DNA of 64,000 nucleotides from Actinopolymorpha singaporensis (GTDB taxonomy: Bacteria > Actinomycetota > Actinomycetes > Propionibacteriales > Actinopolymorphaceae). The notes under the pieces are model-generated. The model was not told where the DNA came from and searched no databases. It saw nothing but the letters and a program-made list of their open reading frames with translations. Location of the stretch: the NCBI RefSeq assembly GCF_900104745.1, contig NZ_LT629732.1, positions 1,178,001 to 1,242,000 on the forward strand. The letters run 5' to 3'. A program made the position numbers and the translations under genes. Shown piece after piece: positions 1-64,000 of the stretch (the stretch's first letter is position 1; each line of letters begins with the position of its first letter).

Positions 1-1
1 C

Positions 2-1042
2 GCCGCGATGCCGCGCGACTGGAACCCAGGTGCCTCCGGCGCCACGTTGTTCCGCACCGTCGAGTCCGTCTCCTGGCTGCGACCCCTCTCGGTCGGCGCG
101 CTGCTGTCCCAGGCGCCCACGGCCTACGGCGGCCCGCTGCGTACGTCTCCCAGCGACACCCGGGCCGAGCTCAGCCGGAGCCAGGTCGAGCATCTGCGCG
201 AGCTCGCGGCCACCTCGGCCATGCTGCTGGACATGCTGGCCGAGCCGGAGCGGTCCCGCCCGGCCCTGGATCGGGAGTTCCTGCGCGGAGCCTCCACGTC
301 GTGGCGGCGCGACGACGCCGACGCGGTCGACCTCATCGACACCATGACCTCCCGGATCCGGGCGGCCATCGGCCGGGTCGAGGTCGTCCCGCCGCGCCTG
401 GTGACCCTGTCCAGCCAGACCGGCCGCTTCCCGGTGACGATCTGGAACCGCGGCAGCCAGCCGGTGGAGGTACGCCTCGAGGTGCGCCCCCGCGACCCCA
501 AACTGCTCAAGGTGGCCCCCATCGACCCGGTGCGCGTCGACCCCAACCGCAAGGCGACGGTGAGCGTGACGGCGCAGGCTCCGTCGGACAGCGCGGTCCG
601 GTCCGCGGTGCAGATGGAGGCGCGGGTGACGACCCGTTCCGGTACGTCGTTCGGCGCCACCCAGCCGTTCTTCGTCAGGGTCACCGGCTACGGTCAGGTC
701 GGCTGGGTGGTCATCTTCGTCGGCCTGGGGCTGTTGCTGTTGGCGGCCGGTACGCGTATCGTCCGGCGGCTGCGGTCGGCCGCGGCAGCCCGGAGGGCCA
801 CGGCCGGCGGTCAGGGCGAGGCGGCCACCGAGGTCGACGAGCCCGGCGCGGCGACCGAGCCCGGCACCGAGCCCGGCGAGCCCGCTCCGGACGAGACGCC
901 GGGCGACCCGGCACGGTCCAACGGCCAGGCCGCGCAGCCGAACGACGAGGATCCCGGCACCCAGCCTGGTTCCGAACCCGGCTCCCAGCCCGGCTCCCAG
1001 CCCGGCTCTCCTGGCCCCGACATGACGAAGGCGAAGCGGTGA
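2..1042 (+). CDS. DUF6049 family protein, C-terminal part (5' truncated by window)
   Basis: The reading frame is open from the window edge, so only the C-terminal part of about 345 residues is seen. It has an Ig-like beta-sandwich stretch (motifs such as LSSQTGRFPVTIWNRG), one membrane helix near visible residues 235-255 (VGWVVIFVGLGLLLLAAG), a short basic stop-transfer segment, and a disordered tail rich in Glu, Pro and Gly with PGSQPGS-type repeats. This matches the large exported DUF6049 proteins that sit directly upstream of murJ in actinobacteria (Rv3909-like position). The extracellular bulk and signal peptide should lie upstream. The gene overlaps murJ by 4 bp (GTGA), so the two are probably translationally coupled. 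Its function is not known; a role in envelope assembly is inferred only from its neighbours. Confidence 0.8.
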   Translation, partial: AAMPRDWNPGASGATLFRTVESVSWLRPLSVGALLSQAPTAYGGPLRTSPSDTRAELSRSQVEHLRELAATSAMLLDMLAEPERSRPALDREFLRGASTSWRRDDADAVDLIDTMTSRIRAAIGRVEVVPPRLVTLSSQTGRFPVTIWNRGSQPVEVRLEVRPRDPKLLKVAPIDPVRVDPNRKATVSVTAQAPSDSAVRSAVQMEARVTTRSGTSFGATQPFFVRVTGYGQVGWVVIFVGLGLLLLAAGTRIVRRLRSAAAARRATAGGQGEAATEVDEPGAATEPGTEPGEPAPDETPGDPARSNGQAAQPNDEDPGTQPGSEPGSQPGSQPGSPGPDMTKAKR

Positions 1043-2733
1043 ACGGTGACGTCGCTGTCCCCCAGAAGAAGGAACCACGAAACGAGCAGACCAGCCTGCT
1101 GCGCGCCAGCGCGGTCATGGCGGCCGGCACCGTGGTCTCCCGGGTCACCGGCTTCGTCCGCAGCCTGGTCCTAGTCTGGGCCCTCGGCACGGCGTTCTTC
1201 GCGGACACGTTCAACCTCGCGAACACGATCCCGAACTCGCTCTACATCCTGATCGCCGGCGGCGCGCTCAACGCGGTCTTCGTACCCCAGCTCGTCCGGG
1301 CGATGAAGAACGACCCGGACGGCGGCGTGGCGTTCGCCCAGCGGCTGCTCACCCTCGCGGCGCTCGTTCTGGCCGGCATGAGCGTGGTGGCAGTGGTCTG
1401 CGCCCCGCTACTGGTGCGCGCCTACTCCGGTGCGGCGATGAACGCTCCCGCCAACCGGCCGTACTTCGACCTCGCGGTGACGTTCGCGTGGTACTGCCTG
1501 CCGCAGATCTTCTTCTACGGCCTGTACGTCATCCTCGGCCAGATGCTGAACGCCCGCGGGCGGTTCGGGCCGATGATGTGGTCGCCGATCCTCAACAACA
1601 TCGTCTCGATCCTGGTCTTCGTGGCGTTCATCGTGGTCTCCGACGCGGACACCCCGCAGGAGATCACCGGCGCGCAGATCCTGTTGCTGGGCCTCGGCTC
1701 GACCCTCGGCATCGCCGTCCAGGCTCTGGTCCTGTTGCCGGTGCTGCGCAGCGCGGGCTTCCGGCTCCGCCCGAGGTTCGACTTCCGGGGCGGCGGCATC
1801 GGCAAGTCCGGCCGGCTGGCGATCTGGACCGTCGGGTTCGTCCTGGTCAACCAGGTGTGGTTCATCGTGGCCACCCGGCTGACCACCGCGGTGAGCGCGC
1901 AGGCGCTGGAGAGGTTCGGGCACGACAGCGGGTACGGCCTCACGCCGTACCTCAACGCCTACCTCATCCTGATGCTCCCGCACGCGGTGATCACGGTCTC
2001 CATCGTCGCGGCGCTGCTGCCGAGGATGAGCCGGTCGGCGGCCGAGGGCGACAACGGCGCGGTCCGCGACGACCTGTCGTACGGCCTGCGGCTCACGGCC
2101 GTGGCGATCATCCCGGCGTCGGTCGCCTTCCTCGCCCTCGGCGCGGACATGACCACCGCGCTGTTCTTCTTCCTGCACGGAGGCGGGGACACCAGCGCGC
2201 GGTTCATGGGGTACGTCCTGATGGGGTTCGCGCTCGGTCTGATCGGGTTCTCCAGCCACCACATCGTCCTGCGGGGCTTCTACGCCTACGAGGACACCCG
2301 CACGCCGGTCTTCGTCCAGATCGGCGTGGTGCTGGTGGGCATCGTGTGTGCGGTGATCGCCTACTCCGTCCTGCCGGTGCAGTGGAAGACGGTGGGCATC
2401 GCCGCGTCGTACGGCCTCGGCTACTGGATCGGGTTCCTCGGCAGCCTGGTCGTGCTGCGCCGCCGGATGGGCGGGGTCGACGGGCGCCGGCTGTTCAGCA
2501 CGTACGCCCGGGCCGGCGGGGCGGCGCTGATCCCCGGCGCGCTCGCGTACGCCCTCGCCCGGCTGGTCACCGCCGGGCTCGGTGACTCCCCGCTGGTGGA
2601 ACTACTGGCGGTGGCGGTGGGTGGAGTGGTCCTGCTCGGGGGATACCTTGTCCTGGCCAGACTCTTCGCGGTCCGGGAGATCGCCGAGCTCCTCGGCCTC
2701 CTCCGTGCCAGGCTGGGCCGGTCCGCAGCCTGA
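1039..2733 (+). CDS. murJ: Lipid II flippase MurJ
   Basis: A polytopic membrane protein of 564 residues in the MVN/MurJ family (MOP exporter superfamily), which flips lipid-linked peptidoglycan precursor across the plasma membrane. The diagnostic N-terminal segment RASAVMAAGTVVSRVTGFVR is present, followed by about 14 hydrophobic segments. The GTG start at 1039 is chosen because it overlaps the upstream stop (GTGA) and is preceded by a GAAGGCGAAG-type ribosome site; longer reading through the upstream gene is spurious. In mycobacteria this protein carries a fused C-terminal pseudokinase. Here the kinase-like part is a separate gene starting 113 bp downstream. It is probably essential for wall synthesis. 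Confidence 0.93.
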   Translation: MNGDVAVPQKKEPRNEQTSLLRASAVMAAGTVVSRVTGFVRSLVLVWALGTAFFADTFNLANTIPNSLYILIAGGALNAVFVPQLVRAMKNDPDGGVAFAQRLLTLAALVLAGMSVVAVVCAPLLVRAYSGAAMNAPANRPYFDLAVTFAWYCLPQIFFYGLYVILGQMLNARGRFGPMMWSPILNNIVSILVFVAFIVVSDADTPQEITGAQILLLGLGSTLGIAVQALVLLPVLRSAGFRLRPRFDFRGGGIGKSGRLAIWTVGFVLVNQVWFIVATRLTTAVSAQALERFGHDSGYGLTPYLNAYLILMLPHAVITVSIVAALLPRMSRSAAEGDNGAVRDDLSYGLRLTAVAIIPASVAFLALGADMTTALFFFLHGGGDTSARFMGYVLMGFALGLIGFSSHHIVLRGFYAYEDTRTPVFVQIGVVLVGIVCAVIAYSVLPVQWKTVGIAASYGLGYWIGFLGSLVVLRRRMGGVDGRRLFSTYARAGGAALIPGALAYALARLVTAGLGDSPLVELLAVAVGGVVLLGGYLVLARLFAVREIAELLGLLRARLGRSAA

Positions 2734-2846
2734 CGGCCGTGTGGCGATCGTCGCCGGGCGAGCGCTCGGAGCAATCGGGCATTAGCATGTAAGCGCCAGT
2801 CAGACAGTCCGGGACGGATCGGCGTCCCTCGGCGAGCAGGAGGGCC

Positions 2847-4595
2847 GTGCATCCGACCGATGTCGACCCGGGCGTGACGCTCGCCGGTCGTTACCGTGTC
2901 GCCGAGCTTCTCGCGGAGACGCCCGGCGACGGCGGGGTGGCGCAGACCTGGCGGGCCATCGACGAGGTCCTCTCACGTTCCGTCGTCGTGCATGTGCTGG
3001 CCGCGGACGATCCGCGGGTCGACCACCTGCTCGAGGCGTCCCGGCGGGCCGCGACCGCCGCCGACGTACGTTTCATCCGGGTGCTCGACGCGTTGCGTGA
3101 CGACGGGGTCGCCTACGTCGTCCGCGAGTGGGTGGCCGGCCGCAGCCTCGGCGCGTTGCTGGCCGACGGACCGTTGCCGCCCCAGCAGGCCGGTCTGCTG
3201 GTCCGTGAGGTGAGCGAGGCGATCGCCCGCGCCCACGACCAGGGACTGTCCCACGAGCGGCTCGACCCCGACGCCGTGGTGGTCACCGACACCGGCTCCA
3301 TCAAGATCGTCGGACTGGCGACCCAGGCCGCGCTCAGCGGCGCCCGCACCGACGAGGACACCGGAACCGACCCGCAACGCGAGGACGCGGTCGGCATCGG
3401 CCGGCTCCTCTACGCCGCGCTGACCGCGCGCTGGCCGGCCGGCCCGCGCAGTGGACTGAACGCCGCACCCCGCGCGGCCGACGGCACGCTGTTGTCGCCG
3501 CGGCAGTGCCGGGCGGGCGTCCCGCGCTCGCTGGACGAGATCACCGAGCGGATCCTCGACGAGCACCCCCGGCACGGCGACCCACTGACCACGCCCCAGC
3601 AGATCGCCGCCGCGCTCACCGAGGTCGTCGGCATGACCCCGATCGAGGGGGTGCTTCCACCGACCTCGCCGTCGGGCGGCGGCCACGACCCCGGCTTCCA
3701 CGCGGGTGGGCACGGGCCGACCAGCTACGCCGACGCACCCACCCAGGTGGGTGTCCCGCCGGTCGGCGCCGCCCGCGGTGACCTCAACGGCCGTGCCTCG
3801 GCCCACACCCGGCAGGTCGGTGACGGCAGCGACCTCGGCGACCAGACCCAGCGGGTTCCGGCGGCCGACATGTCCCACACCGCCATGCACCCGCGCGGCA
3901 ACTACGCCCCGCCTCCTCCCGCGCAGGCACCACAGCACTACCCGCAGCAGGAGCGCGAGCAGCGGCCACGCTGGTGGCGGATCGCCGCCGCCCTGGTGGC
4001 GCTGTTGGTGCTGGCCGGCGCCGGGTTGCTCGGCTGGCAACTGATGAGCACGGCCTTCGACAACCCGGGCCCCTCGACGACACCTACCGCCGGTGACACT
4101 CCCACCCCCGCCAAGACCGAGACGGCGGCGGCGGGCTCGCCCATTCGGGTCACCGGCGCCAAGGACTTCGACCCGCCGCCGGGAGGCAACGGCGAGGAGC
4201 ACCCCGAGGACGTCGCCAAGGCCTACGACGGTGACCAGTCCACGATGTGGACGACCATGGGCTACCGCAACAACCCCCAGCTCGGCGGCCTCAAGCCGGG
4301 CGTGGGGGTCTGGTTCGACCTCGGCAAGCCGGTCGACGTCGGCCGGGTCGAGCTCAGCCTGCGCAGCGGCGGCACCGACGTCCAGCTGCGGGCGGCGCCG
4401 GAGGGCGCGTCGAGCGCACCGACCACCATCGACGACTGGCAGCAGATCGCCAAGCAGGACGGCGCCGGCGGCGAGGTGACGCTGCGCCCGGACAAACCGG
4501 TGCGCACCCGGTTCCTGCTGGTCTGGCTGACCAAACTGCCGCCCGACGGTTCCGACTACCGCGGCGGGATTGCGGAGATCGTCGTACGCCGATGA
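2847..4595 (+). CDS. Membrane pseudokinase with C-terminal discoidin-like domain (MurJ partner)
   Basis: 582 residues. Residues 1-260 follow a Ser/Thr kinase fold but lack the catalytic residues. The VAIK lysine is replaced (SVVVHVLA), the HRD-K-N loop reads HERLDPDA, and the DFG motif is VGL. It should therefore bind rather than phosphorylate. A Pro/Gln-rich linker leads to a membrane helix near residues 374-400, then an extracellular F5/8-type (discoidin-like) domain near 430-582 (AYDGDQSTMWTT). In mycobacteria the same parts are fused to MurJ and are bound by the FHA protein FhaA when phosphorylated; a similar scaffold role is inferred here. The GTG start has a strong AGGAGGG site. It overlaps sigM by 4 bp. 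Confidence 0.85.
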   Translation: MHPTDVDPGVTLAGRYRVAELLAETPGDGGVAQTWRAIDEVLSRSVVVHVLAADDPRVDHLLEASRRAATAADVRFIRVLDALRDDGVAYVVREWVAGRSLGALLADGPLPPQQAGLLVREVSEAIARAHDQGLSHERLDPDAVVVTDTGSIKIVGLATQAALSGARTDEDTGTDPQREDAVGIGRLLYAALTARWPAGPRSGLNAAPRAADGTLLSPRQCRAGVPRSLDEITERILDEHPRHGDPLTTPQQIAAALTEVVGMTPIEGVLPPTSPSGGGHDPGFHAGGHGPTSYADAPTQVGVPPVGAARGDLNGRASAHTRQVGDGSDLGDQTQRVPAADMSHTAMHPRGNYAPPPPAQAPQHYPQQEREQRPRWWRIAAALVALLVLAGAGLLGWQLMSTAFDNPGPSTTPTAGDTPTPAKTETAAAGSPIRVTGAKDFDPPPGGNGEEHPEDVAKAYDGDQSTMWTTMGYRNNPQLGGLKPGVGVWFDLGKPVDVGRVELSLRSGGTDVQLRAAPEGASSAPTTIDDWQQIAKQDGAGGEVTLRPDKPVRTRFLLVWLTKLPPDGSDYRGGIAEIVVRR

Positions 4596-5344
4596 CCACC
4601 AGCACCCCGGACACCCTCGCCGAGGGCGGCGGTGCACCAACCGACCGGGACCTCATCGCGGCCCACGTGGCGGGCGACCCGGAAGCGTTCGCCACGTTGT
4701 TCCGCCGGCACCGTGACCGGCTGTGGGCGGTGGCGCTCCGTACGATGTCCGACCCGGACGAGGCGGCCGACGCCCTGCAGGACGCGCTGATCTCGGCGTT
4801 CCGCAACGCCGGCCAGTTCCGCGGCGACTCCGCGGTGACCACCTGGCTGCACCGCGTCGTCGTCAACGCCTGTCTGGACCGCATCAGGCGGCGTGCCGTC
4901 CGGGCGGCCGACCCGCTGCCCGAGGATGACCGGGCGGCCGAGCTGGCCGCCGACCGGCCACCGGACCCGGCGGAGGTGCAGGAGCTTCGGATCGACGTCC
5001 TCACCGCGCTCGACTCCCTCAATCCCGACCAGCGGGCGGCGATCGTGCTGGTCGACATGGAGGGCTACTCCGTGGAGGAGGCGGCGCAGATCCTCGAGTG
5101 CGCCCCCGGGACGATCAAGAGCCGGTGCGCGCGTGGCCGGGCCAGGCTCGTACCCCTGCTGGCCCACCTCCGGCCGACCGCCGGCGCCGTCTCCGAGCCC
5201 GCCGAAGCCGGGGGGAACCACCCGGCGCCACCTGACGTCCAACGCGTTCGAGGGACCCGAAGCGACCAGGACCCGGACCACCCCTGGCCTTCGGCCACCC
5301 ACCGCCGAGGAGGCACGCGACGACGTGGAGGGGAGGCGAAGTGA
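4592..5344 (+). CDS. sigM: ECF RNA polymerase sigma factor SigM
   Basis: 250 residues. Sigma region 2 is seen as LWAVALRTMSDPDEAADALQ and region 4 as LNPDQRAAIVLVDMEGYSVE followed by a helix-turn-helix (APGTIKSRCARGRARL). This gene position (murJ, pseudokinase, sigM, anti-sigma, trxB) is where SigM is found in actinobacteria. The C-terminal tail after about residue 190 is polar, basic and probably disordered. The ATG at 4592 overlaps the previous stop (ATGA), and the gene overlaps its anti-sigma gene by 4 bp (GTGA), so pseudokinase, sigma factor and anti-sigma factor are coupled. It is expected to direct transcription under an envelope or redox stress; the exact regulon is not visible here. 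Confidence 0.9.
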   Translation: MTTSTPDTLAEGGGAPTDRDLIAAHVAGDPEAFATLFRRHRDRLWAVALRTMSDPDEAADALQDALISAFRNAGQFRGDSAVTTWLHRVVVNACLDRIRRRAVRAADPLPEDDRAAELAADRPPDPAEVQELRIDVLTALDSLNPDQRAAIVLVDMEGYSVEEAAQILECAPGTIKSRCARGRARLVPLLAHLRPTAGAVSEPAEAGGNHPAPPDVQRVRGTRSDQDPDHPWPSATHRRGGTRRRGGEAK

Positions 5345-6201
5345 CGGCCGGCCCGCACGTTGACGACGACACCCTGGCCGCCGCCCACGCCGGGCTCCTG
5401 TCCGACGCCGAGGCCGCCCGCATCGACGCTCACCTGGCCGGCTGCGCGGCGTGCTCGGCCGCCGCGGACGCGCACGCAGAGCTCGAACACCTCCTTCGGG
5501 AGAGCGCGGCCATCCCCACCCAGATGCCCTCGGCGGTCGCCGAGCGGATGGAGTCCGCACTCGCGGCGGAGGCCCGCGCCCGCGCCGACGGCCGGCCCGG
5601 AGTGACCCCACTCTCCGCCGCCCGTGACCGTGCCGGTCGGCGTTCCGGATGGCGTCGTCCGTCCCGGCTCCTCGCCGTCGCGGCCGGCGTGGCCGTACTC
5701 GCGGCCGGTGCGGGCGTGGCCGGCAACCTCCTCGACGAGCGCGACGTCCCGGTCGCCGGTGGTTCCCACACCACGGCGCCGCGTACGCCGTCACCTTCGA
5801 CCGCCTCCCCTTCACCACGACCGGTGCCACCGGGAAGCTACGCCTTCACCGCGCAGGCGGCCGGGACCAACTTCTCGGCGGCGCGCTTCGGCAGCGAGGT
5901 GGGCGCCGTCGTGGCGGCGGGCACGCCGAAGCCCCCGGGCAAACCGTTCGGTCCCCGGAGCAACAACGGCCTCGCCCCCGACCCCAGCCGCTGCGTCGAC
6001 CGGGTGCTCGACGCCGCCGGCGCCGGCGGAACGCTCCTGGACACCGTCGGTGCACGCTTCGGCGGCACACCTGTGACGGTGGCACTGGTCAGGACCAGCG
6101 GCGGGTCGTCGGGCGTCCCCGAGGTCCGGGCGTACGCCATCGCGGGGTGCCCGTCGCAGGACGCACACGTCGTCGGCACCGCGCAGGTGCCGGTGCGCTG
6201 A
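5341..6201 (+). CDS. Zinc-type membrane anti-sigma factor for SigM
   Basis: 286 residues. The N-terminal domain carries the zinc anti-sigma signature H31-x3-C35-x2-C38 (HLAGCAACS). A basic stretch leads to a single membrane helix near residues 107-130 (LLAVAAGVAVLAAGAG). The extracytoplasmic part is Ser/Pro/Thr-rich and then folds into a Cys-containing domain of unknown type. Its 4-bp overlap with sigM is the usual partner arrangement, so it most likely holds SigM at the membrane until a signal releases it. The GTG start at 5341 is set by this overlap. Confidence 0.87.
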   Translation: MTAGPHVDDDTLAAAHAGLLSDAEAARIDAHLAGCAACSAAADAHAELEHLLRESAAIPTQMPSAVAERMESALAAEARARADGRPGVTPLSAARDRAGRRSGWRRPSRLLAVAAGVAVLAAGAGVAGNLLDERDVPVAGGSHTTAPRTPSPSTASPSPRPVPPGSYAFTAQAAGTNFSAARFGSEVGAVVAAGTPKPPGKPFGPRSNNGLAPDPSRCVDRVLDAAGAGGTLLDTVGARFGGTPVTVALVRTSGGSSGVPEVRAYAIAGCPSQDAHVVGTAQVPVR

Positions 6202-6327
6202 CCACCGCAGCTCGCACCGCGAAGCTCGCCCTGCGAGGCTCGTACCGGTGGTCGGCATCGACCGGTTTCTCGCTGATGTCACCCAGTCGTCACGGCGCGT
6301 GCCGGTCCACGGCGACCGGATGGCGGC

Positions 6328-6353
6328 GGAATGCCCGACGCCTAGGATCGGTT
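6328..6353 (+). promoter_or_regulatory. SigR/SigH-type promoter of trxB-trxA
   Basis: GGAAT at 6328-6332 and GTT at 6351-6353 are separated by exactly 18 bases. This is the consensus reported for the thiol-oxidative-stress sigma factor SigR of Streptomyces (SigH in mycobacteria), which drives trxBA there. It lies 43 bp upstream of the trxB GTG, giving a short leader. The spacing match is direct observation; use by a SigR homologue is inferred, as no sigR gene is in this window. Confidence 0.75.
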
Positions 6354-6395
6354 ACGCATGGGCAGCGTCAGTTGCTTTGGAGAGCGAGGTAGTCC

Positions 6396-7367
6396 GTGTC
6401 CGATGTCCGCAATGTGATCGTGATCGGCTCCGGGCCCGCGGGATACTCCGCGGCGCTCTACGCCGGACGCGCACGGCTGCAGCCGCTGGTGTTCGAGGGA
6501 TCGGTGGAGGCCGGTGGCGCCTTGATGAACACCACCGACGTGGAGAACTTCCCCGGCTTCCCGGACGGCATCATGGGCCCGGACCTGATGGACAACTTCC
6601 GCAAGCAGGCCGAGCGCTTCGACGCCGAGCTGGTGGCCGACGAGGTGCACAGCGTCGACCTGACCAACGAGGTCAAGGTCGTTCGCGACTCCGCCGGGGT
6701 GGAGCACCGGGCGTTCGCGGTCATCCTCGCGATGGGCTCGGCGTACCGCAAGCTCGGCATCCCGGGCGAGGAACTCCTCTCCGGGCACGGCATCTCCTGG
6801 TGTGCCACCTGTGACGGCTTCTTCTTCCGCGACCAGGACATCGCCGTCGTGGGCGGTGGCGACTCCGCGATGGAGGAGGCGCAGTTCCTGACGAAGTTCG
6901 CCCGGTCCGTGACCGTGGTGCACCGTCGCGACACGCTACGGGCGAGCAAGATCATGCAGGACCGCGCGCTGGCCAACCCCAAGATCCGGTTCCTGTGGAA
7001 CACCGAGGTGCTGGCGGCCGAGGGCACCGACAAGCTGGAGGGCCTGCTGGTTCGGGACACCCGGACCGGTGAGCAGTCGACGTTGCCGGTGACCGGGTTC
7101 TTCGAGGCGATCGGGCACGACCCGCGCAGTGAGCTCGTCCGCGGCCAGGTCGATGTCGACGAGGCCGGCTACGTCCTCGTCGACCACCCGAGCACCCGTA
7201 CCAACCTGCCAGGAGTGTTCGCCGCCGGTGACCTCGTGGACAGCACCTACCGGCAGGCCGCGACCGCGGCGGGGACCGGTGTGGCCGCCGCCCTGGACGC
7301 GGAACGCTACCTGGCGGCGCTGGAAGACGACACGGACGTGCAGACCGCACAGACCGTGGAAGCCTGA
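6396..7367 (+). CDS. trxB: Thioredoxin-disulfide reductase TrxB
   Basis: 323 residues, the normal length for the low-molecular-weight NADPH-dependent flavoenzyme. The FAD dinucleotide motif is [15 protein letters not shown] near the N-terminus, the redox-active CATC has cysteines at about 136 and 139 ([10 protein letters not shown]), and the NADPH motif [10 protein letters not shown] follows. The GTG at 6396 follows a GAGAGCGAGG site. The gene is co-transcribed with trxA 28 bp downstream and sits behind a SigR-type promoter. It reduces thioredoxin in the cytoplasm and supports disulfide-stress recovery. Confidence 0.95.
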
Positions 7368-7395
7368 GACGAAACCCCTTCGAGAGGAGACACCA

Positions 7396-7725
7396 GTGGG
7401 CGATATCAAGCCGGTGACCGATGCCGAGTTCCCGACCACGGTCCTGCAGAGCGACAAGCCGGTCGTCGTCGACTTCTGGGCGGAATGGTGCGGTCCCTGC
7501 CGTCAGGTGGCGCCCGTACTGGAGGAGCTCGCCAAGGAGTACGCCGACAAGATCACGTTCCTCAAGCTGAACGTGGACGAAAACCCGCAGACGCCGCTCG
7601 AGTACCGCGTGACCGGCATCCCGACCATCAACGTCTACAAGGGCGGTCAGGTCGTGAAGTCGCTGGTCGGCGCGCGTCCCAAGGCGGCGATCAAGGCCGA
7701 GCTGTCCGACCTCGTGCCGGCCTGA
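7396..7725 (+). CDS. trxA: Thioredoxin TrxA
   Basis: 109 residues with the canonical active site W31-C32-G33-P34-C35 (FWAEWCGPC), the conserved Asp of VDFWA, and the cis-proline loop ([13 protein letters not shown]). The GTG start at 7396 has a GAGAGGAG ribosome site. It is the substrate of the TrxB encoded immediately upstream and reduces cytoplasmic disulfides. A perfect 11-bp inverted repeat about 135 bp downstream probably ends this transcript. Confidence 0.95.
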
Positions 7726-8257
7726 CCGGCTGGCGTCGTACCTGGTCACACCTGGTCGCGCCTGCTCCAGACGAACACGCGGCGAGCCGCAACCTGTGAG
7801 CGCTGGGTGTCCATCCTCGTGGTCCCGGGTTCTGCGGAGGCCCCGACCGTGCGAACCGTTCGCCTCGTTCCGCCACTCCGGTGGAACGAGGCGGCGGGCG
7901 CCGGTCGGGGCCTCTCGCGTACCCGCCCCCCGTGGATCTGCATTCTCAGGTTGGCCCTCGGTCGGCCCTGTCGTCGGGACCCGTCCGCTGGGCGCCGCTC
8001 ACCTCGGGGCGGTTCCGGCCTGCCGCCTCCCCCATTCGTACGGCCCGTCGGTATGAGCCCGGCCACCCACCATGGCCGACCCCGCCGCCACCGCTCTGGT
8101 CCCGTCCTGCACCGGCCGGAGGGCATCCGCCACGCCCGGCACGTTCATCGGTGCCCGCACCGAGGGATGAGTCCGGCCAGCGGGCATGGATAGCATGGCG
8201 ACGCCGATCCGGGCCCAGCCCAGGGCCCGTGCGTACGCAGCGACTTCGGAGGCGCCC
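7726..8257. other. Non-coding stretch between trxA and the amidase gene
   Basis: About 530 bases with no convincing gene. The open frames here are Arg/Pro-rich, lack ribosome sites and resemble GC-driven artefacts. The only clear structure is the hairpin at 7861-7893. The promoter of the amidase gene should lie in the last 100 bases, but I cannot place its hexamers with confidence. Confidence 0.6.
7861..7893 (+). terminator. Strong hairpin downstream of trxA
   Basis: CGCCTCGTTCC at 7861-7871 and GGAACGAGGCG at 7883-7893 form a perfect 11-bp stem with an 11-base loop. No T-run follows, as is common in high-GC actinobacteria. It is the likely transcription end of trxB-trxA. Confidence 0.6.
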
Positions 8258-9403
8258 ATGACCGAGCACCGATACGGGCTGGGCGACCGCGGTCCAGCAG
8301 TGGCCGAGATCCGTACGAAGCTGGTCCAGCTGGGCATACTGCCGACGGCCGCCGAGACCGTCGGGCACGTCGACGCGCCGTTCGACGAGACGGTCGACCA
8401 GGCCGTACGCCAGTTCCAGCAGCAGCGGGGGCTGACGGCCAACGGCGTGGTCGACGCCGAGACCTACCGCGTGCTCGACGAGGCACGCTGGCGGCTCGGT
8501 GACCGGCTGCTGTCCTACACCGCCGGCCACCTGCTCACCGGCGACGACGTCGCCACGCTGCAGCGGCGGCTGATGGAGCTGGGGTTCGAGGTCGACCGAG
8601 TGGACGGGATGTACGGCCCCAGCACCGAGCACGCCGTACGAGAGTTCCAGCACAGCGTGGGCGCACCGGTCGACGGGACCTGCGGGCCCGCGACGTTCAA
8701 GGCGCTCGCCCGGCTGTCGCCGATCGTCACCGGCGGGCGGGCCGACGCGCTCCGTGAGTCCGAAAGGATCCACCGCTCCGGTCCGCGGCTGCCCGGCAAG
8801 GTGGTCGTCATCGACCCAGGTCACGGCGGCGCCGACCTCGGTTGCTCGGCCAACGGACTGTCGGAGGCGGAGATCGCCTTCGACCTCGCCTGCCGGATCG
8901 AGGGTCGGCTGGAGGCGACCGGCGTACGGGTCTACCTGTCGCGTGGCCGCGACTCGAGCCCCGACGAGGCCGCCCGCGCGCGGTTCGCCAACGAGACCGA
9001 CGCCGACCTGGTCGTGTCGTTGCACGTCGACGAGCATCCCAACCCGCACGCCAGCGGGGTCGCGACCTACTACTACGGCACGGCCGGCCACGAGGACGAC
9101 ATTCCGTCGACGCTGGGCGAACGCTTCGCCGGCCTGGTGCAACGCGAGATCGTCGCCCGAACCGACCTGCGCGACTGTCACACCCACGCCAAGACCTGGG
9201 ACCTCCTCCGCTACACGCGGATGCCGGCCGTCCGGATCGAGCTCGGCTACGTGACGAACCCCAGCGACGCCGCCCGCATCGCCGATCCCGGCTTCCGCGA
9301 CGTCGTCGCCGAGGCGATCGTGGTCGCCGTCCAGCGGGTCTACCTGCCGCCGGAGATGGACGCGCCCACCGGAGTTCTTCAACTCGGCGAGCTCATCCGC
9401 TGA
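8258..9403 (+). CDS. N-acetylmuramoyl-L-alanine amidase with two peptidoglycan-binding domains
   Basis: 381 residues. Two PG_binding_1 repeats (about residues 10-70 and 90-150, e.g. DETVDQAVRQFQQQRGL and STEHAVREFQHSVG) precede an Amidase_3 catalytic domain from about residue 170. The zinc ligands are visible as the His of VIDPGHGGAD, the Glu after GLSEAEI and the His of SLHVDEHPN, with the catalytic Glu in RIELGYVTNPSD. It cleaves the bond between muramic acid and L-Ala in peptidoglycan. I see no signal peptide, which is also true of the CwlM-type regulatory amidase homologue at this locus in mycobacteria, so a cytoplasmic role is possible. The ATG at 8258 is preferred over upstream starts because of its GGAGG site. 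Confidence 0.85.
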   Translation: MTEHRYGLGDRGPAVAEIRTKLVQLGILPTAAETVGHVDAPFDETVDQAVRQFQQQRGLTANGVVDAETYRVLDEARWRLGDRLLSYTAGHLLTGDDVATLQRRLMELGFEVDRVDGMYGPSTEHAVREFQHSVGAPVDGTCGPATFKALARLSPIVTGGRADALRESERIHRSGPRLPGKVVVIDPGHGGADLGCSANGLSEAEIAFDLACRIEGRLEATGVRVYLSRGRDSSPDEAARARFANETDADLVVSLHVDEHPNPHASGVATYYYGTAGHEDDIPSTLGERFAGLVQREIVARTDLRDCHTHAKTWDLLRYTRMPAVRIELGYVTNPSDAARIADPGFRDVVAEAIVVAVQRVYLPPEMDAPTGVLQLGELIR

Positions 9404-9637
9404 CCTCGGCGCCGATCGCACGTCCGCGCCCAGTTCCTGTCACATGGTCGTCGACGGCGAACGTACGAGGTCGTCAACCGGCGCTTGCCTCGCCGCCGGA
9501 TTCGCCGTACCGCTTGAGCTTCGGCTTCCGGGCTGGGCTGGGCGCCTGTCAACTCGGTCCTGCGGGTGACAAGACCGCGTTGACAGCCCACCGGTGGGGC
9601 GAGTCGTTCCACGCGCGGGCGGAATCCCGACCGACCG

Positions 9638-10261
9638 TCAGGCGGGGTTCGGAACACCTTCGGGAGTCATCGAGTCGATCAGCTTCTCCAGTGCCGCCTC
9701 GACATCCTCCTTCCAGGTAAGGACGTTGCGGAGCTCGATCCGCAGCCGCGGGTACCGATGGTGCGGGCGTACGGTCTTGAATCCCACCGACAGCAGGAAG
9801 TCCGCGGGCAGCACACACTCGGGCCGATGCCAGGTGGTGTCACCGAAGACCTCCACCGCGCGTACGCCTCGCCGGAGCAGATCCTTCACCACGCTCTGGA
9901 CCATCACCCGGCCGAGGCCGGTCCCCGCGAAGTCGGGGAGCACCCGCGCCGTCATCAGCAGCACCGCGTCCGCGCTCACCGGCGAGGTGGGAAAGGCGAC
10001 CGAGCGAGGGACGTACGACGGAGGTGCGTACATCGCGAAGGCCGCCGGCACTTCGTCGACGTAGCAGACCTTTCCGCACGACCCCCATTCCAGCAGGGCG
10101 GCGGAGATCCACGCCTCCTTCTCCAGCCCCGGGTCGCCGGCGTCCTCGGCACGCTGGCGCGCGACCGGGTCGAGTTCCCAGAAAACGCACTGCCGACACG
10201 GCCACGGCAGATCGTCGAGGTTGTCGAGGGTGATGTTGACGATACGGCGTGTCGTACCCAT
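9638..10261 (-). CDS. GNAT family N-acetyltransferase
   Basis: 207 residues. The acetyl-CoA binding P-loop is seen as LPDFAGTGLGRVMVQSVVKD. The N-terminus, MGTTRRIVNITLDNLDDLPW with CRQCVFWEL just after, is typical of a conserved actinobacterial GNAT found at this locus. The substrate is unknown. The ATG at 10261 sits 7 bases after the stop of a small membrane protein gene on the same strand, so the two probably form an operon. It converges with the amidase gene. Confidence 0.85.
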   Translation of the reverse strand: MGTTRRIVNITLDNLDDLPWPCRQCVFWELDPVARQRAEDAGDPGLEKEAWISAALLEWGSCGKVCYVDEVPAAFAMYAPPSYVPRSVAFPTSPVSADAVLLMTARVLPDFAGTGLGRVMVQSVVKDLLRRGVRAVEVFGDTTWHRPECVLPADFLLSVGFKTVRPHHRYPRLRIELRNVLTWKEDVEAALEKLIDSMTPEGVPNPA

Positions 10262-10268
10262 GGTGCCG

Positions 10269-10589
10269 CTACCCGTGCCCACCCCGACCGACGTGCTGGA
10301 CCCGATCTGCCCCGCCCGTGGTCGGTGCCTGGTCGGTACCGTTCGCGTGGCCCGCCCCGTTCGCGTAGCCCGTTCCGGCGACCACCGGGAATGGCGAATG
10401 GTCCGAAACGACGGCATCGGCGGGTTGGCTCGCCGTGTGGTCCTCGGAGGCGACCGGCGCGGCGTACCCGCCGGCGTACTCGGCCACGGGCTCGCCCACG
10501 CGGTGGTGTCGTCGCCTCAGTAGCGCGCTCACAAAACCGGCGAGCGCTCCCGCACCGATGCCCATCAGCATCCAGGTGACGATCCGCAT
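10269..10589 (-). CDS. Small single-pass membrane protein
   Basis: 106 residues. A membrane helix at the very N-terminus (WMLMGIGAGALAGFVSALL) is followed by a basic RRRHH stop and a disordered, Gly/Ala/His-rich tail. The ATG at 10589 has an AGAAGGG ribosome site on the minus strand. It lies directly upstream of the GNAT gene. I do not recognise the family; it could be a membrane-anchored adaptor, but there is no direct evidence. Confidence 0.6.
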   Translation of the reverse strand: MRIVTWMLMGIGAGALAGFVSALLRRRHHRVGEPVAEYAGGYAAPVASEDHTASQPADAVVSDHSPFPVVAGTGYANGAGHANGTDQAPTTGGADRVQHVGRGGHG

Positions 10590-10713
10590 GACTACCCTTC
10601 TGGTGCTGACCCAGGTCCCCGCGAGGCCGCTCCATAGGGCATCGTAGTAGCCAGTGGGCAGCCCAGGGGGTATGCGGCTGCGCGCTTCCGCGAAGAGAGG
10701 AGCGTACGCCGCT

Positions 10714-12033
10714 ATGGAGGGCAGTCCGGAGCACCGGCCAGTACACCGCGAGACGAGGTTCGACGCCGACGTCACGCGGTACGCAGCACGCGCCAAGGGC
10801 ATGGTCGCCTCCGAGATCCGAGCGTTGTTCTCCGTCGCCAACCGGCCGGAGGTCGTCTCCCTCGCCGGCGGCTCCCCCAACATCTCCGGGCTTCCCCTCG
10901 ACGTGGTCGGCTCGCTGCTCAGCGAACTCGTGGTCGAGCACGGCGCGGTCGCGATGCAGTACTCCCCCGCACAGGGAGATCCACGGCTGCGTGAGCAGAT
11001 CACCGAGGTGATGGCGGAGGTCGGCATCGACGCCAACCCGGACGACGTGGTGGTCACTGTCGGTAGTCAGCAGGCGCTCGACCTGGTGACCCGGATCTTC
11101 TGCGACCCCGGCGACACCGTGGTCTGCGAGGCTCCGAGCTACGTGGGCGCGCTCGGCGTCTTCGCCGCCTACCAGTGCGACGTGGTGCACGTCGAGATGG
11201 ACGGCGAGGGGCTGGTGCCCGAGCACCTGGACAACGCGCTCACCACGCTGGCCGCGCAGGGCCGGCGGGTGAAGCTGCTCTACACGATCCCGAGTTACCA
11301 CAATCCGATGGGCGTCTCGCTCAGCCTGGACCGGCGGCAGCGGGTGCTGGAGATCTGTCACCGGCACGACGTCCTGGTGGTCGAGGACGACCCGTACGGC
11401 CTGCTCGGGTTCGAGGGCGAGCCCTACCGCGCGCTCCGTGCCGACGACCCGGCCCGGGTGGTCTACCTCGGGTCCTTCTCCAAGACGTTCGCGCCCGGGT
11501 TCCGCGTGGGCTGGGCGCTGGCTCCGCACGCGATCCGGGACAAGCTGGTGCTGGCCCAGGAGTCGGCGACGCTGTGCCCGCCGACGTTCAGCCAGTACGC
11601 CGTGGCGACCTACCTCGCCAACCACGACTGGAAGGGCCAGATCAAGTCCTTCCGGGAGATGTACCGCGAGCGCCGTGACGCCATGCTGGAGTCGCTGGCC
11701 GACCTGATGCCGGCGACCACCACGTGGACCACGCCGCGGGGCGGGTTCTTCGTGTGGGTCACCCTTCCCGAGGGCATCGACGCGAAGGCGATGTCGCCGC
11801 GTGCGGTCACCTCCCGGGTGGCGTACGTACCCGGTACGGCCTTCTACGCCGACGGGTTCGGGTCGCAGAACATGCGGCTCTCGTACTGCCTGCCCCCACC
11901 GGACCGGATCCGGGAGGGTGTCCGCCGATTGGCGGCGGTGGTGGAACGGGAACTAGAGCTTCGGGAGACCTTCGGGCCCGTACGCGGTGGTCGCGACGGA
12001 GGTATCGAGTTCCCTGGCCCAGAGGTGCGCTGA
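10714..12033 (+). CDS. PLP-dependent aminotransferase (class I/II, MocR/KAT-like)
   Basis: 439 residues from the ATG at 10714. This start was chosen for its GAGAGGAG site; in-frame starts at 10654 and 10672 would add up to 20 residues. Fold-type I features are the substrate region SLAGGSPNISGLP, the PLP phosphate and ring contacts (TVGSQQALDL, YTIPSYHNPMG, VEDDPYG) and the Schiff-base lysine in GSFSKTFAPGFRVGW. It resembles 2-aminoadipate and aromatic aminotransferases of the LysN/AAT type. The amino donor cannot be told from sequence. It lies divergent from the small membrane protein gene and 56 bp before the D-Ala ligase-like gene. Confidence 0.85.
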   Translation: MEGSPEHRPVHRETRFDADVTRYAARAKGMVASEIRALFSVANRPEVVSLAGGSPNISGLPLDVVGSLLSELVVEHGAVAMQYSPAQGDPRLREQITEVMAEVGIDANPDDVVVTVGSQQALDLVTRIFCDPGDTVVCEAPSYVGALGVFAAYQCDVVHVEMDGEGLVPEHLDNALTTLAAQGRRVKLLYTIPSYHNPMGVSLSLDRRQRVLEICHRHDVLVVEDDPYGLLGFEGEPYRALRADDPARVVYLGSFSKTFAPGFRVGWALAPHAIRDKLVLAQESATLCPPTFSQYAVATYLANHDWKGQIKSFREMYRERRDAMLESLADLMPATTTWTTPRGGFFVWVTLPEGIDAKAMSPRAVTSRVAYVPGTAFYADGFGSQNMRLSYCLPPPDRIREGVRRLAAVVERELELRETFGPVRGGRDGGIEFPGPEVR

Positions 12034-12089
12034 GAAGTGCGCTTGAGCGAGACGAGCGGGCGAGCCGGTTGGTGACGAAGGGACGGCAG

Positions 12090-13058
12090 ATGAGCGATCT
12101 TGGCCGCGTGGTGGTTCTCGCGGGTGGCCTCTCCCACGAACGCGAGGTTTCACTTCGGTCGGGACGCCGGGTCAGCGAGGCGCTACGAGACGTAGGCGTG
12201 GAAGTCGAGGAACGCGACGCGGATGCCGGCCTGATCCCGTCCCTCCAGTCCGACCCGCCGGCGGCGGTGTTCCCCCTGCTGCACGGCGTGGCGGGTGAGG
12301 ACGGAGCGCTGCGAGAAGTGCTGGACCTCCTCGAGGTGCCGTACGCGGGTTCCACCCCGGCCGCGTGCCGGTCGGCGTTCGACAAGCCCGTGGCCAAGAC
12401 CGTGGTGTCCGCGGCCGGTGTCCGGACGCCTGAGTCGGTCGTGCTCCCGCACGAGACGTTCCGCGAGCTCGGTGCGCAGACGGTCCTGGACCGGATCGTC
12501 GACCGGCTGGGGCTGCCACTGGTGGTGAAGCCGACCCGGGGTGGCTCGGCTCTCGGCTGCAGCGTCGTACGCGACGTCTCCGAACTCCCCGCCGCGATGG
12601 TCAGCTGCTTCGCCTACGGCGATGTCAGCCTGCTCGAGCGCCATGTCAGCGGCACCGAGGTGAGCGTGACCGTGGTCGACGTGGGCGACGGCCCGCAGGC
12701 GCTTCCGGCGGTGGAGATCGTGCCGGACAGCGGCGTGTACGACTACGCCGCCCGTTACAACGCCGGCGCGACGGAGTTCATCGCTCCGGCCCGGCTCGGC
12801 GACGACTCCGCCGCCGCGTGCGCACAGATGGCGCTGGCCGCGCACAACGCCCTGGGGCTGCGGGACCTGTCCCGAAGCGACCTGATCGTGGATGCCGACG
12901 GGCTGTCGTGGTTCCTGGAGGTCAACGTCGCGCCCGGTATGACCGAGACGTCGCTGGTGCCGCTGGCGTTCGAGTCTGCGGGACTGGACCTCGGTGTCGT
13001 CTGTCGCGAGCTCCTCGACGCTGCCGTACGCCGCGCCGCGCCGACGGTCGACGCCTAG
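12090..13058 (+). CDS. D-alanine--D-alanine ligase family ATP-grasp enzyme
   Basis: 322 residues with the ATP-grasp plan. The N-terminal domain begins VVVLAGGLSHEREVSLRSG, as in Ddl. The ATP-binding centre includes LPLVVKPTRGGSALGCSV, and the magnesium-binding end reads FLEVNVAPGMTETSLVP. It would join two D-Ala residues for peptidoglycan precursors. Many actinobacteria have a second, canonical ddl elsewhere, so this copy may be a paralogue; the Ddl dipeptide signature is close but not certain. The ATG at 12090 has a GAAGGGACGG site. It converges with parB. Confidence 0.82.
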   Translation: MSDLGRVVVLAGGLSHEREVSLRSGRRVSEALRDVGVEVEERDADAGLIPSLQSDPPAAVFPLLHGVAGEDGALREVLDLLEVPYAGSTPAACRSAFDKPVAKTVVSAAGVRTPESVVLPHETFRELGAQTVLDRIVDRLGLPLVVKPTRGGSALGCSVVRDVSELPAAMVSCFAYGDVSLLERHVSGTEVSVTVVDVGDGPQALPAVEIVPDSGVYDYAARYNAGATEFIAPARLGDDSAAACAQMALAAHNALGLRDLSRSDLIVDADGLSWFLEVNVAPGMTETSLVPLAFESAGLDLGVVCRELLDAAVRRAAPTVDA

Positions 13059-13562
13059 GCCTTCCGCGGCCTTCCGCGGACCAGCCTCTCTGGCGTTCAC
13101 CGCGTTCGCCCTGTCCATGAGCTGGGTTGCGCGTACGGGGTGAACGCGTCCCGCGCTTGCTCTGCGCCTGCACAGCCGACAGGGGCCCACCACAACCCGC
13201 CTGTGGTCCGAGGCCCGGGTGCCCTGTGCGGGCTACGTCCGCCAGCTCCTGGAAGTCGGCGGCCGAACCTGCGTGAAGCGCCTCCGCCCCGGCTATGTCG
13301 CCGAGGCGGCGCCTTCTCCGCCAGGTGGGCGGCGGCCACGGCATGAATTGTGTCCAACGCATGCTTAAGGCGGCCGATGACCTGGGGATGTACCTGTGAG
13401 TTACGGCACCCTCGGTGGATCTCCACCAAGCCGGTAACCCTCCCAGCCGCCGGGAACAACGCTTCTACCTGCGGGTTTACGGTGCCCACCGTCGAGGCCG
13501 GCAGACGACGCGATGTGGAAACCGATGTGGAAAAAGCTGGGGATCATCGGCTTCCCGGGCTG
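13059..13562. other. Convergent intergenic region, ddl-like gene to parB
   Basis: About 500 bases with no supported gene on either strand. A 10-base tandem repeat (GGCCTTCCGC twice, 13058-13077) sits at the end of the ligase gene. I see no perfect long hairpin, although both converging transcripts must end here. Confidence 0.5.
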
Positions 13563-14570
13563 TCAGACCTGTTCCTGACTCTCCAGGATCTCCGCCGCAG
13601 GTGGGTCCATCAGGCCGATGATCCGCTCCAGGTCGTCCAGGGACGCGAACTCCACCGTGATCCGTCCCTTCGACCGGCCCAACGCGACCTTCACCCGGGT
13701 CTCGAACCGGTCACCCAGACGGGTTTCCAGGTCGGCGAGCCGGGGCGCCACCGGCTTCGACGTACGCCTCGGCTTGGCCTTCTCGCCCTCGCCGAGCCCG
13801 ACGGCGATGATCTCCTCGAGAGCGCGCACCGACAGGCCCTCGGCAATGACGCGGTGGGCCAGCCGGTCCTGGGTCTCCTCGTCGTCGATCGCCAGAAGGG
13901 CCCTCGCGTGTCCGGCGGTCAGCACTCCGGCCGCGACCCGGCGCTGGACGGTCGGCGGGAGCTTCAACAGCCGCAGTGTGTTGCTGATCTGTGGACGAGA
14001 GCGCCCGATTCGCTGCGCGAGGTCGTCGTGGGTGCAGCCGAAGTCGTCCAGCAGCTGCTCATAGGCGGCCGCCTCCTCGAGCGGGTTGAGCTGCGCCCGG
14101 TGCAAGTTCTCCAGCAAGGCATCCCGCAACATCGCGTCGTCGCCGGTGTCCCGGACGATCGCAGGGATCTTGTCGAGGCCGGCTTCCTGCGTGGCCCGCC
14201 ACCGGCGTTCACCCATCACCAGCTCGTACGAGTCGGCGTTCAGGCGACGTACGACGATCGGCTGGAGCAGGCCGATCTCCTTGATCGAGTGGACGAGCTC
14301 GGCCATGGCCTCCTCGTCGAAGACCTGGCGCGGCTGCCGTGCATTCGGCCTGATCGCATCGACCGGCACTTCTGCGAAGTGTGCGCCGGCCACTGCGGGC
14401 GGTTCCGTGATCTGGGCGGCCGTCATGCCGCCCGCCTCGGCGGGGTTCTCGACGGCCGGCGTCGCCGTACCGTCGCGGTCGGGCGGAGGGGTCGCCTGGT
14501 TGGCCGTCTGCGGAGGAGCCGGCGGAATGAGCGCGCCGAGCCCACGACCCAAACCACGTCGAACCGTCAT
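13563..14570 (-). CDS. parB: Chromosome partitioning protein ParB
   Basis: 335 residues. The N-terminal [13 protein letters not shown] is the ParA-interacting segment. The CTP-binding ParB/Srx domain carries the GERRWRA motif near residue 120 and [18 protein letters not shown] helix-turn-helix ([19 protein letters not shown]) binds parS, and the C-terminal dimerisation domain ends in an acidic tail. It loads on parS as a CTP-dependent clamp and spreads to form the segregation complex. Its ATG overlaps the parA stop by 4 bp. The five parS sites it should bind lie 1-6.4 kb upstream, four of them inside parA. Confidence 0.95.
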
Positions 14571-17500
14571 CGAACGTCCCCTCGCTTGGTAGCTTCTGCG
14601 GTGGTCGAGCCTAGTACGTCTGAGTTGTCGCTATCGCCTTGGCGACCGTCCTGTGGCGGCGAACTCGGCGGTGGCGCCGCCGGGTCGCGGTGCGCCAACT
14701 CCCGAGCCGCCTCGAGATAGGACAGCGCGCCGGACGAACTCGGATCCCAGGTCATCGCCGTCTGGCCGAAGCTGGGCGCCTCCGAGATCCGGACCGAGCG
14801 CGGGATCGACGTACGCAGCACCGCCGAGCCGAGGTTCTCCCGCGCGTTCTCGGCGACCTGGGCCGAGAGCCGGGTACGTGCGTCGTACATCGTCAGAAGG
14901 ACTGTCGACACCGTGAGGTCCTGGTTGAGCTCACGTACGAGTTCGACAATCTTGAAGAGCGTCTCGACGCCCTCCAGGGCGTAGTACTCGCACTGGATCG
15001 GTACGAGTACCTCCTGGCCCGCGACCAGGGCGTTCATGGTGAGCAACCCAAGAGACGGAGGACAGTCGATCATCACGTAGTCGAACCGTTCACCTGCCGC
15101 CTCCCGCTCCCGCAGGTAGGTGTCCAGGGCGCGCTTGAGCCGGCTTTCCCGCGCCACCACGCTGGCCAGTTCAAGCTCCGCGCCCGACAGGTCGATGGTC
15201 GCAGGGACCGCCCACAACGTCGGGAAGCGCGGGACACCGTGGACGAACTTCCCCAGAGGCTGCCGGTCGACCACCACGTCGTAGATGCCGGGTGCACCCT
15301 CGCTGTGCTCGATTCCCAGCGCAGTCGACGCGTTCCCCTGCGGGTCGAGGTCGATCACCAGGACGCGAGCGCCTGATCCCGCCAATGCCGCGGCCATGTT
15401 CACCGCGGTGGTCGTCTTGCCGACACCGCCCTTCTGGTTCGCCACCACGAAGATCCGGGTCTTCAGCGGCTTCGGCAACGTCGGTCGAAAGACCATCGGC
15501 AAGTTCACGTTGGGCGGGAGCGACGCGGCCGGCGGTAGCTCGGTCGTTTCACGTGAAACGAGGATGTCCGCGTCGTCCGGCTGGGGCATCGGTGTCGAGT
15601 CGCTTCCCGTAGCGAGCACTGAAGCCGAACCTGCCTCGCTCGAACCGACACCTTCCGTTGACGGTGCGTCCCCCGGTGACCCAACCACGGCGTCGCCAGT
15701 AGCCGCGAAGTCGCTCTCGCCGTCGCCAGGCGCTTCCGCTTGAGCGTCCGGACCAGGTTCCAGATTGGTCGCGGCGACCTCGGCTTCCTCGTCGAACCCT
15801 CTGCCCGCCGACTGAGCGACGGAGTTCCGGCGCCCTGCCTCAGGGGGGTTCACCTCCTCGGCATGTGCGTCCCGTTCGTCGCCGACTGCGGCTGACGGCT
15901 CGAGCCCGCGCCCCTCAAGCTCAGCGGGGGCGTGCCGCTCCACCGGAGAACTCTCCTCCTGGCCGGGTGCCCGTAGTTCCTCTGCCTGGGAGTCCACCCC
16001 TTCCGAGGCGCGCGATGCCTCCGATACGGAATCGTTCTCCCAGTCGCTGGGCGCTGCCGACTCAGGTGCCGACCCGGCCGCCGCACCGCCTGACGCCTGC
16101 GAACAAGCATCCCGTGCTGGCGATCCGCCCTCTCCTGCCCGCGCCTCAGCTTCGGATGCGAGCGAGTCAACCGCAGACGTTGCCTCCATCGCGTGGATCT
16201 GCCGGTCAGCCGCCGATGCGCCCTCGCTGCCCGAGGCGTGCGTCGCCATGCCGTCTTCGGCCTCATCGGTCCACCCAACTGACCGGTCCGTTTCACGTGA
16301 AACGAGCACGTCCCTGCCGACGCCATCAACTGACGTCGCCCGAAGCTCGTCGCGAGTGGCGGCTGCTTCATCCAGGCTGTCACCGGCGTACCGCTGCCCC
16401 TCGGTGTCAGACGCCTCGGTGTCGGACGCCTCGCCAGAAACAGTTGCCGGAGGCGAGTCGGGCGAGGACGCCTCTCTCGAGTCTGCGCTCGCCGCGGTAG
16501 CCGGGCTCATCGGCAGCTCACTTGCCGCCGCCGCTGCTGACACGGCTGCATCAGACTTCCAGTTGACCGACCCGAGGGACTCGACCTGGCTCGCACCCGG
16601 CTCAGTGGCGGCACCGGCGTCTCGCGGAGCAACTGGCTCAGTGTCGGGACCAGCGGCCGGCGCAGCTCCACGGGCAGAGTCCGGCTCAGCGTCCCCTGCA
16701 GAATCCGGCTGGGCAAGGCGACCAGCACCCGATACGGCGAGCGGCTCAGAACCTTCCGCACGGTCGGCCGACGTGTCCGTCGGTCCGGCGGCAGACGACT
16801 CCTTCGAGGTGTTCACCCTATCGGACGTGCCGCCGAGAGGCTCTGTCCGGGCGGAGCTCACCTCGGGCCCACCAGGCTGGATCCAACGCGATCCTGCCTC
16901 GCCCTGCACGCCTGGGTTCGGGACAACACCGCCCTGCGGCATCTCGACCGCCGCGGACGCCTCGATGGCGCGGATCTGTCCGGAGTCAGGTGCGTCCGTC
17001 GGCGCCGGATCCACGACGCCCGGCTTGTCTGCCGACCCGACTGGTCCGCTGGCACCCGCCGGGCCTGCGTCGGCTCCATCCTCCATGTCCGCGACTCCAG
17101 CGGCGGCGACGTGCCCATCAGCTGCGAGAGCGGAGTCACCGGCCACGTCGATCTGATCAACGCCACTCTCGTCCGTCGGCACGGACCCGATGACGTTCTC
17201 ATCCCCTGCAGGTCCGGCGTCACTGCTCACGTCGAGCACGCCAGCGCGGTCCGCTGGGGAGTTCGGCGCCGAAGCATCGGTCGACTCGACGTGCCCAGGA
17301 GTTCCGGCAGAGGTAACGCAGACCTCGCCACTCTCGGTCTCCGACGACTCAGCAGAGCTGACCTTCGACTGGTCGACGCCGTTGTCGATCTCGGTCGTGT
17401 CGGCAGGGACGGGCAGCTCGTCTCTCCAGGAGTCGCCTACGCCCGATTCCTGCGCGTTCGACGGAGAGCGTTCCTCCGATGCGTCTTCGTGGAGCCCGTC

Positions 17501-20227
17501 ACTGCCGTCGATGGCGTCCCGTGCCTGTTCGCCGATGACATCGAGGACCTCGCCCGAGCCCTCGGATACTGCCTGGGTCGACGGCCCGGCAGCCGGCGAT
17601 GACCCGTCCGCGTGGTCGGCGACAGTCGATTCGTCGCGATCAGCCGCCGGCTCACCAGCGCCGTAGTTCGCGCTCGACACGCCTCGAGCGAGACCCGCCT
17701 CGGGTGCGTTCAGAAGCCCGGTGAAGCGACCTTCCGCCTCGCCAGGCAGGCTGTGGCGGCTCTCGTCCTCCGGCTGATCGCTGGAGGTCGGGTACTCGCC
17801 GGACATCCTCGGGTTCTCGGCGGCGGACTGACTGCTGTCGCCGCCCGAGACTTCGGGCTCCGCCGTGTCACCGTCGGCACACACATCCGTCCAGTTGTGC
17901 TCTGGCTGCTCCCCGATGCCGACACTCGGCGCCTGGTCCGACTCGGTATAGACACTGACGGGAGCGTGCGTTTCACGTGAAACCCGCGCTGCCGAGTCGC
18001 CATGGTCGCTCGAAGCCGACTGTTCACCAGTGGAGCCGCTCGCGTCCGCCACCAGGCTGTCGGTGATCGACGACGAGGTGTGGGGCGGAGATTCGGACCT
18101 CACCGGGCCGGCTGGATCTGTGGACAACGGCTCGCTCGCGGCCCACTGGCCAACACTGTCCTCGGTAACGGAGGCGACTTCAGTACGAAGAACGATGTCG
18201 CGCTCCACCCCGCCGAAGATCTGCTCCACACCCCTTGGTTCCGCGCCGCCCGGCTCGTCCCCGTCCCGCAGCGCCACAGGTCCGGTCTCGCCGCCAGGCT
18301 CGGCAGGGCCAGTTGACGGAATCTCAGTGCCGGATCTGTCGGTCGCACGATGCAGGTCCGGCCGAGTAGCGGAGTCAACGCGAGAAGAGACGCTCAAGCC
18401 CTCTGCTTCCTGGACCGGCTCATGCGCCCCCGAACCCGTCTCGTCCTCCCCGGAAGCAAGCACGGACTCGGACGCAGTAGCGCCCGGATCCACCTGGCCC
18501 GGCGGCGTCCGGCCCTCGAACTCCTCCTGGGAGCCGCTGAGCTCTGCGTCGCTCCCGCCGCCATCAGGCTCGACGGGATCAGCAGCCGTGGTGGTCCCAC
18601 TCGCGGGCTCACCAGCGACTAGAGGCGAGTCCCCCTCGACGGACGGCCGGTGGGCATGGCGCGCCGTCAAGGGGTGCACTGCCGTGGTCGACTCGTCCTC
18701 CGCCGACGTGCCGAGATGCTTGGGAACCAGCACGTCCAGGCCGTATGCCTGCCGCTCCCGCTGGATCCGCGTCTCATCGGATTCGATCGTGGGTCGCCAG
18801 GTGCTGAAGATCTGGCTCACCCGTCCACGAGCACGGTCGACCGCACTGCGAACCCAGGTGTCGCCCGCCGCACGGTTGCGGTCGTACTCGAACGAAGCCG
18901 CGGAGCGGGGCTCTCGCTGGGGCTCGTGACCGGACTGTTCTGTACCTGTCACGGACTCGCCGCCTCCGCGTGCTGCCTCGTCAAGGTGAGTGGGCTGTTC
19001 CGCCAATCCACTGGTCGTGTCCCCTCCGCCTGCACCGACGTCACGGACCCCGGGAGGTAGCCACAGGGATGCCGTCGAAGGCGCGTCGTTCCCGGCGGTA
19101 CCGCCGGTCGCTCGACCGTCAGCGCCGCCGGCCAGGAGTTGACCGCCGCGTTCGGTGTTCTGGCGTCCAGGAGCAGGAGCGCTCCCGCGGGAAGCGATGC
19201 CGCCATCATCCGTAGCGTCCGACGCCGACGGTTGCGTACGGGGCCGGTTGCCGATAGCGGACGACGCGTCGGCAAGGTCGTTCTCTGGGCGGCCAGCACC
19301 TCGCGGAGATTCCGCGACGCGCTGGTAGTCCTCGGCACCCGGCGACGCCAGCGCCTCAGTCGTTGGGCCAGATGCTTCTGGAGATTCCATCCGGGCAGAG
19401 GATTCAGTCGATGGCTGCGCAACCGAACCAGCTTGTTTCACGTGAAACGAGTCGAGGTTGGTCTGCAGCTCGCCAGAATCACGGCCTTCCTCGGACAGCT
19501 CCGGGGTCGACGTGGCAGTCGCGTCGAGGTCGGTGTCCGCGTCGGAAAGAGAGGAGGCCGAGTTCGACTCGTCGGTCCGCAGGGGCGCGGTCGGTGACTC
19601 GATCCCGTCCTCGAATTTGGCGTCTGGGTTCGACGAAGTGGAGCTCCCGACCAACGGCGTGCCCTGCGTACGGTCACGCAGACCCGGACGGTCGTCCGCG
19701 GACTGGGGGCCACCGGCGCCACCGGGGAGTACCGCGGCCGACCCGGATCCCGCCGAGTTGCTCGGCCCATTTGCGAGCGATGAGCTCCCGGCCGACGAGG
19801 TCGGCGCGGGCGCTGATCCGATGCTGTTCGGCCGGCGCTCTTCGGAAAGGGAGGCCGTCCTGGACTGCTCGGGCCGAGTGAGGCCACTCTCCGGAAAGAC
19901 CGATGGAGTTGACGTCGCGTCGTGCCGCTCGGCGCTGCCCGTAGATCCGGTGTCGGCAGGCCCCTCGCCGGTCACGTCCTCATCGAGTGACGCATGAGGC
20001 GTGGCCGAATCAGTTGCGTCGGCTGGATGCGACGGAGCCGTCGAACTCGCGGCCGCCGAATCATCTCGCGCCGGCTTGGTAGGGACACCTGGCGGCGTTG
20101 TCCCCGGCCAGCCGAGTCCGGTCCGATGACGCGCAGGTCGTGGCCGCCGCGACTCGGCCTCGTGTTTGTGTGACGGTCGCCCGGGCCAGCCGAGTCCGGT
20201 TGTCACCTGCACGTCGGTCACCGTCAC
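14567..20227 (-). CDS. parA: ParA partition ATPase with giant disordered N-terminal extension
   Basis: 1,886 residues, about six times the usual 300-350. The last 310 residues form a normal ParA/Soj ATPase: deviant Walker A KGGVGKTT from K1599, switch region [14 protein letters not shown], Walker [14 protein letters not shown]. The first roughly 1,570 residues are Ser/Ala/Asp/Glu/Gly-rich, almost free of hydrophobic clusters and presumably disordered. Near the start a TGLGWPG motif is repeated. The GTG start at 20227 is supported by an AAGAGGAG ribosome site and a 4-bp GTGA overlap with rsmG, and no stop interrupts 4.7 kb, so I take the extension as real. Four perfect parS sites lie in it, read as VSRET at 749, 1309 and 1557 and as FHVK at 261. 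An internal start near residue 1575 making a short ParA cannot be excluded. Confidence 0.85.
15546..15559. other. parS site 1 (inside parA)
   Basis: Perfect 14-bp palindrome GTTTCACGTGAAAC, the core of the bacterial parS consensus bound by ParB. It lies in parA codons 1557-1561 (VSRET), just before the ATPase domain. Confidence 0.92.
16290..16303. other. parS site 2 (inside parA)
   Basis: Perfect GTTTCACGTGAAAC palindrome in codons 1309-1313 of the ParA extension, again read as VSRET. It is 744 bp from site 1. Confidence 0.92.
17970..17983. other. parS site 3 (inside parA)
   Basis: Perfect GTTTCACGTGAAAC palindrome in codons 749-753 of the ParA extension (VSRET). It is 1,680 bp from site 2. 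Confidence 0.92.
19435..19448. other. parS site 4 (inside parA)
   Basis: Perfect GTTTCACGTGAAAC palindrome. Here it is read in a different frame (FHVK, from residue 261), showing that the DNA sequence rather than the peptide is conserved. It is 1,465 bp from site 3. Confidence 0.92.
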
Positions 20228-21015
20228 ACTCCTCTTGCCGAACCGGATCCGTCCCGGCGATTCCGCTTCTGCTTCGCCGAGCTTCTACCACCTCGCGATG
20301 CCCCCGCGACGACGCGCACAACAGTGGTCGGCACCGACAGAAGATCTGCGCCCAGACGCTCGATGGAACACTCCGCGGCGCCGGCCGCATCGAGTTCAGG
20401 GCGCGCTTCGTCGAGTTCGGTGCCCGCGCGTTCTCCTTTCATGGCCAAGACTGACCCACCGGGCCGACACAGTCCAAGCGCGACACGGGCCAGGCGGGAA
20501 AGTGGCGCGACCGCTCTGGCCGTGACCACGTCGTAGGTGCCCCGGTGATCCTCGGCGCGAGCCCGAACTACCGTGACACCGGTCAGTTCGAGCGCCTCCG
20601 CCACCTCCGACAGGAATGTGGCCCGACGCAACAAGGGCTCCAAGAGCGTGACTCGGAGGTCTGGGCGGGCGATGGCCAGGACGATTCCCGGCAGCCCGGC
20701 ACCGGAGCCGATGTCGCACACTGTGGCGTTGGCCGGGATGACGCTCGCGAGCACCCCGCAGTTCAGCAGATGCCGGTCCCACAGCCGAGGCACCTCGCGC
20801 GGGCCGAGGAGACCTCTCTCAGTACCCGCGCCCGCCAGCAGTTCGGCGTACCGCCGAGCTAGCGGCAGTCGTTCACCGAATATTTCCTCTGCGGAAGGAG
20901 GGCTCTCTGGAGCTGCGGTCGGCGGCGTTTCACGTGAAACGTCGGAGGCCGACGCCTCGGGTTCAGGCTTGCTGGACGACGACTCGCCGGTCCGGTTCTT
21001 CGCCCTCCGACTCAC
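20224..21015 (-). CDS. rsmG: 16S rRNA (guanine-N7) methyltransferase RsmG (GidB)
   Basis: 263 residues. After a polar N-terminus that contains a parS-encoded VSRET, the GidB domain begins (ARRYAELLAGAGTERGLLGP) with the SAM-binding motif VCDIGSGAGLPGIVLAIARP. It methylates N7 of the conserved guanine near position 527 of 16S rRNA; loss gives low-level streptomycin resistance in known species. The GTG at 21015 has an AAGGGG site and overlaps the end of jag by 53 bp. Its own stop overlaps the parA start (GTGA). Confidence 0.93.
   Translation of the reverse strand: MSRRAKNRTGESSSSKPEPEASASDVSRETPPTAAPESPPSAEEIFGERLPLARRYAELLAGAGTERGLLGPREVPRLWDRHLLNCGVLASVIPANATVCDIGSGAGLPGIVLAIARPDLRVTLLEPLLRRATFLSEVAEALELTGVTVVRARAEDHRGTYDVVTARAVAPLSRLARVALGLCRPGGSVLAMKGERAGTELDEARPELDAAGAAECSIERLGADLLSVPTTVVRVVAGASRGGRSSAKQKRNRRDGSGSARGV
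20927..20940. other. parS site 5 (inside rsmG)
   Basis: Perfect GTTTCACGTGAAAC palindrome in codons 26-30 of rsmG (VSRET), in the variable N-terminal part of that protein. It is 1,492 bp from site 4. Confidence 0.92.
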
Positions 21016-21613
21016 TCGTCAGCCCCTTCGCAGCAACGGCGTCGTGGACGATCTTCCGCTCGAACGGCGTCATCGGCGCCATCCGGACCGGCTCACCACT
21101 CGCACGGACTTCTTCGACGACCTTCTCCGCCAGTGCGACCAGGTCGGCACGGCGCTGGGCGCGGTACCCACCGATGTCGAGCATCAGCCTGCTGCGTTCC
21201 CCGGTCTCCCGGTAGACGGCGAGCCGCGTCAGCTCCTGCAGCGCTTCGAGGACCTCGCCGTCCTGGCCGACCAAGAGGTTCAGGTCGCCCCCGACGATCG
21301 CGACCATCGCGCGGTCGCCCTCTACGTCCAGGTCGATGTCCCCGTCGATGTCGGCGATGTCGAGCAGCTCTTCGAGGTAGTCAGCCGCGACGTCACCCTC
21401 GGCCTCGAGCCGGGCGATCCGATCCGCGGACGCCTCGCCGGCCTCCTCGCTGTCGGACGTTTCCGTTCCGGCGTCCTGGTCGGCACGCCCGGTCGCGTCC
21501 GCCTGTGAAGACTCCACCGAACCGGCTTCCACCGCCTGGTCGGAGTGCTCGCTCGAACCGCCGGACTTCTCCGCATCGCCACCTTCGACGAACGACGTAG
21601 CGCCTTCAGTCAC
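20963..21613 (-). CDS. jag: RNA-binding protein Jag (KH/R3H, SpoIIIJ-associated)
   Basis: 216 residues. An acidic N-terminus leads to a KH-like domain (VAIVGGDLNLLVGQDGEVLE) and a C-terminal R3H domain with the key pattern MTPFERKIVHDAV. It usually follows yidC and is thought to bind RNA and affect envelope or division functions. I chose the GTG at 21613 because a GAAGGAG site lies 5 bases upstream and the protein then begins VTEGATS, like Streptomyces Jag (from memory). A longer frame from a TTG at 21685 overlapping the yidC stop is the alternative. Confidence 0.88.
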   Translation of the reverse strand: MTEGATSFVEGGDAEKSGGSSEHSDQAVEAGSVESSQADATGRADQDAGTETSDSEEAGEASADRIARLEAEGDVAADYLEELLDIADIDGDIDLDVEGDRAMVAIVGGDLNLLVGQDGEVLEALQELTRLAVYRETGERSRLMLDIGGYRAQRRADLVALAEKVVEEVRASGEPVRMAPMTPFERKIVHDAVAAKGLTSESEGEEPDRRVVVQQA

Positions 21614-21681
21614 GACTTCTCCTTCGTTCCCGCGCCGTCGGCGGCGCTTCACACCTTCGGGGACGGCCAGGCCGTCCGTCG

Positions 21682-22662
21682 TCAACGGCCCTTCCGCTTG
21701 CTACGCGGCAGGCGCTGCGGTTGTACCCGCTTGACCGTCTGCGCGGTCGCCGCCTGCTCGCCGCCGGCGGCAGGGGCCGAGCCGTTCGGGGTTTCCTTGG
21801 CGGTCTCCTTGGCGCTCCCCGGCAGGATCGCGCCAAGACCCGCGCGGTGCCCCGTCTTCTTGGTTTTGCGCGCCTGGTAGGCGTCGTAGGCAGGCGTACC
21901 CGGTGCAGGATTACGGCGAATCACCCAGAACTGCTGCCCCATCGTCCAAAGGTTCGTGGTGAACCAGTAGATGAGCACACCGACCGGGAAGTTGACGCCG
22001 CCGACCGCGAACACCAGCGGGAGCACGTAAAGCAGAAGCTTCTGCTGCTGGGCGTACTGGCCGGTCAGCGCCTCGGGCGGCATGTTCTTGCGCATCAACT
22101 GGCGCTGGGTGGTGAACGTCGTGGCCGTCATCAGGAGGATGAGCACGATCGTCACGATCCGCACGGACAGGCTCGTCGAGCCGATGAACTTGTCCGAGAT
22201 GTGCGCACCGAAGATCGAAGCGTGGCGTAGGGAGTCGACCAGGTCCTGGTTCAGGCCCGAGCCACGGACCACGCCGTTCGCCGCACCGTCGAGCACCCGG
22301 AACAACGCGATGAAGATCGGAGACTGCAAGAGGATGGGCAGACACGAGGAGAACGGGTTGGTGCCGCTCTCCTTGTAGAGCTTCATGAGCTCCTGGCCCA
22401 TCCGCTCCCGGTCGTGGCCGTACTTCTTCTGCAGCTCGCGCACCTTCGGCTGCAGCAGCGCCATGTTGCGGCTGGCCCGGATCTGCCGGACGAACAGCGG
22501 GATGAGCAGGATCCGGATGAAGACCACGAGGCCGACGATCGACAGAACCCACGTCCACCCCGAGTCCGGACCGAGGATCGGGGAGAAAACGGTGTAGAAC
22601 GCTCGGATGATCCACGACACGACGTCGTAGAGCGGCGTAAGGATCGTGTCGTACCAACTCAC
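21682..22662 (-). CDS. yidC: Membrane protein insertase YidC
   Basis: 326 residues, Oxa1/YidC type of Gram-positive length, with about five membrane helices. It starts with a helix near WIIRAFYTVFSPIL, followed by SIVGLVVFIRILLIPLFVRQ with the conserved groove arginine, a cytoplasmic coiled hairpin, and further helices around VLPLVFAVGGVNFPVGVLIY. The tail is basic (QRLPRSKRKGR), as expected for ribosome contact. It inserts proteins into the plasma membrane alone or with Sec. The GTG at 22662 is used; an ATG 10 bases upstream is out of frame. Confidence 0.93.
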   Translation of the reverse strand: MSWYDTILTPLYDVVSWIIRAFYTVFSPILGPDSGWTWVLSIVGLVVFIRILLIPLFVRQIRASRNMALLQPKVRELQKKYGHDRERMGQELMKLYKESGTNPFSSCLPILLQSPIFIALFRVLDGAANGVVRGSGLNQDLVDSLRHASIFGAHISDKFIGSTSLSVRIVTIVLILLMTATTFTTQRQLMRKNMPPEALTGQYAQQQKLLLYVLPLVFAVGGVNFPVGVLIYWFTTNLWTMGQQFWVIRRNPAPGTPAYDAYQARKTKKTGHRAGLGAILPGSAKETAKETPNGSAPAAGGEQAATAQTVKRVQPQRLPRSKRKGR

Positions 22663-22674
22663 GCTTCATGCACC

Positions 22675-22926
22675 TCAGGTGTGGGTGTGCGCGCCCACAC
22701 CGGCGCGCGGTCGGGGTGGCGGGACCGGGTCGTACCCACCGGGGGTCCAGGGGTGGCACCGCGCAAGCCGGCGTACGGCGAGCCAGCTACCGCGCAGTGC
22801 CCCGTGTGTCTCGACTGCTTCCAGGGCATAGGCGGAACACGAAGGGTGATAGCGGCACACCTGGCCGTACAAGGGGCTCACCACCAGGCGATAACCCTTG
22901 AGGAGCAGGACAAGAACGACCTTCAC
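22675..22926 (-). CDS. yidD: Membrane protein insertion efficiency factor YidD
   Basis: 83 residues with the full YidD signature: an N-terminal amphipathic helix, then [20 protein letters not shown] and [18 protein letters not shown] with the conserved cysteines. It aids YidC-dependent insertion at the membrane surface. The GTG start overlaps the rnpA stop (GTGA) and the gene ends 13 bases before yidC, in the classic rpmH-rnpA-yidD-yidC order. Confidence 0.93.
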
Positions 22927-23291
22927 CGCACACCCTCCGCGTCGACCCGCCGCGAACGCGTCAGGACACCGTCCAGCGCCGCGTCGAGGTCACGTCCGAG
23001 CCGCTGGCCGGACGCCTCCGCTGCCGACGGTAACGCGCGGACGACGAGGAGGGTTCCTGGGGACAGCCCGGGGACCCGGTCTCGCACCAGGTGCCGCAGC
23101 CGCCGCCGCACGGTGTTTCGGACGACCGCGTTGCCCACAGCACGGCTCACCACGAAACCGACCCTCGCGGGGGCAGGTTCCGTGGTGAGGGCGAGGTGGA
23201 CGACAAGCGTCGACCGACCCGACCGGCGTCCGCGTCGGATGGCCGTCGCGAAGTCGGCCGGACGACGCATGCGGTGGCGGGCCGGGACCAC
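22923..23291 (-). CDS. rnpA: Ribonuclease P protein component RnpA
   Basis: 122 residues. The family signature [19 protein letters not shown] lies mid-protein, and the N-terminus ([18 protein letters not shown]) is typical. It binds the catalytic RNA of RNase P and helps process tRNA 5' ends. The GTG at 23291 gives the N-terminus expected for the family; the open frame continues upstream but is not credible coding sequence. It lies 32 bases after rpmH. Confidence 0.9.
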
Positions 23292-23323
23292 GACATCGAG
23301 TGTGACCTGGACGACCTCGGCCG

Positions 23324-23458
23324 TCAGACGGCGAGGCGCTGGCGGCCCTTGCGCCGCCGGGCAGAGAGGATGGCGCGGCCGGCTCGGGTCCGCATCCGCA
23401 GCCGGAAGCCGTGCGTCTTGGCCCGGCGCCGGTTGTTGGGCTGGAAGGTGCGCTTCAC
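23324..23458 (-). CDS. rpmH: 50S ribosomal protein L34
   Basis: 44 residues, starting [20 protein letters not shown] and ending in an Arg/Lys-rich tail, as expected for L34. The GTG at 23458 has an AGGAG ribosome site. It is the first gene of the rpmH-rnpA-yidD-yidC-jag-rsmG-parA-parB run, transcribed away from dnaA. Confidence 0.96.
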
Positions 23459-23985
23459 AGGGAGTCTCCTGGTCAGTGACGATGATCGCGGGCACCGTCA
23501 ACTCGACGTCACCGTCCACCCGCGGCCCAGCACACGCACCGAGTGCGGTGTGGGATCTGATCCGTGAGCATACGGCGAGCGCCGAAGAGGACGGCACCGT
23601 GACCGACTTACGGTACGGGTCAGCCGCTCGGCCGGTCAAACTGGGTCCTGCCCGGCCGGTTGTGGCGACCGTCTCATGGCCCGGCGACCGTGCGCTCGGG
23701 CGTCCTGGTGTCCTCCACGTCGCCGATTCGGAAACGTACCGGCCTGTCCGGGCTCGGCGGGTTCGCCGGAATGAACCGAAGCTTGTTGGCCGGATTGTGC
23801 GCTTGTTACCGTCCTTCACCCTTAGGGTCGTCCACAGTCGCTTTACACAGCCTGTGGAAGGATCTGTGGACGCCTGCGGGCGCCTGGGATTTGTGGTCGA
23901 CCGAAGTCCGTCCACAAGCGCGACCAGCGCGGTAATCCACAGGACGTGACGCAAGACCGAAGCGTGTCGAGACGGGAGTGACCCA
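23459..23985. promoter_or_regulatory. rpmH-dnaA intergenic region with DnaA-box cluster
   Basis: 527 bases with no gene. Five DnaA-box-like 9-mers cluster at 23828-23941: TCGTCCACA (23828), reverse forms at 23853 and 23865, CCGTCCACA (23908) and TAATCCACA (23933). Each is one or two bases from TTGTCCACA or TTATCCACA. It should hold the divergent promoters of rpmH and dnaA, and the boxes suggest DnaA autoregulation or a lobe of a two-part origin. Confidence 0.7.
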
Positions 23986-25575
23986 GTGGCCGGCGAACCT
24001 GACCCACTCAGCGCCACCTGGCGACTGGTCCGCGAAGGCCTCGACCAGGATCTGCCGGCGACGCATCGAGTGTGGCTCGCCCAGAGTCGCCCGGTCACCC
24101 TGCACGGCAACACCGCGATCATCGCCGTCCGCGACGACTTCACTCGCACCCAGCTCGAGACCAAGCTCCGCCCGCGGCTCGAGGACGCCCTGTCCACCGC
24201 TCTCGGCCAGCCGGTCCGCCTGGCCGTCACCGTCGAACCCTCGCTCTCACTCGACGATCACGACGACCCTGGCGGGAGGGCGAGCACGCCCGCCGCCGGC
24301 GGAGAGTACGACCAGGGGCCCGAGCGTGGCGGGCCCCCCGCCGGACCACACGCCCAGGGAGGCACCGGAACGCAGGCGCCCGGGATGTCCGGTTCGTCCT
24401 CAGTGGACCCGGCCTCCTCAGGCCGGTCCGGCGTACCCGATCTCCCCCGGTCCGGGTTGAACGGCGGCGTGAGCGGGACGGACGCCTTCGCCTTGTCGTC
24501 CGCGCCCCCCGGACAGCCGGTACGCGCCGACAGCGAGCCCCCGCGGCTGAACCCGAAGTACCTCTTCGACACGTTCGTCATCGGCTCGTCCAACCGGTTC
24601 GCCCACGCGGCGGCGGTGGCCGTGTCGGAGGCGCCGGGCAAGGCGTACAACCCGTTGTTGATCTACGGCGACTCCGGGCTCGGAAAGACCCACCTGCTGC
24701 ACGCGATCGGCCACTACGTCCGGAACCTCTTCGCGAACGCCCGGATTCGTTACGTGTCCAGCGAGGAGTTCACCAACGACTTCATCAACTCGATCCGGGA
24801 CGACAAGGCGCCGACGTTCCAGCGCCGCTACCGCGACGTGGACGTACTCCTGGTCGACGACATCCAGTTCCTGGAGAACAAGGAGCGCACGCAGGAGGAG
24901 TTCTTCCACACCTTCAACGCGCTCCACAACGCGAACAAGCAGATCGTGATCTCCTCGGACCGGCCGCCGAAGCGCCTGGAGACGCTGGAGGACCGGCTGC
25001 GCAACCGGTTCGAGTGGGGACTGATCACCGACATCCAGCCGCCCGATCTGGAGACCCGGATCGCGATCCTGCGCAAGAAGGCCGCCCAGGAACGCCTCAC
25101 CGCGCCGCCGGAGGTGCTGGAGTTCATCGCCAGCAAGATCCAGACCAACATCCGTGAGCTCGAGGGCGCACTGATCCGGGTGACGGCGTTCGCCAGTCTC
25201 AACCGGCAGGCCGTCGACCTCGCCCTGGCCGAGATCGTGCTCAAGGACCTCATCCCTACCGGTGGCGAGCCGGAGATCACCGCCGGCCAGATCATGGCGC
25301 AGACGTCGTCGTACTTCGGCCTGTCGATGGACGACCTCTGCGGCTCCAGCCGCAGCCGGGTCCTGGTGACGGCGCGGCAGATCGCGATGTACCTCTGCCG
25401 CGAGCTCACCGACCTGTCGCTGCCGAAGATCGGCCAGCAGTTCGGCGGGCGTGACCACACCACGGTGATGCACGCGGACCGGAAGATCCGGCAGCTGATG
25501 GCTGAACGGCGCAGCGTCTACAACCAGGTGACGGAGCTCACGAACCGCATCAAGCAGCAGGCCCGTTCCTCCTGA
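23986..25575 (+). CDS. dnaA: Chromosomal replication initiator DnaA
   Basis: 529 residues. Domain I covers about 1-90 and domain II is a long Gly/Pro-rich linker. The AAA+ domain III has Walker [12 protein letters not shown] (K234) and Walker [16 protein letters not shown]. Domain IV carries the DNA-binding signature [15 protein letters not shown] near residue 487. It binds DnaA boxes and opens the origin. The GTG at 23986 follows a GGGAG site. Box clusters lie on both sides of the gene. Confidence 0.97.
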
Positions 25576-26065
25576 ACCACCTCACCGCGGCACGCCAGCA
25601 CGAACTGCCCGTCACACCCTCGCGCAGTGCTCACACCCTGGGGACAACTCTGTGGATCAATCCGGACCCGGTCGGGGAAGAACTGTGGATCGGGTGGGAC
25701 AGAACTCAACGGTCCACCGGGCCCACCCAGGCACCCCCAGCCGCACACACAGCCCCGGTGGACGCTCGCAGGCCCGCTGAGCAGCGCAAACGCGAGTTAT
25801 CCCCAGTGTCCACCGCACCTATGACGAAGCTGAGCCTATTTACGTCGATGACAAGAACTCCACAATCCCCAACGGCCCGCTCCTGGGGACGACGTCACCA
25901 GCCCCCGCACTTTCAGACCCCGACGGCCGACCGGGGCGGCGACCGGGCCCGGACGGGGAGGTGCACTGCGGATCCGTCAGGTCGCCCCGCCGCCACCGCC
26001 GACCTGGTCGGCGGTGTAGCGTCGTGCTCCCAGTTGGCCGCTGTCCGTCGAGGAGGCGAAGAGCG
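25576..26065. other. Candidate origin of replication (oriC), dnaA-dnaN intergenic region
   Basis: 490 bases with no gene, in the usual oriC place for actinobacteria. DnaA-box-like sites: TGTGGATCA (25651), TGTGGATCG (25684), TTATCCCCA (25797) and GTGTCCACC (25806). A short stretch at about 25818-25870 is distinctly AT-richer than its surroundings and could be the unwinding element. The number of boxes is small compared with Streptomyces origins, so the cluster upstream of dnaA may also take part. Confidence 0.7.
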
Positions 26066-27214
26066 GTGAAGTTCCGCGTAGACCGTGACGTCCTCGCCGA
26101 TTCGGTGGCCTGGGTGGCACGCAGCCTTCCGTCCAGGCCCTCGCTGCCCGTGCTTGCCGGCATGTTGGTCGAGGCCCGCGACGGTGAGTTGCTGCTGTCC
26201 GGCTTCGACTACGAAACCTCCGCGCGCGTCAGCGTGCCCGCCGACGTCTCCGCCGAGGGTTCGGCGTTGGTGTCCGGGCGCCTGCTCGCAGACATCAGCC
26301 GGAGCCTGCCGGCCCAGCCGGTCGACCTCACCGCCGAGGGCGGCAAGGTCGTGGTGACCTGCCGCAGCGCGCGGTTCACCGTGCAGACGCTGCCGGTCGA
26401 GGACTACCCCGAGCTGCCCCAGATGCCGGCCGCCTCCGGCATGGTGAAGGGCGACGTGTTCGCCAACGCCGTCTCGCAGGTGGCCGTGGCCGCCGGACGC
26501 GACGACATGCTGCCGGTCCTCACCGGCGTCCGGATCGAGATCGAGGGCTCGTCGGTGACGCTCGCCGCGACCGACCGCTACCGCCTCGCGGTACGCGAGT
26601 TCACCTGGTCGCCCGAGCAGTCCGACCTGTCCGCCACCGCTCTGGTGCCGGCCCGGGTCCTCGCCGACACGGCCAAGGCGTTCGGTGCCGGATCGGACGT
26701 GACGATCGCGCTCGCCGCTCCGGGCACCGGCAGCGGCGAGGGACTCGTGGGCTTCACCGGCACCACCGGTGGCTCCCAGCGCCGGACGACCACCCGGTTG
26801 CTGGACGGTGAGTTCCCGAAGTACCGCACGCTCTTCCCGCCCGAGCAGCAGACCGTCGCCCGGGTGGAGACGAGCTCCCTCGTCGAGTCGCTGAAGCGCG
26901 TCGCCCTGGTGGCCGAACGCAACACCCCGATCCGGCTGACGTTCGACGACGGGGTCGCCACCTTGGAGGCGGGCAGCAGCGACGAGGCCCAGGCGTCGGA
27001 GTCGATCGACGCGACCATCGAGGGCGAAGGGCTGACCATCGGGTTCAACCCGCAGTACCTCCTCGACGGCCTGGGCGCGATCGAGGCGCCGATCGCGCAG
27101 TTCGCGTTCACCCAGTCGACCCGTCCGGCCGTCCTCACCGGCCTGGCCGCTGCCGACGCCGAGCCGAACAGCGACTATCGCTACCTGCTGATGCCGGTAC
27201 GGCTGCAGAGCTGA
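26066..27214 (+). CDS. dnaN: DNA polymerase III beta sliding clamp
   Basis: 382 residues, the normal length, in three clamp domains (for example PSLPVLAGMLVEA and DDMLPVLTGVRIEI, ending YLLMPVRLQS). It encircles DNA and tethers polymerase III. The GTG start at 26066 has a strong GAGGAGG site; the frame open upstream is not coding. Confidence 0.96.
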   Translation: MKFRVDRDVLADSVAWVARSLPSRPSLPVLAGMLVEARDGELLLSGFDYETSARVSVPADVSAEGSALVSGRLLADISRSLPAQPVDLTAEGGKVVVTCRSARFTVQTLPVEDYPELPQMPAASGMVKGDVFANAVSQVAVAAGRDDMLPVLTGVRIEIEGSSVTLAATDRYRLAVREFTWSPEQSDLSATALVPARVLADTAKAFGAGSDVTIALAAPGTGSGEGLVGFTGTTGGSQRRTTTRLLDGEFPKYRTLFPPEQQTVARVETSSLVESLKRVALVAERNTPIRLTFDDGVATLEAGSSDEAQASESIDATIEGEGLTIGFNPQYLLDGLGAIEAPIAQFAFTQSTRPAVLTGLAAADAEPNSDYRYLLMPVRLQS

Positions 27215-27328
27215 GGCTCGACGGGCTCACTCGGGCCGATCAGCAGGCCGATGCGGGAATGCCCCGGCGACGTTGGGGCAGCACACGGGAGGAACGGCGT
27301 ACCGGCACACGAGAAGGGACTGGTTCTG

Positions 27329-28237
27329 ATGGAGATCGGGCTTGTCGGGCTGGGCAAGATGGGCGCGAACATGCGGGAGCGCCTGCGAGCAGCCGATCAC
27401 ACGGTCGTGGGGTACGACCACAATCCCGAGGTCTCCGACGTGGACAGTCTCGAGGCCATGGTCGCCCAGATGTCGCGGCCACGCGTCGTGTGGGTGATGG
27501 TGCCGGCCGGGGCACCGACCCGAGCGGTGATCGCCGAGCTCGCCAAGCTTCTCGACGACGGTGACGTGGTCGTCGACGGCGGCAACTCGCGGTGGACCGA
27601 CGACGTCACCAGCGCCCAGACGCTCGCCGAACGCGGCATCGGGTTCGTCGACTGCGGCGTGTCCGGCGGGGTGTGGGGCCGCACCAACGGCTACGCGCTG
27701 ATGTGCGGTGGCACCGCCGAGGACGTGGCCAAGGTCCAGCCGGCGTTCGACGCGCTCAAGCCGGAGGGCGAGTTCGGCTTCGTCCACGCCGGCAAGGTCG
27801 GCGCCGGCCACTTCGCGAAGATGGTGCACAACGGCATCGAGTACGGCGTGATGCAGGCCTACGCCGAGGGCTACGAGCTTCTCGAGGCCACCGACATCGT
27901 CGACAACGTCACCGACGTCTTCCGCTCCTGGCGCGAGGGCACGGTGATCCGGTCCTGGCTGCTCGACCTGCTGGTCTCCGCACTCGAGGAGGACCAGGGG
28001 CTGGAGAAGATCAAGGGGTACGCCGACGACTCCGGCGAAGGTCGCTGGACCGTCGAGGCCGCCATCGACAACGCCGTACCCATGCCCGCCATCGCCGCGG
28101 CGCTGTTCGCCCGTTTCGCGTCCCGCCAGGAGGACTCCCCGGCGATGAAGGCGATCGCCGCGATGCGCAACCAGTTCGGCGGCCACGCGGTGCACCCGGA
28201 CGCCCATGCGGTGCGCCCGGACACCGAGGCTCCCTGA
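27329..28237 (+). CDS. gnd: 6-phosphogluconate dehydrogenase (short, decarboxylating type)
   Basis: 302 residues. The Rossmann motif is [14 protein letters not shown], the catalytic lysine region is [20 protein letters not shown], and the NGGNS-type loop reads [12 protein letters not shown]. This is the short form (about 300 residues) that in many bacteria prefers NAD; cofactor preference here is an inference. It oxidises 6-phosphogluconate to ribulose 5-phosphate. Its place between dnaN and recF is conserved in several actinobacterial orders. The ATG at 27329 follows GAGAAGGGAC. Confidence 0.92.
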
Positions 28238-28259
28238 GCCCATCCTCCGACGCACTGCC

Positions 28260-29361
28260 GTGTACGTCGCGCATCTCTCCCTCACCGACTTCCGCAACTA
28301 CGCCACGGTCGAGCTCGACCTCGAACCCGGGGTCACGGTGTTTCTGGGCCAGAACGGCCAGGGCAAGACCAATCTCGTGGAGGCGGTCGGTTACCTCGCC
28401 ACGCTCGGATCGCACCGGGTGCCGCACGACGCGCCGCTGGTGCGCGCCGACGCCACCCGTGCGATCGTCCGCGGGGACGTCGTCCGTGACGCCCGGCACC
28501 TGCTGATCGAGCTCGAGGTCACGCCCGGCCGCGCCAACCGGGCCCGGCTCAACCGGTCGCCGGTCTCCCGGCCGCGGGACGTGCTCGGAGTTCTCCGCAC
28601 GGTCCTGTTCGCACCCGAGGACCTCGCCCTGGTGAAGGGCGACCCGGACACCCGGCGGCGGTTCCTGGACGAGTTGCTGGTGGCCCGCGCGCCGAGACTC
28701 GCCGGCGTACGCCAGGACTACGACCGGGTCCTGCGCCAGCGGAACACCCTGCTGAAGACAGCAGCCCAGGCGTCCTCGGGTGCGCTGCGCACACTGGACG
28801 CGTGGGACTCGCACCTGGCCCGGCTCAGCGGGGAGCTCCTCGCTGCCAGGCTGGCCACCATCGAGTTGCTGGGTCCCCTGGTGGCGAAGGCGTACGCACA
28901 CGTCTCGCCCACGCAGGAGGAGGTCCGGCTCGACTACCGCTGCTCCGCCGAACTCGGCGACCAGGTCACCGCCGCCGCGCTGGCCGACGACGTCACCGCC
29001 GCGCTGGCCGAACGCCGGGACGAGGAGGTACGCCGCGGCGTCTCGCTGGTCGGTCCGCACCGCGACGACGTGGTCCTGAGCCTCGGAGAATTCCCCGCGA
29101 AGGGGTACGCCAGCCACGGCGAGTCGTGGTCGGTGGCGCTGGCGCTGCGGCTCGCGGCGTACGACCTGTTGTCCAGCGACGGCGGCGAGCCGGTGCTGAT
29201 CCTGGACGACGTGTTCGCCGAACTCGACGCCGGCCGCCGGCGCCGGTTGGCGGGCCTGGTCGCCGGCGCGGAGCAGGTGCTGGTCACCGCGGCCGTGGCC
29301 GAGGATGTCCCGGAGCAGCTGGCCGGGGCGCGCTACGTCGTGGCTGAAGGGAGGGTCGAGC

Positions 29362-29381
<20 letters not shown>
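28260..29381 (+). CDS. recF: DNA replication and repair protein RecF
   Basis: 373 residues. The SMC-like ATPase has Walker [17 protein letters not shown], the start [20 protein letters not shown], the signature region [16 protein letters not shown] and Walker [18 protein letters not shown]. It acts with RecO and RecR to load RecA at gaps. The GTG at 28260 lies 22 bases after gnd. Its end overlaps the DUF721 gene by 20 bp. Confidence 0.95.
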
Positions 29382-32456
<3,075 letters not shown>

Positions 32457-32553
32457 TGACTCTCGTCGCATCGTCCAGCTCCCCGTCCACCGGTTCGCCC
32501 GGACACCTCGCGTCGTCCCCCGTGGGCGACCGTAGTGCGAAGGAACAGGTCCA

Positions 32554-35148
32554 GTGACCGAAGACACCACCGCTGCTCCACCTCCTCCCCCCTCCAGGAT
32601 CAACCCGGTCGATCTCCAGTCGGAGATGCAGCGCAACTACCTCGAGTACGCCATGAGCGTGATCGTGGGGCGGGCGCTGCCGGACGTCCGCGACGGGTTG
32701 AAGCCGGTGCACGTCCGCGTGCTGTACGCCATGTACGACGGCGGATACCGCCCGGACCGGGGCTTCTCCAAGTGCTCCCGCGTCGTCGGTGACGTGATGG
32801 GTCAGTACCACCCCCACGGCGACAGTGCGATCTACGACACCCTCGTCGGCCTGGCGCAGCCGTGGACCAAGCGGCACCCGCTGGTGCAGGGGCAGGGCAA
32901 CTTCGGCTCGCCCGGCAACGACCCGCCGGCCGCGATGCGGTACACCGAGTGCCGGATGGCCCCGCTGGCCATGGAGATGGTGCGCGACATCGACGAGGAC
33001 ACCGTCGAGTTCCGCGCCAACTACGACGGTCGTGGGCAGGAGCCGGTCGTACTCCCCAGCCGGTTCCCCAACCTGCTGGTGAACGGCTCGGCCGGGATCG
33101 CGGTCGGGATGGCCACCAACATCCCGCCGCACAACATGCGCGAGGTCTCCTCGGCGGCGCTGTGGGCGCTTGAGCACCCCGAGGCCACCAGGGAGGAGAT
33201 CCTCGCCGCCGCGATGGAGCGCATTCCCGGCCCGGACTTCCCGACCGGCGCGCTCATCGTCGGCAACCGTGGGATCGAGGACGCCTACCGCACCGGCCGC
33301 GGCTCGATCACCATGCGCGCGGTGGTCGACGTGGAGGAGGACAGCAAGGGCCGGACCTGTCTGGTCATCACCGAGCTGCCCTACCAGGTCAACCCGGACA
33401 ACCTCGCCCTGCGGATCGCCGAGCTCGCCGACTCCGGCAAGGTCACCGGCATCGCCGACGTACGCGACGACTCCTCCTCCCGCACCGGCCAGCGCCTGGT
33501 CGTCGTCCTCAAGCGGGACGCGATCGCGAAGGTCGTCCTCAACAACCTCTACAAGCACACCCAGTTGCAGGACAACTTCGGCGCCAACATGCTGGCGCTG
33601 GTCGACGGGATTCCGCGCACGCTCTCCCTCGACCAGTTCATCTCGCACTGGATCGACCACCAGATCGACGTCATCCAGCGGCGCACCCGCTTCCGGCTGC
33701 GCAAGGCGGAGGAGGACGCCCACGTCTACCGCGGCCTGGCCAAGGCGCTGGACGCGCTGGACGAGGTCATCGCGCTGATCCGGCGCAGCCCCTCGGCCGA
33801 CGACGCCCGCACCGGGCTGATCGAGCTGCTGGAGATCGACGAGATCCAGGCGCGGGCCATCCTCGACATGCAGCTGCGCCGGCTGGCCGCGCTCGAACGC
33901 CAGGCGATCCTGGAGCGGCTGGCCGAGCTGGAGGCCCGGATCGCCGACTACAAGGACATCCTCGCCTCGCCGCAGCGCCAGCGGACGATCGTGGCGGAGG
34001 AGCTGACCGCCATCGTCGACCGCTACGGCGACGACCGGCGTACGCAGATCATTCCCGCCGACGGTGACCTGACCGCGGCCGACCTCATCCCCGACGAGGA
34101 GGTCGTGGTCACCATCACGATGGGTGGCTACGCCAAACGCACCCGTAGTGACCTCTACCGCAGCCAGAAGCGCGGCGGAAAGGGCGTACGCGGCGCGGCG
34201 TTGCGTGGCGACGACGTGATCAACCACCTGTTCGTGACCCGCACCCATCACTGGCTGTTGTTCTTCACCAACCGGGGTCGGGTCTACCGCGCCAAGGCGT
34301 ACGAGCTGCCCGAGGCGGCGCGGGACGCGAAGGGCGGCCACGTCGCCGGGCTGCTGTCGTTCCAGCCGGACGAGGAGATCGCCGAGGTGCTGGCGATCGC
34401 CGACTACGAGCAGTTCCCGTACCTCGTCCTCGCCACCAAGAAGGGCCTGGTCAAGAAGACCCCGCTGCGGGAGTACGACTCCAACCGCGCGGCCGGGGTC
34501 ATCGCCTTGAATTTCCGCGACGACGACGACGAACTGATCGGCGCGGAGCTGGTCAACCCCGACGACGAACTCCTCCTGGTCTCCCGCAAGGCTCAGGCGG
34601 TGCGATTCGTGGCCGATGACGGACAGCTGCGCCCGATGGGCCGGGCTACCTCCGGTGTGACCGGGATGCGTTTCCGCGACGGTGACGAACTGTTGTCGAT
34701 GGCGGTGATCCGGGCCGGTCAGGAAGAGGGCCAGTACGTCTTCACGGTCACCGACGGTGGCTACGCCAAGCGGACCGCCGTGTCCGAGTACCGCCGGCAG
34801 GGCCGCGGGGGACTGGGAATCAAGGCTATGCGGATTTCGGACGCCCGCGGCTCCCTCGTCGGGGCAATCGTGGTAAGCAACGGGGACCGGGTTCTGTCCG
34901 TCAAAGCCAGTGGACAGGTGACCAGAAGCCCGGTCGCGGACGTGGCAGCGAAGGGACGTGACACCATGGGCGTCATCTTCGCCGACGTTCGCGAGGGGGA
35001 TTCGGTCGTTGCCATCGCCCGGAACACCGAGGACGATGCTGGGGACGACGGGAAACCGGAGACGGCCGACGACCTGCCCACTGATGATGGACCTACCGAC
35101 GGTCCGGCCGGGCAGGACCAGGCCGACAGCCAGGAGGACAGCACGTGA
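32554..35148 (+). CDS. gyrA: DNA gyrase subunit A
   Basis: 864 residues. The catalytic tyrosine is at about residue 130 ([16 protein letters not shown]). The quinolone-determining region reads [17 protein letters not shown], with Ser and Asp at the usual sensitive positions (E. coli 83 and 87). The C-terminal six-bladed pinwheel is seen, with GyrA-box-like [11 protein letters not shown]. An acidic tail rich in Asp, Glu and Gln ends the protein. The GTG at 32554 has an AAGGAACAGG site. It overlaps the DUF3566 gene by 4 bp. Confidence 0.97.
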
Positions 35149-35771
35149 CACGGAACGGCGGGCCTGACGAATCCGCTACCCAAGTCATCCCCTCGGCCGG
35201 GGGCGGAGCTGGCCAGAGCAACCGTTCTGGGCGAAAAGCCCAGAACGGTCCGGATGATACCCCGCGTGCGGCGCCGCCCCGCCCCGATCTGCGTCGGCCC
35301 GCACCCAACAGGCCGACCGACCCGGCGGCGATCCGGGAGCGTAACGGGCTCCGCCAGCGGATCCTGGCCGCGCCGCAGCCGCCACCGGACCCGCGCACCC
35401 GCGTGCGCCGGGCCCGGCTCCGGGCGGTCCGGCTCGACCCATGGTCGGTGATGAAGACGGCGTTCCTGCTGTCCATCGCGTTCGCGATCGTGACCGTCGT
35501 CGCGGTCAGCGTGGTCTGGTACGTCCTCCAGGCGGCAGGCGTGTACGACTCCATCAGCCGGACGATCACCGACGTGCTGGGCAGCGCCTCCGAGACCCGG
35601 TTCAACCTCGAGGACTACATCGGACTGCAGCGGGTCCTCGGATTCACCGCGCTGATCTGTGTGGTCGACGTCATCCTGATCACCGCGATCGCCACGCTGT
35701 GCGCGTTCCTCTACAACCTGTCCGCCAGCCTGCTGGGTGGTCTGGAGGTCACGCTCGCCGAGGACGACTGA
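35145..35771 (+). CDS. DUF3566 membrane protein
   Basis: 208 residues. About 95 disordered Pro/Arg-rich residues are followed by the DUF3566 domain with two membrane helices ([20 protein letters not shown] and [20 protein letters not shown]) joined by an extracytoplasmic loop. It is conserved downstream of gyrA in actinobacteria; a division or envelope role has been suggested from mycobacteria but is not shown here. It starts on the GTG overlapping the gyrA stop. A 12-bp perfect hairpin lies inside its first 35 codons. Confidence 0.88.
35221..35249 (+). terminator. Perfect hairpin inside the DUF3566 coding start
   Basis: ACCGTTCTGGGC (35221-35232) and GCCCAGAACGGT (35238-35249) form a 12-bp perfect stem with a GAAAA loop, 73 bases after the gyrA stop and within DUF3566 codons 26-35. 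It looks like a terminator or attenuator that trims readthrough from gyrBA, or an mRNA end-stabilising stem. Confidence 0.5.
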
Positions 35772-35918
35772 CGGCGGCGGGACCGCGCCCGGAAGCAGTG
35801 CTCGGTGATCCAAAGGTGATCTCCGAGCGCGTCCGGTCGCGCACCGTCCCGTTGGTGGTACCCGCGTCGAACCGGTTTGGGCGGGACGCTAGGGTTGCGG
35901 TAACGTTCGTCGGCGCCC

Positions 35919-35992
35919 GGGCCTATAGCTCAGACGGTTAGAGCGCTTCCCTGATAAGGAAGAGGTCACTGGTTCAAGTCCAGTTAGGCCCA
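35919..35992 (+). tRNA. tRNA-Ile (GAT anticodon)
   Basis: 74-base cloverleaf: acceptor GGGCCTA/TAGGCCC with discriminator A, D-arm GCTC/GAGC, anticodon stem CTTCC/GGAAG around CTGATAA (anticodon GAT), and T-arm ACTGG-TTCAAGT-CCAGT. The CCA end is not encoded. It lies after gyrA and before tRNA-Ala, as in many actinobacteria. Confidence 0.97.
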
Positions 35993-36099
35993 CTCACCCG
36001 AGCGGCCGGCACGTTCGACACGGCAGCGATGTCGTGCCCGTGTCGGCCACCCGCAGGGGTGCGGTCATCCCAGGCCGGCGTCGTTCAAGGAGGCTCCCG

Positions 36100-36240
36100 A
36101 TGATCAAGAAGGCACTCCTCGCCGCTGTGGCGATCGCGGGCGGCTGGTTCGCGTACAAGCGGTTGCAGGCGGACAAGGCAGAACAGAACCTGTGGGCGGA
36201 GGCAACCGACCCGGTCCCGCCTTCCGGTGGCGCCCACTGA
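36100..36240 (+). CDS. DLW-39 family small protein
   Basis: 46 residues: one N-terminal membrane-like helix (KKALLAAVAIAGGWFAYKRL) and the motif NLWAEATDPV that resembles the DLW signature of this actinobacterial family, conserved between the tRNA-Ile and tRNA-Ala genes. The ATG at 36100 has a perfect AAGGAGG site. Its function is unknown. Confidence 0.88.
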   Translation: MIKKALLAAVAIAGGWFAYKRLQADKAEQNLWAEATDPVPPSGGAH

Positions 36241-36271
36241 TCGACCAGCTCGGCGCTCCGGCGTCGCTCCC

Positions 36272-36344
36272 GGGGGCGTAGCTCAACTGGCAGAGCACTG
36301 CCTTTGCAAGGCAGGGGTTAGGGGTTCGAGTCCCCTCGTCTCCA
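36272..36344 (+). tRNA. tRNA-Ala (TGC anticodon)
   Basis: 73-base cloverleaf: acceptor GGGGGCG with CGTCTCC (two G-U pairs), discriminator A, D-arm GCTC/GAGC, anticodon stem CTGCC/GGCAG around TTTGCAA (anticodon TGC), and T-arm AGGGG-TTCGAGT-CCCCT. Here CCA is encoded directly after (36345-36347), unlike the tRNA-Ile gene. The conserved core order breaks just downstream. Confidence 0.97.
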
Positions 36345-36422
36345 CCACCACACAACGCCAGGTCAGGCGGATGACCGTCGGCATTCGGACCAGGTGGTCC
36401 TGCGGTAGCTGGGTGGACGTAC

Positions 36423-37280
36423 CTACCAACGAACGGAATCGAGCGCTGGCCACGGCGGACCCGCCCGCAGGACGTCGAGGAACGCCACTCCTGATCTCCG
36501 GCCGCTCGGGTGTTGGTCGCCGAGACGCCAGCGGTGCATCGCGACGATCGCCAGCACGAGACCCCGGCATTCGTCGACCAGATCTTGGTCAGCTTTCGGG
36601 TAGCGGTCGCCGACTCCTTTGGGCACCCAGGCAAGGTCGTACTCCACAGGCCCGTGGGCGGTGTTCTCGAAGTCGATGAAGAGCGGCCCGTTGTTCGTGT
36701 CGAGCACGTTCCCCGGGTGCGGCTCGCCGTGCAGCAGCTGCTCGGGGGCGCCCCGTTCGACGATCGATCCCCGCAGATCACGCAGCACGTTGGCGAGCAA
36801 TGCCCGGTCCGCATCCGTGAGGTCGGGGGTGACGTCACGGTTGGCAACGTCTTGTTGCGTCTCCACAACGCGATCCATGAAGTGGGGCATCGTGACATCC
36901 ATCTGCCGCAGGCCGGCATGAAGACGCCCAAGCGCGTGCGCGTACTCAGCCGACGGAAGCGCTCGACGAACCGGTTCGAAGTAGGTCCACATGGCGATCG
37001 CGAAGCCGTCACGCACGAAGACGCGTGGTTCGACCCGGGCGTCGAGCGCGGCGACCGGGCTGTCCGTCTGCACCAGCCGCTTCACGAGCTCGACTTCTCG
37101 CTCTGCGCTCCCAGCGTGATGGGTCACGGGCGCGACCCGGGCGACGATGTCGCATGGCGTCAGGCGGACGACGAGCCGGTTGGAGTCATTGAGGACGACA
37201 GCGTCATCGACCGCCAAGTCGAGGGCTGTGGCGGTTGACCTCGCGGCAGCCACCGCACGCCGCACCTCCGCTGCTTGCAT
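36423..37280 (-). CDS. Aminoglycoside phosphotransferase (APH)-fold kinase
   Basis: 285 residues. The APH/choline-kinase catalytic loop is LLHGEPHPGNVLDTNNGPLF, where the His-Gly-Glu/Asp-x-His-x-x-N pattern is kept with Glu in place of the usual Asp. The metal-binding Asp follows in FIDFENTAHGP. It should phosphorylate a small hydroxylated substrate; drug resistance cannot be claimed from sequence. Codon use looks less GC-biased than in its neighbours, and the gene lies just after tRNA-Ala, both hints of transfer. The substrate is unknown. Confidence 0.75.
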   Translation of the reverse strand: MQAAEVRRAVAAARSTATALDLAVDDAVVLNDSNRLVVRLTPCDIVARVAPVTHHAGSAEREVELVKRLVQTDSPVAALDARVEPRVFVRDGFAIAMWTYFEPVRRALPSAEYAHALGRLHAGLRQMDVTMPHFMDRVVETQQDVANRDVTPDLTDADRALLANVLRDLRGSIVERGAPEQLLHGEPHPGNVLDTNNGPLFIDFENTAHGPVEYDLAWVPKGVGDRYPKADQDLVDECRGLVLAIVAMHRWRLGDQHPSGRRSGVAFLDVLRAGPPWPALDSVRW

Positions 37281-37525
37281 CAGCTACATCCTCGACCAGG
37301 GCGCGAAGAGCTGCACCCGACTCCCTGGGCGCCAGTGACCAGGCACCGGGGTACGGACGTCGGTCTCGACTTCACCCGGCGCAGGGTAGCCTCGCCGAGG
37401 CTCGGCAGGTCAGGACACTCGCAGCATTCGGTGCTCTACGGTCATCTCCACCACCACAAGACCACCACCAGGTCGCGCCCGGCCGCGGCGCAGGCGACCG
37501 GTGAGCGTTCGGTACCGTCCCGTCC

Positions 37526-38122
37526 GTGAACGACGCGGCGATCGATGTCTTCCTGGCCGGCCGACCGGACACCTCCCGCCGGGTGACTCTGCGCCACCTC
37601 GCCGGCCGGGACCAGGACGAGTTCCTCGACCTGGTGCGCGCCAGCACGCAACTGCATCACCCCTGGATGTCCCTGCCGTCCACACCGGAGCAGTTCCAGG
37701 CCTACCTCGCGCGGTACGCGGAGTCCGGCGAGGAGTCGTTGCTGGTCTGCGTGCGCGGCAGTGGAGCCATCGCCGGTCTGGTCAACATCAACAGCATCAT
37801 TCGGGGACGGTTCCAGTCCGGGGCCATCGCCTACGCCGCCTTTGCCCCGTCCGCCGGCCAGGGGTACCTGAGCGAAGGGGTCACGGTGGTGGTGCGCTAC
37901 GCCTTCGAGCAGTTGCGGCTCCACCGGCTCGAAGCCCAGATCCAGCCCGGCAACCACGCCTCGCTCAAGCTGGTTCGCCGAGTCGGCTTCCGCCAGGAGG
38001 GCTACTCGCCCGAACTGTTGTACATCGACGGCGCCTGGCGAGACCACGAACGATGGGCCATCACCACCTCCATGGTCGACATCAGGCCCACGCCGCCCCA
38101 CCCGACGCTGCCGGAGCGCTAG
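37526..38122 (+). CDS. GNAT family N-acetyltransferase (RimJ/RimL-like)
   Basis: 198 residues. The RimJ-type pattern is clear: TLRHLAGRDQDEFLDLVRAS near the start, an acetyl-CoA loop at APSAGQGYLSEGVTVVVRYA, and the family motif LHRLEAQIQPGNHASLKLVR with GFRQEGYSPELLYIDG. It could acetylate a protein N-terminus or a small amine. The GTG at 37526 is the first start of the conserved domain. A GC-rich hairpin follows the stop. Confidence 0.83.
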   Translation: MNDAAIDVFLAGRPDTSRRVTLRHLAGRDQDEFLDLVRASTQLHHPWMSLPSTPEQFQAYLARYAESGEESLLVCVRGSGAIAGLVNINSIIRGRFQSGAIAYAAFAPSAGQGYLSEGVTVVVRYAFEQLRLHRLEAQIQPGNHASLKLVRRVGFRQEGYSPELLYIDGAWRDHERWAITTSMVDIRPTPPHPTLPER

Positions 38123-38128
38123 AGCCAC

Positions 38129-38147
38129 CCGGGGGAGTTGCCCCCGG
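38129..38147 (+). terminator. Terminator hairpin after the RimJ-like gene
   Basis: CCGGGGG (38129-38135) pairs with CCCCCGG (38141-38147) around a five-base loop, six bases after the stop codon at 38122. It separates this gene from the convergent kaiC-like gene. Confidence 0.6.
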
Positions 38148-38203
38148 CAGGGCCGTGGCCAACGTGCTGCGGATCCGTCCTCCCCCGGCCGGCCGACGCC
38201 CGG

Positions 38204-39670
38204 TCATGGGGTGACGTCCCCGCTGAGGGAGGAGGGCGCGTCGGGCAGCGGTTCGCCGAAGTGCATCCCGGACGCGTCGATGAACACCTGCCGAATGGCG
38301 GCGTCGTGCTCCGACCCCCGGTGCTGCAGGACCGCGACCACGCGATGCATCGAGCCTCCCCGCTCCACGTAGCGCAGGGTGATGGTGCTGTCGATGAGGC
38401 TGGCGATCTCCGCGGCGATCGACGGGGTGAGGCTGGAGGTGAAGCGTCCGGTCGGGGCGGACGTGAGCAGGGTCGTGATCTCGTACGGCCGCAGGAGAGC
38501 GGTGAGGGCGAGGACGAAGTCCAGCAGTCCGCGAGGGGCCACGATGCGTTCCAGGGCGGAGATCGTGTCGATCACCAGCCGCCTCGGCCTGAACGCCTCG
38601 ATCTCTCTGCGGATGTTGAGGAAGTGGTCCTCGATGGAAGCCGTCTCCGGATAGGTGGACAGCGCCTTCAACAGGCCCGTCCCCTGCACGGCCGGAAGGT
38701 CGATCCCCCAGCCCGCCGCGCTCCGGGACAGCTGTTCGAGGGTCTCGTCGAACGTGTACAGCAGGCAGCGCTCACCGGCGTCGAACGCCGCCTGGGCGAA
38801 CCTCAGCCCGGTCAGCGTCTTGCCCGACCCGGTCGGCCCGGTCAGCAGGACGATCGAGTCGCGGTACACGCCTCCTCCGCACATGCGGTCCAGGTCCGGG
38901 TTGCCGAGACTGACCCGCTCGGTCGACGCGTGCGTGCCCGGTCGAAGGAACGCGAGCGGGATGATGACCATCCCCTCGACGGGGTCGATGGTGAACAGCC
39001 ACTCACCGGTCCGGTGTGGCGCGCCGCGGAACTTCACGATCTCGACGGTTCGCCGGCGCCGCTCGCCCTGCAGCACGTTGCGCAGAATGACCACGTTGTC
39101 CAGGACGAACTCCTCCACGCCGAGGTGGGAGACCCCGTCGTACTCCCGCAGTCGTTCGGCGGTGACGACGGAGGTGACACCGAGTTCCTTCAGATGCGTG
39201 ACGAACCGGAAGAGCTCGGTCCGGACCGAGGTGACGTTGGGGTACCTCGCGAGGATGGCGCCGATCGAGTCGATACAGACCCGCGCGGCGTTCGTCGCGC
39301 GGACCGCGTTCCCGATCCTGCTGACCAGTGCGGCGTAGTTGTAGTGGCCGGCGGTGAGAGTCTCCTGCGTACTCTCGAACGACGCGTCGAGGAACGTCCA
39401 CCTGCCTTCCCGTTCCCACTGCTCCACCGGGAAGCCCAGCGACGACGCGTTCCGGCGCAGATCCGCGGGCGACTCCTCGAACGTGACGAACACTCCGGGC
39501 TGCCCGTACTCGGCGAGGCCCCGGGCGAGGTACTCCATGGCGAACAACGTCTTCCCGGTGCCGGTGCTCCCGGTCACGAGCGTGCACCTGCCACGCGGCA
39601 GCCCACCCAGGGCGATCGGGTCGAACCCGTTGATGCCGGTCGGGACCTTCTCCAGCGCGTTATCGCTCAT
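38204..39670 (-). CDS. KaiC-like double-domain ATPase
   Basis: 488 residues with two RecA-like KaiC domains. The first has Walker A GSTGTGKT (34-41) and the paired glutamates FEE (65-66). The second has GPTGSGKT (278-285), with Asp-Glu (TFDET) in place of Glu-Glu. The region matching cyanobacterial phosphosites Ser431-Thr432 reads Ala-Ser (EIASLIDSTITLRY), so only one hydroxyl residue is kept. After RGSEHDAAIRQ the protein ends without the KaiA-binding tail. It overlaps the kaiB-like gene by 11 bp. A signalling or timing ATPase is the most that can be inferred. The ATG at 39670 is chosen because the KaiC domain begins there. Confidence 0.88.
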   Translation of the reverse strand: MSDNALEKVPTGINGFDPIALGGLPRGRCTLVTGSTGTGKTLFAMEYLARGLAEYGQPGVFVTFEESPADLRRNASSLGFPVEQWEREGRWTFLDASFESTQETLTAGHYNYAALVSRIGNAVRATNAARVCIDSIGAILARYPNVTSVRTELFRFVTHLKELGVTSVVTAERLREYDGVSHLGVEEFVLDNVVILRNVLQGERRRRTVEIVKFRGAPHRTGEWLFTIDPVEGMVIIPLAFLRPGTHASTERVSLGNPDLDRMCGGGVYRDSIVLLTGPTGSGKTLTGLRFAQAAFDAGERCLLYTFDETLEQLSRSAAGWGIDLPAVQGTGLLKALSTYPETASIEDHFLNIRREIEAFRPRRLVIDTISALERIVAPRGLLDFVLALTALLRPYEITTLLTSAPTGRFTSSLTPSIAAEIASLIDSTITLRYVERGGSMHRVVAVLQHRGSEHDAAIRQVFIDASGMHFGEPLPDAPSSLSGDVTP

Positions 39671-39992
39671 CTCGCAGCCGTTCGATCCGGGACTGGAAGG
39701 TGGTGGGAAGCCCCAGCGCGGCGGCAGTGCGTTCGTCGTCGGACAGATCGCCGACCACCCTGACCTCCGGCAGCGGCATCGACCGTACGACCGTCGGCGT
39801 GAGGACGATCTGTTCCCGCTCGGCAAGTTCGGGTTCCTCGTCGACGTCGACCACCCGCAGTTCGTACGCGCCCGGGACCAAGGCCTCGCAGAGGGCTCTC
39901 AGCTGGACCTCCGCGCGCGACGACGACTCCGAGCGACCCACCACGAAGAGGGTCAGCTCGAACCCGGTCGATGTCGGGAACCCCACATCCAC
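39660..39992 (-). CDS. KaiB-like protein
   Basis: 110 residues matching the KaiB thioredoxin-like fold: LTLFVVGRSESSSRAEVQLR, then ELRVVDVDEEPELAEREQIV, TPTVVRSMPLPEVRVVGDLS. The late Gly-Asp-Leu-Ser motif that governs KaiB fold switching is present. It stands alone, not fused to a kinase as in SasA. The GTG at 39992 is the longest start; GTG at 39986 is possible. Its TAA lies inside the start of the kaiC-like gene (11-bp overlap), so the two are translated together. No KaiA homologue is in the window. Confidence 0.85.
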   Translation of the reverse strand: MDVGFPTSTGFELTLFVVGRSESSSRAEVQLRALCEALVPGAYELRVVDVDEEPELAEREQIVLTPTVVRSMPLPEVRVVGDLSDDERTAAALGLPTTFQSRIERLRDER

Positions 39993-40170
39993 CCCCGGCC
40001 GACAGCTGTCCCCGCGCGTACGCCACCCACGAGATACCCACCCGCCCCACTCCCAGACCGGACCCGAACCCCGGAAAGTCCGACACCTCGGGTTGGACGA
40101 AATGGCGTCGACTCGTACGGAGGCGCCGTGTCAGCATCACCGCCATGCCTGCCGGTGGGGAGCCGCCGCG

Positions 40171-41382
40171 ATGAGCCCAGGCCGGGTGAGCGACCGGGAT
40201 CCGGTCACCGTCTTCGTCCGCTGGACCTGGTGCCGGGCGTTCCTCCACCGGGGCTGGTGGTTGGTCGCCAGCGTCTACCTCGTCGTCGACGCGCACCTGT
40301 CGGCCGCGCAGCTGGTGCTGATCGGCGTGGCGCAGGGGCTGGTCGCGTTCGGGTTCGAGGTTCCGGCCGGCGTGGTCGCCGACACGGTGAGCCGGAAGTG
40401 GTCCTTGGTGCTCAGCCACCTGCTGATGGGCAGCGCCATGCTGGCCACCGGCCTGGTGACCGGCTTCTGGCTGGTGGTCGCGACCCAGATGCTCTGGGGC
40501 CTGGCATGGACGTTTGCCAGCGGTGCCGACGTCGCCTGGATCACCGACGAGCTCGACGATCCCGCACGTGTCTCCGGCGTGCTGGTCCGGGCGGGGCGGG
40601 CGCAGCTGACGGGAGCGGCGGCCGGGATGGTGAGCGTCGGCGCGCTGGCCTCCCTGATGAACCGGAGCACCGCGATGGTGCTGGCCGGTAGCGCCATGCT
40701 GGCGCTCGGCGCGTACGTCGGCTGCCGCTTCCGCGAGGGCCGGTTCGTGCCGACGCGCACCGGGCGCTGGTCCGCCTCGTGGCGGATCGCGGCCCGAGGA
40801 GTGGCACTGGTGCGGTGCAGCCGCGTCCTCCTCGTCGTCTTCGCGGGGACCTTCCTGGTCAACGGCGCCGAGGACGCCTTCGGTCGCCTGTGTCCGCGGC
40901 GCCTGGTCGAGCTCGGGTTCCCTGCCGATCCGGTCACCTGGTTCACCGTCCTTGGTGTCCTCACTCTGCTCGTCGGCGCGGTCGCGCTGCGCCTGGTGGA
41001 GCCGCGTATCGACGACGTACGCACGGCCCCACGCGGCTACGTCGTGGCGTGTGCCGTGGGGGCGCTCGGTCTCGTCGGCCTGGCGAGCTCACCCGGGTAC
41101 GTCCACGGCGGTGTGGCCGTCCTGTTCGTCGCCGGGGTCGCGGTTCCCCTGACTCGGGTGATCGCGACCATCTGGGTCAACCGGGAGACCAGCGGTGACG
41201 TTCGGGCGACGGTCCATTCGTTCCTGGCGCAGGCGGAGTACGCCGGTGAGGTCGTCTGTGGTGGCGCCGTCGCCCTCGTCGCGGCGTCGATCGGGCTGCG
41301 TCCAGCGCTCGTGGGGTGCGCCGTCCTCCTGGTCGCCACGACGGTCCTGGTCCCGATGGGGACACGAGCCGGTCTGCGCTGA
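40171..41382 (+). CDS. MFS transporter
   Basis: 403 residues with about 12 hydrophobic segments. The conserved MFS loop after helix 2 is VAFGFEVPAGVVADTVSRKW. It resembles small actinobacterial drug or metabolite exporters with no assigned substrate. The ATG at 40171 is preceded by GGTGGGGAG. It is transcribed divergently from the kaiB-like gene, so a shared 180-bp promoter region links them; a functional tie is not shown. Confidence 0.85.
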   Translation: MSPGRVSDRDPVTVFVRWTWCRAFLHRGWWLVASVYLVVDAHLSAAQLVLIGVAQGLVAFGFEVPAGVVADTVSRKWSLVLSHLLMGSAMLATGLVTGFWLVVATQMLWGLAWTFASGADVAWITDELDDPARVSGVLVRAGRAQLTGAAAGMVSVGALASLMNRSTAMVLAGSAMLALGAYVGCRFREGRFVPTRTGRWSASWRIAARGVALVRCSRVLLVVFAGTFLVNGAEDAFGRLCPRRLVELGFPADPVTWFTVLGVLTLLVGAVALRLVEPRIDDVRTAPRGYVVACAVGALGLVGLASSPGYVHGGVAVLFVAGVAVPLTRVIATIWVNRETSGDVRATVHSFLAQAEYAGEVVCGGAVALVAASIGLRPALVGCAVLLVATTVLVPMGTRAGLR

Positions 41383-41433
41383 GGTTCGGAAAACGCGGGC
41401 GGTCCGGTCGGTGGCCGTCGGTACGGTGTCGGC

Positions 41434-41820
41434 GTGACCAGTACGAACGACATCCGCCGGTGGGCGACCGCCTTGCCCGAGGTCGAGGAGATCGACCACT
41501 TCCGCTTCCACGTGCCCGTCTTCAAGGTGCGCGGCCGGACCTTCGTCGGCATGGGGCAGGACAGCACGACCGCCGTGTTCTGTATCGCCGAGCAGGAGGC
41601 GTACGACGTGGCGGCCGCCGATCCCGCCACGTACGAGGCCCTCAGGCGGCCGGACGCCCGGAAGAGCTTCCTCGGTCTGCAGGTACAGCTCGGTGACGTC
41701 TCCACCGTCCGGGTTCGCTCCCTCGTGGAGCAGGCGTGGCGTCAGCAGGCGCCGAAGCGGCTGGTCGCGGAGTACGACCGAAGAGACCGGAACGCGCCTG
41801 CCTCGGCACCGACGCCGTGA
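41434..41820 (+). CDS. MmcQ/YjbR family DNA-binding-like protein
   Basis: 128 residues of the YjbR fold (RWATALPEVEEIDHFRFHVP, VFKVRGRTFVGMGQD, SFLGLQVQLGDVS). The family is small, cytoplasmic and without a firm function; a double-wing DNA-binding-like fold is known. The GTG at 41434 is used. Its stop overlaps the start of the NUDIX gene (GTGA), so they are co-translated. Confidence 0.82.
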   Translation: MTSTNDIRRWATALPEVEEIDHFRFHVPVFKVRGRTFVGMGQDSTTAVFCIAEQEAYDVAAADPATYEALRRPDARKSFLGLQVQLGDVSTVRVRSLVEQAWRQQAPKRLVAEYDRRDRNAPASAPTP

Positions 41821-42422
41821 CCGCGGCCACGGCGTCGCGGCGGCGACTGGTCGACCTGGTCGAGGGCATCCGCCCCTGGGACGAGACCGAGCGTGCCCAC
41901 CGGCAGACGACGCTGGACTGGCTGGCCGGCGGGGCCCCGGTTCACCGGACCGCGAAACCGGACGTCCCGGATCCGCACCTGGTGAGCTACTTCGTCGTAC
42001 TCGACGAGGCCCGGCGGGAGCTGCTGCTCGTCGCCCATCGCAAGGCGGGCCTCTGGCTGCCGTCCGGCGGGCACGTCGAACCCGATGAGGACCCGTGGGA
42101 GACGGTCGTACGAGAGTGTCGCGAGGAACTCCACGTCACGGCGGCGCCTTCCGGACTGCCAGGCCTACCCGGCGACAGGCCGTTCTTCGTCACCGTGACC
42201 CGCACCCGCGGCGCCGGCCCGCACACCGACGTCAGCCTCTGGTACGTCCTCGGCCTGCCCAGGTCGTCGATCGTCTCCTACGACGCGGCCGAGTTCGACG
42301 GCATCAGGTGGGTGCGGCTGGACGAGGTGGGCGCCGAGCCGCCGGACACGCTGGACCCGCACCTGCCCCGGTTCGCGGCCAAACTGATGGCGTCGGTACG
42401 ACCCGCCGGCGGCCGGTGGTAG
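41817..42422 (+). CDS. NUDIX hydrolase
   Basis: 201 residues. The Nudix box is seen as GHVEPDEDPWETVVRECREE followed by LHV. The metal-binding REUxEE core is intact, but the usual Gly near the end is His. The N-terminal 60 residues form a helical cap (RRRLVDLVEGIRPWDETERA). It should hydrolyse a nucleoside-diphosphate derivative; the substrate is unknown. It starts on the GTG overlapping the YjbR stop. Confidence 0.83.
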   Translation: MTAATASRRRLVDLVEGIRPWDETERAHRQTTLDWLAGGAPVHRTAKPDVPDPHLVSYFVVLDEARRELLLVAHRKAGLWLPSGGHVEPDEDPWETVVRECREELHVTAAPSGLPGLPGDRPFFVTVTRTRGAGPHTDVSLWYVLGLPRSSIVSYDAAEFDGIRWVRLDEVGAEPPDTLDPHLPRFAAKLMASVRPAGGRW

Positions 42423-42432
42423 ACCCTCTCCA

Positions 42433-42466
42433 CCGGGCAGCGGTCAACGCCGGGCAGCGGTCAACG
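42433..42466. repeat. 17-bp tandem duplication
   Basis: Two exact adjacent copies of CCGGGCAGCGGTCAACG (42433-42449 and 42450-42466), between the NUDIX stop and the 3' end of the DHFR-like gene. The second copy contains that gene's stop codon. Confidence 0.8.
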
Positions 42467-43003
42467 GACGACGCGAAACCACAGGCTCGTCGCCTGGGGA
42501 GTCTGGGCCACGTCCATCCGTTCCAGCCGTACGTTCGTCCCGCCGGGGTGCTCGAACAACCGAACGCCGTCGCCGAGCAGCACCGGGGCGACGAACACCA
42601 GGATCTCGTCCAGGAGACCGGCCTCGACGCAGCCGCGGGCCGTCCGGGCGCCGAGCACGTTGACGTACTTCTCTCCGGCGGCGGCCTTCGCCCCGTCCAC
42701 CGCCTGCCGCAGGTCGGTGACGAAGGTGACGCCTGGGATCGGCCGCTCCGGCGGCCGGTTGGTGAGGACGAACTGCGGCCCTTCCCACCCGCCGCCGAAC
42801 GCCTTGCCCTCCCTTTCGGTGCCCCGATGCGGGTCGTCGCCGCCGAAGGTGCGGTTGCCGACGAGCAGGGCGCCGATCCGGGGGATGAGCCGGTCCACGG
42901 TCGGGTTCGGGCCGAGGTGGCTGGTCAACCAGGACATGTCGCCGCCCGGCCCGGCGATGAAGCCGTCCAGCGACATGGTGCACGAGTACAACAACCTGCT
43001 CAC
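42461..43003 (-). CDS. Dihydrofolate reductase family protein (RibD C-terminal-like)
   Basis: 180 residues of the DHFR/RibD-C superfamily: RLLYSCTMSLDGFIAGPGG at the start, LLVGNRTFGGDD in the NADPH region, and NVLGARTARGCVEAGLLDEI, where folate enzymes carry the GGA motif. Such stand-alone proteins are NADPH-dependent reductases of mostly unknown substrate. The GTG at 43003 has a perfect GGAGG site; an upstream in-frame start would add 19 unlikely residues. Confidence 0.85.
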   Translation of the reverse strand: MSRLLYSCTMSLDGFIAGPGGDMSWLTSHLGPNPTVDRLIPRIGALLVGNRTFGGDDPHRGTEREGKAFGGGWEGPQFVLTNRPPERPIPGVTFVTDLRQAVDGAKAAAGEKYVNVLGARTARGCVEAGLLDEILVFVAPVLLGDGVRLFEHPGGTNVRLERMDVAQTPQATSLWFRVVR

Positions 43004-43180
43004 GTGTTGCCTCCGTTCGATGTGGGTCCGCCCGGAGCCCGTGGAGGGTGTTCTGGTCACGGGGCTCGCCGCGGATGACCCCCGTTGAGACGGCCGACTG
43101 CGAAGAAACTGATCGGAGCTGATCCGGTGCCGTTCGCGGGCCGGTGGGCGCGGTCTGCGTGCGCCCCGGGTGAGCAGGTG

Positions 43181-44293
43181 CTACGCGGCGAGCTCACCAG
43201 GAAGCTCGAACGCCGGGAACAGCCCGCTGTCGTGGAACGCGGTGATCTCCGCGATCCGCCCGCCCTCGATCCGGACCACCCCGATGGCGAGTGCACGGAA
43301 GGCGGACTCGCCGTCGCCGCGGACGTACGTCGCCAGTGCCGGTCGTCCGTTCGCCCGGGTGGCCAGCATCCGGAACCGTCCCACGTAGGCTGGCGACTCG
43401 GGATTCCAGCTCTCGGTCAACGCGGCCAGGACCGTGTCCCGGCCCTGCATCCACAGTGTCCACGGCGGCATCGTCGTACGGACGTCCTCGGCGAGGAGTT
43501 CGGCGACCGCCGCGACGTCGGCGCGTTCGACCGCCAGCATGTAGCGGCGCAGCACCGCGCGCTCCTCGGCGGACGGCTCCTGCGGCGCGACCCACTCCGA
43601 CCGGCGCTCGGGCAACTGTTCCCGCATGGTGGCCCGGGCGCGCTGCAACGCGCTGTTGACACCGGCCAGGCTGCTCTCCAGCAGCTCCGCGGCCTGCTTC
43701 GCCGGCCAGCCGAGTACGTCACGCAGCAGGAACACCGCTCGCTGCCGGGGCGGCAGATGCTGGATCGCTGCCAGGAACGCCAACTCCAGCGTCTCCTTCG
43801 CCTCCACGATGGCGTCGGGTTCGGCGTCTCGCGGAGCCACCGGACCCACCGGCTCGATCGGCGAAGTGCCACCGACCGGATCCCGCAGGCGGTCGGGGAA
43901 CGGCTGCAGCCACGGTACGTCGGTGCGCGGCGGCAACAGCGCCTCGCCGGCGTCCGACGGCCCGCTCAGGTGGTGCGGGAGCACCCGCCGGGCCCGGCCG
44001 TCCAGCGCGTCGAGGCACGCGTTGGACGCGATGCGGTACAGCCAGGCGCGCAGGCTCGACCGCCCCCCGAAGTCGCTGATGCCCTTCCAGGCGCGCAGGA
44101 AGGTCTCCTGCACGAGATCCTCGGCCTCGTCGAACGAGCCCAGCATGCGGTAGCAGTGCACCCGGAGTTCGCGCCGATGCGGCTCGACCAGCGCGGCGAA
44201 CGCCGTTTCGTCGCCGCCTCGTGCGGCGGCCAGGGCGGACGCGGACGTGTCCTGGCCGATTTCCTGCTGCGGGTCCGTCGACGCGGCGTCCAT
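43181..44293 (-). CDS. SigG-type RNA polymerase sigma factor with SnoaL-like C-terminal domain
   Basis: 370 residues. Sigma region 2 (HCYRMLGSFDEAEDLVQETF) and region 4 (IQHLPPRQRAVFLLRDVLGW) precede a SnoaL/NTF2-like domain from about residue 240 (RRYMLAVERADVAAVAELLA). This is the ECF41-like or SigG plan, in which the C-terminal domain itself tunes activity and no anti-sigma gene is needed. None is adjacent. The ATG at 44293 begins the conserved part. Its regulon is unknown. Confidence 0.87.
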   Translation of the reverse strand: MDAASTDPQQEIGQDTSASALAAARGGDETAFAALVEPHRRELRVHCYRMLGSFDEAEDLVQETFLRAWKGISDFGGRSSLRAWLYRIASNACLDALDGRARRVLPHHLSGPSDAGEALLPPRTDVPWLQPFPDRLRDPVGGTSPIEPVGPVAPRDAEPDAIVEAKETLELAFLAAIQHLPPRQRAVFLLRDVLGWPAKQAAELLESSLAGVNSALQRARATMREQLPERRSEWVAPQEPSAEERAVLRRYMLAVERADVAAVAELLAEDVRTTMPPWTLWMQGRDTVLAALTESWNPESPAYVGRFRMLATRANGRPALATYVRGDGESAFRALAIGVVRIEGGRIAEITAFHDSGLFPAFELPGELAA

Positions 44294-44323
44294 GTGCTCA
44301 CGTTAGGCCACGCCGGAGAACGC

Positions 44324-44653
44324 TCAGCCTCCCTGCTCGGCGGCCCGCTTGAGCGCGGCGAGGCGGCGGTCCCACGCGGCGGCCCGGTCGGCCAACCAGC
44401 GCGCCGACGCGTCGAGCGGTTCGGTGTGGGCGGAGTAGAGCACCTCCCGACCGGCGCGGACCCCCGTCACCAGACCCGCGTCCTCCAGCACTCGCAGGTG
44501 CTTCACGACCGCCTGCCGGGAGACCGGCAGCCGACCGGCGAGCGTCGTCGCGCTCGCCCGGCCGGCTTCCACGAGAACGTCGAGGAGTTGCCGGCGGGTC
44601 GGATCGGCCATCGCCGCCAGGACCGCTCCGACGTCGACCCCGGCGGCCGTCAT
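44324..44653 (-). CDS. ArsR/SdpR-type winged-helix repressor
   Basis: 109 residues. The winged helix covers about 10-85 (AMADPTRRQLLDVLVEAGRA, LPVSRQAVVKHLRVLEDAGL) with no CxC metal site, so it is not an arsenic sensor. Its ATG overlaps the stop of the SRPBCC gene (ATGA). In this widespread pair the repressor controls its own operon; two palindromes upstream of the SRPBCC gene are its likely operators. Confidence 0.87.
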   Translation of the reverse strand: MTAAGVDVGAVLAAMADPTRRQLLDVLVEAGRASATTLAGRLPVSRQAVVKHLRVLEDAGLVTGVRAGREVLYSAHTEPLDASARWLADRAAAWDRRLAALKRAAEQGG

Positions 44654-45108
44654 CGGGAGGGGTTCTCGGCGTCCCGCTTGGCGAATCCGAGCTGCATCTC
44701 CCACCCCTCGGTGTTGCCCCTGAGCGCGTCGGCCCGGCCTTCGGGCGAGGGGTACACGGTCTCGAAGCCGCTCTCGACCACCCGCACCAGCGTCCCGCCG
44801 TCCTTCTCGGCGAGGAAGAACTCCACCAGCGTGGAGTTGTCCTCGCCGGGCAGTTCGCTCGGGTCGGCGTTGCCCCGGAACGAGACGTAGGTCGGCGCGT
44901 CCGCGGCGATCGGCAGCACGCCGAACTTTCCGTACGGCTGGAACTCCACCACCACCAGGTCGCCCTCCCGGGTGACCGTCTGCTTGGACCGGTCGCCGTC
45001 ACCGATCCACCAACCGGGCTCGCTCACCAGGGACCACACCCGCTCGATCGGGGCGTCGATCATGATCTCGCGTTCGATCCGGTCCGTCCTGCGTGCTGCC
45101 TCGCCCAT
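44650..45108 (-). CDS. SRPBCC (AHSA1-like) domain protein
   Basis: 152 residues of the START/Bet v1-like fold: EREIMIDAPIERVWSLVSEP, WWIGDGDRSKQTV, LVEFFLAEKDGGTLVRVVES and a C-terminal helix GWEMQLGFAKRD. The fold binds a hydrophobic ligand; the ligand is not known. It is the first gene of a two-gene operon with the ArsR-type repressor. The ATG at 45108 lies 38 bases after a double palindromic operator. Confidence 0.87.
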   Translation of the reverse strand: MGEAARRTDRIEREIMIDAPIERVWSLVSEPGWWIGDGDRSKQTVTREGDLVVVEFQPYGKFGVLPIAADAPTYVSFRGNADPSELPGEDNSTLVEFFLAEKDGGTLVRVVESGFETVYPSPEGRADALRGNTEGWEMQLGFAKRDAENPSR

Positions 45109-45147
45109 CTGAACCGTCCTTCGCTGCCTCGGGCTTCTTCGGATGAC

Positions 45148-45167
45148 GTGCTACCCAACGGTTGCAC
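45148..45167. promoter_or_regulatory. Operator palindrome A for the ArsR-type repressor
   Basis: GTGCTACC-N4-GGTTGCAC, an 8+8 dyad with one mismatch, upstream of the SRPBCC gene. It is nearly the reverse complement of operator B 13 bases away, and together the outer arms match at 20 of 22 positions. Confidence 0.72.
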
Positions 45168-45180
45168 ATTGGGCGCAGAC

Positions 45181-45200
45181 GTGCAACCGATTGGTAGCAC
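45181..45200. promoter_or_regulatory. Operator palindrome B for the ArsR-type repressor
   Basis: GTGCAACC-N4-GGTAGCAC, the same dyad as operator A, with centres 33 bp apart (about three helical turns). This fits cooperative binding of two repressor dimers on one DNA face. The repressor's identity is inferred from position. Confidence 0.72.
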
Positions 45201-45277
45201 GTTCGGACGTACGGCGACATGTCCTCGTGTGACCGCGAGGCCCTGGGCGTCGGAGGAGGTCGCGCCGGCTTACGGCG

Positions 45278-45853
45278 TCACAGGTGGATGTCGTCCACCC
45301 GGACGTCGATCGTGTGCAACTCCAGGCCGAGCTGGCGCCGGGCGGCCGTACGCACCGCCCTCCGGACGCGTTCGACGATCACCGACACAGGTGTTCGGTG
45401 CCCCAGGGTGAGGTTGATCTGGAGCCTTGCTGGGTCGTCGCGCTCGGGGAAGTGGCAGCGGTTGACGGTGACGCCCGCGACCTCGCTCGCCGCCGCGGCG
45501 AGCACGGTGGCGGCCGCGTGTTCGGTGATGGCGAGGTGCAGGGGGTGTTCGGCCGGCAGCGACAGTCGCCAGCTTCGGCTCCGGGTGGCGTGGATGCGGG
45601 CCATGACCGACTCGACGAACCCCGGCGGGGGCTCCGCGGGCTCGTCCCGCAGAAGCCGGGCGGCCTGCATTACCGGGGCGAACCCCGCCGCGGTGGCCCG
45701 GCAGTGCGGGCACGACAGTTCGTGGTCGTCCAGGCCGCCGCCGGTCAGGTGGTCGTACACCGTCCCCACGCCGCGGCCGCACGGGAGAACCTCCTCGCGC
45801 CGGTCCCGGTCGGGCGGCGGAGGGGTGTTGCCGTCGGGATGGTCTATCGCCAT
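45278..45853 (-). CDS. Anti-sigma-like protein: zinc motif fused to an Asp23-like domain
   Basis: 191 residues. The N-terminal part carries C25 and the zinc anti-sigma motif H44-x3-C48-x2-C51 (HELSCPHC). The C-terminal half (from about residue 110) resembles Asp23/Gls24: ITEHAAATVLAAAASEVAGV and a closing VRVDDIHL, parallel to VNITVGDIHL in the Asp23 protein encoded nearby. I see no membrane helix. The gene overlaps the preceding sigma gene by 10 bp, the usual sigma/anti-sigma pairing. The inferred role is an anti-sigma factor that senses the Asp23/AmaP scaffold, possibly by mixing with Asp23 oligomers. Confidence 0.75.
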   Translation of the reverse strand: MAIDHPDGNTPPPPDRDRREEVLPCGRGVGTVYDHLTGGGLDDHELSCPHCRATAAGFAPVMQAARLLRDEPAEPPPGFVESVMARIHATRSRSWRLSLPAEHPLHLAITEHAAATVLAAAASEVAGVTVNRCHFPERDDPARLQINLTLGHRTPVSVIVERVRRAVRTAARRQLGLELHTIDVRVDDIHL

Positions 45854-46401
45854 GGTTTCAGCTCCCTGGCGAGGCGGACGCGGGCGCGATGAATGCGTCC
45901 CCGCACCGCGTCGGGTCCGATTCCCGTGACCTCGGCGATCTCGTCATAGGAGAGCCCCTCCAACTCTCGTAACACCCAGCATGCACGTTGCTCCGGCGTG
46001 AGCAGTCCGAGGGCCGCCTGAAGCGCGGCGAGCAGGTCGGCGACGAGCACGTGCTGCTCGGGATTGCCGGTAGCCGAGGGCGGAAGCCTGGCACGTTCAT
46101 GATCGAGTTCCGCGTCGGGGTGGCCGTGACGCCTTCTCGCCGCCTGGAGCGCGGCCGTGGTGACGATGCGGTAGAGCCACGCTGCGAAGGCCTGTTCGAC
46201 GCGGATCCGGTCGAGGCGGCGCCAGGCCGTGAGGAACGCCTCCTGCGCGACGTCCTGGGCCGCGTCGGCGTCGCCCAGGATGCGCAGCGCGATCCGGTAG
46301 GCCGGACCGGAGTAGCGGCGTACCAACTGGGCGAACGCCGTCGTGTCGCCGATCCGCGCTCGCGCCACCAGGGTGTCGTCCGCGGGTGCGGACGTCGTCA
46401 C
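45844..46401 (-). CDS. ECF-type RNA polymerase sigma factor
   Basis: 185 residues. Region 2 is ARIALRILGDADAAQDVAQE-like and region 4 contains LTPEQRACWVLRELEGLSYD then an HTH (IGPDAVRGRIHRARVRLARE). It is divergent from the Asp23 operon across a 261-bp gap, and co-translated with the zinc/Asp23-like gene. It probably drives that operon. The GTG at 46401 begins the conserved domain; its ribosome site is weak. Confidence 0.88.
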   Translation of the reverse strand: MTTSAPADDTLVARARIGDTTAFAQLVRRYSGPAYRIALRILGDADAAQDVAQEAFLTAWRRLDRIRVEQAFAAWLYRIVTTAALQAARRRHGHPDAELDHERARLPPSATGNPEQHVLVADLLAALQAALGLLTPEQRACWVLRELEGLSYDEIAEVTGIGPDAVRGRIHRARVRLARELKPWR

Positions 46402-46662
46402 CCGGTCACCGCGCCACGGAGTGCGACCGGATGACTGTGATCCAGATCACGTGAAAACCCCCGTGAGGAGAAGGGACCCAGGAACATCTTCGCTAGGTAT
46501 ATCCGCCCGTCCGATCCCTCGCAAAGCGGTCACTCTGAGCAGGCGCACGGGGGAACGCCGGATTCGGACGGTTTCGGACGACCACGCACGACGCACACCA
46601 CACGCACGGACGAGGCACCACTCCGGCAACACCTGGTGCCGACGCTTGGACGAGAGGCGAAC

Positions 46663-47154
46663 ATGACTGCGCAAACCAACGACAAGACCAACTCCACCGT
46701 GGGCGAGTCGAACGGCCCCTCCACCGGTGCGGTCGCCACACGGAAGGGCAGCGACCTTGCCGGCAGCGGCGGCCGTACGGTGATCGCGGACGCGGTGGTC
46801 GCGAAGATCGTCGGCATGGCCACCCGTGAGGTCCGCGGCGTCCACGCCATGGGCGCGGGAATCTCCCGCGCGTTCGGCGCGGTACGCGAGCGGATCGGTG
46901 GCTCGACCTCCACCGTCACCCAGGGCGTCGCGGTCGAGGTGGGCGAACGCCAGGCCGCCATCGACCTGGACGTCGTCGTCGAGTACGGCGTCTCCATTCC
47001 CGACCTCGCCGCGGGCATCCGCCGCAACGTCGTGGGTGCCGTGGAGAAGCTGTCCGGGCTCGAGGTGACCGAGGTCAACATCACCGTCGGCGACATCCAC
47101 CTGCCCGGCGAGCAGGAGTCCAACGAGGCTCCCGAGCAGCCCCGGGTCCAGTGA
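46663..47154 (+). CDS. Asp23/Gls24 family envelope stress protein (first copy)
   Basis: 163 residues. The N-terminal 40 are polar and disordered; the Asp23 domain follows (VIADAVVAKIVGMATREVRG, AAIDLDVVVEYGVSIPDLAA, VNITVGDIHLP). In Staphylococcus, Asp23 forms a layer at the membrane tethered by AmaP and is induced by envelope stress. Here it leads a seven-gene operon that also encodes DUF2273, DUF6286 and AmaP-like membrane proteins. The ATG at 46663 has a GAGAGGCG site. Confidence 0.9.
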   Translation: MTAQTNDKTNSTVGESNGPSTGAVATRKGSDLAGSGGRTVIADAVVAKIVGMATREVRGVHAMGAGISRAFGAVRERIGGSTSTVTQGVAVEVGERQAAIDLDVVVEYGVSIPDLAAGIRRNVVGAVEKLSGLEVTEVNITVGDIHLPGEQESNEAPEQPRVQ

Positions 47155-47537
47155 GCCGACCATCGGCCGAGTCGCTCGGCACCGAGCCCGTCGACGCGGG
47201 CCGGTTGGCGGACCTGATCGCCGCGGCGGTCGGGGCCTGCCCGGACGTGGCACGGCTCAGTGCAGGGCCTGTCGCCACCTACCTGCCCGGGCGCTCGGTG
47301 CCCGGGGTCGCGGTACGTGACGGCGAGGTCCGGGTGGCCGTAGTGGCCCGGTACGGGCGGCCGCTGGCCGAGATCGCCGAGCAGGTACGCGCAGCGGTCG
47401 CTCCCCTCGTACCCGCTCGACGAGTCGACGTGACCATCGACGACCTGGCGATCGGTGACGAGGAGCAGGAGCGGCGACCGGCATCGGATTCGGCGGCGGG
47501 TGCGGAAGGTGGGGAAAGGGATCCGAGCGTCGCATGA
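47151..47537 (+). CDS. Small Asp23-like protein
   Basis: 128 residues. The core VRVAVVARYGRPLAEIAEQV followed by VDVTIDDLAIGDEEQ has the strand-helix-strand pattern of the Asp23 C-terminal half, but the rest is shorter and divergent. The GTG start overlaps the Asp23 stop (GTGA). It probably adds to or caps the Asp23 assembly. The family assignment is moderate. Confidence 0.68.
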   Translation: MSRPSAESLGTEPVDAGRLADLIAAAVGACPDVARLSAGPVATYLPGRSVPGVAVRDGEVRVAVVARYGRPLAEIAEQVRAAVAPLVPARRVDVTIDDLAIGDEEQERRPASDSAAGAEGGERDPSVA

Positions 47538-47818
47538 GCTCGGATCCCACCACCCGCACCCGCGCGGAACGCAGCGCGTTCCGTGCCTGGGTGCGTACGC
47601 ACCACCCGGACGTGGGCGGTGACCACGCAGAATTCGTCGCCGGACTGGAGCGGATGCGTGGCGGCCGCGAGGTCGCGTCGGCACGTACGCCGTCGCCGGG
47701 AGCGGCGGGCAGCGCGGCGCGAGCCGACGACGTGAGCACGTTCCGCCGACGTGGCGGACTGTGGCTTCTGATCCGGTGGTGGCGACGAATGCGCCGCCGG
47801 GAACCCCGGGTGCGGTGA
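47534..47818 (+). CDS. Small protein with J-domain-like HPD motif
   Basis: 94 residues. The start (FRAWVRTHHPDVGGDHAEFV) matches the loop and helix III of a J-domain, with His-Pro-Asp and a following Gly-Gly-Asp. It lacks the full helices I-II of DnaJ, and the rest is basic (LLIRWWRRMRRREPRVR), perhaps membrane-peripheral. The ATG overlaps the previous stop (ATGA). A role in calling DnaK to the Asp23 layer is speculative. Confidence 0.6.
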   Translation: MSSDPTTRTRAERSAFRAWVRTHHPDVGGDHAEFVAGLERMRGGREVASARTPSPGAAGSAARADDVSTFRRRGGLWLLIRWWRRMRRREPRVR

Positions 47819-47857
47819 CGCGTTCGCGGGACTACTGATCGAAAGGGTGTGCCTTCG

Positions 47858-48049
47858 ATGGATGAGACGCGCTGGTGGCCGGCGATCGGCATGGCGTTCG
47901 GTACGGCAGTGGGATTCGCGGGGGCGTTCGGCGGGTTCTCGGCGTTCCTGATCGTGGCGGTGCTCGGCCTGCTGGGACTGCTGGTCGGCCGTGCGCTAAC
48001 CGGCGACCTCGACGTAGGTGCGTTGCTGGGTAGCCGGAGGCGGTCGTGA
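47858..48049 (+). CDS. DUF2273-like small membrane protein
   Basis: 63 residues with two membrane segments (PAIGMAFGTAVGFAGAFGG and AFLIVAVLGLLGLLVGRAL). DUF2273 proteins accompany Asp23/AmaP genes in many Gram-positive bacteria. The ATG at 47858 with a GAAAGGG site is preferred to an upstream GTG at 47849. Its stop overlaps the next GTG. Confidence 0.72.
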   Translation: MDETRWWPAIGMAFGTAVGFAGAFGGFSAFLIVAVLGLLGLLVGRALTGDLDVGALLGSRRRS

Positions 48050-48486
48050 CGACCGTGACCGAGGCGCCTGCGACCCGCCCACCCGAGTCCGCGTCCGGCA
48101 CAGGGGACCGGACGACGACCCTGGGTCCGGCGGAGTCGCGGGGACGTACCGAGATCGCCGGCCGTGTCCTCGAACGCATCGCGGGCCAGGCGCTCGCCGA
48201 GGTCGACAAGGCCGGCGGGGCCAGTCGGCGGGTGCTCGGCGTACCCCTCGGCCGGGACGACCTCGATTCCGGACCGCAGGTGTCGGCGCAGGTGGACGGC
48301 GAACTGGCCACCGTACGCATGACCGTCTCGGTCGTCTATCCCGCGCCGGTGCGCGAGGTCACCCGGAAGCTCCGTACCCACGTGATGGAGCGGATCTCCG
48401 GACTCACCGGGATCGAGGTGCGCCAGGTCGACATCGACGTCGCGCACCTCGTACCCCCGGCCGAGCACGGTAGGAGGGTGTTGTGA
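48046..48486 (+). CDS. Asp23/Gls24 family envelope stress protein (second copy)
   Basis: 146 residues. The Asp23 pattern is seen in RTEIAGRVLERIAGQALAEV, LATVRMTVSVVYPAPVREVT and RQVDIDVAHLVPP, with a disordered N-terminus of about 35 residues. It is a paralogue of the first gene of the operon, co-translated with the genes on both sides by 4-bp overlaps. Confidence 0.85.
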   Translation: MTTVTEAPATRPPESASGTGDRTTTLGPAESRGRTEIAGRVLERIAGQALAEVDKAGGASRRVLGVPLGRDDLDSGPQVSAQVDGELATVRMTVSVVYPAPVREVTRKLRTHVMERISGLTGIEVRQVDIDVAHLVPPAEHGRRVL

Positions 48487-49115
48487 GCGCGCCCACCGAG
48501 GAGATCCGTACGGCGGAGGCCCGGCCTGCCCCGCCGCCACCCGGTGCGGGTGACCGTAAGTCGCTTCGCCGGGCCACCCACGTGTTCCGTCCCCGTCGGG
48601 TGCTGCCGGCCACGATCGTCGCGATCGTGCTCGCCGTGGTGGCCGGGCTGGTGGCCCTCGAGGTGATCGGCGGACTGTTCGGGTCGCCGCCCGGGCTGCT
48701 GCCGGTCGAACGGCTGAGTGCCCTCGGTCGGGAAACGCGCTGGAACGACTCGCTCCCGTTCGCAGTCTGCGGCCTGGCCGTCCTGCTCGGACTGCTGTTG
48801 GTCTTCCTCGCGTTGAAGCCCGGCCGTCCGCGTGCGGTGGTGCTGGCGTCTGCCGATCCCCAGGTCGTCATGGGGATCGAGTCGGCGGGGATGAGCCGGC
48901 ACCTCGCCCGCGCGGCGGAGTCGGTGCCCGGAGTCTCCTCCGCCCAGGTGGCAGTCAGTGCGCGCAGAGTGCGGGTGGTCGCATCCAGTTCCCTGCGCGA
49001 CACCGTCGGCCTCGACGAGCAGGTCCGTACGGCCGTCTCCGAACGCGTCGACGAACTCGCGCCGATGGCGGGTCGCCCCAACGTCCGGGTCACCGTTCGC
49101 CGCAGACAGGACTGA
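48483..49115 (+). CDS. DUF6286 family membrane protein
   Basis: 210 residues with two membrane helices (VLPATIVAIVLAVVAGLVAL and FAVCGLAVLLGLLLVFLALK), then a cytoplasmic domain whose end (VRVVASSSLRDTVGLDEQVR, VRVTVRRRQD) recalls the Asp23 strand-helix pattern. It belongs to an actinobacterial family found in Asp23 operons. It is probably a membrane anchor for the Asp23 proteins. The GTG overlaps the second Asp23 stop. Confidence 0.72.
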   Translation: MSAPTEEIRTAEARPAPPPPGAGDRKSLRRATHVFRPRRVLPATIVAIVLAVVAGLVALEVIGGLFGSPPGLLPVERLSALGRETRWNDSLPFAVCGLAVLLGLLLVFLALKPGRPRAVVLASADPQVVMGIESAGMSRHLARAAESVPGVSSAQVAVSARRVRVVASSSLRDTVGLDEQVRTAVSERVDELAPMAGRPNVRVTVRRRQD

Positions 49116-49120
49116 GTCAG

Positions 49121-49687
49121 ATGACCACGAGGAACCGTCGTACCGCCCTGAGGAACCGCGTGGGGCTCGCCCTGGTCGGGCTCGTGCTGCTGCTGGCCGG
49201 CGCGGCCGGGCTGGCGCGCGGGCTGAACGTCCTGCCTCGCGCGTTCGGACCCGCATCCTCCCCCGTGATCGATCCGGCGACCACCCGGTTCGTCGCGGAG
49301 CAGAAGTGGTTCTGGCCCGCGCTCGCCCTGGTCGCGATCATGTTGGCGCTGCTGGCGCTGTGGTGGCTGGCGAGCCAGACCCGGGTCGACAGCCTGCGCA
49401 ACCTCCGCCTCGAACCCGACCCGCGGCAGGGCGTGACTAACCTGCCCGGCAGGGCGGTGACCGCCGCGATCGAGAACGACCTCGCCGACAGCCCGTACCT
49501 CCACCGCGGCCATGCCCGGCTGACCGGCTCGGCCGCACACCCCCGGCTGCACCTGCACGTGGTCCTGGACCGCGACGCGGACCCGGCGGCGGCCCGGGCC
49601 CGGATCGACCAGGCACTGGGGCGGGTGCGGCAGGCGGTCGAACTCGACGAGCTCCCGACGACGGTGGAGCTGACCGCGCGTCGCTGA
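49121..49687 (+). CDS. AmaP-like alkaline shock membrane anchor
   Basis: 188 residues with two membrane helices (VGLALVGLVLLLLAGAAGLA and FWPALALVAIMLALLALWWL) and a cytoplasmic Asp23-like C-terminal part. AmaP tethers Asp23 at the membrane in Staphylococcus. The ATG at 49121 lies 5 bases after the DUF6286 stop. It is the last gene of the envelope-stress operon. Confidence 0.78.
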   Translation: MTTRNRRTALRNRVGLALVGLVLLLAGAAGLARGLNVLPRAFGPASSPVIDPATTRFVAEQKWFWPALALVAIMLALLALWWLASQTRVDSLRNLRLEPDPRQGVTNLPGRAVTAAIENDLADSPYLHRGHARLTGSAAHPRLHLHVVLDRDADPAAARARIDQALGRVRQAVELDELPTTVELTARR

Positions 49688-49796
49688 CATCCTCGTCGCG
49701 GTCTCCGGTGGGTGTCGGGGGTTGTGTCGGTGGGTGCCGCTAGTGTCCGGCGGCACCGGGCCGGACCCCGCCTGCCCGGTCGGTGAGGAGGCAGAC

Positions 49797-50171
49797 ATGA
49801 CCGAGCGACCACGCATGCAGGTGACGGCCACCGTGCTGGAGTCCTCCGACGCGCAGGCGCTGGCGGCCTTCTACGTCCGGTTGCTGGGCTGGAAGGTCGT
49901 GCAGGACGAACCGCACTGGGTACGCCTGGACCGCGAGGACGGCGGTGCCGCCCTGTCGTTCCAGACCGAGCCCTCCTACGTGCGGCCGACGTGGCCCGCC
50001 ACCGAGGGTGCGCAGCAGATGATGGCGCACCTCGACATCAACGTCGACGACCTCGACGCGGCCGGCGCCCACGCGGAGGCGGCCGGCGCGACGCTTGCCG
50101 ACTACCAGCCGCAGGACGACGTACGCGTGTACCTCGATCCCGCCGGCCATCCGTTCTGCCTCTACCTCTAG
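49797..50171 (+). CDS. VOC (glyoxalase/bleomycin-resistance fold) family protein
   Basis: 124 residues with two beta-alpha-beta-beta-beta modules: VTATVLESSDAQALAAFYVR and MAHLDINVDDLDAAGAHAEA, closing with VYLDPAGHPFCLYL, where the last metal ligand position lies. It could be a lyase, dioxygenase or binding protein; I cannot assign a substrate. The ATG at 49797 has a GAGGAGG site. Confidence 0.83.
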   Translation: MTERPRMQVTATVLESSDAQALAAFYVRLLGWKVVQDEPHWVRLDREDGGAALSFQTEPSYVRPTWPATEGAQQMMAHLDINVDDLDAAGAHAEAAGATLADYQPQDDVRVYLDPAGHPFCLYL

Positions 50172-50236
50172 GTCTCGGGACCTCCAGGCCTCGGGCGAAC
50201 AGCAGCTGCACGGGCCGGGCCGCGGAGGGTCAGTGA

Positions 50237-50310
50237 TCGGGCTGCGGTCGGGCTGCGGTCGGGCTGCGGTCGGACTGCGGTCGGACTGCGGTCGGGCTGC
50301 GGTCGGACTG
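50237..50310. repeat. 11-bp tandem repeat (minisatellite)
   Basis: Six full copies and one partial copy of TCGGGCTGCGG or TCGGACTGCGG, arranged head to tail from 50237, in the gap between the VOC and DedA genes. The other bases of this 428-bp gap show no gene; the repeat can be read as ORFs in several frames, which are artefacts. Confidence 0.92.
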
Positions 50311-50599
50311 GTGTGCACAGCTGGTGTAACAGAAAGCTCGGACACAGCGCGGTGCGCCCGTTGCGGGCGGAGGCGGCCAGCGCGACCGGGGATCGCCGAG
50401 CCACGGCACGGGGGTTGACCGGGAGCGCACACGAGGGCCCGATCGTTGTTCCCTGAGGTGGGCTGCCGCAGCCGTACGGCCCCGGGCGTCGTGTTCCTTC
50501 GATCACTCCGGTTTTCCGCAGGGACCGGCTGCGGCCGGCCCACCGAACTGTGCGGCGTACCTCATGGTTTTGACCCGTGGCGGTTCGTAGCGTCCACGC

Positions 50600-51358
50600 A
50601 TGATCGAACGGAGCGTGTTTGTGAGCGCCATGACAGCGGCGGCCGAGGCCGAGTCAACCGGCGGGATCGTCGGCTGGGTCACCGGACTGATGGAGAAGCT
50701 CGGCAGCCCGGGCGCCGGAGTGGCGGTCTTCCTGGAGAACCTCTTTCCGCCCATCCCGAGCGAGCTGATCCTGCCGCTCGCGGGCTTCACCGCCAGCCGG
50801 GGCGACCTCAGCCTGGCGGCCGCCATCGGCTGGACCACGGTGGGTTCGACGCTGGGCGCGCTCGTCCTCTACTTCCTCGGTGCGGGTGTGGGCCGCGACC
50901 GTACGCGTGCGCTGGTGCAGAAGCTGCCCCTGGTGAAAGTGTCCGACGTCGACCGGACCGAGGAGTGGTTCCTGCGGCACGGGCGATCGACGGTGTTCTT
51001 CGGCCGGATGGTCCCGCTGTTCCGCAGCCTGATCTCGATCCCGGCCGGGGTGGAGCGCATGCCCCTGGTGTTGTTCGTGCCCCTCACCGCGGCCGGCAGC
51101 GCGCTGTGGAACTCCGCGCTGATCCTGGCGGGCTACTTCCTCGGCGAGCACTGGTCGCTGGTCGAGGTGTACGTCGGGATGTTCTCCAAGGCGATCGTCG
51201 CGGTCGGGGCCCTGGCCGTGGCGGCGTTCGTCGTCGTCCGCCTGCTGCGCCGCGACGGTGACCAGGACGACGAGAGGGGCGGCGAAAGGGACGGCGAGTG
51301 GGAGGAACGCCGTGCCCGGCGCGGCCACCGGCGGCTGGGTGACGAACCCGCGGAGTGA
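50600..51358 (+). CDS. DedA family (VTT domain) membrane protein
   Basis: 252 residues. The DedA hallmarks are FLENLFPPIPSELILPLAGF, GSTLGALVLYFLGAGVGRDR and the conserved FFGRMVPLFRSLISIPAGVE, plus four to five membrane helices. These proteins act as lipid-carrier or phospholipid transporters or in membrane energetics; some recycle undecaprenyl phosphate. The tail is acidic then basic and disordered. A GTG at 50624 with a GGAG site may be the true start rather than the ATG at 50600. Confidence 0.85.
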   Translation: MIERSVFVSAMTAAAEAESTGGIVGWVTGLMEKLGSPGAGVAVFLENLFPPIPSELILPLAGFTASRGDLSLAAAIGWTTVGSTLGALVLYFLGAGVGRDRTRALVQKLPLVKVSDVDRTEEWFLRHGRSTVFFGRMVPLFRSLISIPAGVERMPLVLFVPLTAAGSALWNSALILAGYFLGEHWSLVEVYVGMFSKAIVAVGALAVAAFVVVRLLRRDGDQDDERGGERDGEWEERRARRGHRRLGDEPAE

Positions 51359-51381
51359 CCGGGACGTCCGGGGGGCTGCCC

Positions 51382-52026
51382 CTAGCTGCCGAGGTAGCGC
51401 AGAACGGCGAGGACGCGCCGGCTGTAGCCGCCCGTGCGAGACAGGTCCAGCTTCTCGAAGATCGCGTTCACGTGCTTCTCCACTCCGGACAGGGAGATGT
51501 GCAGGCGTTCGGCGATCGCGGCGTTGGTGTGCCCCTGCGCCATCTCCGCGAGCACCTGCCGCTCCCGGTCGGTGAGATGGGCGAGCGGGTCCGTGTGGGT
51601 GGTCCGGGCCAGGAGTTGCCGCACCACCTCCGGGTCGAACGCCGCACCTCCCGCACCCACCCGGTCCAGCGCGGCCAGGAACTCCCCCACCTGCGCCACC
51701 CTGTCCTTGAGCAGATAACCCACGCCGCCACCCTCCGCCGCCAAGAGGTCGGCGGCGTACCGCTTCTCGACGTACTGCGACAGGACCAGTACGCCGGTGT
51801 CCGGCCACCGCCGCCGGATCTCCAGGGCGGCGCGCAGTCCCTCGTCGGTGTGGGTGGGCGGCATGCGTACGTCGGCGACCACCACGTCCGGCAGGTGCGC
51901 GGCGACCGTGGAAACCAGGGCCGTTCCGTCGCCGACCGCGGCGACCACCTCGTGCCCCTCGTCGGCCAGCAGCCGGGCCAGGCCGTCGCGCAGCAGCACC
52001 GAGTCCTCGGCCAGGATCACCCGCAC
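51382..52026 (-). CDS. NarL/LuxR-type response regulator
   Basis: 214 residues. The receiver domain has the acidic pair (VILAEDSVLLRDG), phospho-acceptor Asp in VVVADVRMPP and Lys in GYLLKDRV. The LuxR-type HTH follows (LTDRERQVLAEMAQGHTNAA, then RLHISLSGVEKHVNAIFEKL). The GTG at 52026 overlaps the kinase gene by 10 bp, marking it as the partner of the upstream histidine kinase. It converges with dedA. Target genes are unknown. Confidence 0.9.
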   Translation of the reverse strand: MRVILAEDSVLLRDGLARLLADEGHEVVAAVGDGTALVSTVAAHLPDVVVADVRMPPTHTDEGLRAALEIRRRWPDTGVLVLSQYVEKRYAADLLAAEGGGVGYLLKDRVAQVGEFLAALDRVGAGGAAFDPEVVRQLLARTTHTDPLAHLTDRERQVLAEMAQGHTNAAIAERLHISLSGVEKHVNAIFEKLDLSRTGGYSRRVLAVLRYLGS

Positions 52027-52928
52027 GGTACCTCCGTCGTCACTGTCGTCGGCCCGCCTGTCGGGCTGGCCACCGCGAACGAGCCGTCCAGCGCCGCGAT
52101 CCGGCGGGCGAGACCGGCCAACCCGGGCCCCGCCGGGTCGGCGCCGCCGTGCCCGTCGTCGCGGACGCTTACCCGCACCGATCCGTGGTCCGGCGACTCG
52201 GCCAGGTCGACCGTGATCGCAGACGCGCCACTGTGCTTGGCCGCGTTGGTGACCGCCTCGCACACCACGAAGTAGACGGCGGTCTCCACCCGCGCGGGCA
52301 ACGGTAGGACCAGGTCGGAGCGGATCCGTACGGGCACCGCGGACCGCTCGGCCACCGCAGCCAGCGCGTCGTCGAGCCCGAGGGTGTCCAGAGCGGACGG
52401 GTAGATCCGCCACGCGACCTCGCGCAGGTCGGACAGCACCTCCTGCGACTCCTCGTGCGCCTGCCGGAGCAGGTCGGCGTGCGCGGCCGGATCGGCGTTG
52501 CGGCGCGTACGCCCGAGCATCATCGCCAGGGCGACGAGGCGCTGTTGTACGCCGTCGTGCAGGTCCCGTTCGATGCGCCGCCGCTCGGCGTCCACGGCGG
52601 CGACGATGCCGGCCCGGCTGGCGGCGAGTTCGCTGATCCGGCCTTCGAGGACCTCCCGGGTACTCGGCCCGAGGAAGCGCCGGGCGACCCGGCGCTCCAG
52701 GCCAGCCACGCCGGCGAGCCCCTGCAGGGCGAGGAACAGCAGGACCGCACCGGCAGCCGCGGCGTACAGCACGATCGGCCAGGTCGGCGGGATGTCGTCC
52801 GGTTGGGCGCCGCGGGCCCAGCCGGTGACCAGCACGGCACCGGCGGCCATGCCGTACAGCAGCAGCACCCAGATCGCGCCGCCGAGCAGGCGACGGGCAC
52901 GCGCACCGCGAGGTAGCCGAGCGCGCAC
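52017..52928 (-). CDS. Histidine kinase (HisKA_3), 3' part of a frameshifted gene
   Basis: 303 residues read from a GTG at 52928. Membrane segments (LLGGAIWVLLLYGMAAGAVL and IVLYAAAAGAVLLFLALQGL) precede the phospho-acceptor region (AERRRIERDLHDGVQQRLVA) and an HATPase with EAVTNAAKHSGAS and VRDDGHGGAD. The kinase core is intact. However, the first half of its sensor domain lies upstream in another frame, and adding one base near 52891 would join them as VPVGLLGG. Either the strain has a broken or truncated kinase or the sequence has an error. Confidence 0.85.
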   Translation of the reverse strand: MRARLPRGARARRLLGGAIWVLLLYGMAAGAVLVTGWARGAQPDDIPPTWPIVLYAAAAGAVLLFLALQGLAGVAGLERRVARRFLGPSTREVLEGRISELAASRAGIVAAVDAERRRIERDLHDGVQQRLVALAMMLGRTRRNADPAAHADLLRQAHEESQEVLSDLREVAWRIYPSALDTLGLDDALAAVAERSAVPVRIRSDLVLPLPARVETAVYFVVCEAVTNAAKHSGASAITVDLAESPDHGSVRVSVRDDGHGGADPAGPGLAGLARRIAALDGSFAVASPTGGPTTVTTEVPCG

Positions 52929-53242
52929 CGGTCACCGGTCGGGCGGGTCGCGTCCGCGTCGGCGAGGAAGGTGGCCAGCCGGGCGCGTTCCAGGCCGGCC
53001 AGCCGACTGGCGTACGCACCTGCCCGCGTCAGCAGTCGCTGCCGGCCGCGCCTCCACGGCAGGACCGGCAGCAGGGCCAGGCCCACCAGCAACAGGAAGG
53101 CGAGGTCGGTGACCGCGGTGAAGGCACCGAGCAGCACGCCCAGCCAGAGCCTGCCGAGCCGGCCGAGGGCCCGCCCGGGAACCCGCCCGGGAACCCGCCC
53201 GGTAATCCGCCGCCCGGGGATCCACTGCTCGGAAGTCCACAC
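52890..53242 (-). pseudogene. N-terminal sensor fragment of the histidine kinase (out of frame)
   Basis: Read from a GTG at 53242, this frame gives WLGVLLGAFTAVTDLAFLLL, then RLAGLERARLATFLADADAT and ALGYLAVRVPV. This is the first half of the membrane sensor domain that belongs to the adjacent kinase. After VPV the match leaves this frame and resumes in the kinase frame. GGAACCCGCCC-type short repeats encode a Val-Pro-Gly-Arg stretch near the start. Confidence 0.65.
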
Positions 53243-53517
53243 AGTGGCAGAGCGTAACCGAGGTCGAGGAGGTGCCCGACATACCCGGCCGCGACCGATC
53301 GGCCACCCAACGCGGTGGAATGCGCCCCGGGTGCCAGGGCGTTCGGGAGGGTGGACACCGGCCACCTAAGGTGGGCAGGCCGCCCGGCGATGGCGATCCC
53401 GATCCCCGGCCCGGCACAGAACGTAACCAACAGGAGCCGCACACCCGCGCGGCTCCTCCTCGGCGTGCGCCCCGACCGGGCGGCCCGCCCCAGCAGAACC
53501 AGGAGGACCCCAGCTCC

Positions 53518-54156
53518 ATGAACCACGGCCTGCTCATCGCGTTCGTCGTAGCGGTGGCGCTGATCAGCGTCGTACCCGGCCCGGACATGATGTTCGTCCT
53601 CGCCCACGCGGTCTCCGGCGGCCGCCGGTCAGGCTTTGTCGCCGCGGCCGGAATGTCGACCGGGCTCACGGTGCACACTGTCGCCGCGGCGTTCGGCCTG
53701 GGCGCGTTGATCAGGACCGCGCCGCTGGTGCTGGAGGGCATCCGGATCGCCGGGGCGGTGTTCCTGGTCTACCTCGCCGTGATGACCTGGCGGGCCAGCC
53801 GGGGCAGGGGTGGTTCGGTGAGTACGCCGAACAAGCCGCGCTCGCAGCCCCGGGTGTACGCGATGGCCGTGCTCACCAACCTCGCGAACCCGAAGGTCAT
53901 CCTCTTCTACCTCGCGTTCATGCCGCAGTTCCTCACCACCGGTGCGCACAGCTGGCCGGCCACCGCGCAGTTCCTCGTCCTCGGCGCGATCTTCATCGCC
54001 ATCGGGATCGTGGTGGACTCCTCCGTCGCCCTGCTGGCCGGGACGTTCTCCGAGCGGGTGCTGCGCCGGCAGGCGTTCCGCCGTTGGCTGGAGCGTGCGT
54101 CCGCGACCATCTTCGGTGCCCTCGCGGTCCGGCTGGTGCTGGACGCCACGCAGTAG
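53518..54156 (+). CDS. LysE/RhtB family exporter
   Basis: 212 residues with about six membrane helices. The family signature near the start is VPGPDMMFVLAHAVSGGRRS, and AVLTNLANPKVILFYLAFMP is the second conserved block. It would export amino acids such as threonine, homoserine or lysine, or related small molecules. The ATG at 53518 has an AGGAGGACC site. A TAGCAGCCG repeat follows the stop. Confidence 0.87.
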   Translation: MNHGLLIAFVVAVALISVVPGPDMMFVLAHAVSGGRRSGFVAAAGMSTGLTVHTVAAAFGLGALIRTAPLVLEGIRIAGAVFLVYLAVMTWRASRGRGGSVSTPNKPRSQPRVYAMAVLTNLANPKVILFYLAFMPQFLTTGAHSWPATAQFLVLGAIFIAIGIVVDSSVALLAGTFSERVLRRQAFRRWLERASATIFGALAVRLVLDATQ

Positions 54157-54189
54157 CAGCCGTAGCAGCCGTAGCAGCCGGAGCAGCCG
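54154..54189. repeat. 9-bp tandem repeat after lysE-like gene
   Basis: Four head-to-tail copies of TAGCAGCCG (the last begins with G) starting at the lysE stop codon. Each copy carries an in-frame TAG in one frame. Confidence 0.85.
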
Positions 54190-54265
54190 GTAGCGGAGGG
54201 CGACACGCGTCCCGGCCGGAAGGAACCCGCCGACGAGTCCGACCGGTGCCGCGTACGGTTGCGCC

Positions 54266-57007
54266 ATGGCCGCATCGGCAGCCCGCGGCCGGAGGCGCAC
54301 CCGCACGGCACTGGTCACTCTTCTCGTCGTCGCCCTCGTCACGGGCGGCGGCGTTGCCGTCGCAGCGGCCGCGCGCGGCGCGGACGGTCAGGGTGCTGGT
54401 CACCGCACCGCCGACGCCCTGGTCACCGTCCACACGGGACCGCGCGGTGACCGGCCGGTCAGGCTGGACACCCGGCTGTACGTCCCCTCGACCGCGACCG
54501 CCGACCATCCGGCGCCGGCGGTGCTGCTCGCCCACGGACTCGGCGGAACCAAGGACAGTGTCGCCGGGCAGGCCCGTGACCTGGTGCGACACGGATACGT
54601 CGTCCTCACCTGGACCGCCGAGGGCTTCGGCGCCTCCGGCGGCCAGATCCACCTGGACAGCCCCGACTGGGAGGTCCGGGACGCCCGTCGCCTGCTGGAC
54701 TGGCTGGCCCGCCGTCCGGAGGTGCGCCGGGACGGCGCTGGAGACCCGAGGGTCGGCGTGGTTGGCGCCTCCTACGGTGGCGCGCTGGCACTGCTGGTGG
54801 CCGGCTCCGACCGGCGGGTGGACGCGATCGTCCCCCAGGTCACCTGGAACGACCTGGGCAACGCGCTGCTGCCGGAGGCGACCGGGCGTGGGGCCGCCGC
54901 CGGCGTACTGAAACGGGCGTGGGCCGGCCGGTTGTTCGCCGCCGGCCTCGGCTCCGCCAACGGCTCGGCGGGCTCCGGCGGCATGGCACGATCGTCCGCG
55001 GGGGCCACCCCCGACTGCGGGAGGTACGCCGAGGACGTGTGCCGGGCGTACCAGCGACTCATCCTCACCGGTCGCGCCGACCCGGCCACCCGTGCCCTGC
55101 TGGCCAGGTCCAGCCCGGCCTCCGTCCTGCACCGGATCACCGCACCGACCCTGCTGATCCAGGGCACGGCGGACACGCTCTTTCCACTGAGCGAGGCCGA
55201 CGCCAACGCGATCGGCATCGCCAGGGCCGGCACCAGGGTGCGGGTGGCGTGGTTCTCCGGCGGTCACGACGGTGGTGCCGGCGCCGACCTGGACCAGCGC
55301 CGGGTGAAGGCAGCCACGCTCGGCTGGCTCGACTATCACCTGCGCCACGAGGGGTCGCCGCCACCGGACTCGTTCGCGTTCAGCCGGGTCACCGGCACCG
55401 GCTACGGCGGGGACGGCATGCGGGTGCTCGGGCTCTTCGCCGACAGCTACCCCCGCCTCGACGGAGACCGTCCGGCCCGCAACGTGATGCTGCGCGGGTC
55501 GCCGCGCGCGGTCGGCAACCCGCCTGCGGGCACTCCCGCGGCCGTCTCCTCCGTACCCGGCCTGGGTGCCCTCGCCGGTTCGCTTCTGTCGCAGTCCTCG
55601 GCCGGCTCCTCGTCGGACCCCTCGGCCGGGTCCGCGTCCGGCTCCCTGCCGGAGTCCTCGTTCGCCGGGTCGATCGGTGGCTCGTTCACCACGGACGTCC
55701 CCGGCCAGTTCGTGTCGTACGACTCGGCGCCGCTGGCGGCGCCGGTCGACGTCACCGGCGCTCCCACCGTGCGGATCCGCGCGGCTTCGCGGTCGGGCAG
55801 TGCGGTGCTGTTCGTCAAGCTGTACGACGTCGCGCCGAACGGCACCCGGGAACTCCCCGGCGGCGCCGTGGCACCGGTCCGGCTGACCGGGCTGCCCGGC
55901 TCGATCGAGGAGGCCCGGCCGGTGCCGGTGACCCTGCCCGGCATCGTGCACCGCTTCCCCGCCGGTCACCGGCTCCGGGTCACTCTCGCCACCACCGACC
56001 AGGCGTACGCCGGACCGGCGCAACCGCAGGTCTACACGGTCGGCCTGGCCGCCGGCACCGGCGTGAAGCTGCCGCAGGTCACCGCGTTCACCGCCACCGA
56101 CCCGACCGGGCCGTGGGTCGTCCTGCTCGGCGCCGTCGTGGCCGCGCTGGCGGTCGTACTGCCGACTGCCTGGTGGGCGGCGCGCCGACGGAGCAGCCGG
56201 CGGGTCCGGCAGGTGGTGGCGGAGTACGCCGACGTGCCGCTGGTGGTCCGCGGCGTGACCAAGACCTACGCCGACGGGCTGACCGCGCTGGACGGCGTCG
56301 ACTTCACCGTCCGCCGCGGCGAGGTCGTCGGCCTGCTCGGCCCGAACGGCGCCGGGAAGACCACCTGTCTGCGCCTCCTGCTCGGCCTGGTCCGGCCGAC
56401 CGCGGGCGAGGCGCTCGTCTTCGGCCACCGGGTCGGCGCCGGTGCACCCGTACTGTCCCGGGTGGGGGCGCTGGTGGAGGGGCCGGGCTTCCTGCCGGAC
56501 CTGACCGGCCGGGCCAACCTGGAACTGTTCTGGCAGGCCACCGGACGACCGCCGGGAGACGCGCACCTGGACGAGGTGCTCGCCATCGCCGCGCTCGGCC
56601 CCGCCCTGAACCGCAAGGTCCGCACCTACAGCCACGGCATGCGGCAGCGGCTGGCGATCGCCCAGGCCATGCTCGGGCTGCCCGACCTGCTCATCCTGGA
56701 CGAGCCCACCGACGGGCTCGACCCACCGCAGATCGCGACCCTGCGGCGGACGCTGCGTGCCTACACCGCGGGCGGCCGTGCGGTCCTCGTGTCCAGCCAC
56801 CTGCTCGCGGAGGTGGAGCGCACCTGCAGCCACGTCGTGGTCCTGCACCGGGGCCGGCTGCTGGCAGCCGGGACAGTGGCCGAGGTGGTCGGTGACTCAC
56901 CGACCCTCGAGGACGTGTTCCTGACTCTGGTGGAGGACCAGACGCCGCCCGGCCAGGCGCCGGGTGACGACCTGGCGGCCACGGTCGAGAGAGGTGATCC
57001 GGTGTGA
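54266..57007 (+). CDS. Secreted-type peptidase/hydrolase fused to an ABC transporter ATPase
   Basis: 913 residues in one frame. An N-terminal signal-anchor helix (13-37) leads to an X-Pro dipeptidyl-peptidase/alpha-beta-hydrolase domain (about 80-390) with nucleophile Ser169 in VGASYGGALAL. After a Ser-rich linker comes a CocE-type beta-sandwich (about 480-610), a second membrane helix near 615-640 (WVVLLGAVVAALAVVLPTAW), and a full ABC ATPase with Walker A GPNGAGKTT near 692, signature YSHGMRQRLAIAQA and Walker B LLILDEPTDGLD. The topology puts the hydrolase outside and the ATPase inside. It is co-translated with the permease downstream. Its substrate is unknown. Confidence 0.88.
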   Translation: MAASAARGRRRTRTALVTLLVVALVTGGGVAVAAAARGADGQGAGHRTADALVTVHTGPRGDRPVRLDTRLYVPSTATADHPAPAVLLAHGLGGTKDSVAGQARDLVRHGYVVLTWTAEGFGASGGQIHLDSPDWEVRDARRLLDWLARRPEVRRDGAGDPRVGVVGASYGGALALLVAGSDRRVDAIVPQVTWNDLGNALLPEATGRGAAAGVLKRAWAGRLFAAGLGSANGSAGSGGMARSSAGATPDCGRYAEDVCRAYQRLILTGRADPATRALLARSSPASVLHRITAPTLLIQGTADTLFPLSEADANAIGIARAGTRVRVAWFSGGHDGGAGADLDQRRVKAATLGWLDYHLRHEGSPPPDSFAFSRVTGTGYGGDGMRVLGLFADSYPRLDGDRPARNVMLRGSPRAVGNPPAGTPAAVSSVPGLGALAGSLLSQSSAGSSSDPSAGSASGSLPESSFAGSIGGSFTTDVPGQFVSYDSAPLAAPVDVTGAPTVRIRAASRSGSAVLFVKLYDVAPNGTRELPGGAVAPVRLTGLPGSIEEARPVPVTLPGIVHRFPAGHRLRVTLATTDQAYAGPAQPQVYTVGLAAGTGVKLPQVTAFTATDPTGPWVVLLGAVVAALAVVLPTAWWAARRRSSRRVRQVVAEYADVPLVVRGVTKTYADGLTALDGVDFTVRRGEVVGLLGPNGAGKTTCLRLLLGLVRPTAGEALVFGHRVGAGAPVLSRVGALVEGPGFLPDLTGRANLELFWQATGRPPGDAHLDEVLAIAALGPALNRKVRTYSHGMRQRLAIAQAMLGLPDLLILDEPTDGLDPPQIATLRRTLRAYTAGGRAVLVSSHLLAEVERTCSHVVVLHRGRLLAAGTVAEVVGDSPTLEDVFLTLVEDQTPPGQAPGDDLAATVERGDPV

Positions 57008-57891
57008 CCGAGCGTGGGACCTCCCAGGAGACCCAGGACACTGGCCCAGGCGCCGACGGCGGGACGCCCGGCTACCGGTCCGGCGCCACCCTGCCGTTCC
57101 GGGCCGAGCTCCGCCGGCAGGTGCGCCGCCGGCGTACCGCCCTCGCGTTCGGACTCGTCGTCGCGCTTCCACTGATTCTGATGGCCGCGTTCACCCTCGG
57201 GTCGGGCGATGGAAGCGGGCTGCCGTCCTACGCGGCCCTGGCGACCTTCGGTGGCGTCAACTTCACGGTGTTCACTCTGGCCACCGCGGCGGCCCTGCTG
57301 CTCACCCTGATCGTCGCGCTGGTGTGCGGTGACGCGGTGGCCGGCGAAGCCGGGTGGGGAAGCCTCCGCTACCTGCTCGCGGTGCCCGTCCCCCGCGCCC
57401 GGCTGCTCGGGATGAAGCTGGCGGTCGGCCTGGTCACCTCGGCGGTCGCGTTGCTGGTCCTCACCGTCACCGCCCTGGCCGTGGGCAGCGCGGCGTTCGG
57501 CTGGCACCCGTTGCGCACTCCGCGCGGTGACGAGCTGCCGCCGATGGACGCTCTGTGGCGAATCGCGGTGATGGTCGGCTACCTGGCCGTCTGTCTGCTG
57601 CTGGTGGCGGCGCTGGCGTTCTGGTTCTCGGTGCGCACGGACGCACCGCTGGTCGCGGTGGGCGGAGCGGTCCTCGTGGTGATCGTCGCGAACATCCTGG
57701 ACGCGGTGGAGGCGCTCGGTGGGGTCCGTGCCGTGCTGCCGATGCACTACGCCGCCGCCTGGCGGGGACTGTTCACCGATCCCCAGCAGTGGGAGGACCT
57801 GGCCAAGGGCACCCTGTCGTCCGTGGCGTACACGGCCGTCTTCCTCGCACTGGCGTGGTGGACGTTCCTCCGCAAGGACGTCCTCTCCTAG
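57004..57891 (+). CDS. ABC-2 type transporter permease
   Basis: 295 residues with about six membrane helices (ALAFGLVVALPLILMAAFTL, LATAAALLLTLIVALVCGDA, VGLVTSAVALLVLTVTALAV among them) and the ABC-2 pattern GWGSLRYLLAVPVPRARLLG. It pairs with the ATPase of the fusion protein just upstream; the GTG start overlaps that stop by 4 bp. Confidence 0.87.
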   Translation: MTERGTSQETQDTGPGADGGTPGYRSGATLPFRAELRRQVRRRRTALAFGLVVALPLILMAAFTLGSGDGSGLPSYAALATFGGVNFTVFTLATAAALLLTLIVALVCGDAVAGEAGWGSLRYLLAVPVPRARLLGMKLAVGLVTSAVALLVLTVTALAVGSAAFGWHPLRTPRGDELPPMDALWRIAVMVGYLAVCLLLVAALAFWFSVRTDAPLVAVGGAVLVVIVANILDAVEALGGVRAVLPMHYAAAWRGLFTDPQQWEDLAKGTLSSVAYTAVFLALAWWTFLRKDVLS

Positions 57892-57992
57892 GGGTCGTCC
57901 TCCGGAAACCGCAGGTCAACTGCCCTCCGGGGGGTCCTCGGCTGGTCGTTCGCCGGCTCACGACCGGAGCTGCCCGGAGCTAGGCTGGCAGG

Positions 57993-58934
57993 GTGAGCGT
58001 CGGTCCCACCGGGCCGTCCAACGGCCTGCCACCAGGTCCGTACACAGGCCTGCCCACAGGGCTGTCCACAGCATCGCCCACAGGGCTGTCCACGGGGGCG
58101 TACGACGGCTCCGCCGACACGTCGGCGGTGTGCCTGCGTGGCGTCTCGTACCGCTTCAAGGAGCATCTGGCCGTCGCCGACGTCGACCTCGACGTACGCC
58201 GCGGTGAGGTGTTCGGACTGCTCGGCCCCAACGGCGCGGGGAAGACCACCACGATCAGGTTGCTCACCACGCTGCTGCCGATCCAGGACGGCCGGGTGCA
58301 CGTCTTCGGACGCGACGTACGCCGGTCGAAGATGGCGGTCCGCCGGCTGCTCGGCTACGTGCCCCAGCAGTTGTCCGCGGACGCAGATCTCACCGGGCGG
58401 GAGAACGTGGCCCTGTTCGCCCGGCTGTTCGACGTGCCGCGGCGCGAGCGACGCCACCGGATCGACGATGCGCTCGCCGTGATGGGCCTGTCCGATGCTG
58501 CCGACCGGCTCGCCTCGACGTACTCCGGCGGCATGATCCGCCGGCTCGAGCTCGCCCAGGCCCTGGTCAGCCGCCCCCGGCTGCTGGTGCTCGACGAACC
58601 CACCATCGGACTGGACCCGATCGCGCGCGGGACGGTCTGGGAACGCGTCCAGGAGTTGCGGGCCGACACCGGTATGACGGTGCTGGTCACCACCCACTAC
58701 ATGGACGAGGCCGAGCAGGAGTGCGACCGGATCGCACTGATGCACCTCGGCAGGCTGCGTGCGGTTGGCGCGCCGGCGGAGCTGAAGGCCGCGCTCGGAC
58801 CGGGCGCGACGCTGGAGGCGGTCTTCCGGCACCACTCCGGCGACGTGTTCGGCGACGGAAGCGGCGAGGGTGAGGAGGGCGGTGACTTCCGTGGCGTCCG
58901 AAGCACGCGTCGCACGGCCCGGCGGCTCGGTTGA
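57993..58934 (+). CDS. DrrA-like ABC transporter ATP-binding protein
   Basis: 313 residues. The ABC core has Walker A LLGPNGAGKTTTIRLLTTLL, signature YSGGMIRRLELAQALVSRP and Walker B LLVLDEPTIGLDP. The first 45 residues are a Gly/Pro/Thr/Ser-rich leader encoded by an 18-bp direct repeat. It resembles the daunorubicin-type exporter ATPase DrrA. It overlaps the permease gene by 53 bp. The GTG at 57993 is used; a later start would remove the repetitive leader. Confidence 0.85.
   Translation: MSVGPTGPSNGLPPGPYTGLPTGLSTASPTGLSTGAYDGSADTSAVCLRGVSYRFKEHLAVADVDLDVRRGEVFGLLGPNGAGKTTTIRLLTTLLPIQDGRVHVFGRDVRRSKMAVRRLLGYVPQQLSADADLTGRENVALFARLFDVPRRERRHRIDDALAVMGLSDAADRLASTYSGGMIRRLELAQALVSRPRLLVLDEPTIGLDPIARGTVWERVQELRADTGMTVLVTTHYMDEAEQECDRIALMHLGRLRAVGAPAELKAALGPGATLEAVFRHHSGDVFGDGSGEGEEGGDFRGVRSTRRTARRLG
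58052..58093. repeat. 18-bp direct repeat in the DrrA-like leader
   Basis: GCCCACAGGGCTGTCCAC occurs at 58052-58069 and 58076-58093 and encodes the repeated PTGLST peptide. Confidence 0.85.
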
Positions 58935-59718
58935 CCAGCCCATCCGGGAACGCGTCCCGTGGCGGCTGCCGAGCCGGGTGGTGACGTTGTGCCTGCTCGA
59001 ACTGGAGAAGCTACGGCACGACCGGACCGAGCTGATCACCCGCGCGGTGCAGCCGGCGCTGTGGCTCACCGTCTTCGGAACGACGTTCAGCCGGTTGCAC
59101 GTCATCCCCACCGGCCAGGTGCCCTACCTGGACTTCCTGGCACCGGGGATCCTGGCCCAGTCGGCGCTGTTCATCGCGATCTTCTACGGCATCCAGATCA
59201 TCTGGGAGCGCGACGCGGGAGTGCTCGCCAAGTTGCTGGTCACCCCGACACCGCGGGCCGCGCTGGTCACCGGCAAGGCGTTCGCGGCAGGGGTGCGGGC
59301 CTGTGCGCAGGCGGTGATCGTGCTGGTCCTCGCGGCGGTGCTCGGGGTGCACCTGACCGCGAACCCGCTGCGTATCCTGGGCGCGTTCGCCGCCCTGATG
59401 CTCGGTGCGGCGTTCTTCTGCTGTCTGTCCCTCACCATCGCCGGCCTGGTGCTCAACCGCGACCGGCTGATGGGGATCGGGCAGGCGCTGACCATGCCGT
59501 TGTTCTTCGCCTCGAACGCGCTCTACCCGGTGGCACTGATGCCGGATTGGTTGCGCTGGATCGCCCTCGCCAACCCGTTGAGCTACCAGGTGGACGCGTT
59601 ACGGGGGTTGCTGGTGGGTACGCCCGCGCACCTGGCGCTGGACTTCACGGTGCTGGTGCTCGCCGCGGGCGTGGGCATCACCGCGGCCTCCGCGTTGCTC
59701 GGCCGGCTCGCCCGCTGA
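58882..59718 (+). CDS. DrrB-like ABC-2 permease
   Basis: 278 residues with about six membrane segments and the ABC-2 signature near the end (WLRWIALANPLSYQVDALRG). It completes the exporter with the DrrA-like ATPase. The GTG at 58882 has an AGGAGG site inside the upstream gene. Drugs, lipids or other hydrophobic molecules are all possible substrates. A perfect 15-bp hairpin lies just past the stop. Confidence 0.85.
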   Translation: MTSVASEARVARPGGSVDQPIRERVPWRLPSRVVTLCLLELEKLRHDRTELITRAVQPALWLTVFGTTFSRLHVIPTGQVPYLDFLAPGILAQSALFIAIFYGIQIIWERDAGVLAKLLVTPTPRAALVTGKAFAAGVRACAQAVIVLVLAAVLGVHLTANPLRILGAFAALMLGAAFFCCLSLTIAGLVLNRDRLMGIGQALTMPLFFASNALYPVALMPDWLRWIALANPLSYQVDALRGLLVGTPAHLALDFTVLVLAAGVGITAASALLGRLAR

Positions 59719-59728
59719 GCACGTGAAA

Positions 59729-59786
59729 CGCCGGCAGCGCGACGCTCGTGACCCCGCTGGATGCGGGTGAGGTCGCGCTGCCGGCG
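59729..59786. terminator. Bidirectional terminator between drrB-like gene and repeat protein
   Basis: CGCCGGCAGCGCGAC (59729-59743) pairs perfectly with GTCGCGCTGCCGGCG (59772-59786), a 15-bp stem around a 28-base loop. It serves converging transcripts from both sides. Confidence 0.8.
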
Positions 59787-59845
59787 CAGAGGTGCTTGTG
59801 CCGCGTGGTGTCGTGTTTGCTGGTGGTGTCCCTCGCGGGTACCGG

Positions 59846-60739
59846 TCAGCCGGCGTGGCGGCCGTCGCGGTCGTTGTCCTCGGCGGCCTCCGGCGTCTCG
59901 ACGTGCTCGGCCGGTGCGTCCGGCGTGGTCGGGATCGGCGGGGTGGACGTGCGGTCGGCGACCGCCTCGCCCGGGCTGGCGCCCACGGTGTCGGCCGGCT
60001 CGGACGACGCGTGCTTGGGCGCACCGGACCCGGCGACGGTCTCCGGTGTCTGGCCGGGCGCCGGTGGGCTCGCCGGAGCCGAGGTCTGCGGCGGTGCCGC
60101 CGACGGCATCGGCTGCCACTGCTGCTGGCTGCTCCCCTTGAGGGCGCGGTAGGCGGCGATCGCGGCACCGCCGAGCGCACCGACGAGCAGGAGCAGGCCC
60201 CACTTGCGCTTACGGTGCGGCTTGGCCACCTCGACCTCGCCCCGCAGGGCGGCGTAGGCGGCGGTCCCGCGGCGAAGGGCCTCCTCGCGGTAGGGCTCGC
60301 TGGCCTCGAGTGCGTGCGAGACTGCCTCGCTCACCCGCGGCGCGACGTCCTCGACGAGGACCTGGCGGGCATGCTCGACGGCGGGGGTGACCCTCTCCCG
60401 GGCCTCCTCGACTGCCGGGCCGAGGTGTGTCCGGGCGTTCTCGACGGCGGGGCCGAGGTGCGTCCGGGCGTTCTCGACTGCCGGGCCGAGGTGTGTCCGG
60501 GCGTTCTCGACGGCGGGAGCGAGGCGCCCCCGGGCGTTCTCGACTGCCGGGCTCATCCGCTCGCGGGCGCTCTCCACGGCCGGTGCGACGCGCTCGCGGG
60601 CGGACTCGACGGCGGGTACGAGTCGCTGGCGCGCACTGTCCACGGCGGGGGTGAGTCGTTCGCGGGTGTAGTCGGCGGCCGGTGCGACCCGTTCGCGGAG
60701 CTCCGGGGCCAGGCCCGCTCGCTTCTTCTGGCGTCCCAT
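59846..60739 (-). CDS. DUF5324-like membrane protein with 11-residue helical repeats
   Basis: 297 residues. Residues 13-122 are ten 11-residue repeats of the type NARTHLGPAVE or SARERVAPAVE; the seventh to ninth are identical. The 11-residue phase continues loosely to about 166. A basic HRKRK leads to a membrane helix (180-200, WGLLLLVGALGGAAIAAYRA), then a Pro/Ser/Ala-rich disordered tail. The repeats suggest a long amphipathic helix that could lie on a membrane. It resembles the DUF5324 proteins of Streptomyces found near crgA. The ATG at 60739 has an AAGGAGG site. Confidence 0.72.
   Translation of the reverse strand: MGRQKKRAGLAPELRERVAPAADYTRERLTPAVDSARQRLVPAVESARERVAPAVESARERMSPAVENARGRLAPAVENARTHLGPAVENARTHLGPAVENARTHLGPAVEEARERVTPAVEHARQVLVEDVAPRVSEAVSHALEASEPYREEALRRGTAAYAALRGEVEVAKPHRKRKWGLLLLVGALGGAAIAAYRALKGSSQQQWQPMPSAAPPQTSAPASPPAPGQTPETVAGSGAPKHASSEPADTVGASPGEAVADRTSTPPIPTTPDAPAEHVETPEAAEDNDRDGRHAG
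60374..60703 (-). repeat. 33-bp in-frame tandem repeats
   Basis: Ten 33-bp units encode the 11-residue repeats of the membrane protein. The three between 60407 and 60505 are nearly identical in DNA, with alternate third-position changes, so copy number may vary by slippage. Confidence 0.88.
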
Positions 60740-60954
60740 GCTGGTTGCGCCTCCTTGTCCACACGTGCGGCGTGCGGCTTCTTCTCGAGTCCCCGTGCAC
60801 CACGCGGCGGGGATGTGTCGGGATGCCTTTCCCACGGTGCCTCCGATCATGCCCGGTCGGCACGTTCCTGTCTCGGGGGCACCCCGCAAGCATTCCACTC
60901 GTTGCCGTGAAAGGATCGCCGCTACGGCAACACGAGCGGAGAGAGGACGTACCG

Positions 60955-61485
60955 GTGAGTGAAGAGACGTTCGCCACACTTCGGACCTCGAAGGGCGATG
61001 TGGTGATCCGGCTGTTCCCCGATCACGCGCCCAAGACGGTTCAGAACTTCGTCGGCCTGGCGGAGGGCACCCGCGAGTGGGTCAACCCCGAGACCGGGGA
61101 GAAGTCCTCCGACCGCTTCTACGACGGACTCACCTTCCACCGGATCATCGAGGGCTTCATGACCCAGGGGGGCTGCCCCCTCGGCACCGGCACCGGCGGC
61201 CCCGGCTACCGCTTCGGTGACGAGATCCACCCCGACCTCCGCTTCGACCGGCCCTACCTCCTGGCGATGGCGAACGCCGGCCCCAACACCAACGGCTCGC
61301 AGTTCTTCATCACCGCCGGCCCGACTCCGCACCTCAACGGCCGGCACACGATCTTCGGTGAGGTCGAGGACCAGGCCAGCCGCGCTGTGATGGACGAGAT
61401 CAACTCCGTGCCCACCGGGCAGATGGACCGGCCGATCGAGCCGGTCATCCTGGAGTCGGTCGACATCGAGCGCCGCGAGGCCTGA
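60955..61485 (+). CDS. Peptidyl-prolyl cis-trans isomerase (cyclophilin type)
   Basis: 176 residues, cytoplasmic (no signal peptide). The cyclophilin core is clear: FYDGLTFHRIIEGFMTQGGC, YRFGDEIHP, LAMANAGPNTNGSQFFITAG and HTIFGEVEDQAS. It catalyses prolyl isomerisation. The GTG at 60955 has a GAGAGGAC site. In actinobacteria this ppiA-type gene lies between gyrA and crgA, so this marks the return of the conserved core. Confidence 0.93.
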   Translation: MSEETFATLRTSKGDVVIRLFPDHAPKTVQNFVGLAEGTREWVNPETGEKSSDRFYDGLTFHRIIEGFMTQGGCPLGTGTGGPGYRFGDEIHPDLRFDRPYLLAMANAGPNTNGSQFFITAGPTPHLNGRHTIFGEVEDQASRAVMDEINSVPTGQMDRPIEPVILESVDIERREA

Positions 61486-61502
61486 CCCGGGTCCGAGCAG
61501 CG

Positions 61503-62420
61503 ATGACCGACCAGTCACGGCCGGACGAAGGCCCGGAGGCCGGCCAGTCCTCCGGGCATCCGCCCGTGCCGACGTGCTACCGCCACCCCGAGCGCGAGAC
61601 CTACATTCGCTGCCAGCGGTGCGACCGGCCGATCTGCCCCGACTGTCAGCGGCAGGCGGCCGTGGGTTTCCAGTGCGTGGAGTGCGTACGCGAGGGCGCC
61701 CGGGCCACCCCTGCCGCCCGCACCCGGTTCGGCGGCGTGGTCCGCGGCGAGGGCGCGCTCGTCACCAAGGTGCTGATCGGGCTCAACCTCGCGGTCTTCC
61801 TGCTGACGGTGGTCGTCGGCCGAGCCGTCGAGCAACAACTCTCCCTGGTCGGCAACAGGTTCTTCTTCGCCGACGCGGTCGGTGAGTCCTTCGGCGTGGC
61901 CGGTGGCGCCTACTGGCGGTTGCTGACCTCGGCGTTCCTGCACGTCGAGATCTGGCACCTCGCGATCAACATGTTCTCCCTGTGGGTGCTCGGCCCGCCC
62001 TTGGAGCGGCTCCTCGGCCGGCTGCGGTTCACCGGTCTCTATCTCGTCGCGGCGCTGGCCGGCAGCGCTGTCGCGTACGCCTTCACCTCACCGTTGACGC
62101 CCATCCTCGGCGCGTCCGGCGCGATCTTCGGTCTCTTCGGCGCGACCGTCATGATGGCCCGCCGGATGCGGGCCGACATGAGTTGGTTCCTCGGGATCCT
62201 GCTCATGAACGTCGTACTGAACGTCGTCTTCCGGCACTTCCTGTCCTGGCAGGGCCACCTCGGCGGGTTCGTCGCCGGGCTGGTCCTGGGCGCGGTCATC
62301 GCGTACGCGCCGCGGGAACGCCGTGACCTCGTACAGGGCCTCGGTTTCGCGGGTGTGCTGCTCGCCTCGATCGCGCTGATTCTGTGGCGGACCGCGCAGA
62401 TCAACGCCGGCCTGGCCTGA
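61503..62420 (+). CDS. Rhomboid family intramembrane serine protease with N-terminal zinc ribbon
   Basis: 305 residues. The first 65 contain a Cys/His-rich B-box-like zinc finger (CYRHPERETYIRCQRCDRPI, CPDC, CVECV). The rhomboid domain has six to seven helices with the catalytic Ser in LGASGAIFGLFG and the His in WQGHLGGFVAG, plus the conserved HLAINMFSLWVLG loop. It should cut membrane proteins within the bilayer. The zinc finger is common in actinobacterial members and faces the cytoplasm. The ATG at 61503 lies 17 bases after ppiA. Confidence 0.92.
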   Translation: MTDQSRPDEGPEAGQSSGHPPVPTCYRHPERETYIRCQRCDRPICPDCQRQAAVGFQCVECVREGARATPAARTRFGGVVRGEGALVTKVLIGLNLAVFLLTVVVGRAVEQQLSLVGNRFFFADAVGESFGVAGGAYWRLLTSAFLHVEIWHLAINMFSLWVLGPPLERLLGRLRFTGLYLVAALAGSAVAYAFTSPLTPILGASGAIFGLFGATVMMARRMRADMSWFLGILLMNVVLNVVFRHFLSWQGHLGGFVAGLVLGAVIAYAPRERRDLVQGLGFAGVLLASIALILWRTAQINAGLA

Positions 62421-62945
62421 CACGCGAAACTCCTGCGCTGAGACCCGCACTCCTCGGCCGGCACCCGTACCCCTGCCCTGTCGCCGGGCACCCAGGTCAG
62501 GCCCGCGCGGCACAGGCCGGGGACTCTCACACTCCGTGGAACTCCCGCACGTCCACAGCTGGGGACAACCGGCCGAGGTACACCGGGGATATCCCCAGGC
62601 AGCCTGTGGATGTTGGGGACAACTCCGGAATAGCTGGGGACAGCGTGTGGACGCCCGGTGCACAGCGGAGCTCAGGCCCCTGACCTGCAGCTTTCTCAGG
62701 TTTACTCGCCGTTGCCGAGCGGCCTGGTCGAGGCGGGCGGCCGGCCGGACCGGCGTACATGCACAGTGCCGGCACGTGGGGCGGCCCCCTGTGGCTCCAC
62801 GGGCAACCGATTCACAGCCGAGTTGTCCACAGTCTGGGGATGGCGGTGTGGACGAACTACACGGTTGTAAGCCGTCCGAGGGCGCCGACGAGTCACCCGG
62901 CGGACGCCCTGCGACAGTGGTGCGGACGGTGAGATCCGGGGAAGG
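62421..62945. promoter_or_regulatory. Convergent intergenic region with DnaA-box-like cluster
   Basis: 525 bases with no gene. It holds a perfect TTGTCCACA at 62823-62831 and box-like sites ACGTCCACA (62549), TGTGGATGT (62605), TGTGGACGC (62646) and TGTGGACGA (62847), plus GGGGACAAC motifs at 62561 and 62616. A perfect 12-bp palindrome GGGGATATCCCC lies at 62585-62596. This is denser than the dnaA-dnaN gap. It could titrate DnaA. Confidence 0.6.
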
Positions 62946-63206
62946 TCAGCGCCACTGGGTGGAGACGACGAACCCGGTGGCGATCAGGCCCATCCCGATC
63001 AGGATGTTCCAGTTGTGCAGGTCGCGCATGCCGGGAATCGCGGTACCGGCGAGATAGAAGGTGACGATCCAGGCCAGCCCGAGCAGGAAGCAGGTCAGCA
63101 TGACCGGCACCACCCACCGCCCGGCGTGCCTGCTTCCCTCGCTCTTCGCGGTGCCACCGCGCGGAGGGGTGTAGACCTGCTTCTTCCGGCCGTGTGATTC
63201 GGGCAC
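62946..63206 (-). CDS. crgA: Cell division protein CrgA
   Basis: 86 residues with the CrgA plan: a basic N-terminus (ESHGRKKQVYTPPRGG), a first membrane helix (VVPVMLTCFLLGLAWIVTFY), a short loop, and a second helix (WNILIGMGLIATGFVVSTQW). It inhibits or organises division by contacting FtsZ, FtsI and related proteins in Streptomyces and mycobacteria. The GTG at 63206 has an AAAGGTGG site. It is divergent from the DUF881 gene. Confidence 0.93.
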   Translation of the reverse strand: MPESHGRKKQVYTPPRGGTAKSEGSRHAGRWVVPVMLTCFLLGLAWIVTFYLAGTAIPGMRDLHNWNILIGMGLIATGFVVSTQWR

Positions 63207-63369
63207 CTCGCCACCTTTCGTAGTAAGACGTCCGAGCCGGCTGGCACCGGCGACGCCGGCTGGCGAGGACGGGACGCCGACAACGCCGACAGCCCTGACT
63301 GGACACTGGTCGGGCACTGACGTCGGTTAGCGTAGTCAACACTCAGGGCGCGACGACGACGGAGGGCAC

Positions 63370-64000
63370 GTGGCTGACCAACTGCCCGACTCGTCGACCT
63401 CCGAGCCGGCGGACGGCAAGGAGGTCCGGCGTCGTCGTCGGCTGCGCCCGTCCCGGTTGCTGGCCGCACTGACGTTCGCGCTGGCCGGCTTCCTCGGAGT
63501 GACCAGCGCGGTGAGCGCCGAGGGCACCGACCTGCGGGCCGAACGCCAGACCGACCTGGCCGACCTCGCGCGGTCCCAGCTGCGGACCAACCAGCGGCTC
63601 GGCGAACGGGTGAGCAACCTCCGGGCGGAGGTCGACGAGCTCCTGGCCCGGCAGTTGCACAACGACCGCTCCGACGCCGCCCAGAAGAAGGTCGACCGGC
63701 TCGCGCCCGTCGCCGGACTGACCCCGGTCCGGGGGCCCGGGGTCACCGTCGTGCTGGACGACGCCCCACCCAGCGCCCGTTCCAACGACACCGACCCGGA
63801 CGCCCTGGTCGTCCACCAGCAGGACATCCAGGCCGTGGTGAACGCGATGTGGGCCGGTGGTGCGGAGGCGATGACGATCCAGGGGCAGCGGGTGATCTCC
63901 ACCTCGGCGATCCGCTGCGTCGGCAACTCCGTCGTACTCCACGGTGTCCCCTACCCGCCGCCGTACCGCATCGAGGCGGTCGGCGACGTGGGCGGCATGA
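63370..64000 (+). CDS. DUF881 family protein (3' truncated by window)
   Basis: The frame starts at a GTG (63370) after a GGAGGG site and stays open to the window end (210 codons). The visible part has a basic start, one membrane helix (RLLAALTFALAGFLGVTSAV), a coiled-coil stretch (LRTNQRLGERVSNLRAEVDE) and the DUF881 domain with LTPVRGPGVTVVLDDAPPSA and the conserved WAGGAEAMTIQGQRV. DUF881 proteins sit next to crgA in actinobacteria, probably with a division-linked role at the outer membrane face. Confidence 0.88.
   Translation, partial: MADQLPDSSTSEPADGKEVRRRRRLRPSRLLAALTFALAGFLGVTSAVSAEGTDLRAERQTDLADLARSQLRTNQRLGERVSNLRAEVDELLARQLHNDRSDAAQKKVDRLAPVAGLTPVRGPGVTVVLDDAPPSARSNDTDPDALVVHQQDIQAVVNAMWAGGAEAMTIQGQRVISTSAIRCVGNSVVLHGVPYPPPYRIEAVGDVGGM

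Follow-up and report, generated by a model that had tools for sequence, protein, structure and literature searches.

The window, a 64,000-nucleotide stretch of DNA from the soil actinobacterium Actinopolymorpha singaporensis, contains the chromosome partition genes parA and parB together with rsmG, and dnaA lies nearby. ParA is usually compact, at about 250-350 residues. The parA gene found here encodes 1,886 residues, and its ATPase begins only at around residue 1589, leaving an extension of 1,588 residues on the N-terminal side. The genes, the segments of the giant protein, and the candidate ParB-binding sites (parS) are listed below; G000 is the source genome, and G001, G003, and G004 are relatives that also encode a giant ParA.

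13563-14570, reverse strand: parB, with Pfam domains ParB_N, HTH_ParB, and ParB_C; overlaps the parA stop by ATGA
14567-20227, reverse strand: giant parA, 1,886 residues from a GTG start; same architecture in G001, G003, and G004
14567-15463, reverse strand: ParA deviant Walker ATPase, residues 1589-1886; matches Pfam AAA_31 and CbiA and solved ParA/Soj chains
15464-15574, reverse strand: conserved pre-ATPase linker, residues 1552-1588; pN/pS 0.03-0.12, with a parS site inside it
15464-20101, reverse strand: acidic low-complexity linker, residues 43-1588, recognized by composition and net charge; pN/pS 0.73-0.89 over two long segments
18710-19075, reverse strand: conserved island in the linker, residues 385-506, beginning SLWLPPGVR; pN/pS 0.33-0.50
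20102-20227, reverse strand: conserved N-terminus, residues 1-42, with tandem GLGWP at 20183-20197 and 20105-20119; present in all eight family genomes examined
20224-21015, reverse strand: rsmG (gidB), Pfam GidB; shares GTGA with the start of parA
15546-15559, no strand assigned: candidate parS read as VSRET, immediately ahead of the ATPase; exact, and equally far from the ATPase, in all four giants
16290-16303, no strand assigned: candidate parS read as VSRET; an exact site precedes the ATPase match by 804-927 nt in each of the four giants
17970-17983, no strand assigned: candidate parS read as VSRET; matched exactly in G001 and G003 and with a single mismatch in G004
19435-19448, no strand assigned: candidate parS read as FHVK; exact in all four giants
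20927-20940, no strand assigned: fifth candidate parS, in the N-terminal codons of rsmG; an exact site, read as VSRET, in the rsmG of all four giants

The C-terminal part of the protein harbors the KGGVGKT deviant Walker A motif and a ParA/Soj domain and is encoded next to parB and rsmG, close to dnaA, which together identify it as ParA. Pfam recognizes AAA_31 (2.2e-53) and CbiA (8.3e-25), and phmmer against solved chains recovers 8ray (E 2.2e-67) and 1wcv (1.1e-56), with 2bek and 6iub also matching; the match to the NCBIfam equivalog ParA_partition falls below its cut-off, at 110 of 180 bits. This part is predicted to be a normal ParA ATPase, with ATP-dependent dimerisation, DNA binding, and an ATPase activity stimulated by ParB.

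The giant frame is genuine and is not an artefact of gene calling. There are no stop codons in the frame of the extension, as compared with a mean of 33.8 and a minimum of 14 in 500 shuffles of DNA of the same composition. The first-pass annotation had described a giant ParA with a long low-complexity acidic extension and a GTGA overlap with rsmG, and both are real; the overlap is kept in all four giants, and an ATGA version is found in G002. Translation of the whole frame, which had also been proposed, is strongly implied by the conserved N-terminus, the retained rsmG overlap, the mostly in-frame indels, and the stop-free state of the frame in four diverged species. Random codon statistics along the extension and stop codons in relatives had been named as observations that would speak against this; the codon statistics are not random, and the long-form relatives contain no stops there. 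A AAGAGGAG site is separated by just 1 nt from the first GTG and by 7 nt from a second in-frame GTG (codon 3, position 20221), so that either may be the true start. An Rfam search for structured RNA over positions 10000-26000, at gathering scores, gave no matches.

The same architecture is found in the three further Actinopolymorpha genomes, A. rutila among them, with open frames of 1,698-1,894 residues. Two other members of the genus and two other members of the family (G002, G005, G006, and G007) have 92-174 residues before the ATPase, and each carries one exact parS upstream of it, within an interval of about 0.4-0.6 kb. In a tree of the ATPase the giants form one group (support 94/100). 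The N-terminus, a tandem GLGWP motif, is common to giant and short forms and also occurs in ParA of other actinobacterial families, and the giant region is thus an expanded linker separating this old motif from the ATPase. A larger set of 129 ParA loci was reduced to 121 by dropping 8 repeats of the same ATPase, and the rsmG stop could be located in 104; the set consists of best matches, one or a few per family, some picked for long open frames, with family label f2 absent. The distance from the rsmG stop to Walker A is 1,351-1,595 codons in the four giants versus 47-721 in the 100 non-giant loci, with a median of 123 codons over all 104. At least one exact parS lies in this interval in 58 of the 100 non-giant loci, a fraction that, like the others drawn from this set, is not a prevalence because best matches were sampled and long frames chosen. 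In a wider survey, in which 387 of 394 genomes gave a match, the longest open frame besides that of G000 is 882 residues among the matches listed.

The linker is composed mostly of A, S, G, P, E, D, and T and is probably disordered. The giant extensions have net charges of -160 to -180, or -0.111 to -0.119 per residue, whereas neutral simulation (fixed base frequencies, no indels) takes the charge to about -0.025 per residue; at d = 0.3 the same model introduces a mean of 15-17 stops and never fewer than 6, against none observed in each of the four species. When G000 and G003 are aligned as DNA only, all 24 gaps are multiples of three and the aligned bases agree in phase throughout (100%). For the other five giant pairs, 23-33 of 36-50 gaps are multiples of three and 90-93% of bases are in phase, the out-of-phase gaps being taken as alignment noise. 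Amino acid identity of the linker between giants is 20-37% with a pN/pS of about 0.8, to which alignment error contributes by inflating both substitution rates, and most of the linker sequence is consequently hardly constrained. The four extensions have no exact 14-mers in common apart from the first 48 bases and the parS copies with their edges. The frame, the acidity, and one island of about 120 residues are nevertheless kept. The earlier suggestion of weak peptide selection holds for most of the extension (pN/pS about 0.8) but is incomplete: constraint is also seen on the charge, on the island, on the tandem motif at the N-terminus, and on the 37 residues that precede the ATPase.

The island shows 61-66% identity among the giants and is found in 4 of the 57 genomes searched, these being the giants themselves; a scan of genome contigs gave one locus, in A. 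rutila. AF2 models it as low-confidence helices (mean pLDDT 55). It has no match in Pfam or NCBIfam at E up to 1, and this, together with its lack of relatives beyond the four giants in the 57 genomes, led us to reject a fused foreign domain. A membrane-type amphipathic helix was likewise rejected, as the best 18-residue hydrophobic moment is 0.35-0.44, compared with a maximum of 0.51 elsewhere in the extension. Tandem repeats are restricted to short ones in G000 and one perfect 15-nt array in G003, and growth of the linker by in-frame repeats is possible.

The N-terminal end of the protein carries a motif ending in (T/S)GLGWP in all four giants, and a related form is present in the short ParAs of G002, G005, G006, and G007. 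The first 48 nt of parA are identical across the giants, and the N-terminal pN/pS of 0.30-0.58 indicates less strict constraint than in the core. At least two GWP motifs occur in 53 of the 121 distinct actinobacterial ParA loci, and, by hand tally, 14 of the 47 family labels examined have two in at least one locus; the pair appears to be older than the linker. The motif was not seen in six loci of label f7 or three of label f22, which we guess to be mycobacterial and streptomycete, respectively; the names Nocardioidaceae and Kribbella behind the genome family labels are guesses of the same kind. A literature search naming tandem GLGWP returned no relevant match.

We infer that the GLGWP pair acts as a short linear motif through which ParA docks on another protein. 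In an AF2 model of the short G002 ParA, built on an alignment of 33 rows (33 of the 46 loci holding two motifs), nearly all of residues 1-106 have pLDDT below 50 and are unpacked against the core, as might be expected of a motif that binds in trans. Docking on the protein's own ATPase was rejected, since the N-terminus stayed disordered in this model. By analogy with mycobacterial ParA, a polar scaffold such as DivIVA would be the leading candidate partner. DivIVA-domain proteins are encoded in all eight family genomes, and a Pfam scan for DivIVA-like proteins gave four matches per giant versus two or three per short-ParA relative. A gain of extra DivIVA-like coiled coils alongside the giant ParA was considered and rejected, as both proteins are found in short-ParA relatives, in 9 of 11 genomes each. 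DivIVA of Mycobacterium smegmatis is bound by the N-terminal region of ParA, and the 20 N-terminal residues of this ParA, fused to another ParA, did not transfer that binding (PMC9298525). With the f7 and f22 loci lacking the motif, the mycobacterial analogy is one of position and not of sequence.

The candidate parS sites are copies of the 14-bp palindrome GTTTCACGTGAAAC, clustered near the origin of a chromosome that encodes ParB. All four reported from the extension are present, three in the VSRET frame and one in the FHVK frame as claimed, and the site in rsmG is a fifth. Besides these five, the 6.40 Mb chromosome has no match with 0 or 1 mismatch, and a 16-mer search allowing up to 3 mismatches found 5 where shuffles predict 0.03. 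Redrawing synonymous codons of the G000 extension produced 17 parS in 2,000 reshuffles, as against 4 in the one real sequence. From the rsmG stop to Walker A, the 104 loci together contain 99 exact sites, of which 84 are read as VSRET, 11 as FHVK, and 4 are in the stop phase; the third phase puts an in-frame TGA inside parS, so only two of the three are usable within a gene. Positions are given from the start codon or the ATPase because MAFFT protein alignment misplaced the codons of the third G004 site. The DNA-level selection suggested by the first-pass annotation is supported: the sites have been kept as DNA while their surroundings diverged.

From these comparisons of sequence, we think it reasonably likely that the locus encodes one long polypeptide, a ParA ATPase on a long acidic linker ending in docking motifs, with parS separately selected as DNA. 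The gene product would consist of the ATPase joined, through about 1,500 acidic residues with one island, to the N-terminal GLGWP pair. The linker may serve as a long and flexible leash, giving docked ParA a greater reach, and its negative charge may weaken or tune non-specific binding of ParA to DNA. The parS sites would form an independent layer, in which the rsmG and pre-ATPase sites, also present in short relatives, were retained and about three others were added as the interval grew; we propose that they are kept and added here because ParB is loaded at this operon, next to dnaA. A bolder and quite tentative version is that tandem GLGWP fixes ParA to a polar or cell-cycle scaffold, that a roughly tenfold-grown polyanionic leash holds it off the nucleoid, and that the parA gene serves as a centromere array.

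The interval might instead be selected mainly as DNA, a platform for ParB loading and spreading with spaced parS, whose frame is open only because the parA start sits beside rsmG. The regular placement of the sites is consistent with this: the FHVK site lies at nt 777-795 from the start codon in all four giants, in three of them the exact site that follows is at nt 2242-2266, and the spacing from the rsmG site to the FHVK site is 1,492, 1,510, 1,492, and 1,492 nt, while exact DNA common to the giants is otherwise almost absent. However, the acidity is far from neutral expectation, the island is conserved as protein, and a start close to the ATPase would have released the DNA from its frame constraint. 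Nor do 14-bp sites need 4-4.8 kb of coding DNA. Short relatives fit a site into 0.4-0.6 kb with only 92-174 residues before the ATPase, 22 of the 100 non-giant loci accommodate two to four exact copies in the stretch from the rsmG stop to Walker A, and site density falls as the linker grows, all of which renders this reading unlikely and tells against the earlier proposal that the extension exists as a carrier of parS. Also against that proposal, G007 fits three exact parS within 84 bp downstream of its parA ATPase.

A working ParA could also be a short protein made from an internal start near the pre-ATPase linker, the long form being minor or having another job. Each giant has an ATG or GTG with a moderate Shine-Dalgarno (-6.6 to -8.5 kcal/mol) 60-71 residues before Walker A, and all four conserve an ATG at -19. 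The former starts, however, do not all align with one another, and among 300 in-frame positions picked at random in G000 a quarter reach -5.9 or better; the -19 ATG is without a Shine-Dalgarno (+0.1 to +1.5 kcal/mol). An internal start common to the giants was rejected, there being no aligned start with a Shine-Dalgarno in all four. As an internal start would by itself leave four open frames of 4-4.8 kb and a conserved N-terminus unexplained, we regard a short working form as decidedly improbable. It is very unlikely that the linker is a condensate-forming or ParB-contacting segrosome scaffold rather than a leash: its long low-complexity acidic composition and the co-location of its gene with ParB sites would suit such a role, but aromatic residues and lysines are few for self-association, and the location of a gene says nothing about that of its protein. 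An assembly or annotation artefact can be practically dismissed, since four different genomes, one of them A. rutila, have the same architecture on diverged sequence.

The favored reading, a docked ParA on an acidic leash, has parallels in known systems. The locus resembles that of chromosomal ParA/Soj of ParABS in having a deviant Walker ATPase encoded next to parB with parS near dnaA, but differs in the approximately 1,588 residues ahead of the ATPase. In mycobacterial ParA, a DivIVA-binding N-terminus outside the ATPase is used for polar recruitment (PMC9298525, PMC10714820), and the giants may be analogous, although their linker is far longer and GWP was unseen in the six f7 loci. Mycobacterial FtsK similarly bears a long disordered N-terminal extension on an actinobacterial segregation ATPase, yet it is a different protein, with a positively charged extension, whereas that of giant ParA is strongly acidic (PMC13277299).

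A ParA of approximately 1,650-1,890 residues in four species offers a natural experiment on whether ParABS segregation is tuned by the length and charge of a tether, and the tandem GLGWP motif, seen in ParA of 14 of the 47 family labels, points to an unrecognised partner that is directly searchable. If the docking and leash reading is true, an essential segregation motor works at a distance, and many actinobacterial ParAs would use GLGWP as a docking code not described before. The locus also clearly exemplifies a single sequence selected separately as protein (frame, charge, and island) and as DNA (parS). The presence of parS inside actinobacterial parA or rsmG is a known pattern, from which the giants differ in that their three or four exact copies are spread across some 4-4.8 kb of coding DNA.

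The giant parA of Actinopolymorpha singaporensis occupies a locus with gene order of the usual kind (dnaA, yidD, yidC, khpB-like, rsmG, parA, parB), in which it overlaps both of its immediate neighbours.

14567-20227, minus strand: parA frame, 1,886 aa
Residues 1589-1886 of the giant frame: normal ParA ATPase
20224-20227: GTGA overlap of rsmG and parA, at the upstream end of parA
14567-14570: ATGA overlap of parA and parB, at the downstream end of parA

The window contains five exact parS 14-mers, four within the parA extension and one in rsmG, and the 6.40 Mb genome has no other site within one mismatch of parS. The first-pass annotation of a parA extension that holds parS sites is confirmed. 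The giant protein is a new ParA variant in which the linker is unusually long and its composition conserved; the chromosome's parS array lies at the locus that encodes it.

The ATPase query matched 56 of the 57 genomes searched. Only four of these 56 have an open frame exceeding 1,600 aa, and all four belong to the window's own genus, where they account for four of six genomes; the remaining two genus members and both other members of the family have frames of 390-491 aa. In an ATPase tree of 10 rows, of which just one inner branch passes both support limits, the giants form a single group (support 94/100), consistent with a single origin.

All eight family members examined harbor two GLGWP motifs, 21-42 aa apart, that open ParA. 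Among 121 distinct actinobacterial loci, at least two GWP motifs lie upstream of the ATPase in 53, one in 8 and none in 60, and 14 of 47 family labels have a two-motif locus (hand tally). The pair is absent from 11 of 12 distinct loci of family f4 and from all three of f22. The last motif lies 1,316-1,560 aa from Walker A in the giants versus at most 463 aa in the other two-motif loci, although where no rsmG stop was located the region scanned may take in sequence upstream of the gene. These distances, together with the N-terminus common to the family, indicate that what has grown in the giants is a linker. The far end of the giant frame belongs to ParA, and nothing argues more strongly for reading of the whole frame than this shared N-terminus. 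In the two-motif loci, the pair, mostly (G/A)(L/I)GWP at 15-42 aa spacing, marks the ParA N-terminus; they are found among L016-L032, L045-L071, L082, L086, L087, L089 and L097-L132. The first 48 nt of parA (20180-20227, minus strand) are identical across the four giant species, synonymous sites included, while the remaining extension has diverged; an RNA-level or translation-start constraint may act here.

The reading frame itself appears to be maintained. No stop codons interrupt the extension in any of the four giants, whereas neutral simulation from each extension at 0.3 substitutions per site yields a mean of 15-17 stops and a minimum of 6 (100 runs each). When the DNA of A. singaporensis and A. 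rutila is aligned without codon information (62% identity), 24 of 24 gaps are multiples of three. The other five giant pairs (53-56% identity) have 23-33 such gaps among 36-50, and 90-93% of their aligned bases are in phase; chance would give about one third. Third codon positions change somewhat more than first and second in all six pairs (0.446 versus 0.350 and 0.357 for A. singaporensis and A. rutila), a weak coding signal. In the A. rutila linker, an in-frame unit of 15 nt (DAQPT) is repeated perfectly 8.1 times (L037:10322-10443), a possible route of linker growth.

Selection on the protein is uneven. Over the two long linker segments pN/pS is 0.73-0.89, so that their sequence is barely conserved, and their GC3 of 0.68-0.74, versus 0.79-0.84 in the ATPase, points to weaker codon choice. 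Values are lower in the N-terminal 42 residues (0.30-0.58), in an island at residues 385-506 (0.33-0.50), in the ATPase (0.07-0.11) and in the 37 residues ahead of it (0.03-0.12). The island is present only in the four giants among the genomes searched, no match to any known family was found for it, and its structure is predicted, at low confidence only, as helices. In all four giants the extension has a net charge of -160 to -180, or -0.111 to -0.119 per residue; under neutral drift with base composition held, charge per residue would rise, reaching about -0.025 by d = 0.3 and a mean above zero by d = 0.5.

The parS sites are selected as DNA, and the first interpretation is supported in part; its further claim, that the extension is a carrier for parS, fares less well. 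Exact parS sites number four in three of the extensions and three in that of G004, which has a one-mismatch site where the other giants have an exact one. The only exact 14-mers common to the four extensions are the first 48 nt and the parS copies with their immediate edges. Of the three phases of the site, one encodes VSRET, another FHVK, and the third contains a stop. Counted from the start codon, the FHVK site is at nt 777-795 in every giant, and three of them have their next exact site at nt 2242-2266; the one that follows varies in position (nt 3070-3925). Exact sites are already common outside the giants: from the rsmG stop to Walker A, 58 of 100 non-giant loci have at least one, and two to four are present in 22. 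Nor does a site of 14 bp call for a spacer of 1.5 kb, and selection on charge and island is at the protein level. parS is thus probably not why the extension exists, though a DNA-spacing role is still a live rival. Separately, the short-ParA relative G007 has three exact parS at 35 bp spacing downstream of the parA ATPase (L042, C1:1058228-1058311).

The giant ParA consists of two conserved motifs at its N-terminus, an ATPase and, between them, a long acidic linker, and parS sites lie inside its gene. The GWP pair looks like an undescribed docking motif, which would bind a partner protein, while the linker would provide reach and charge tuning. In the predicted structure of the short ParA of G002, the N-terminus is of low confidence and unpacked against the ATPase, in keeping with a partner that acts in trans. 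In open-licence literature, GLGWP gave an unrelated match only and parS with VSRET none; no title among the matches listed for ParA N-terminal extension or disorder, disordered linker or Actinopolymorpha ParA concerned a giant ParA or the motif. DivIVA is the leading candidate by analogy, since PMC9298525 describes binding of the M. smegmatis ParA N-terminal region to DivIVA (a ParA-DivIVA interaction also appears in PMC10714820) and DivIVA-domain proteins are encoded in each of the eight family genomes. A point against DivIVA is that none of the six f7 and three f22 loci examined has the motif; we guess these families to be mycobacterial and streptomycete. Each of the eight family genomes searched also encodes two conserved, long coiled-coil proteins whose N-termini match the DivIVA domain weakly (L155:1308-2735 and L156:1131-2402), and one more genome of the order, G009, has weak matches to them.
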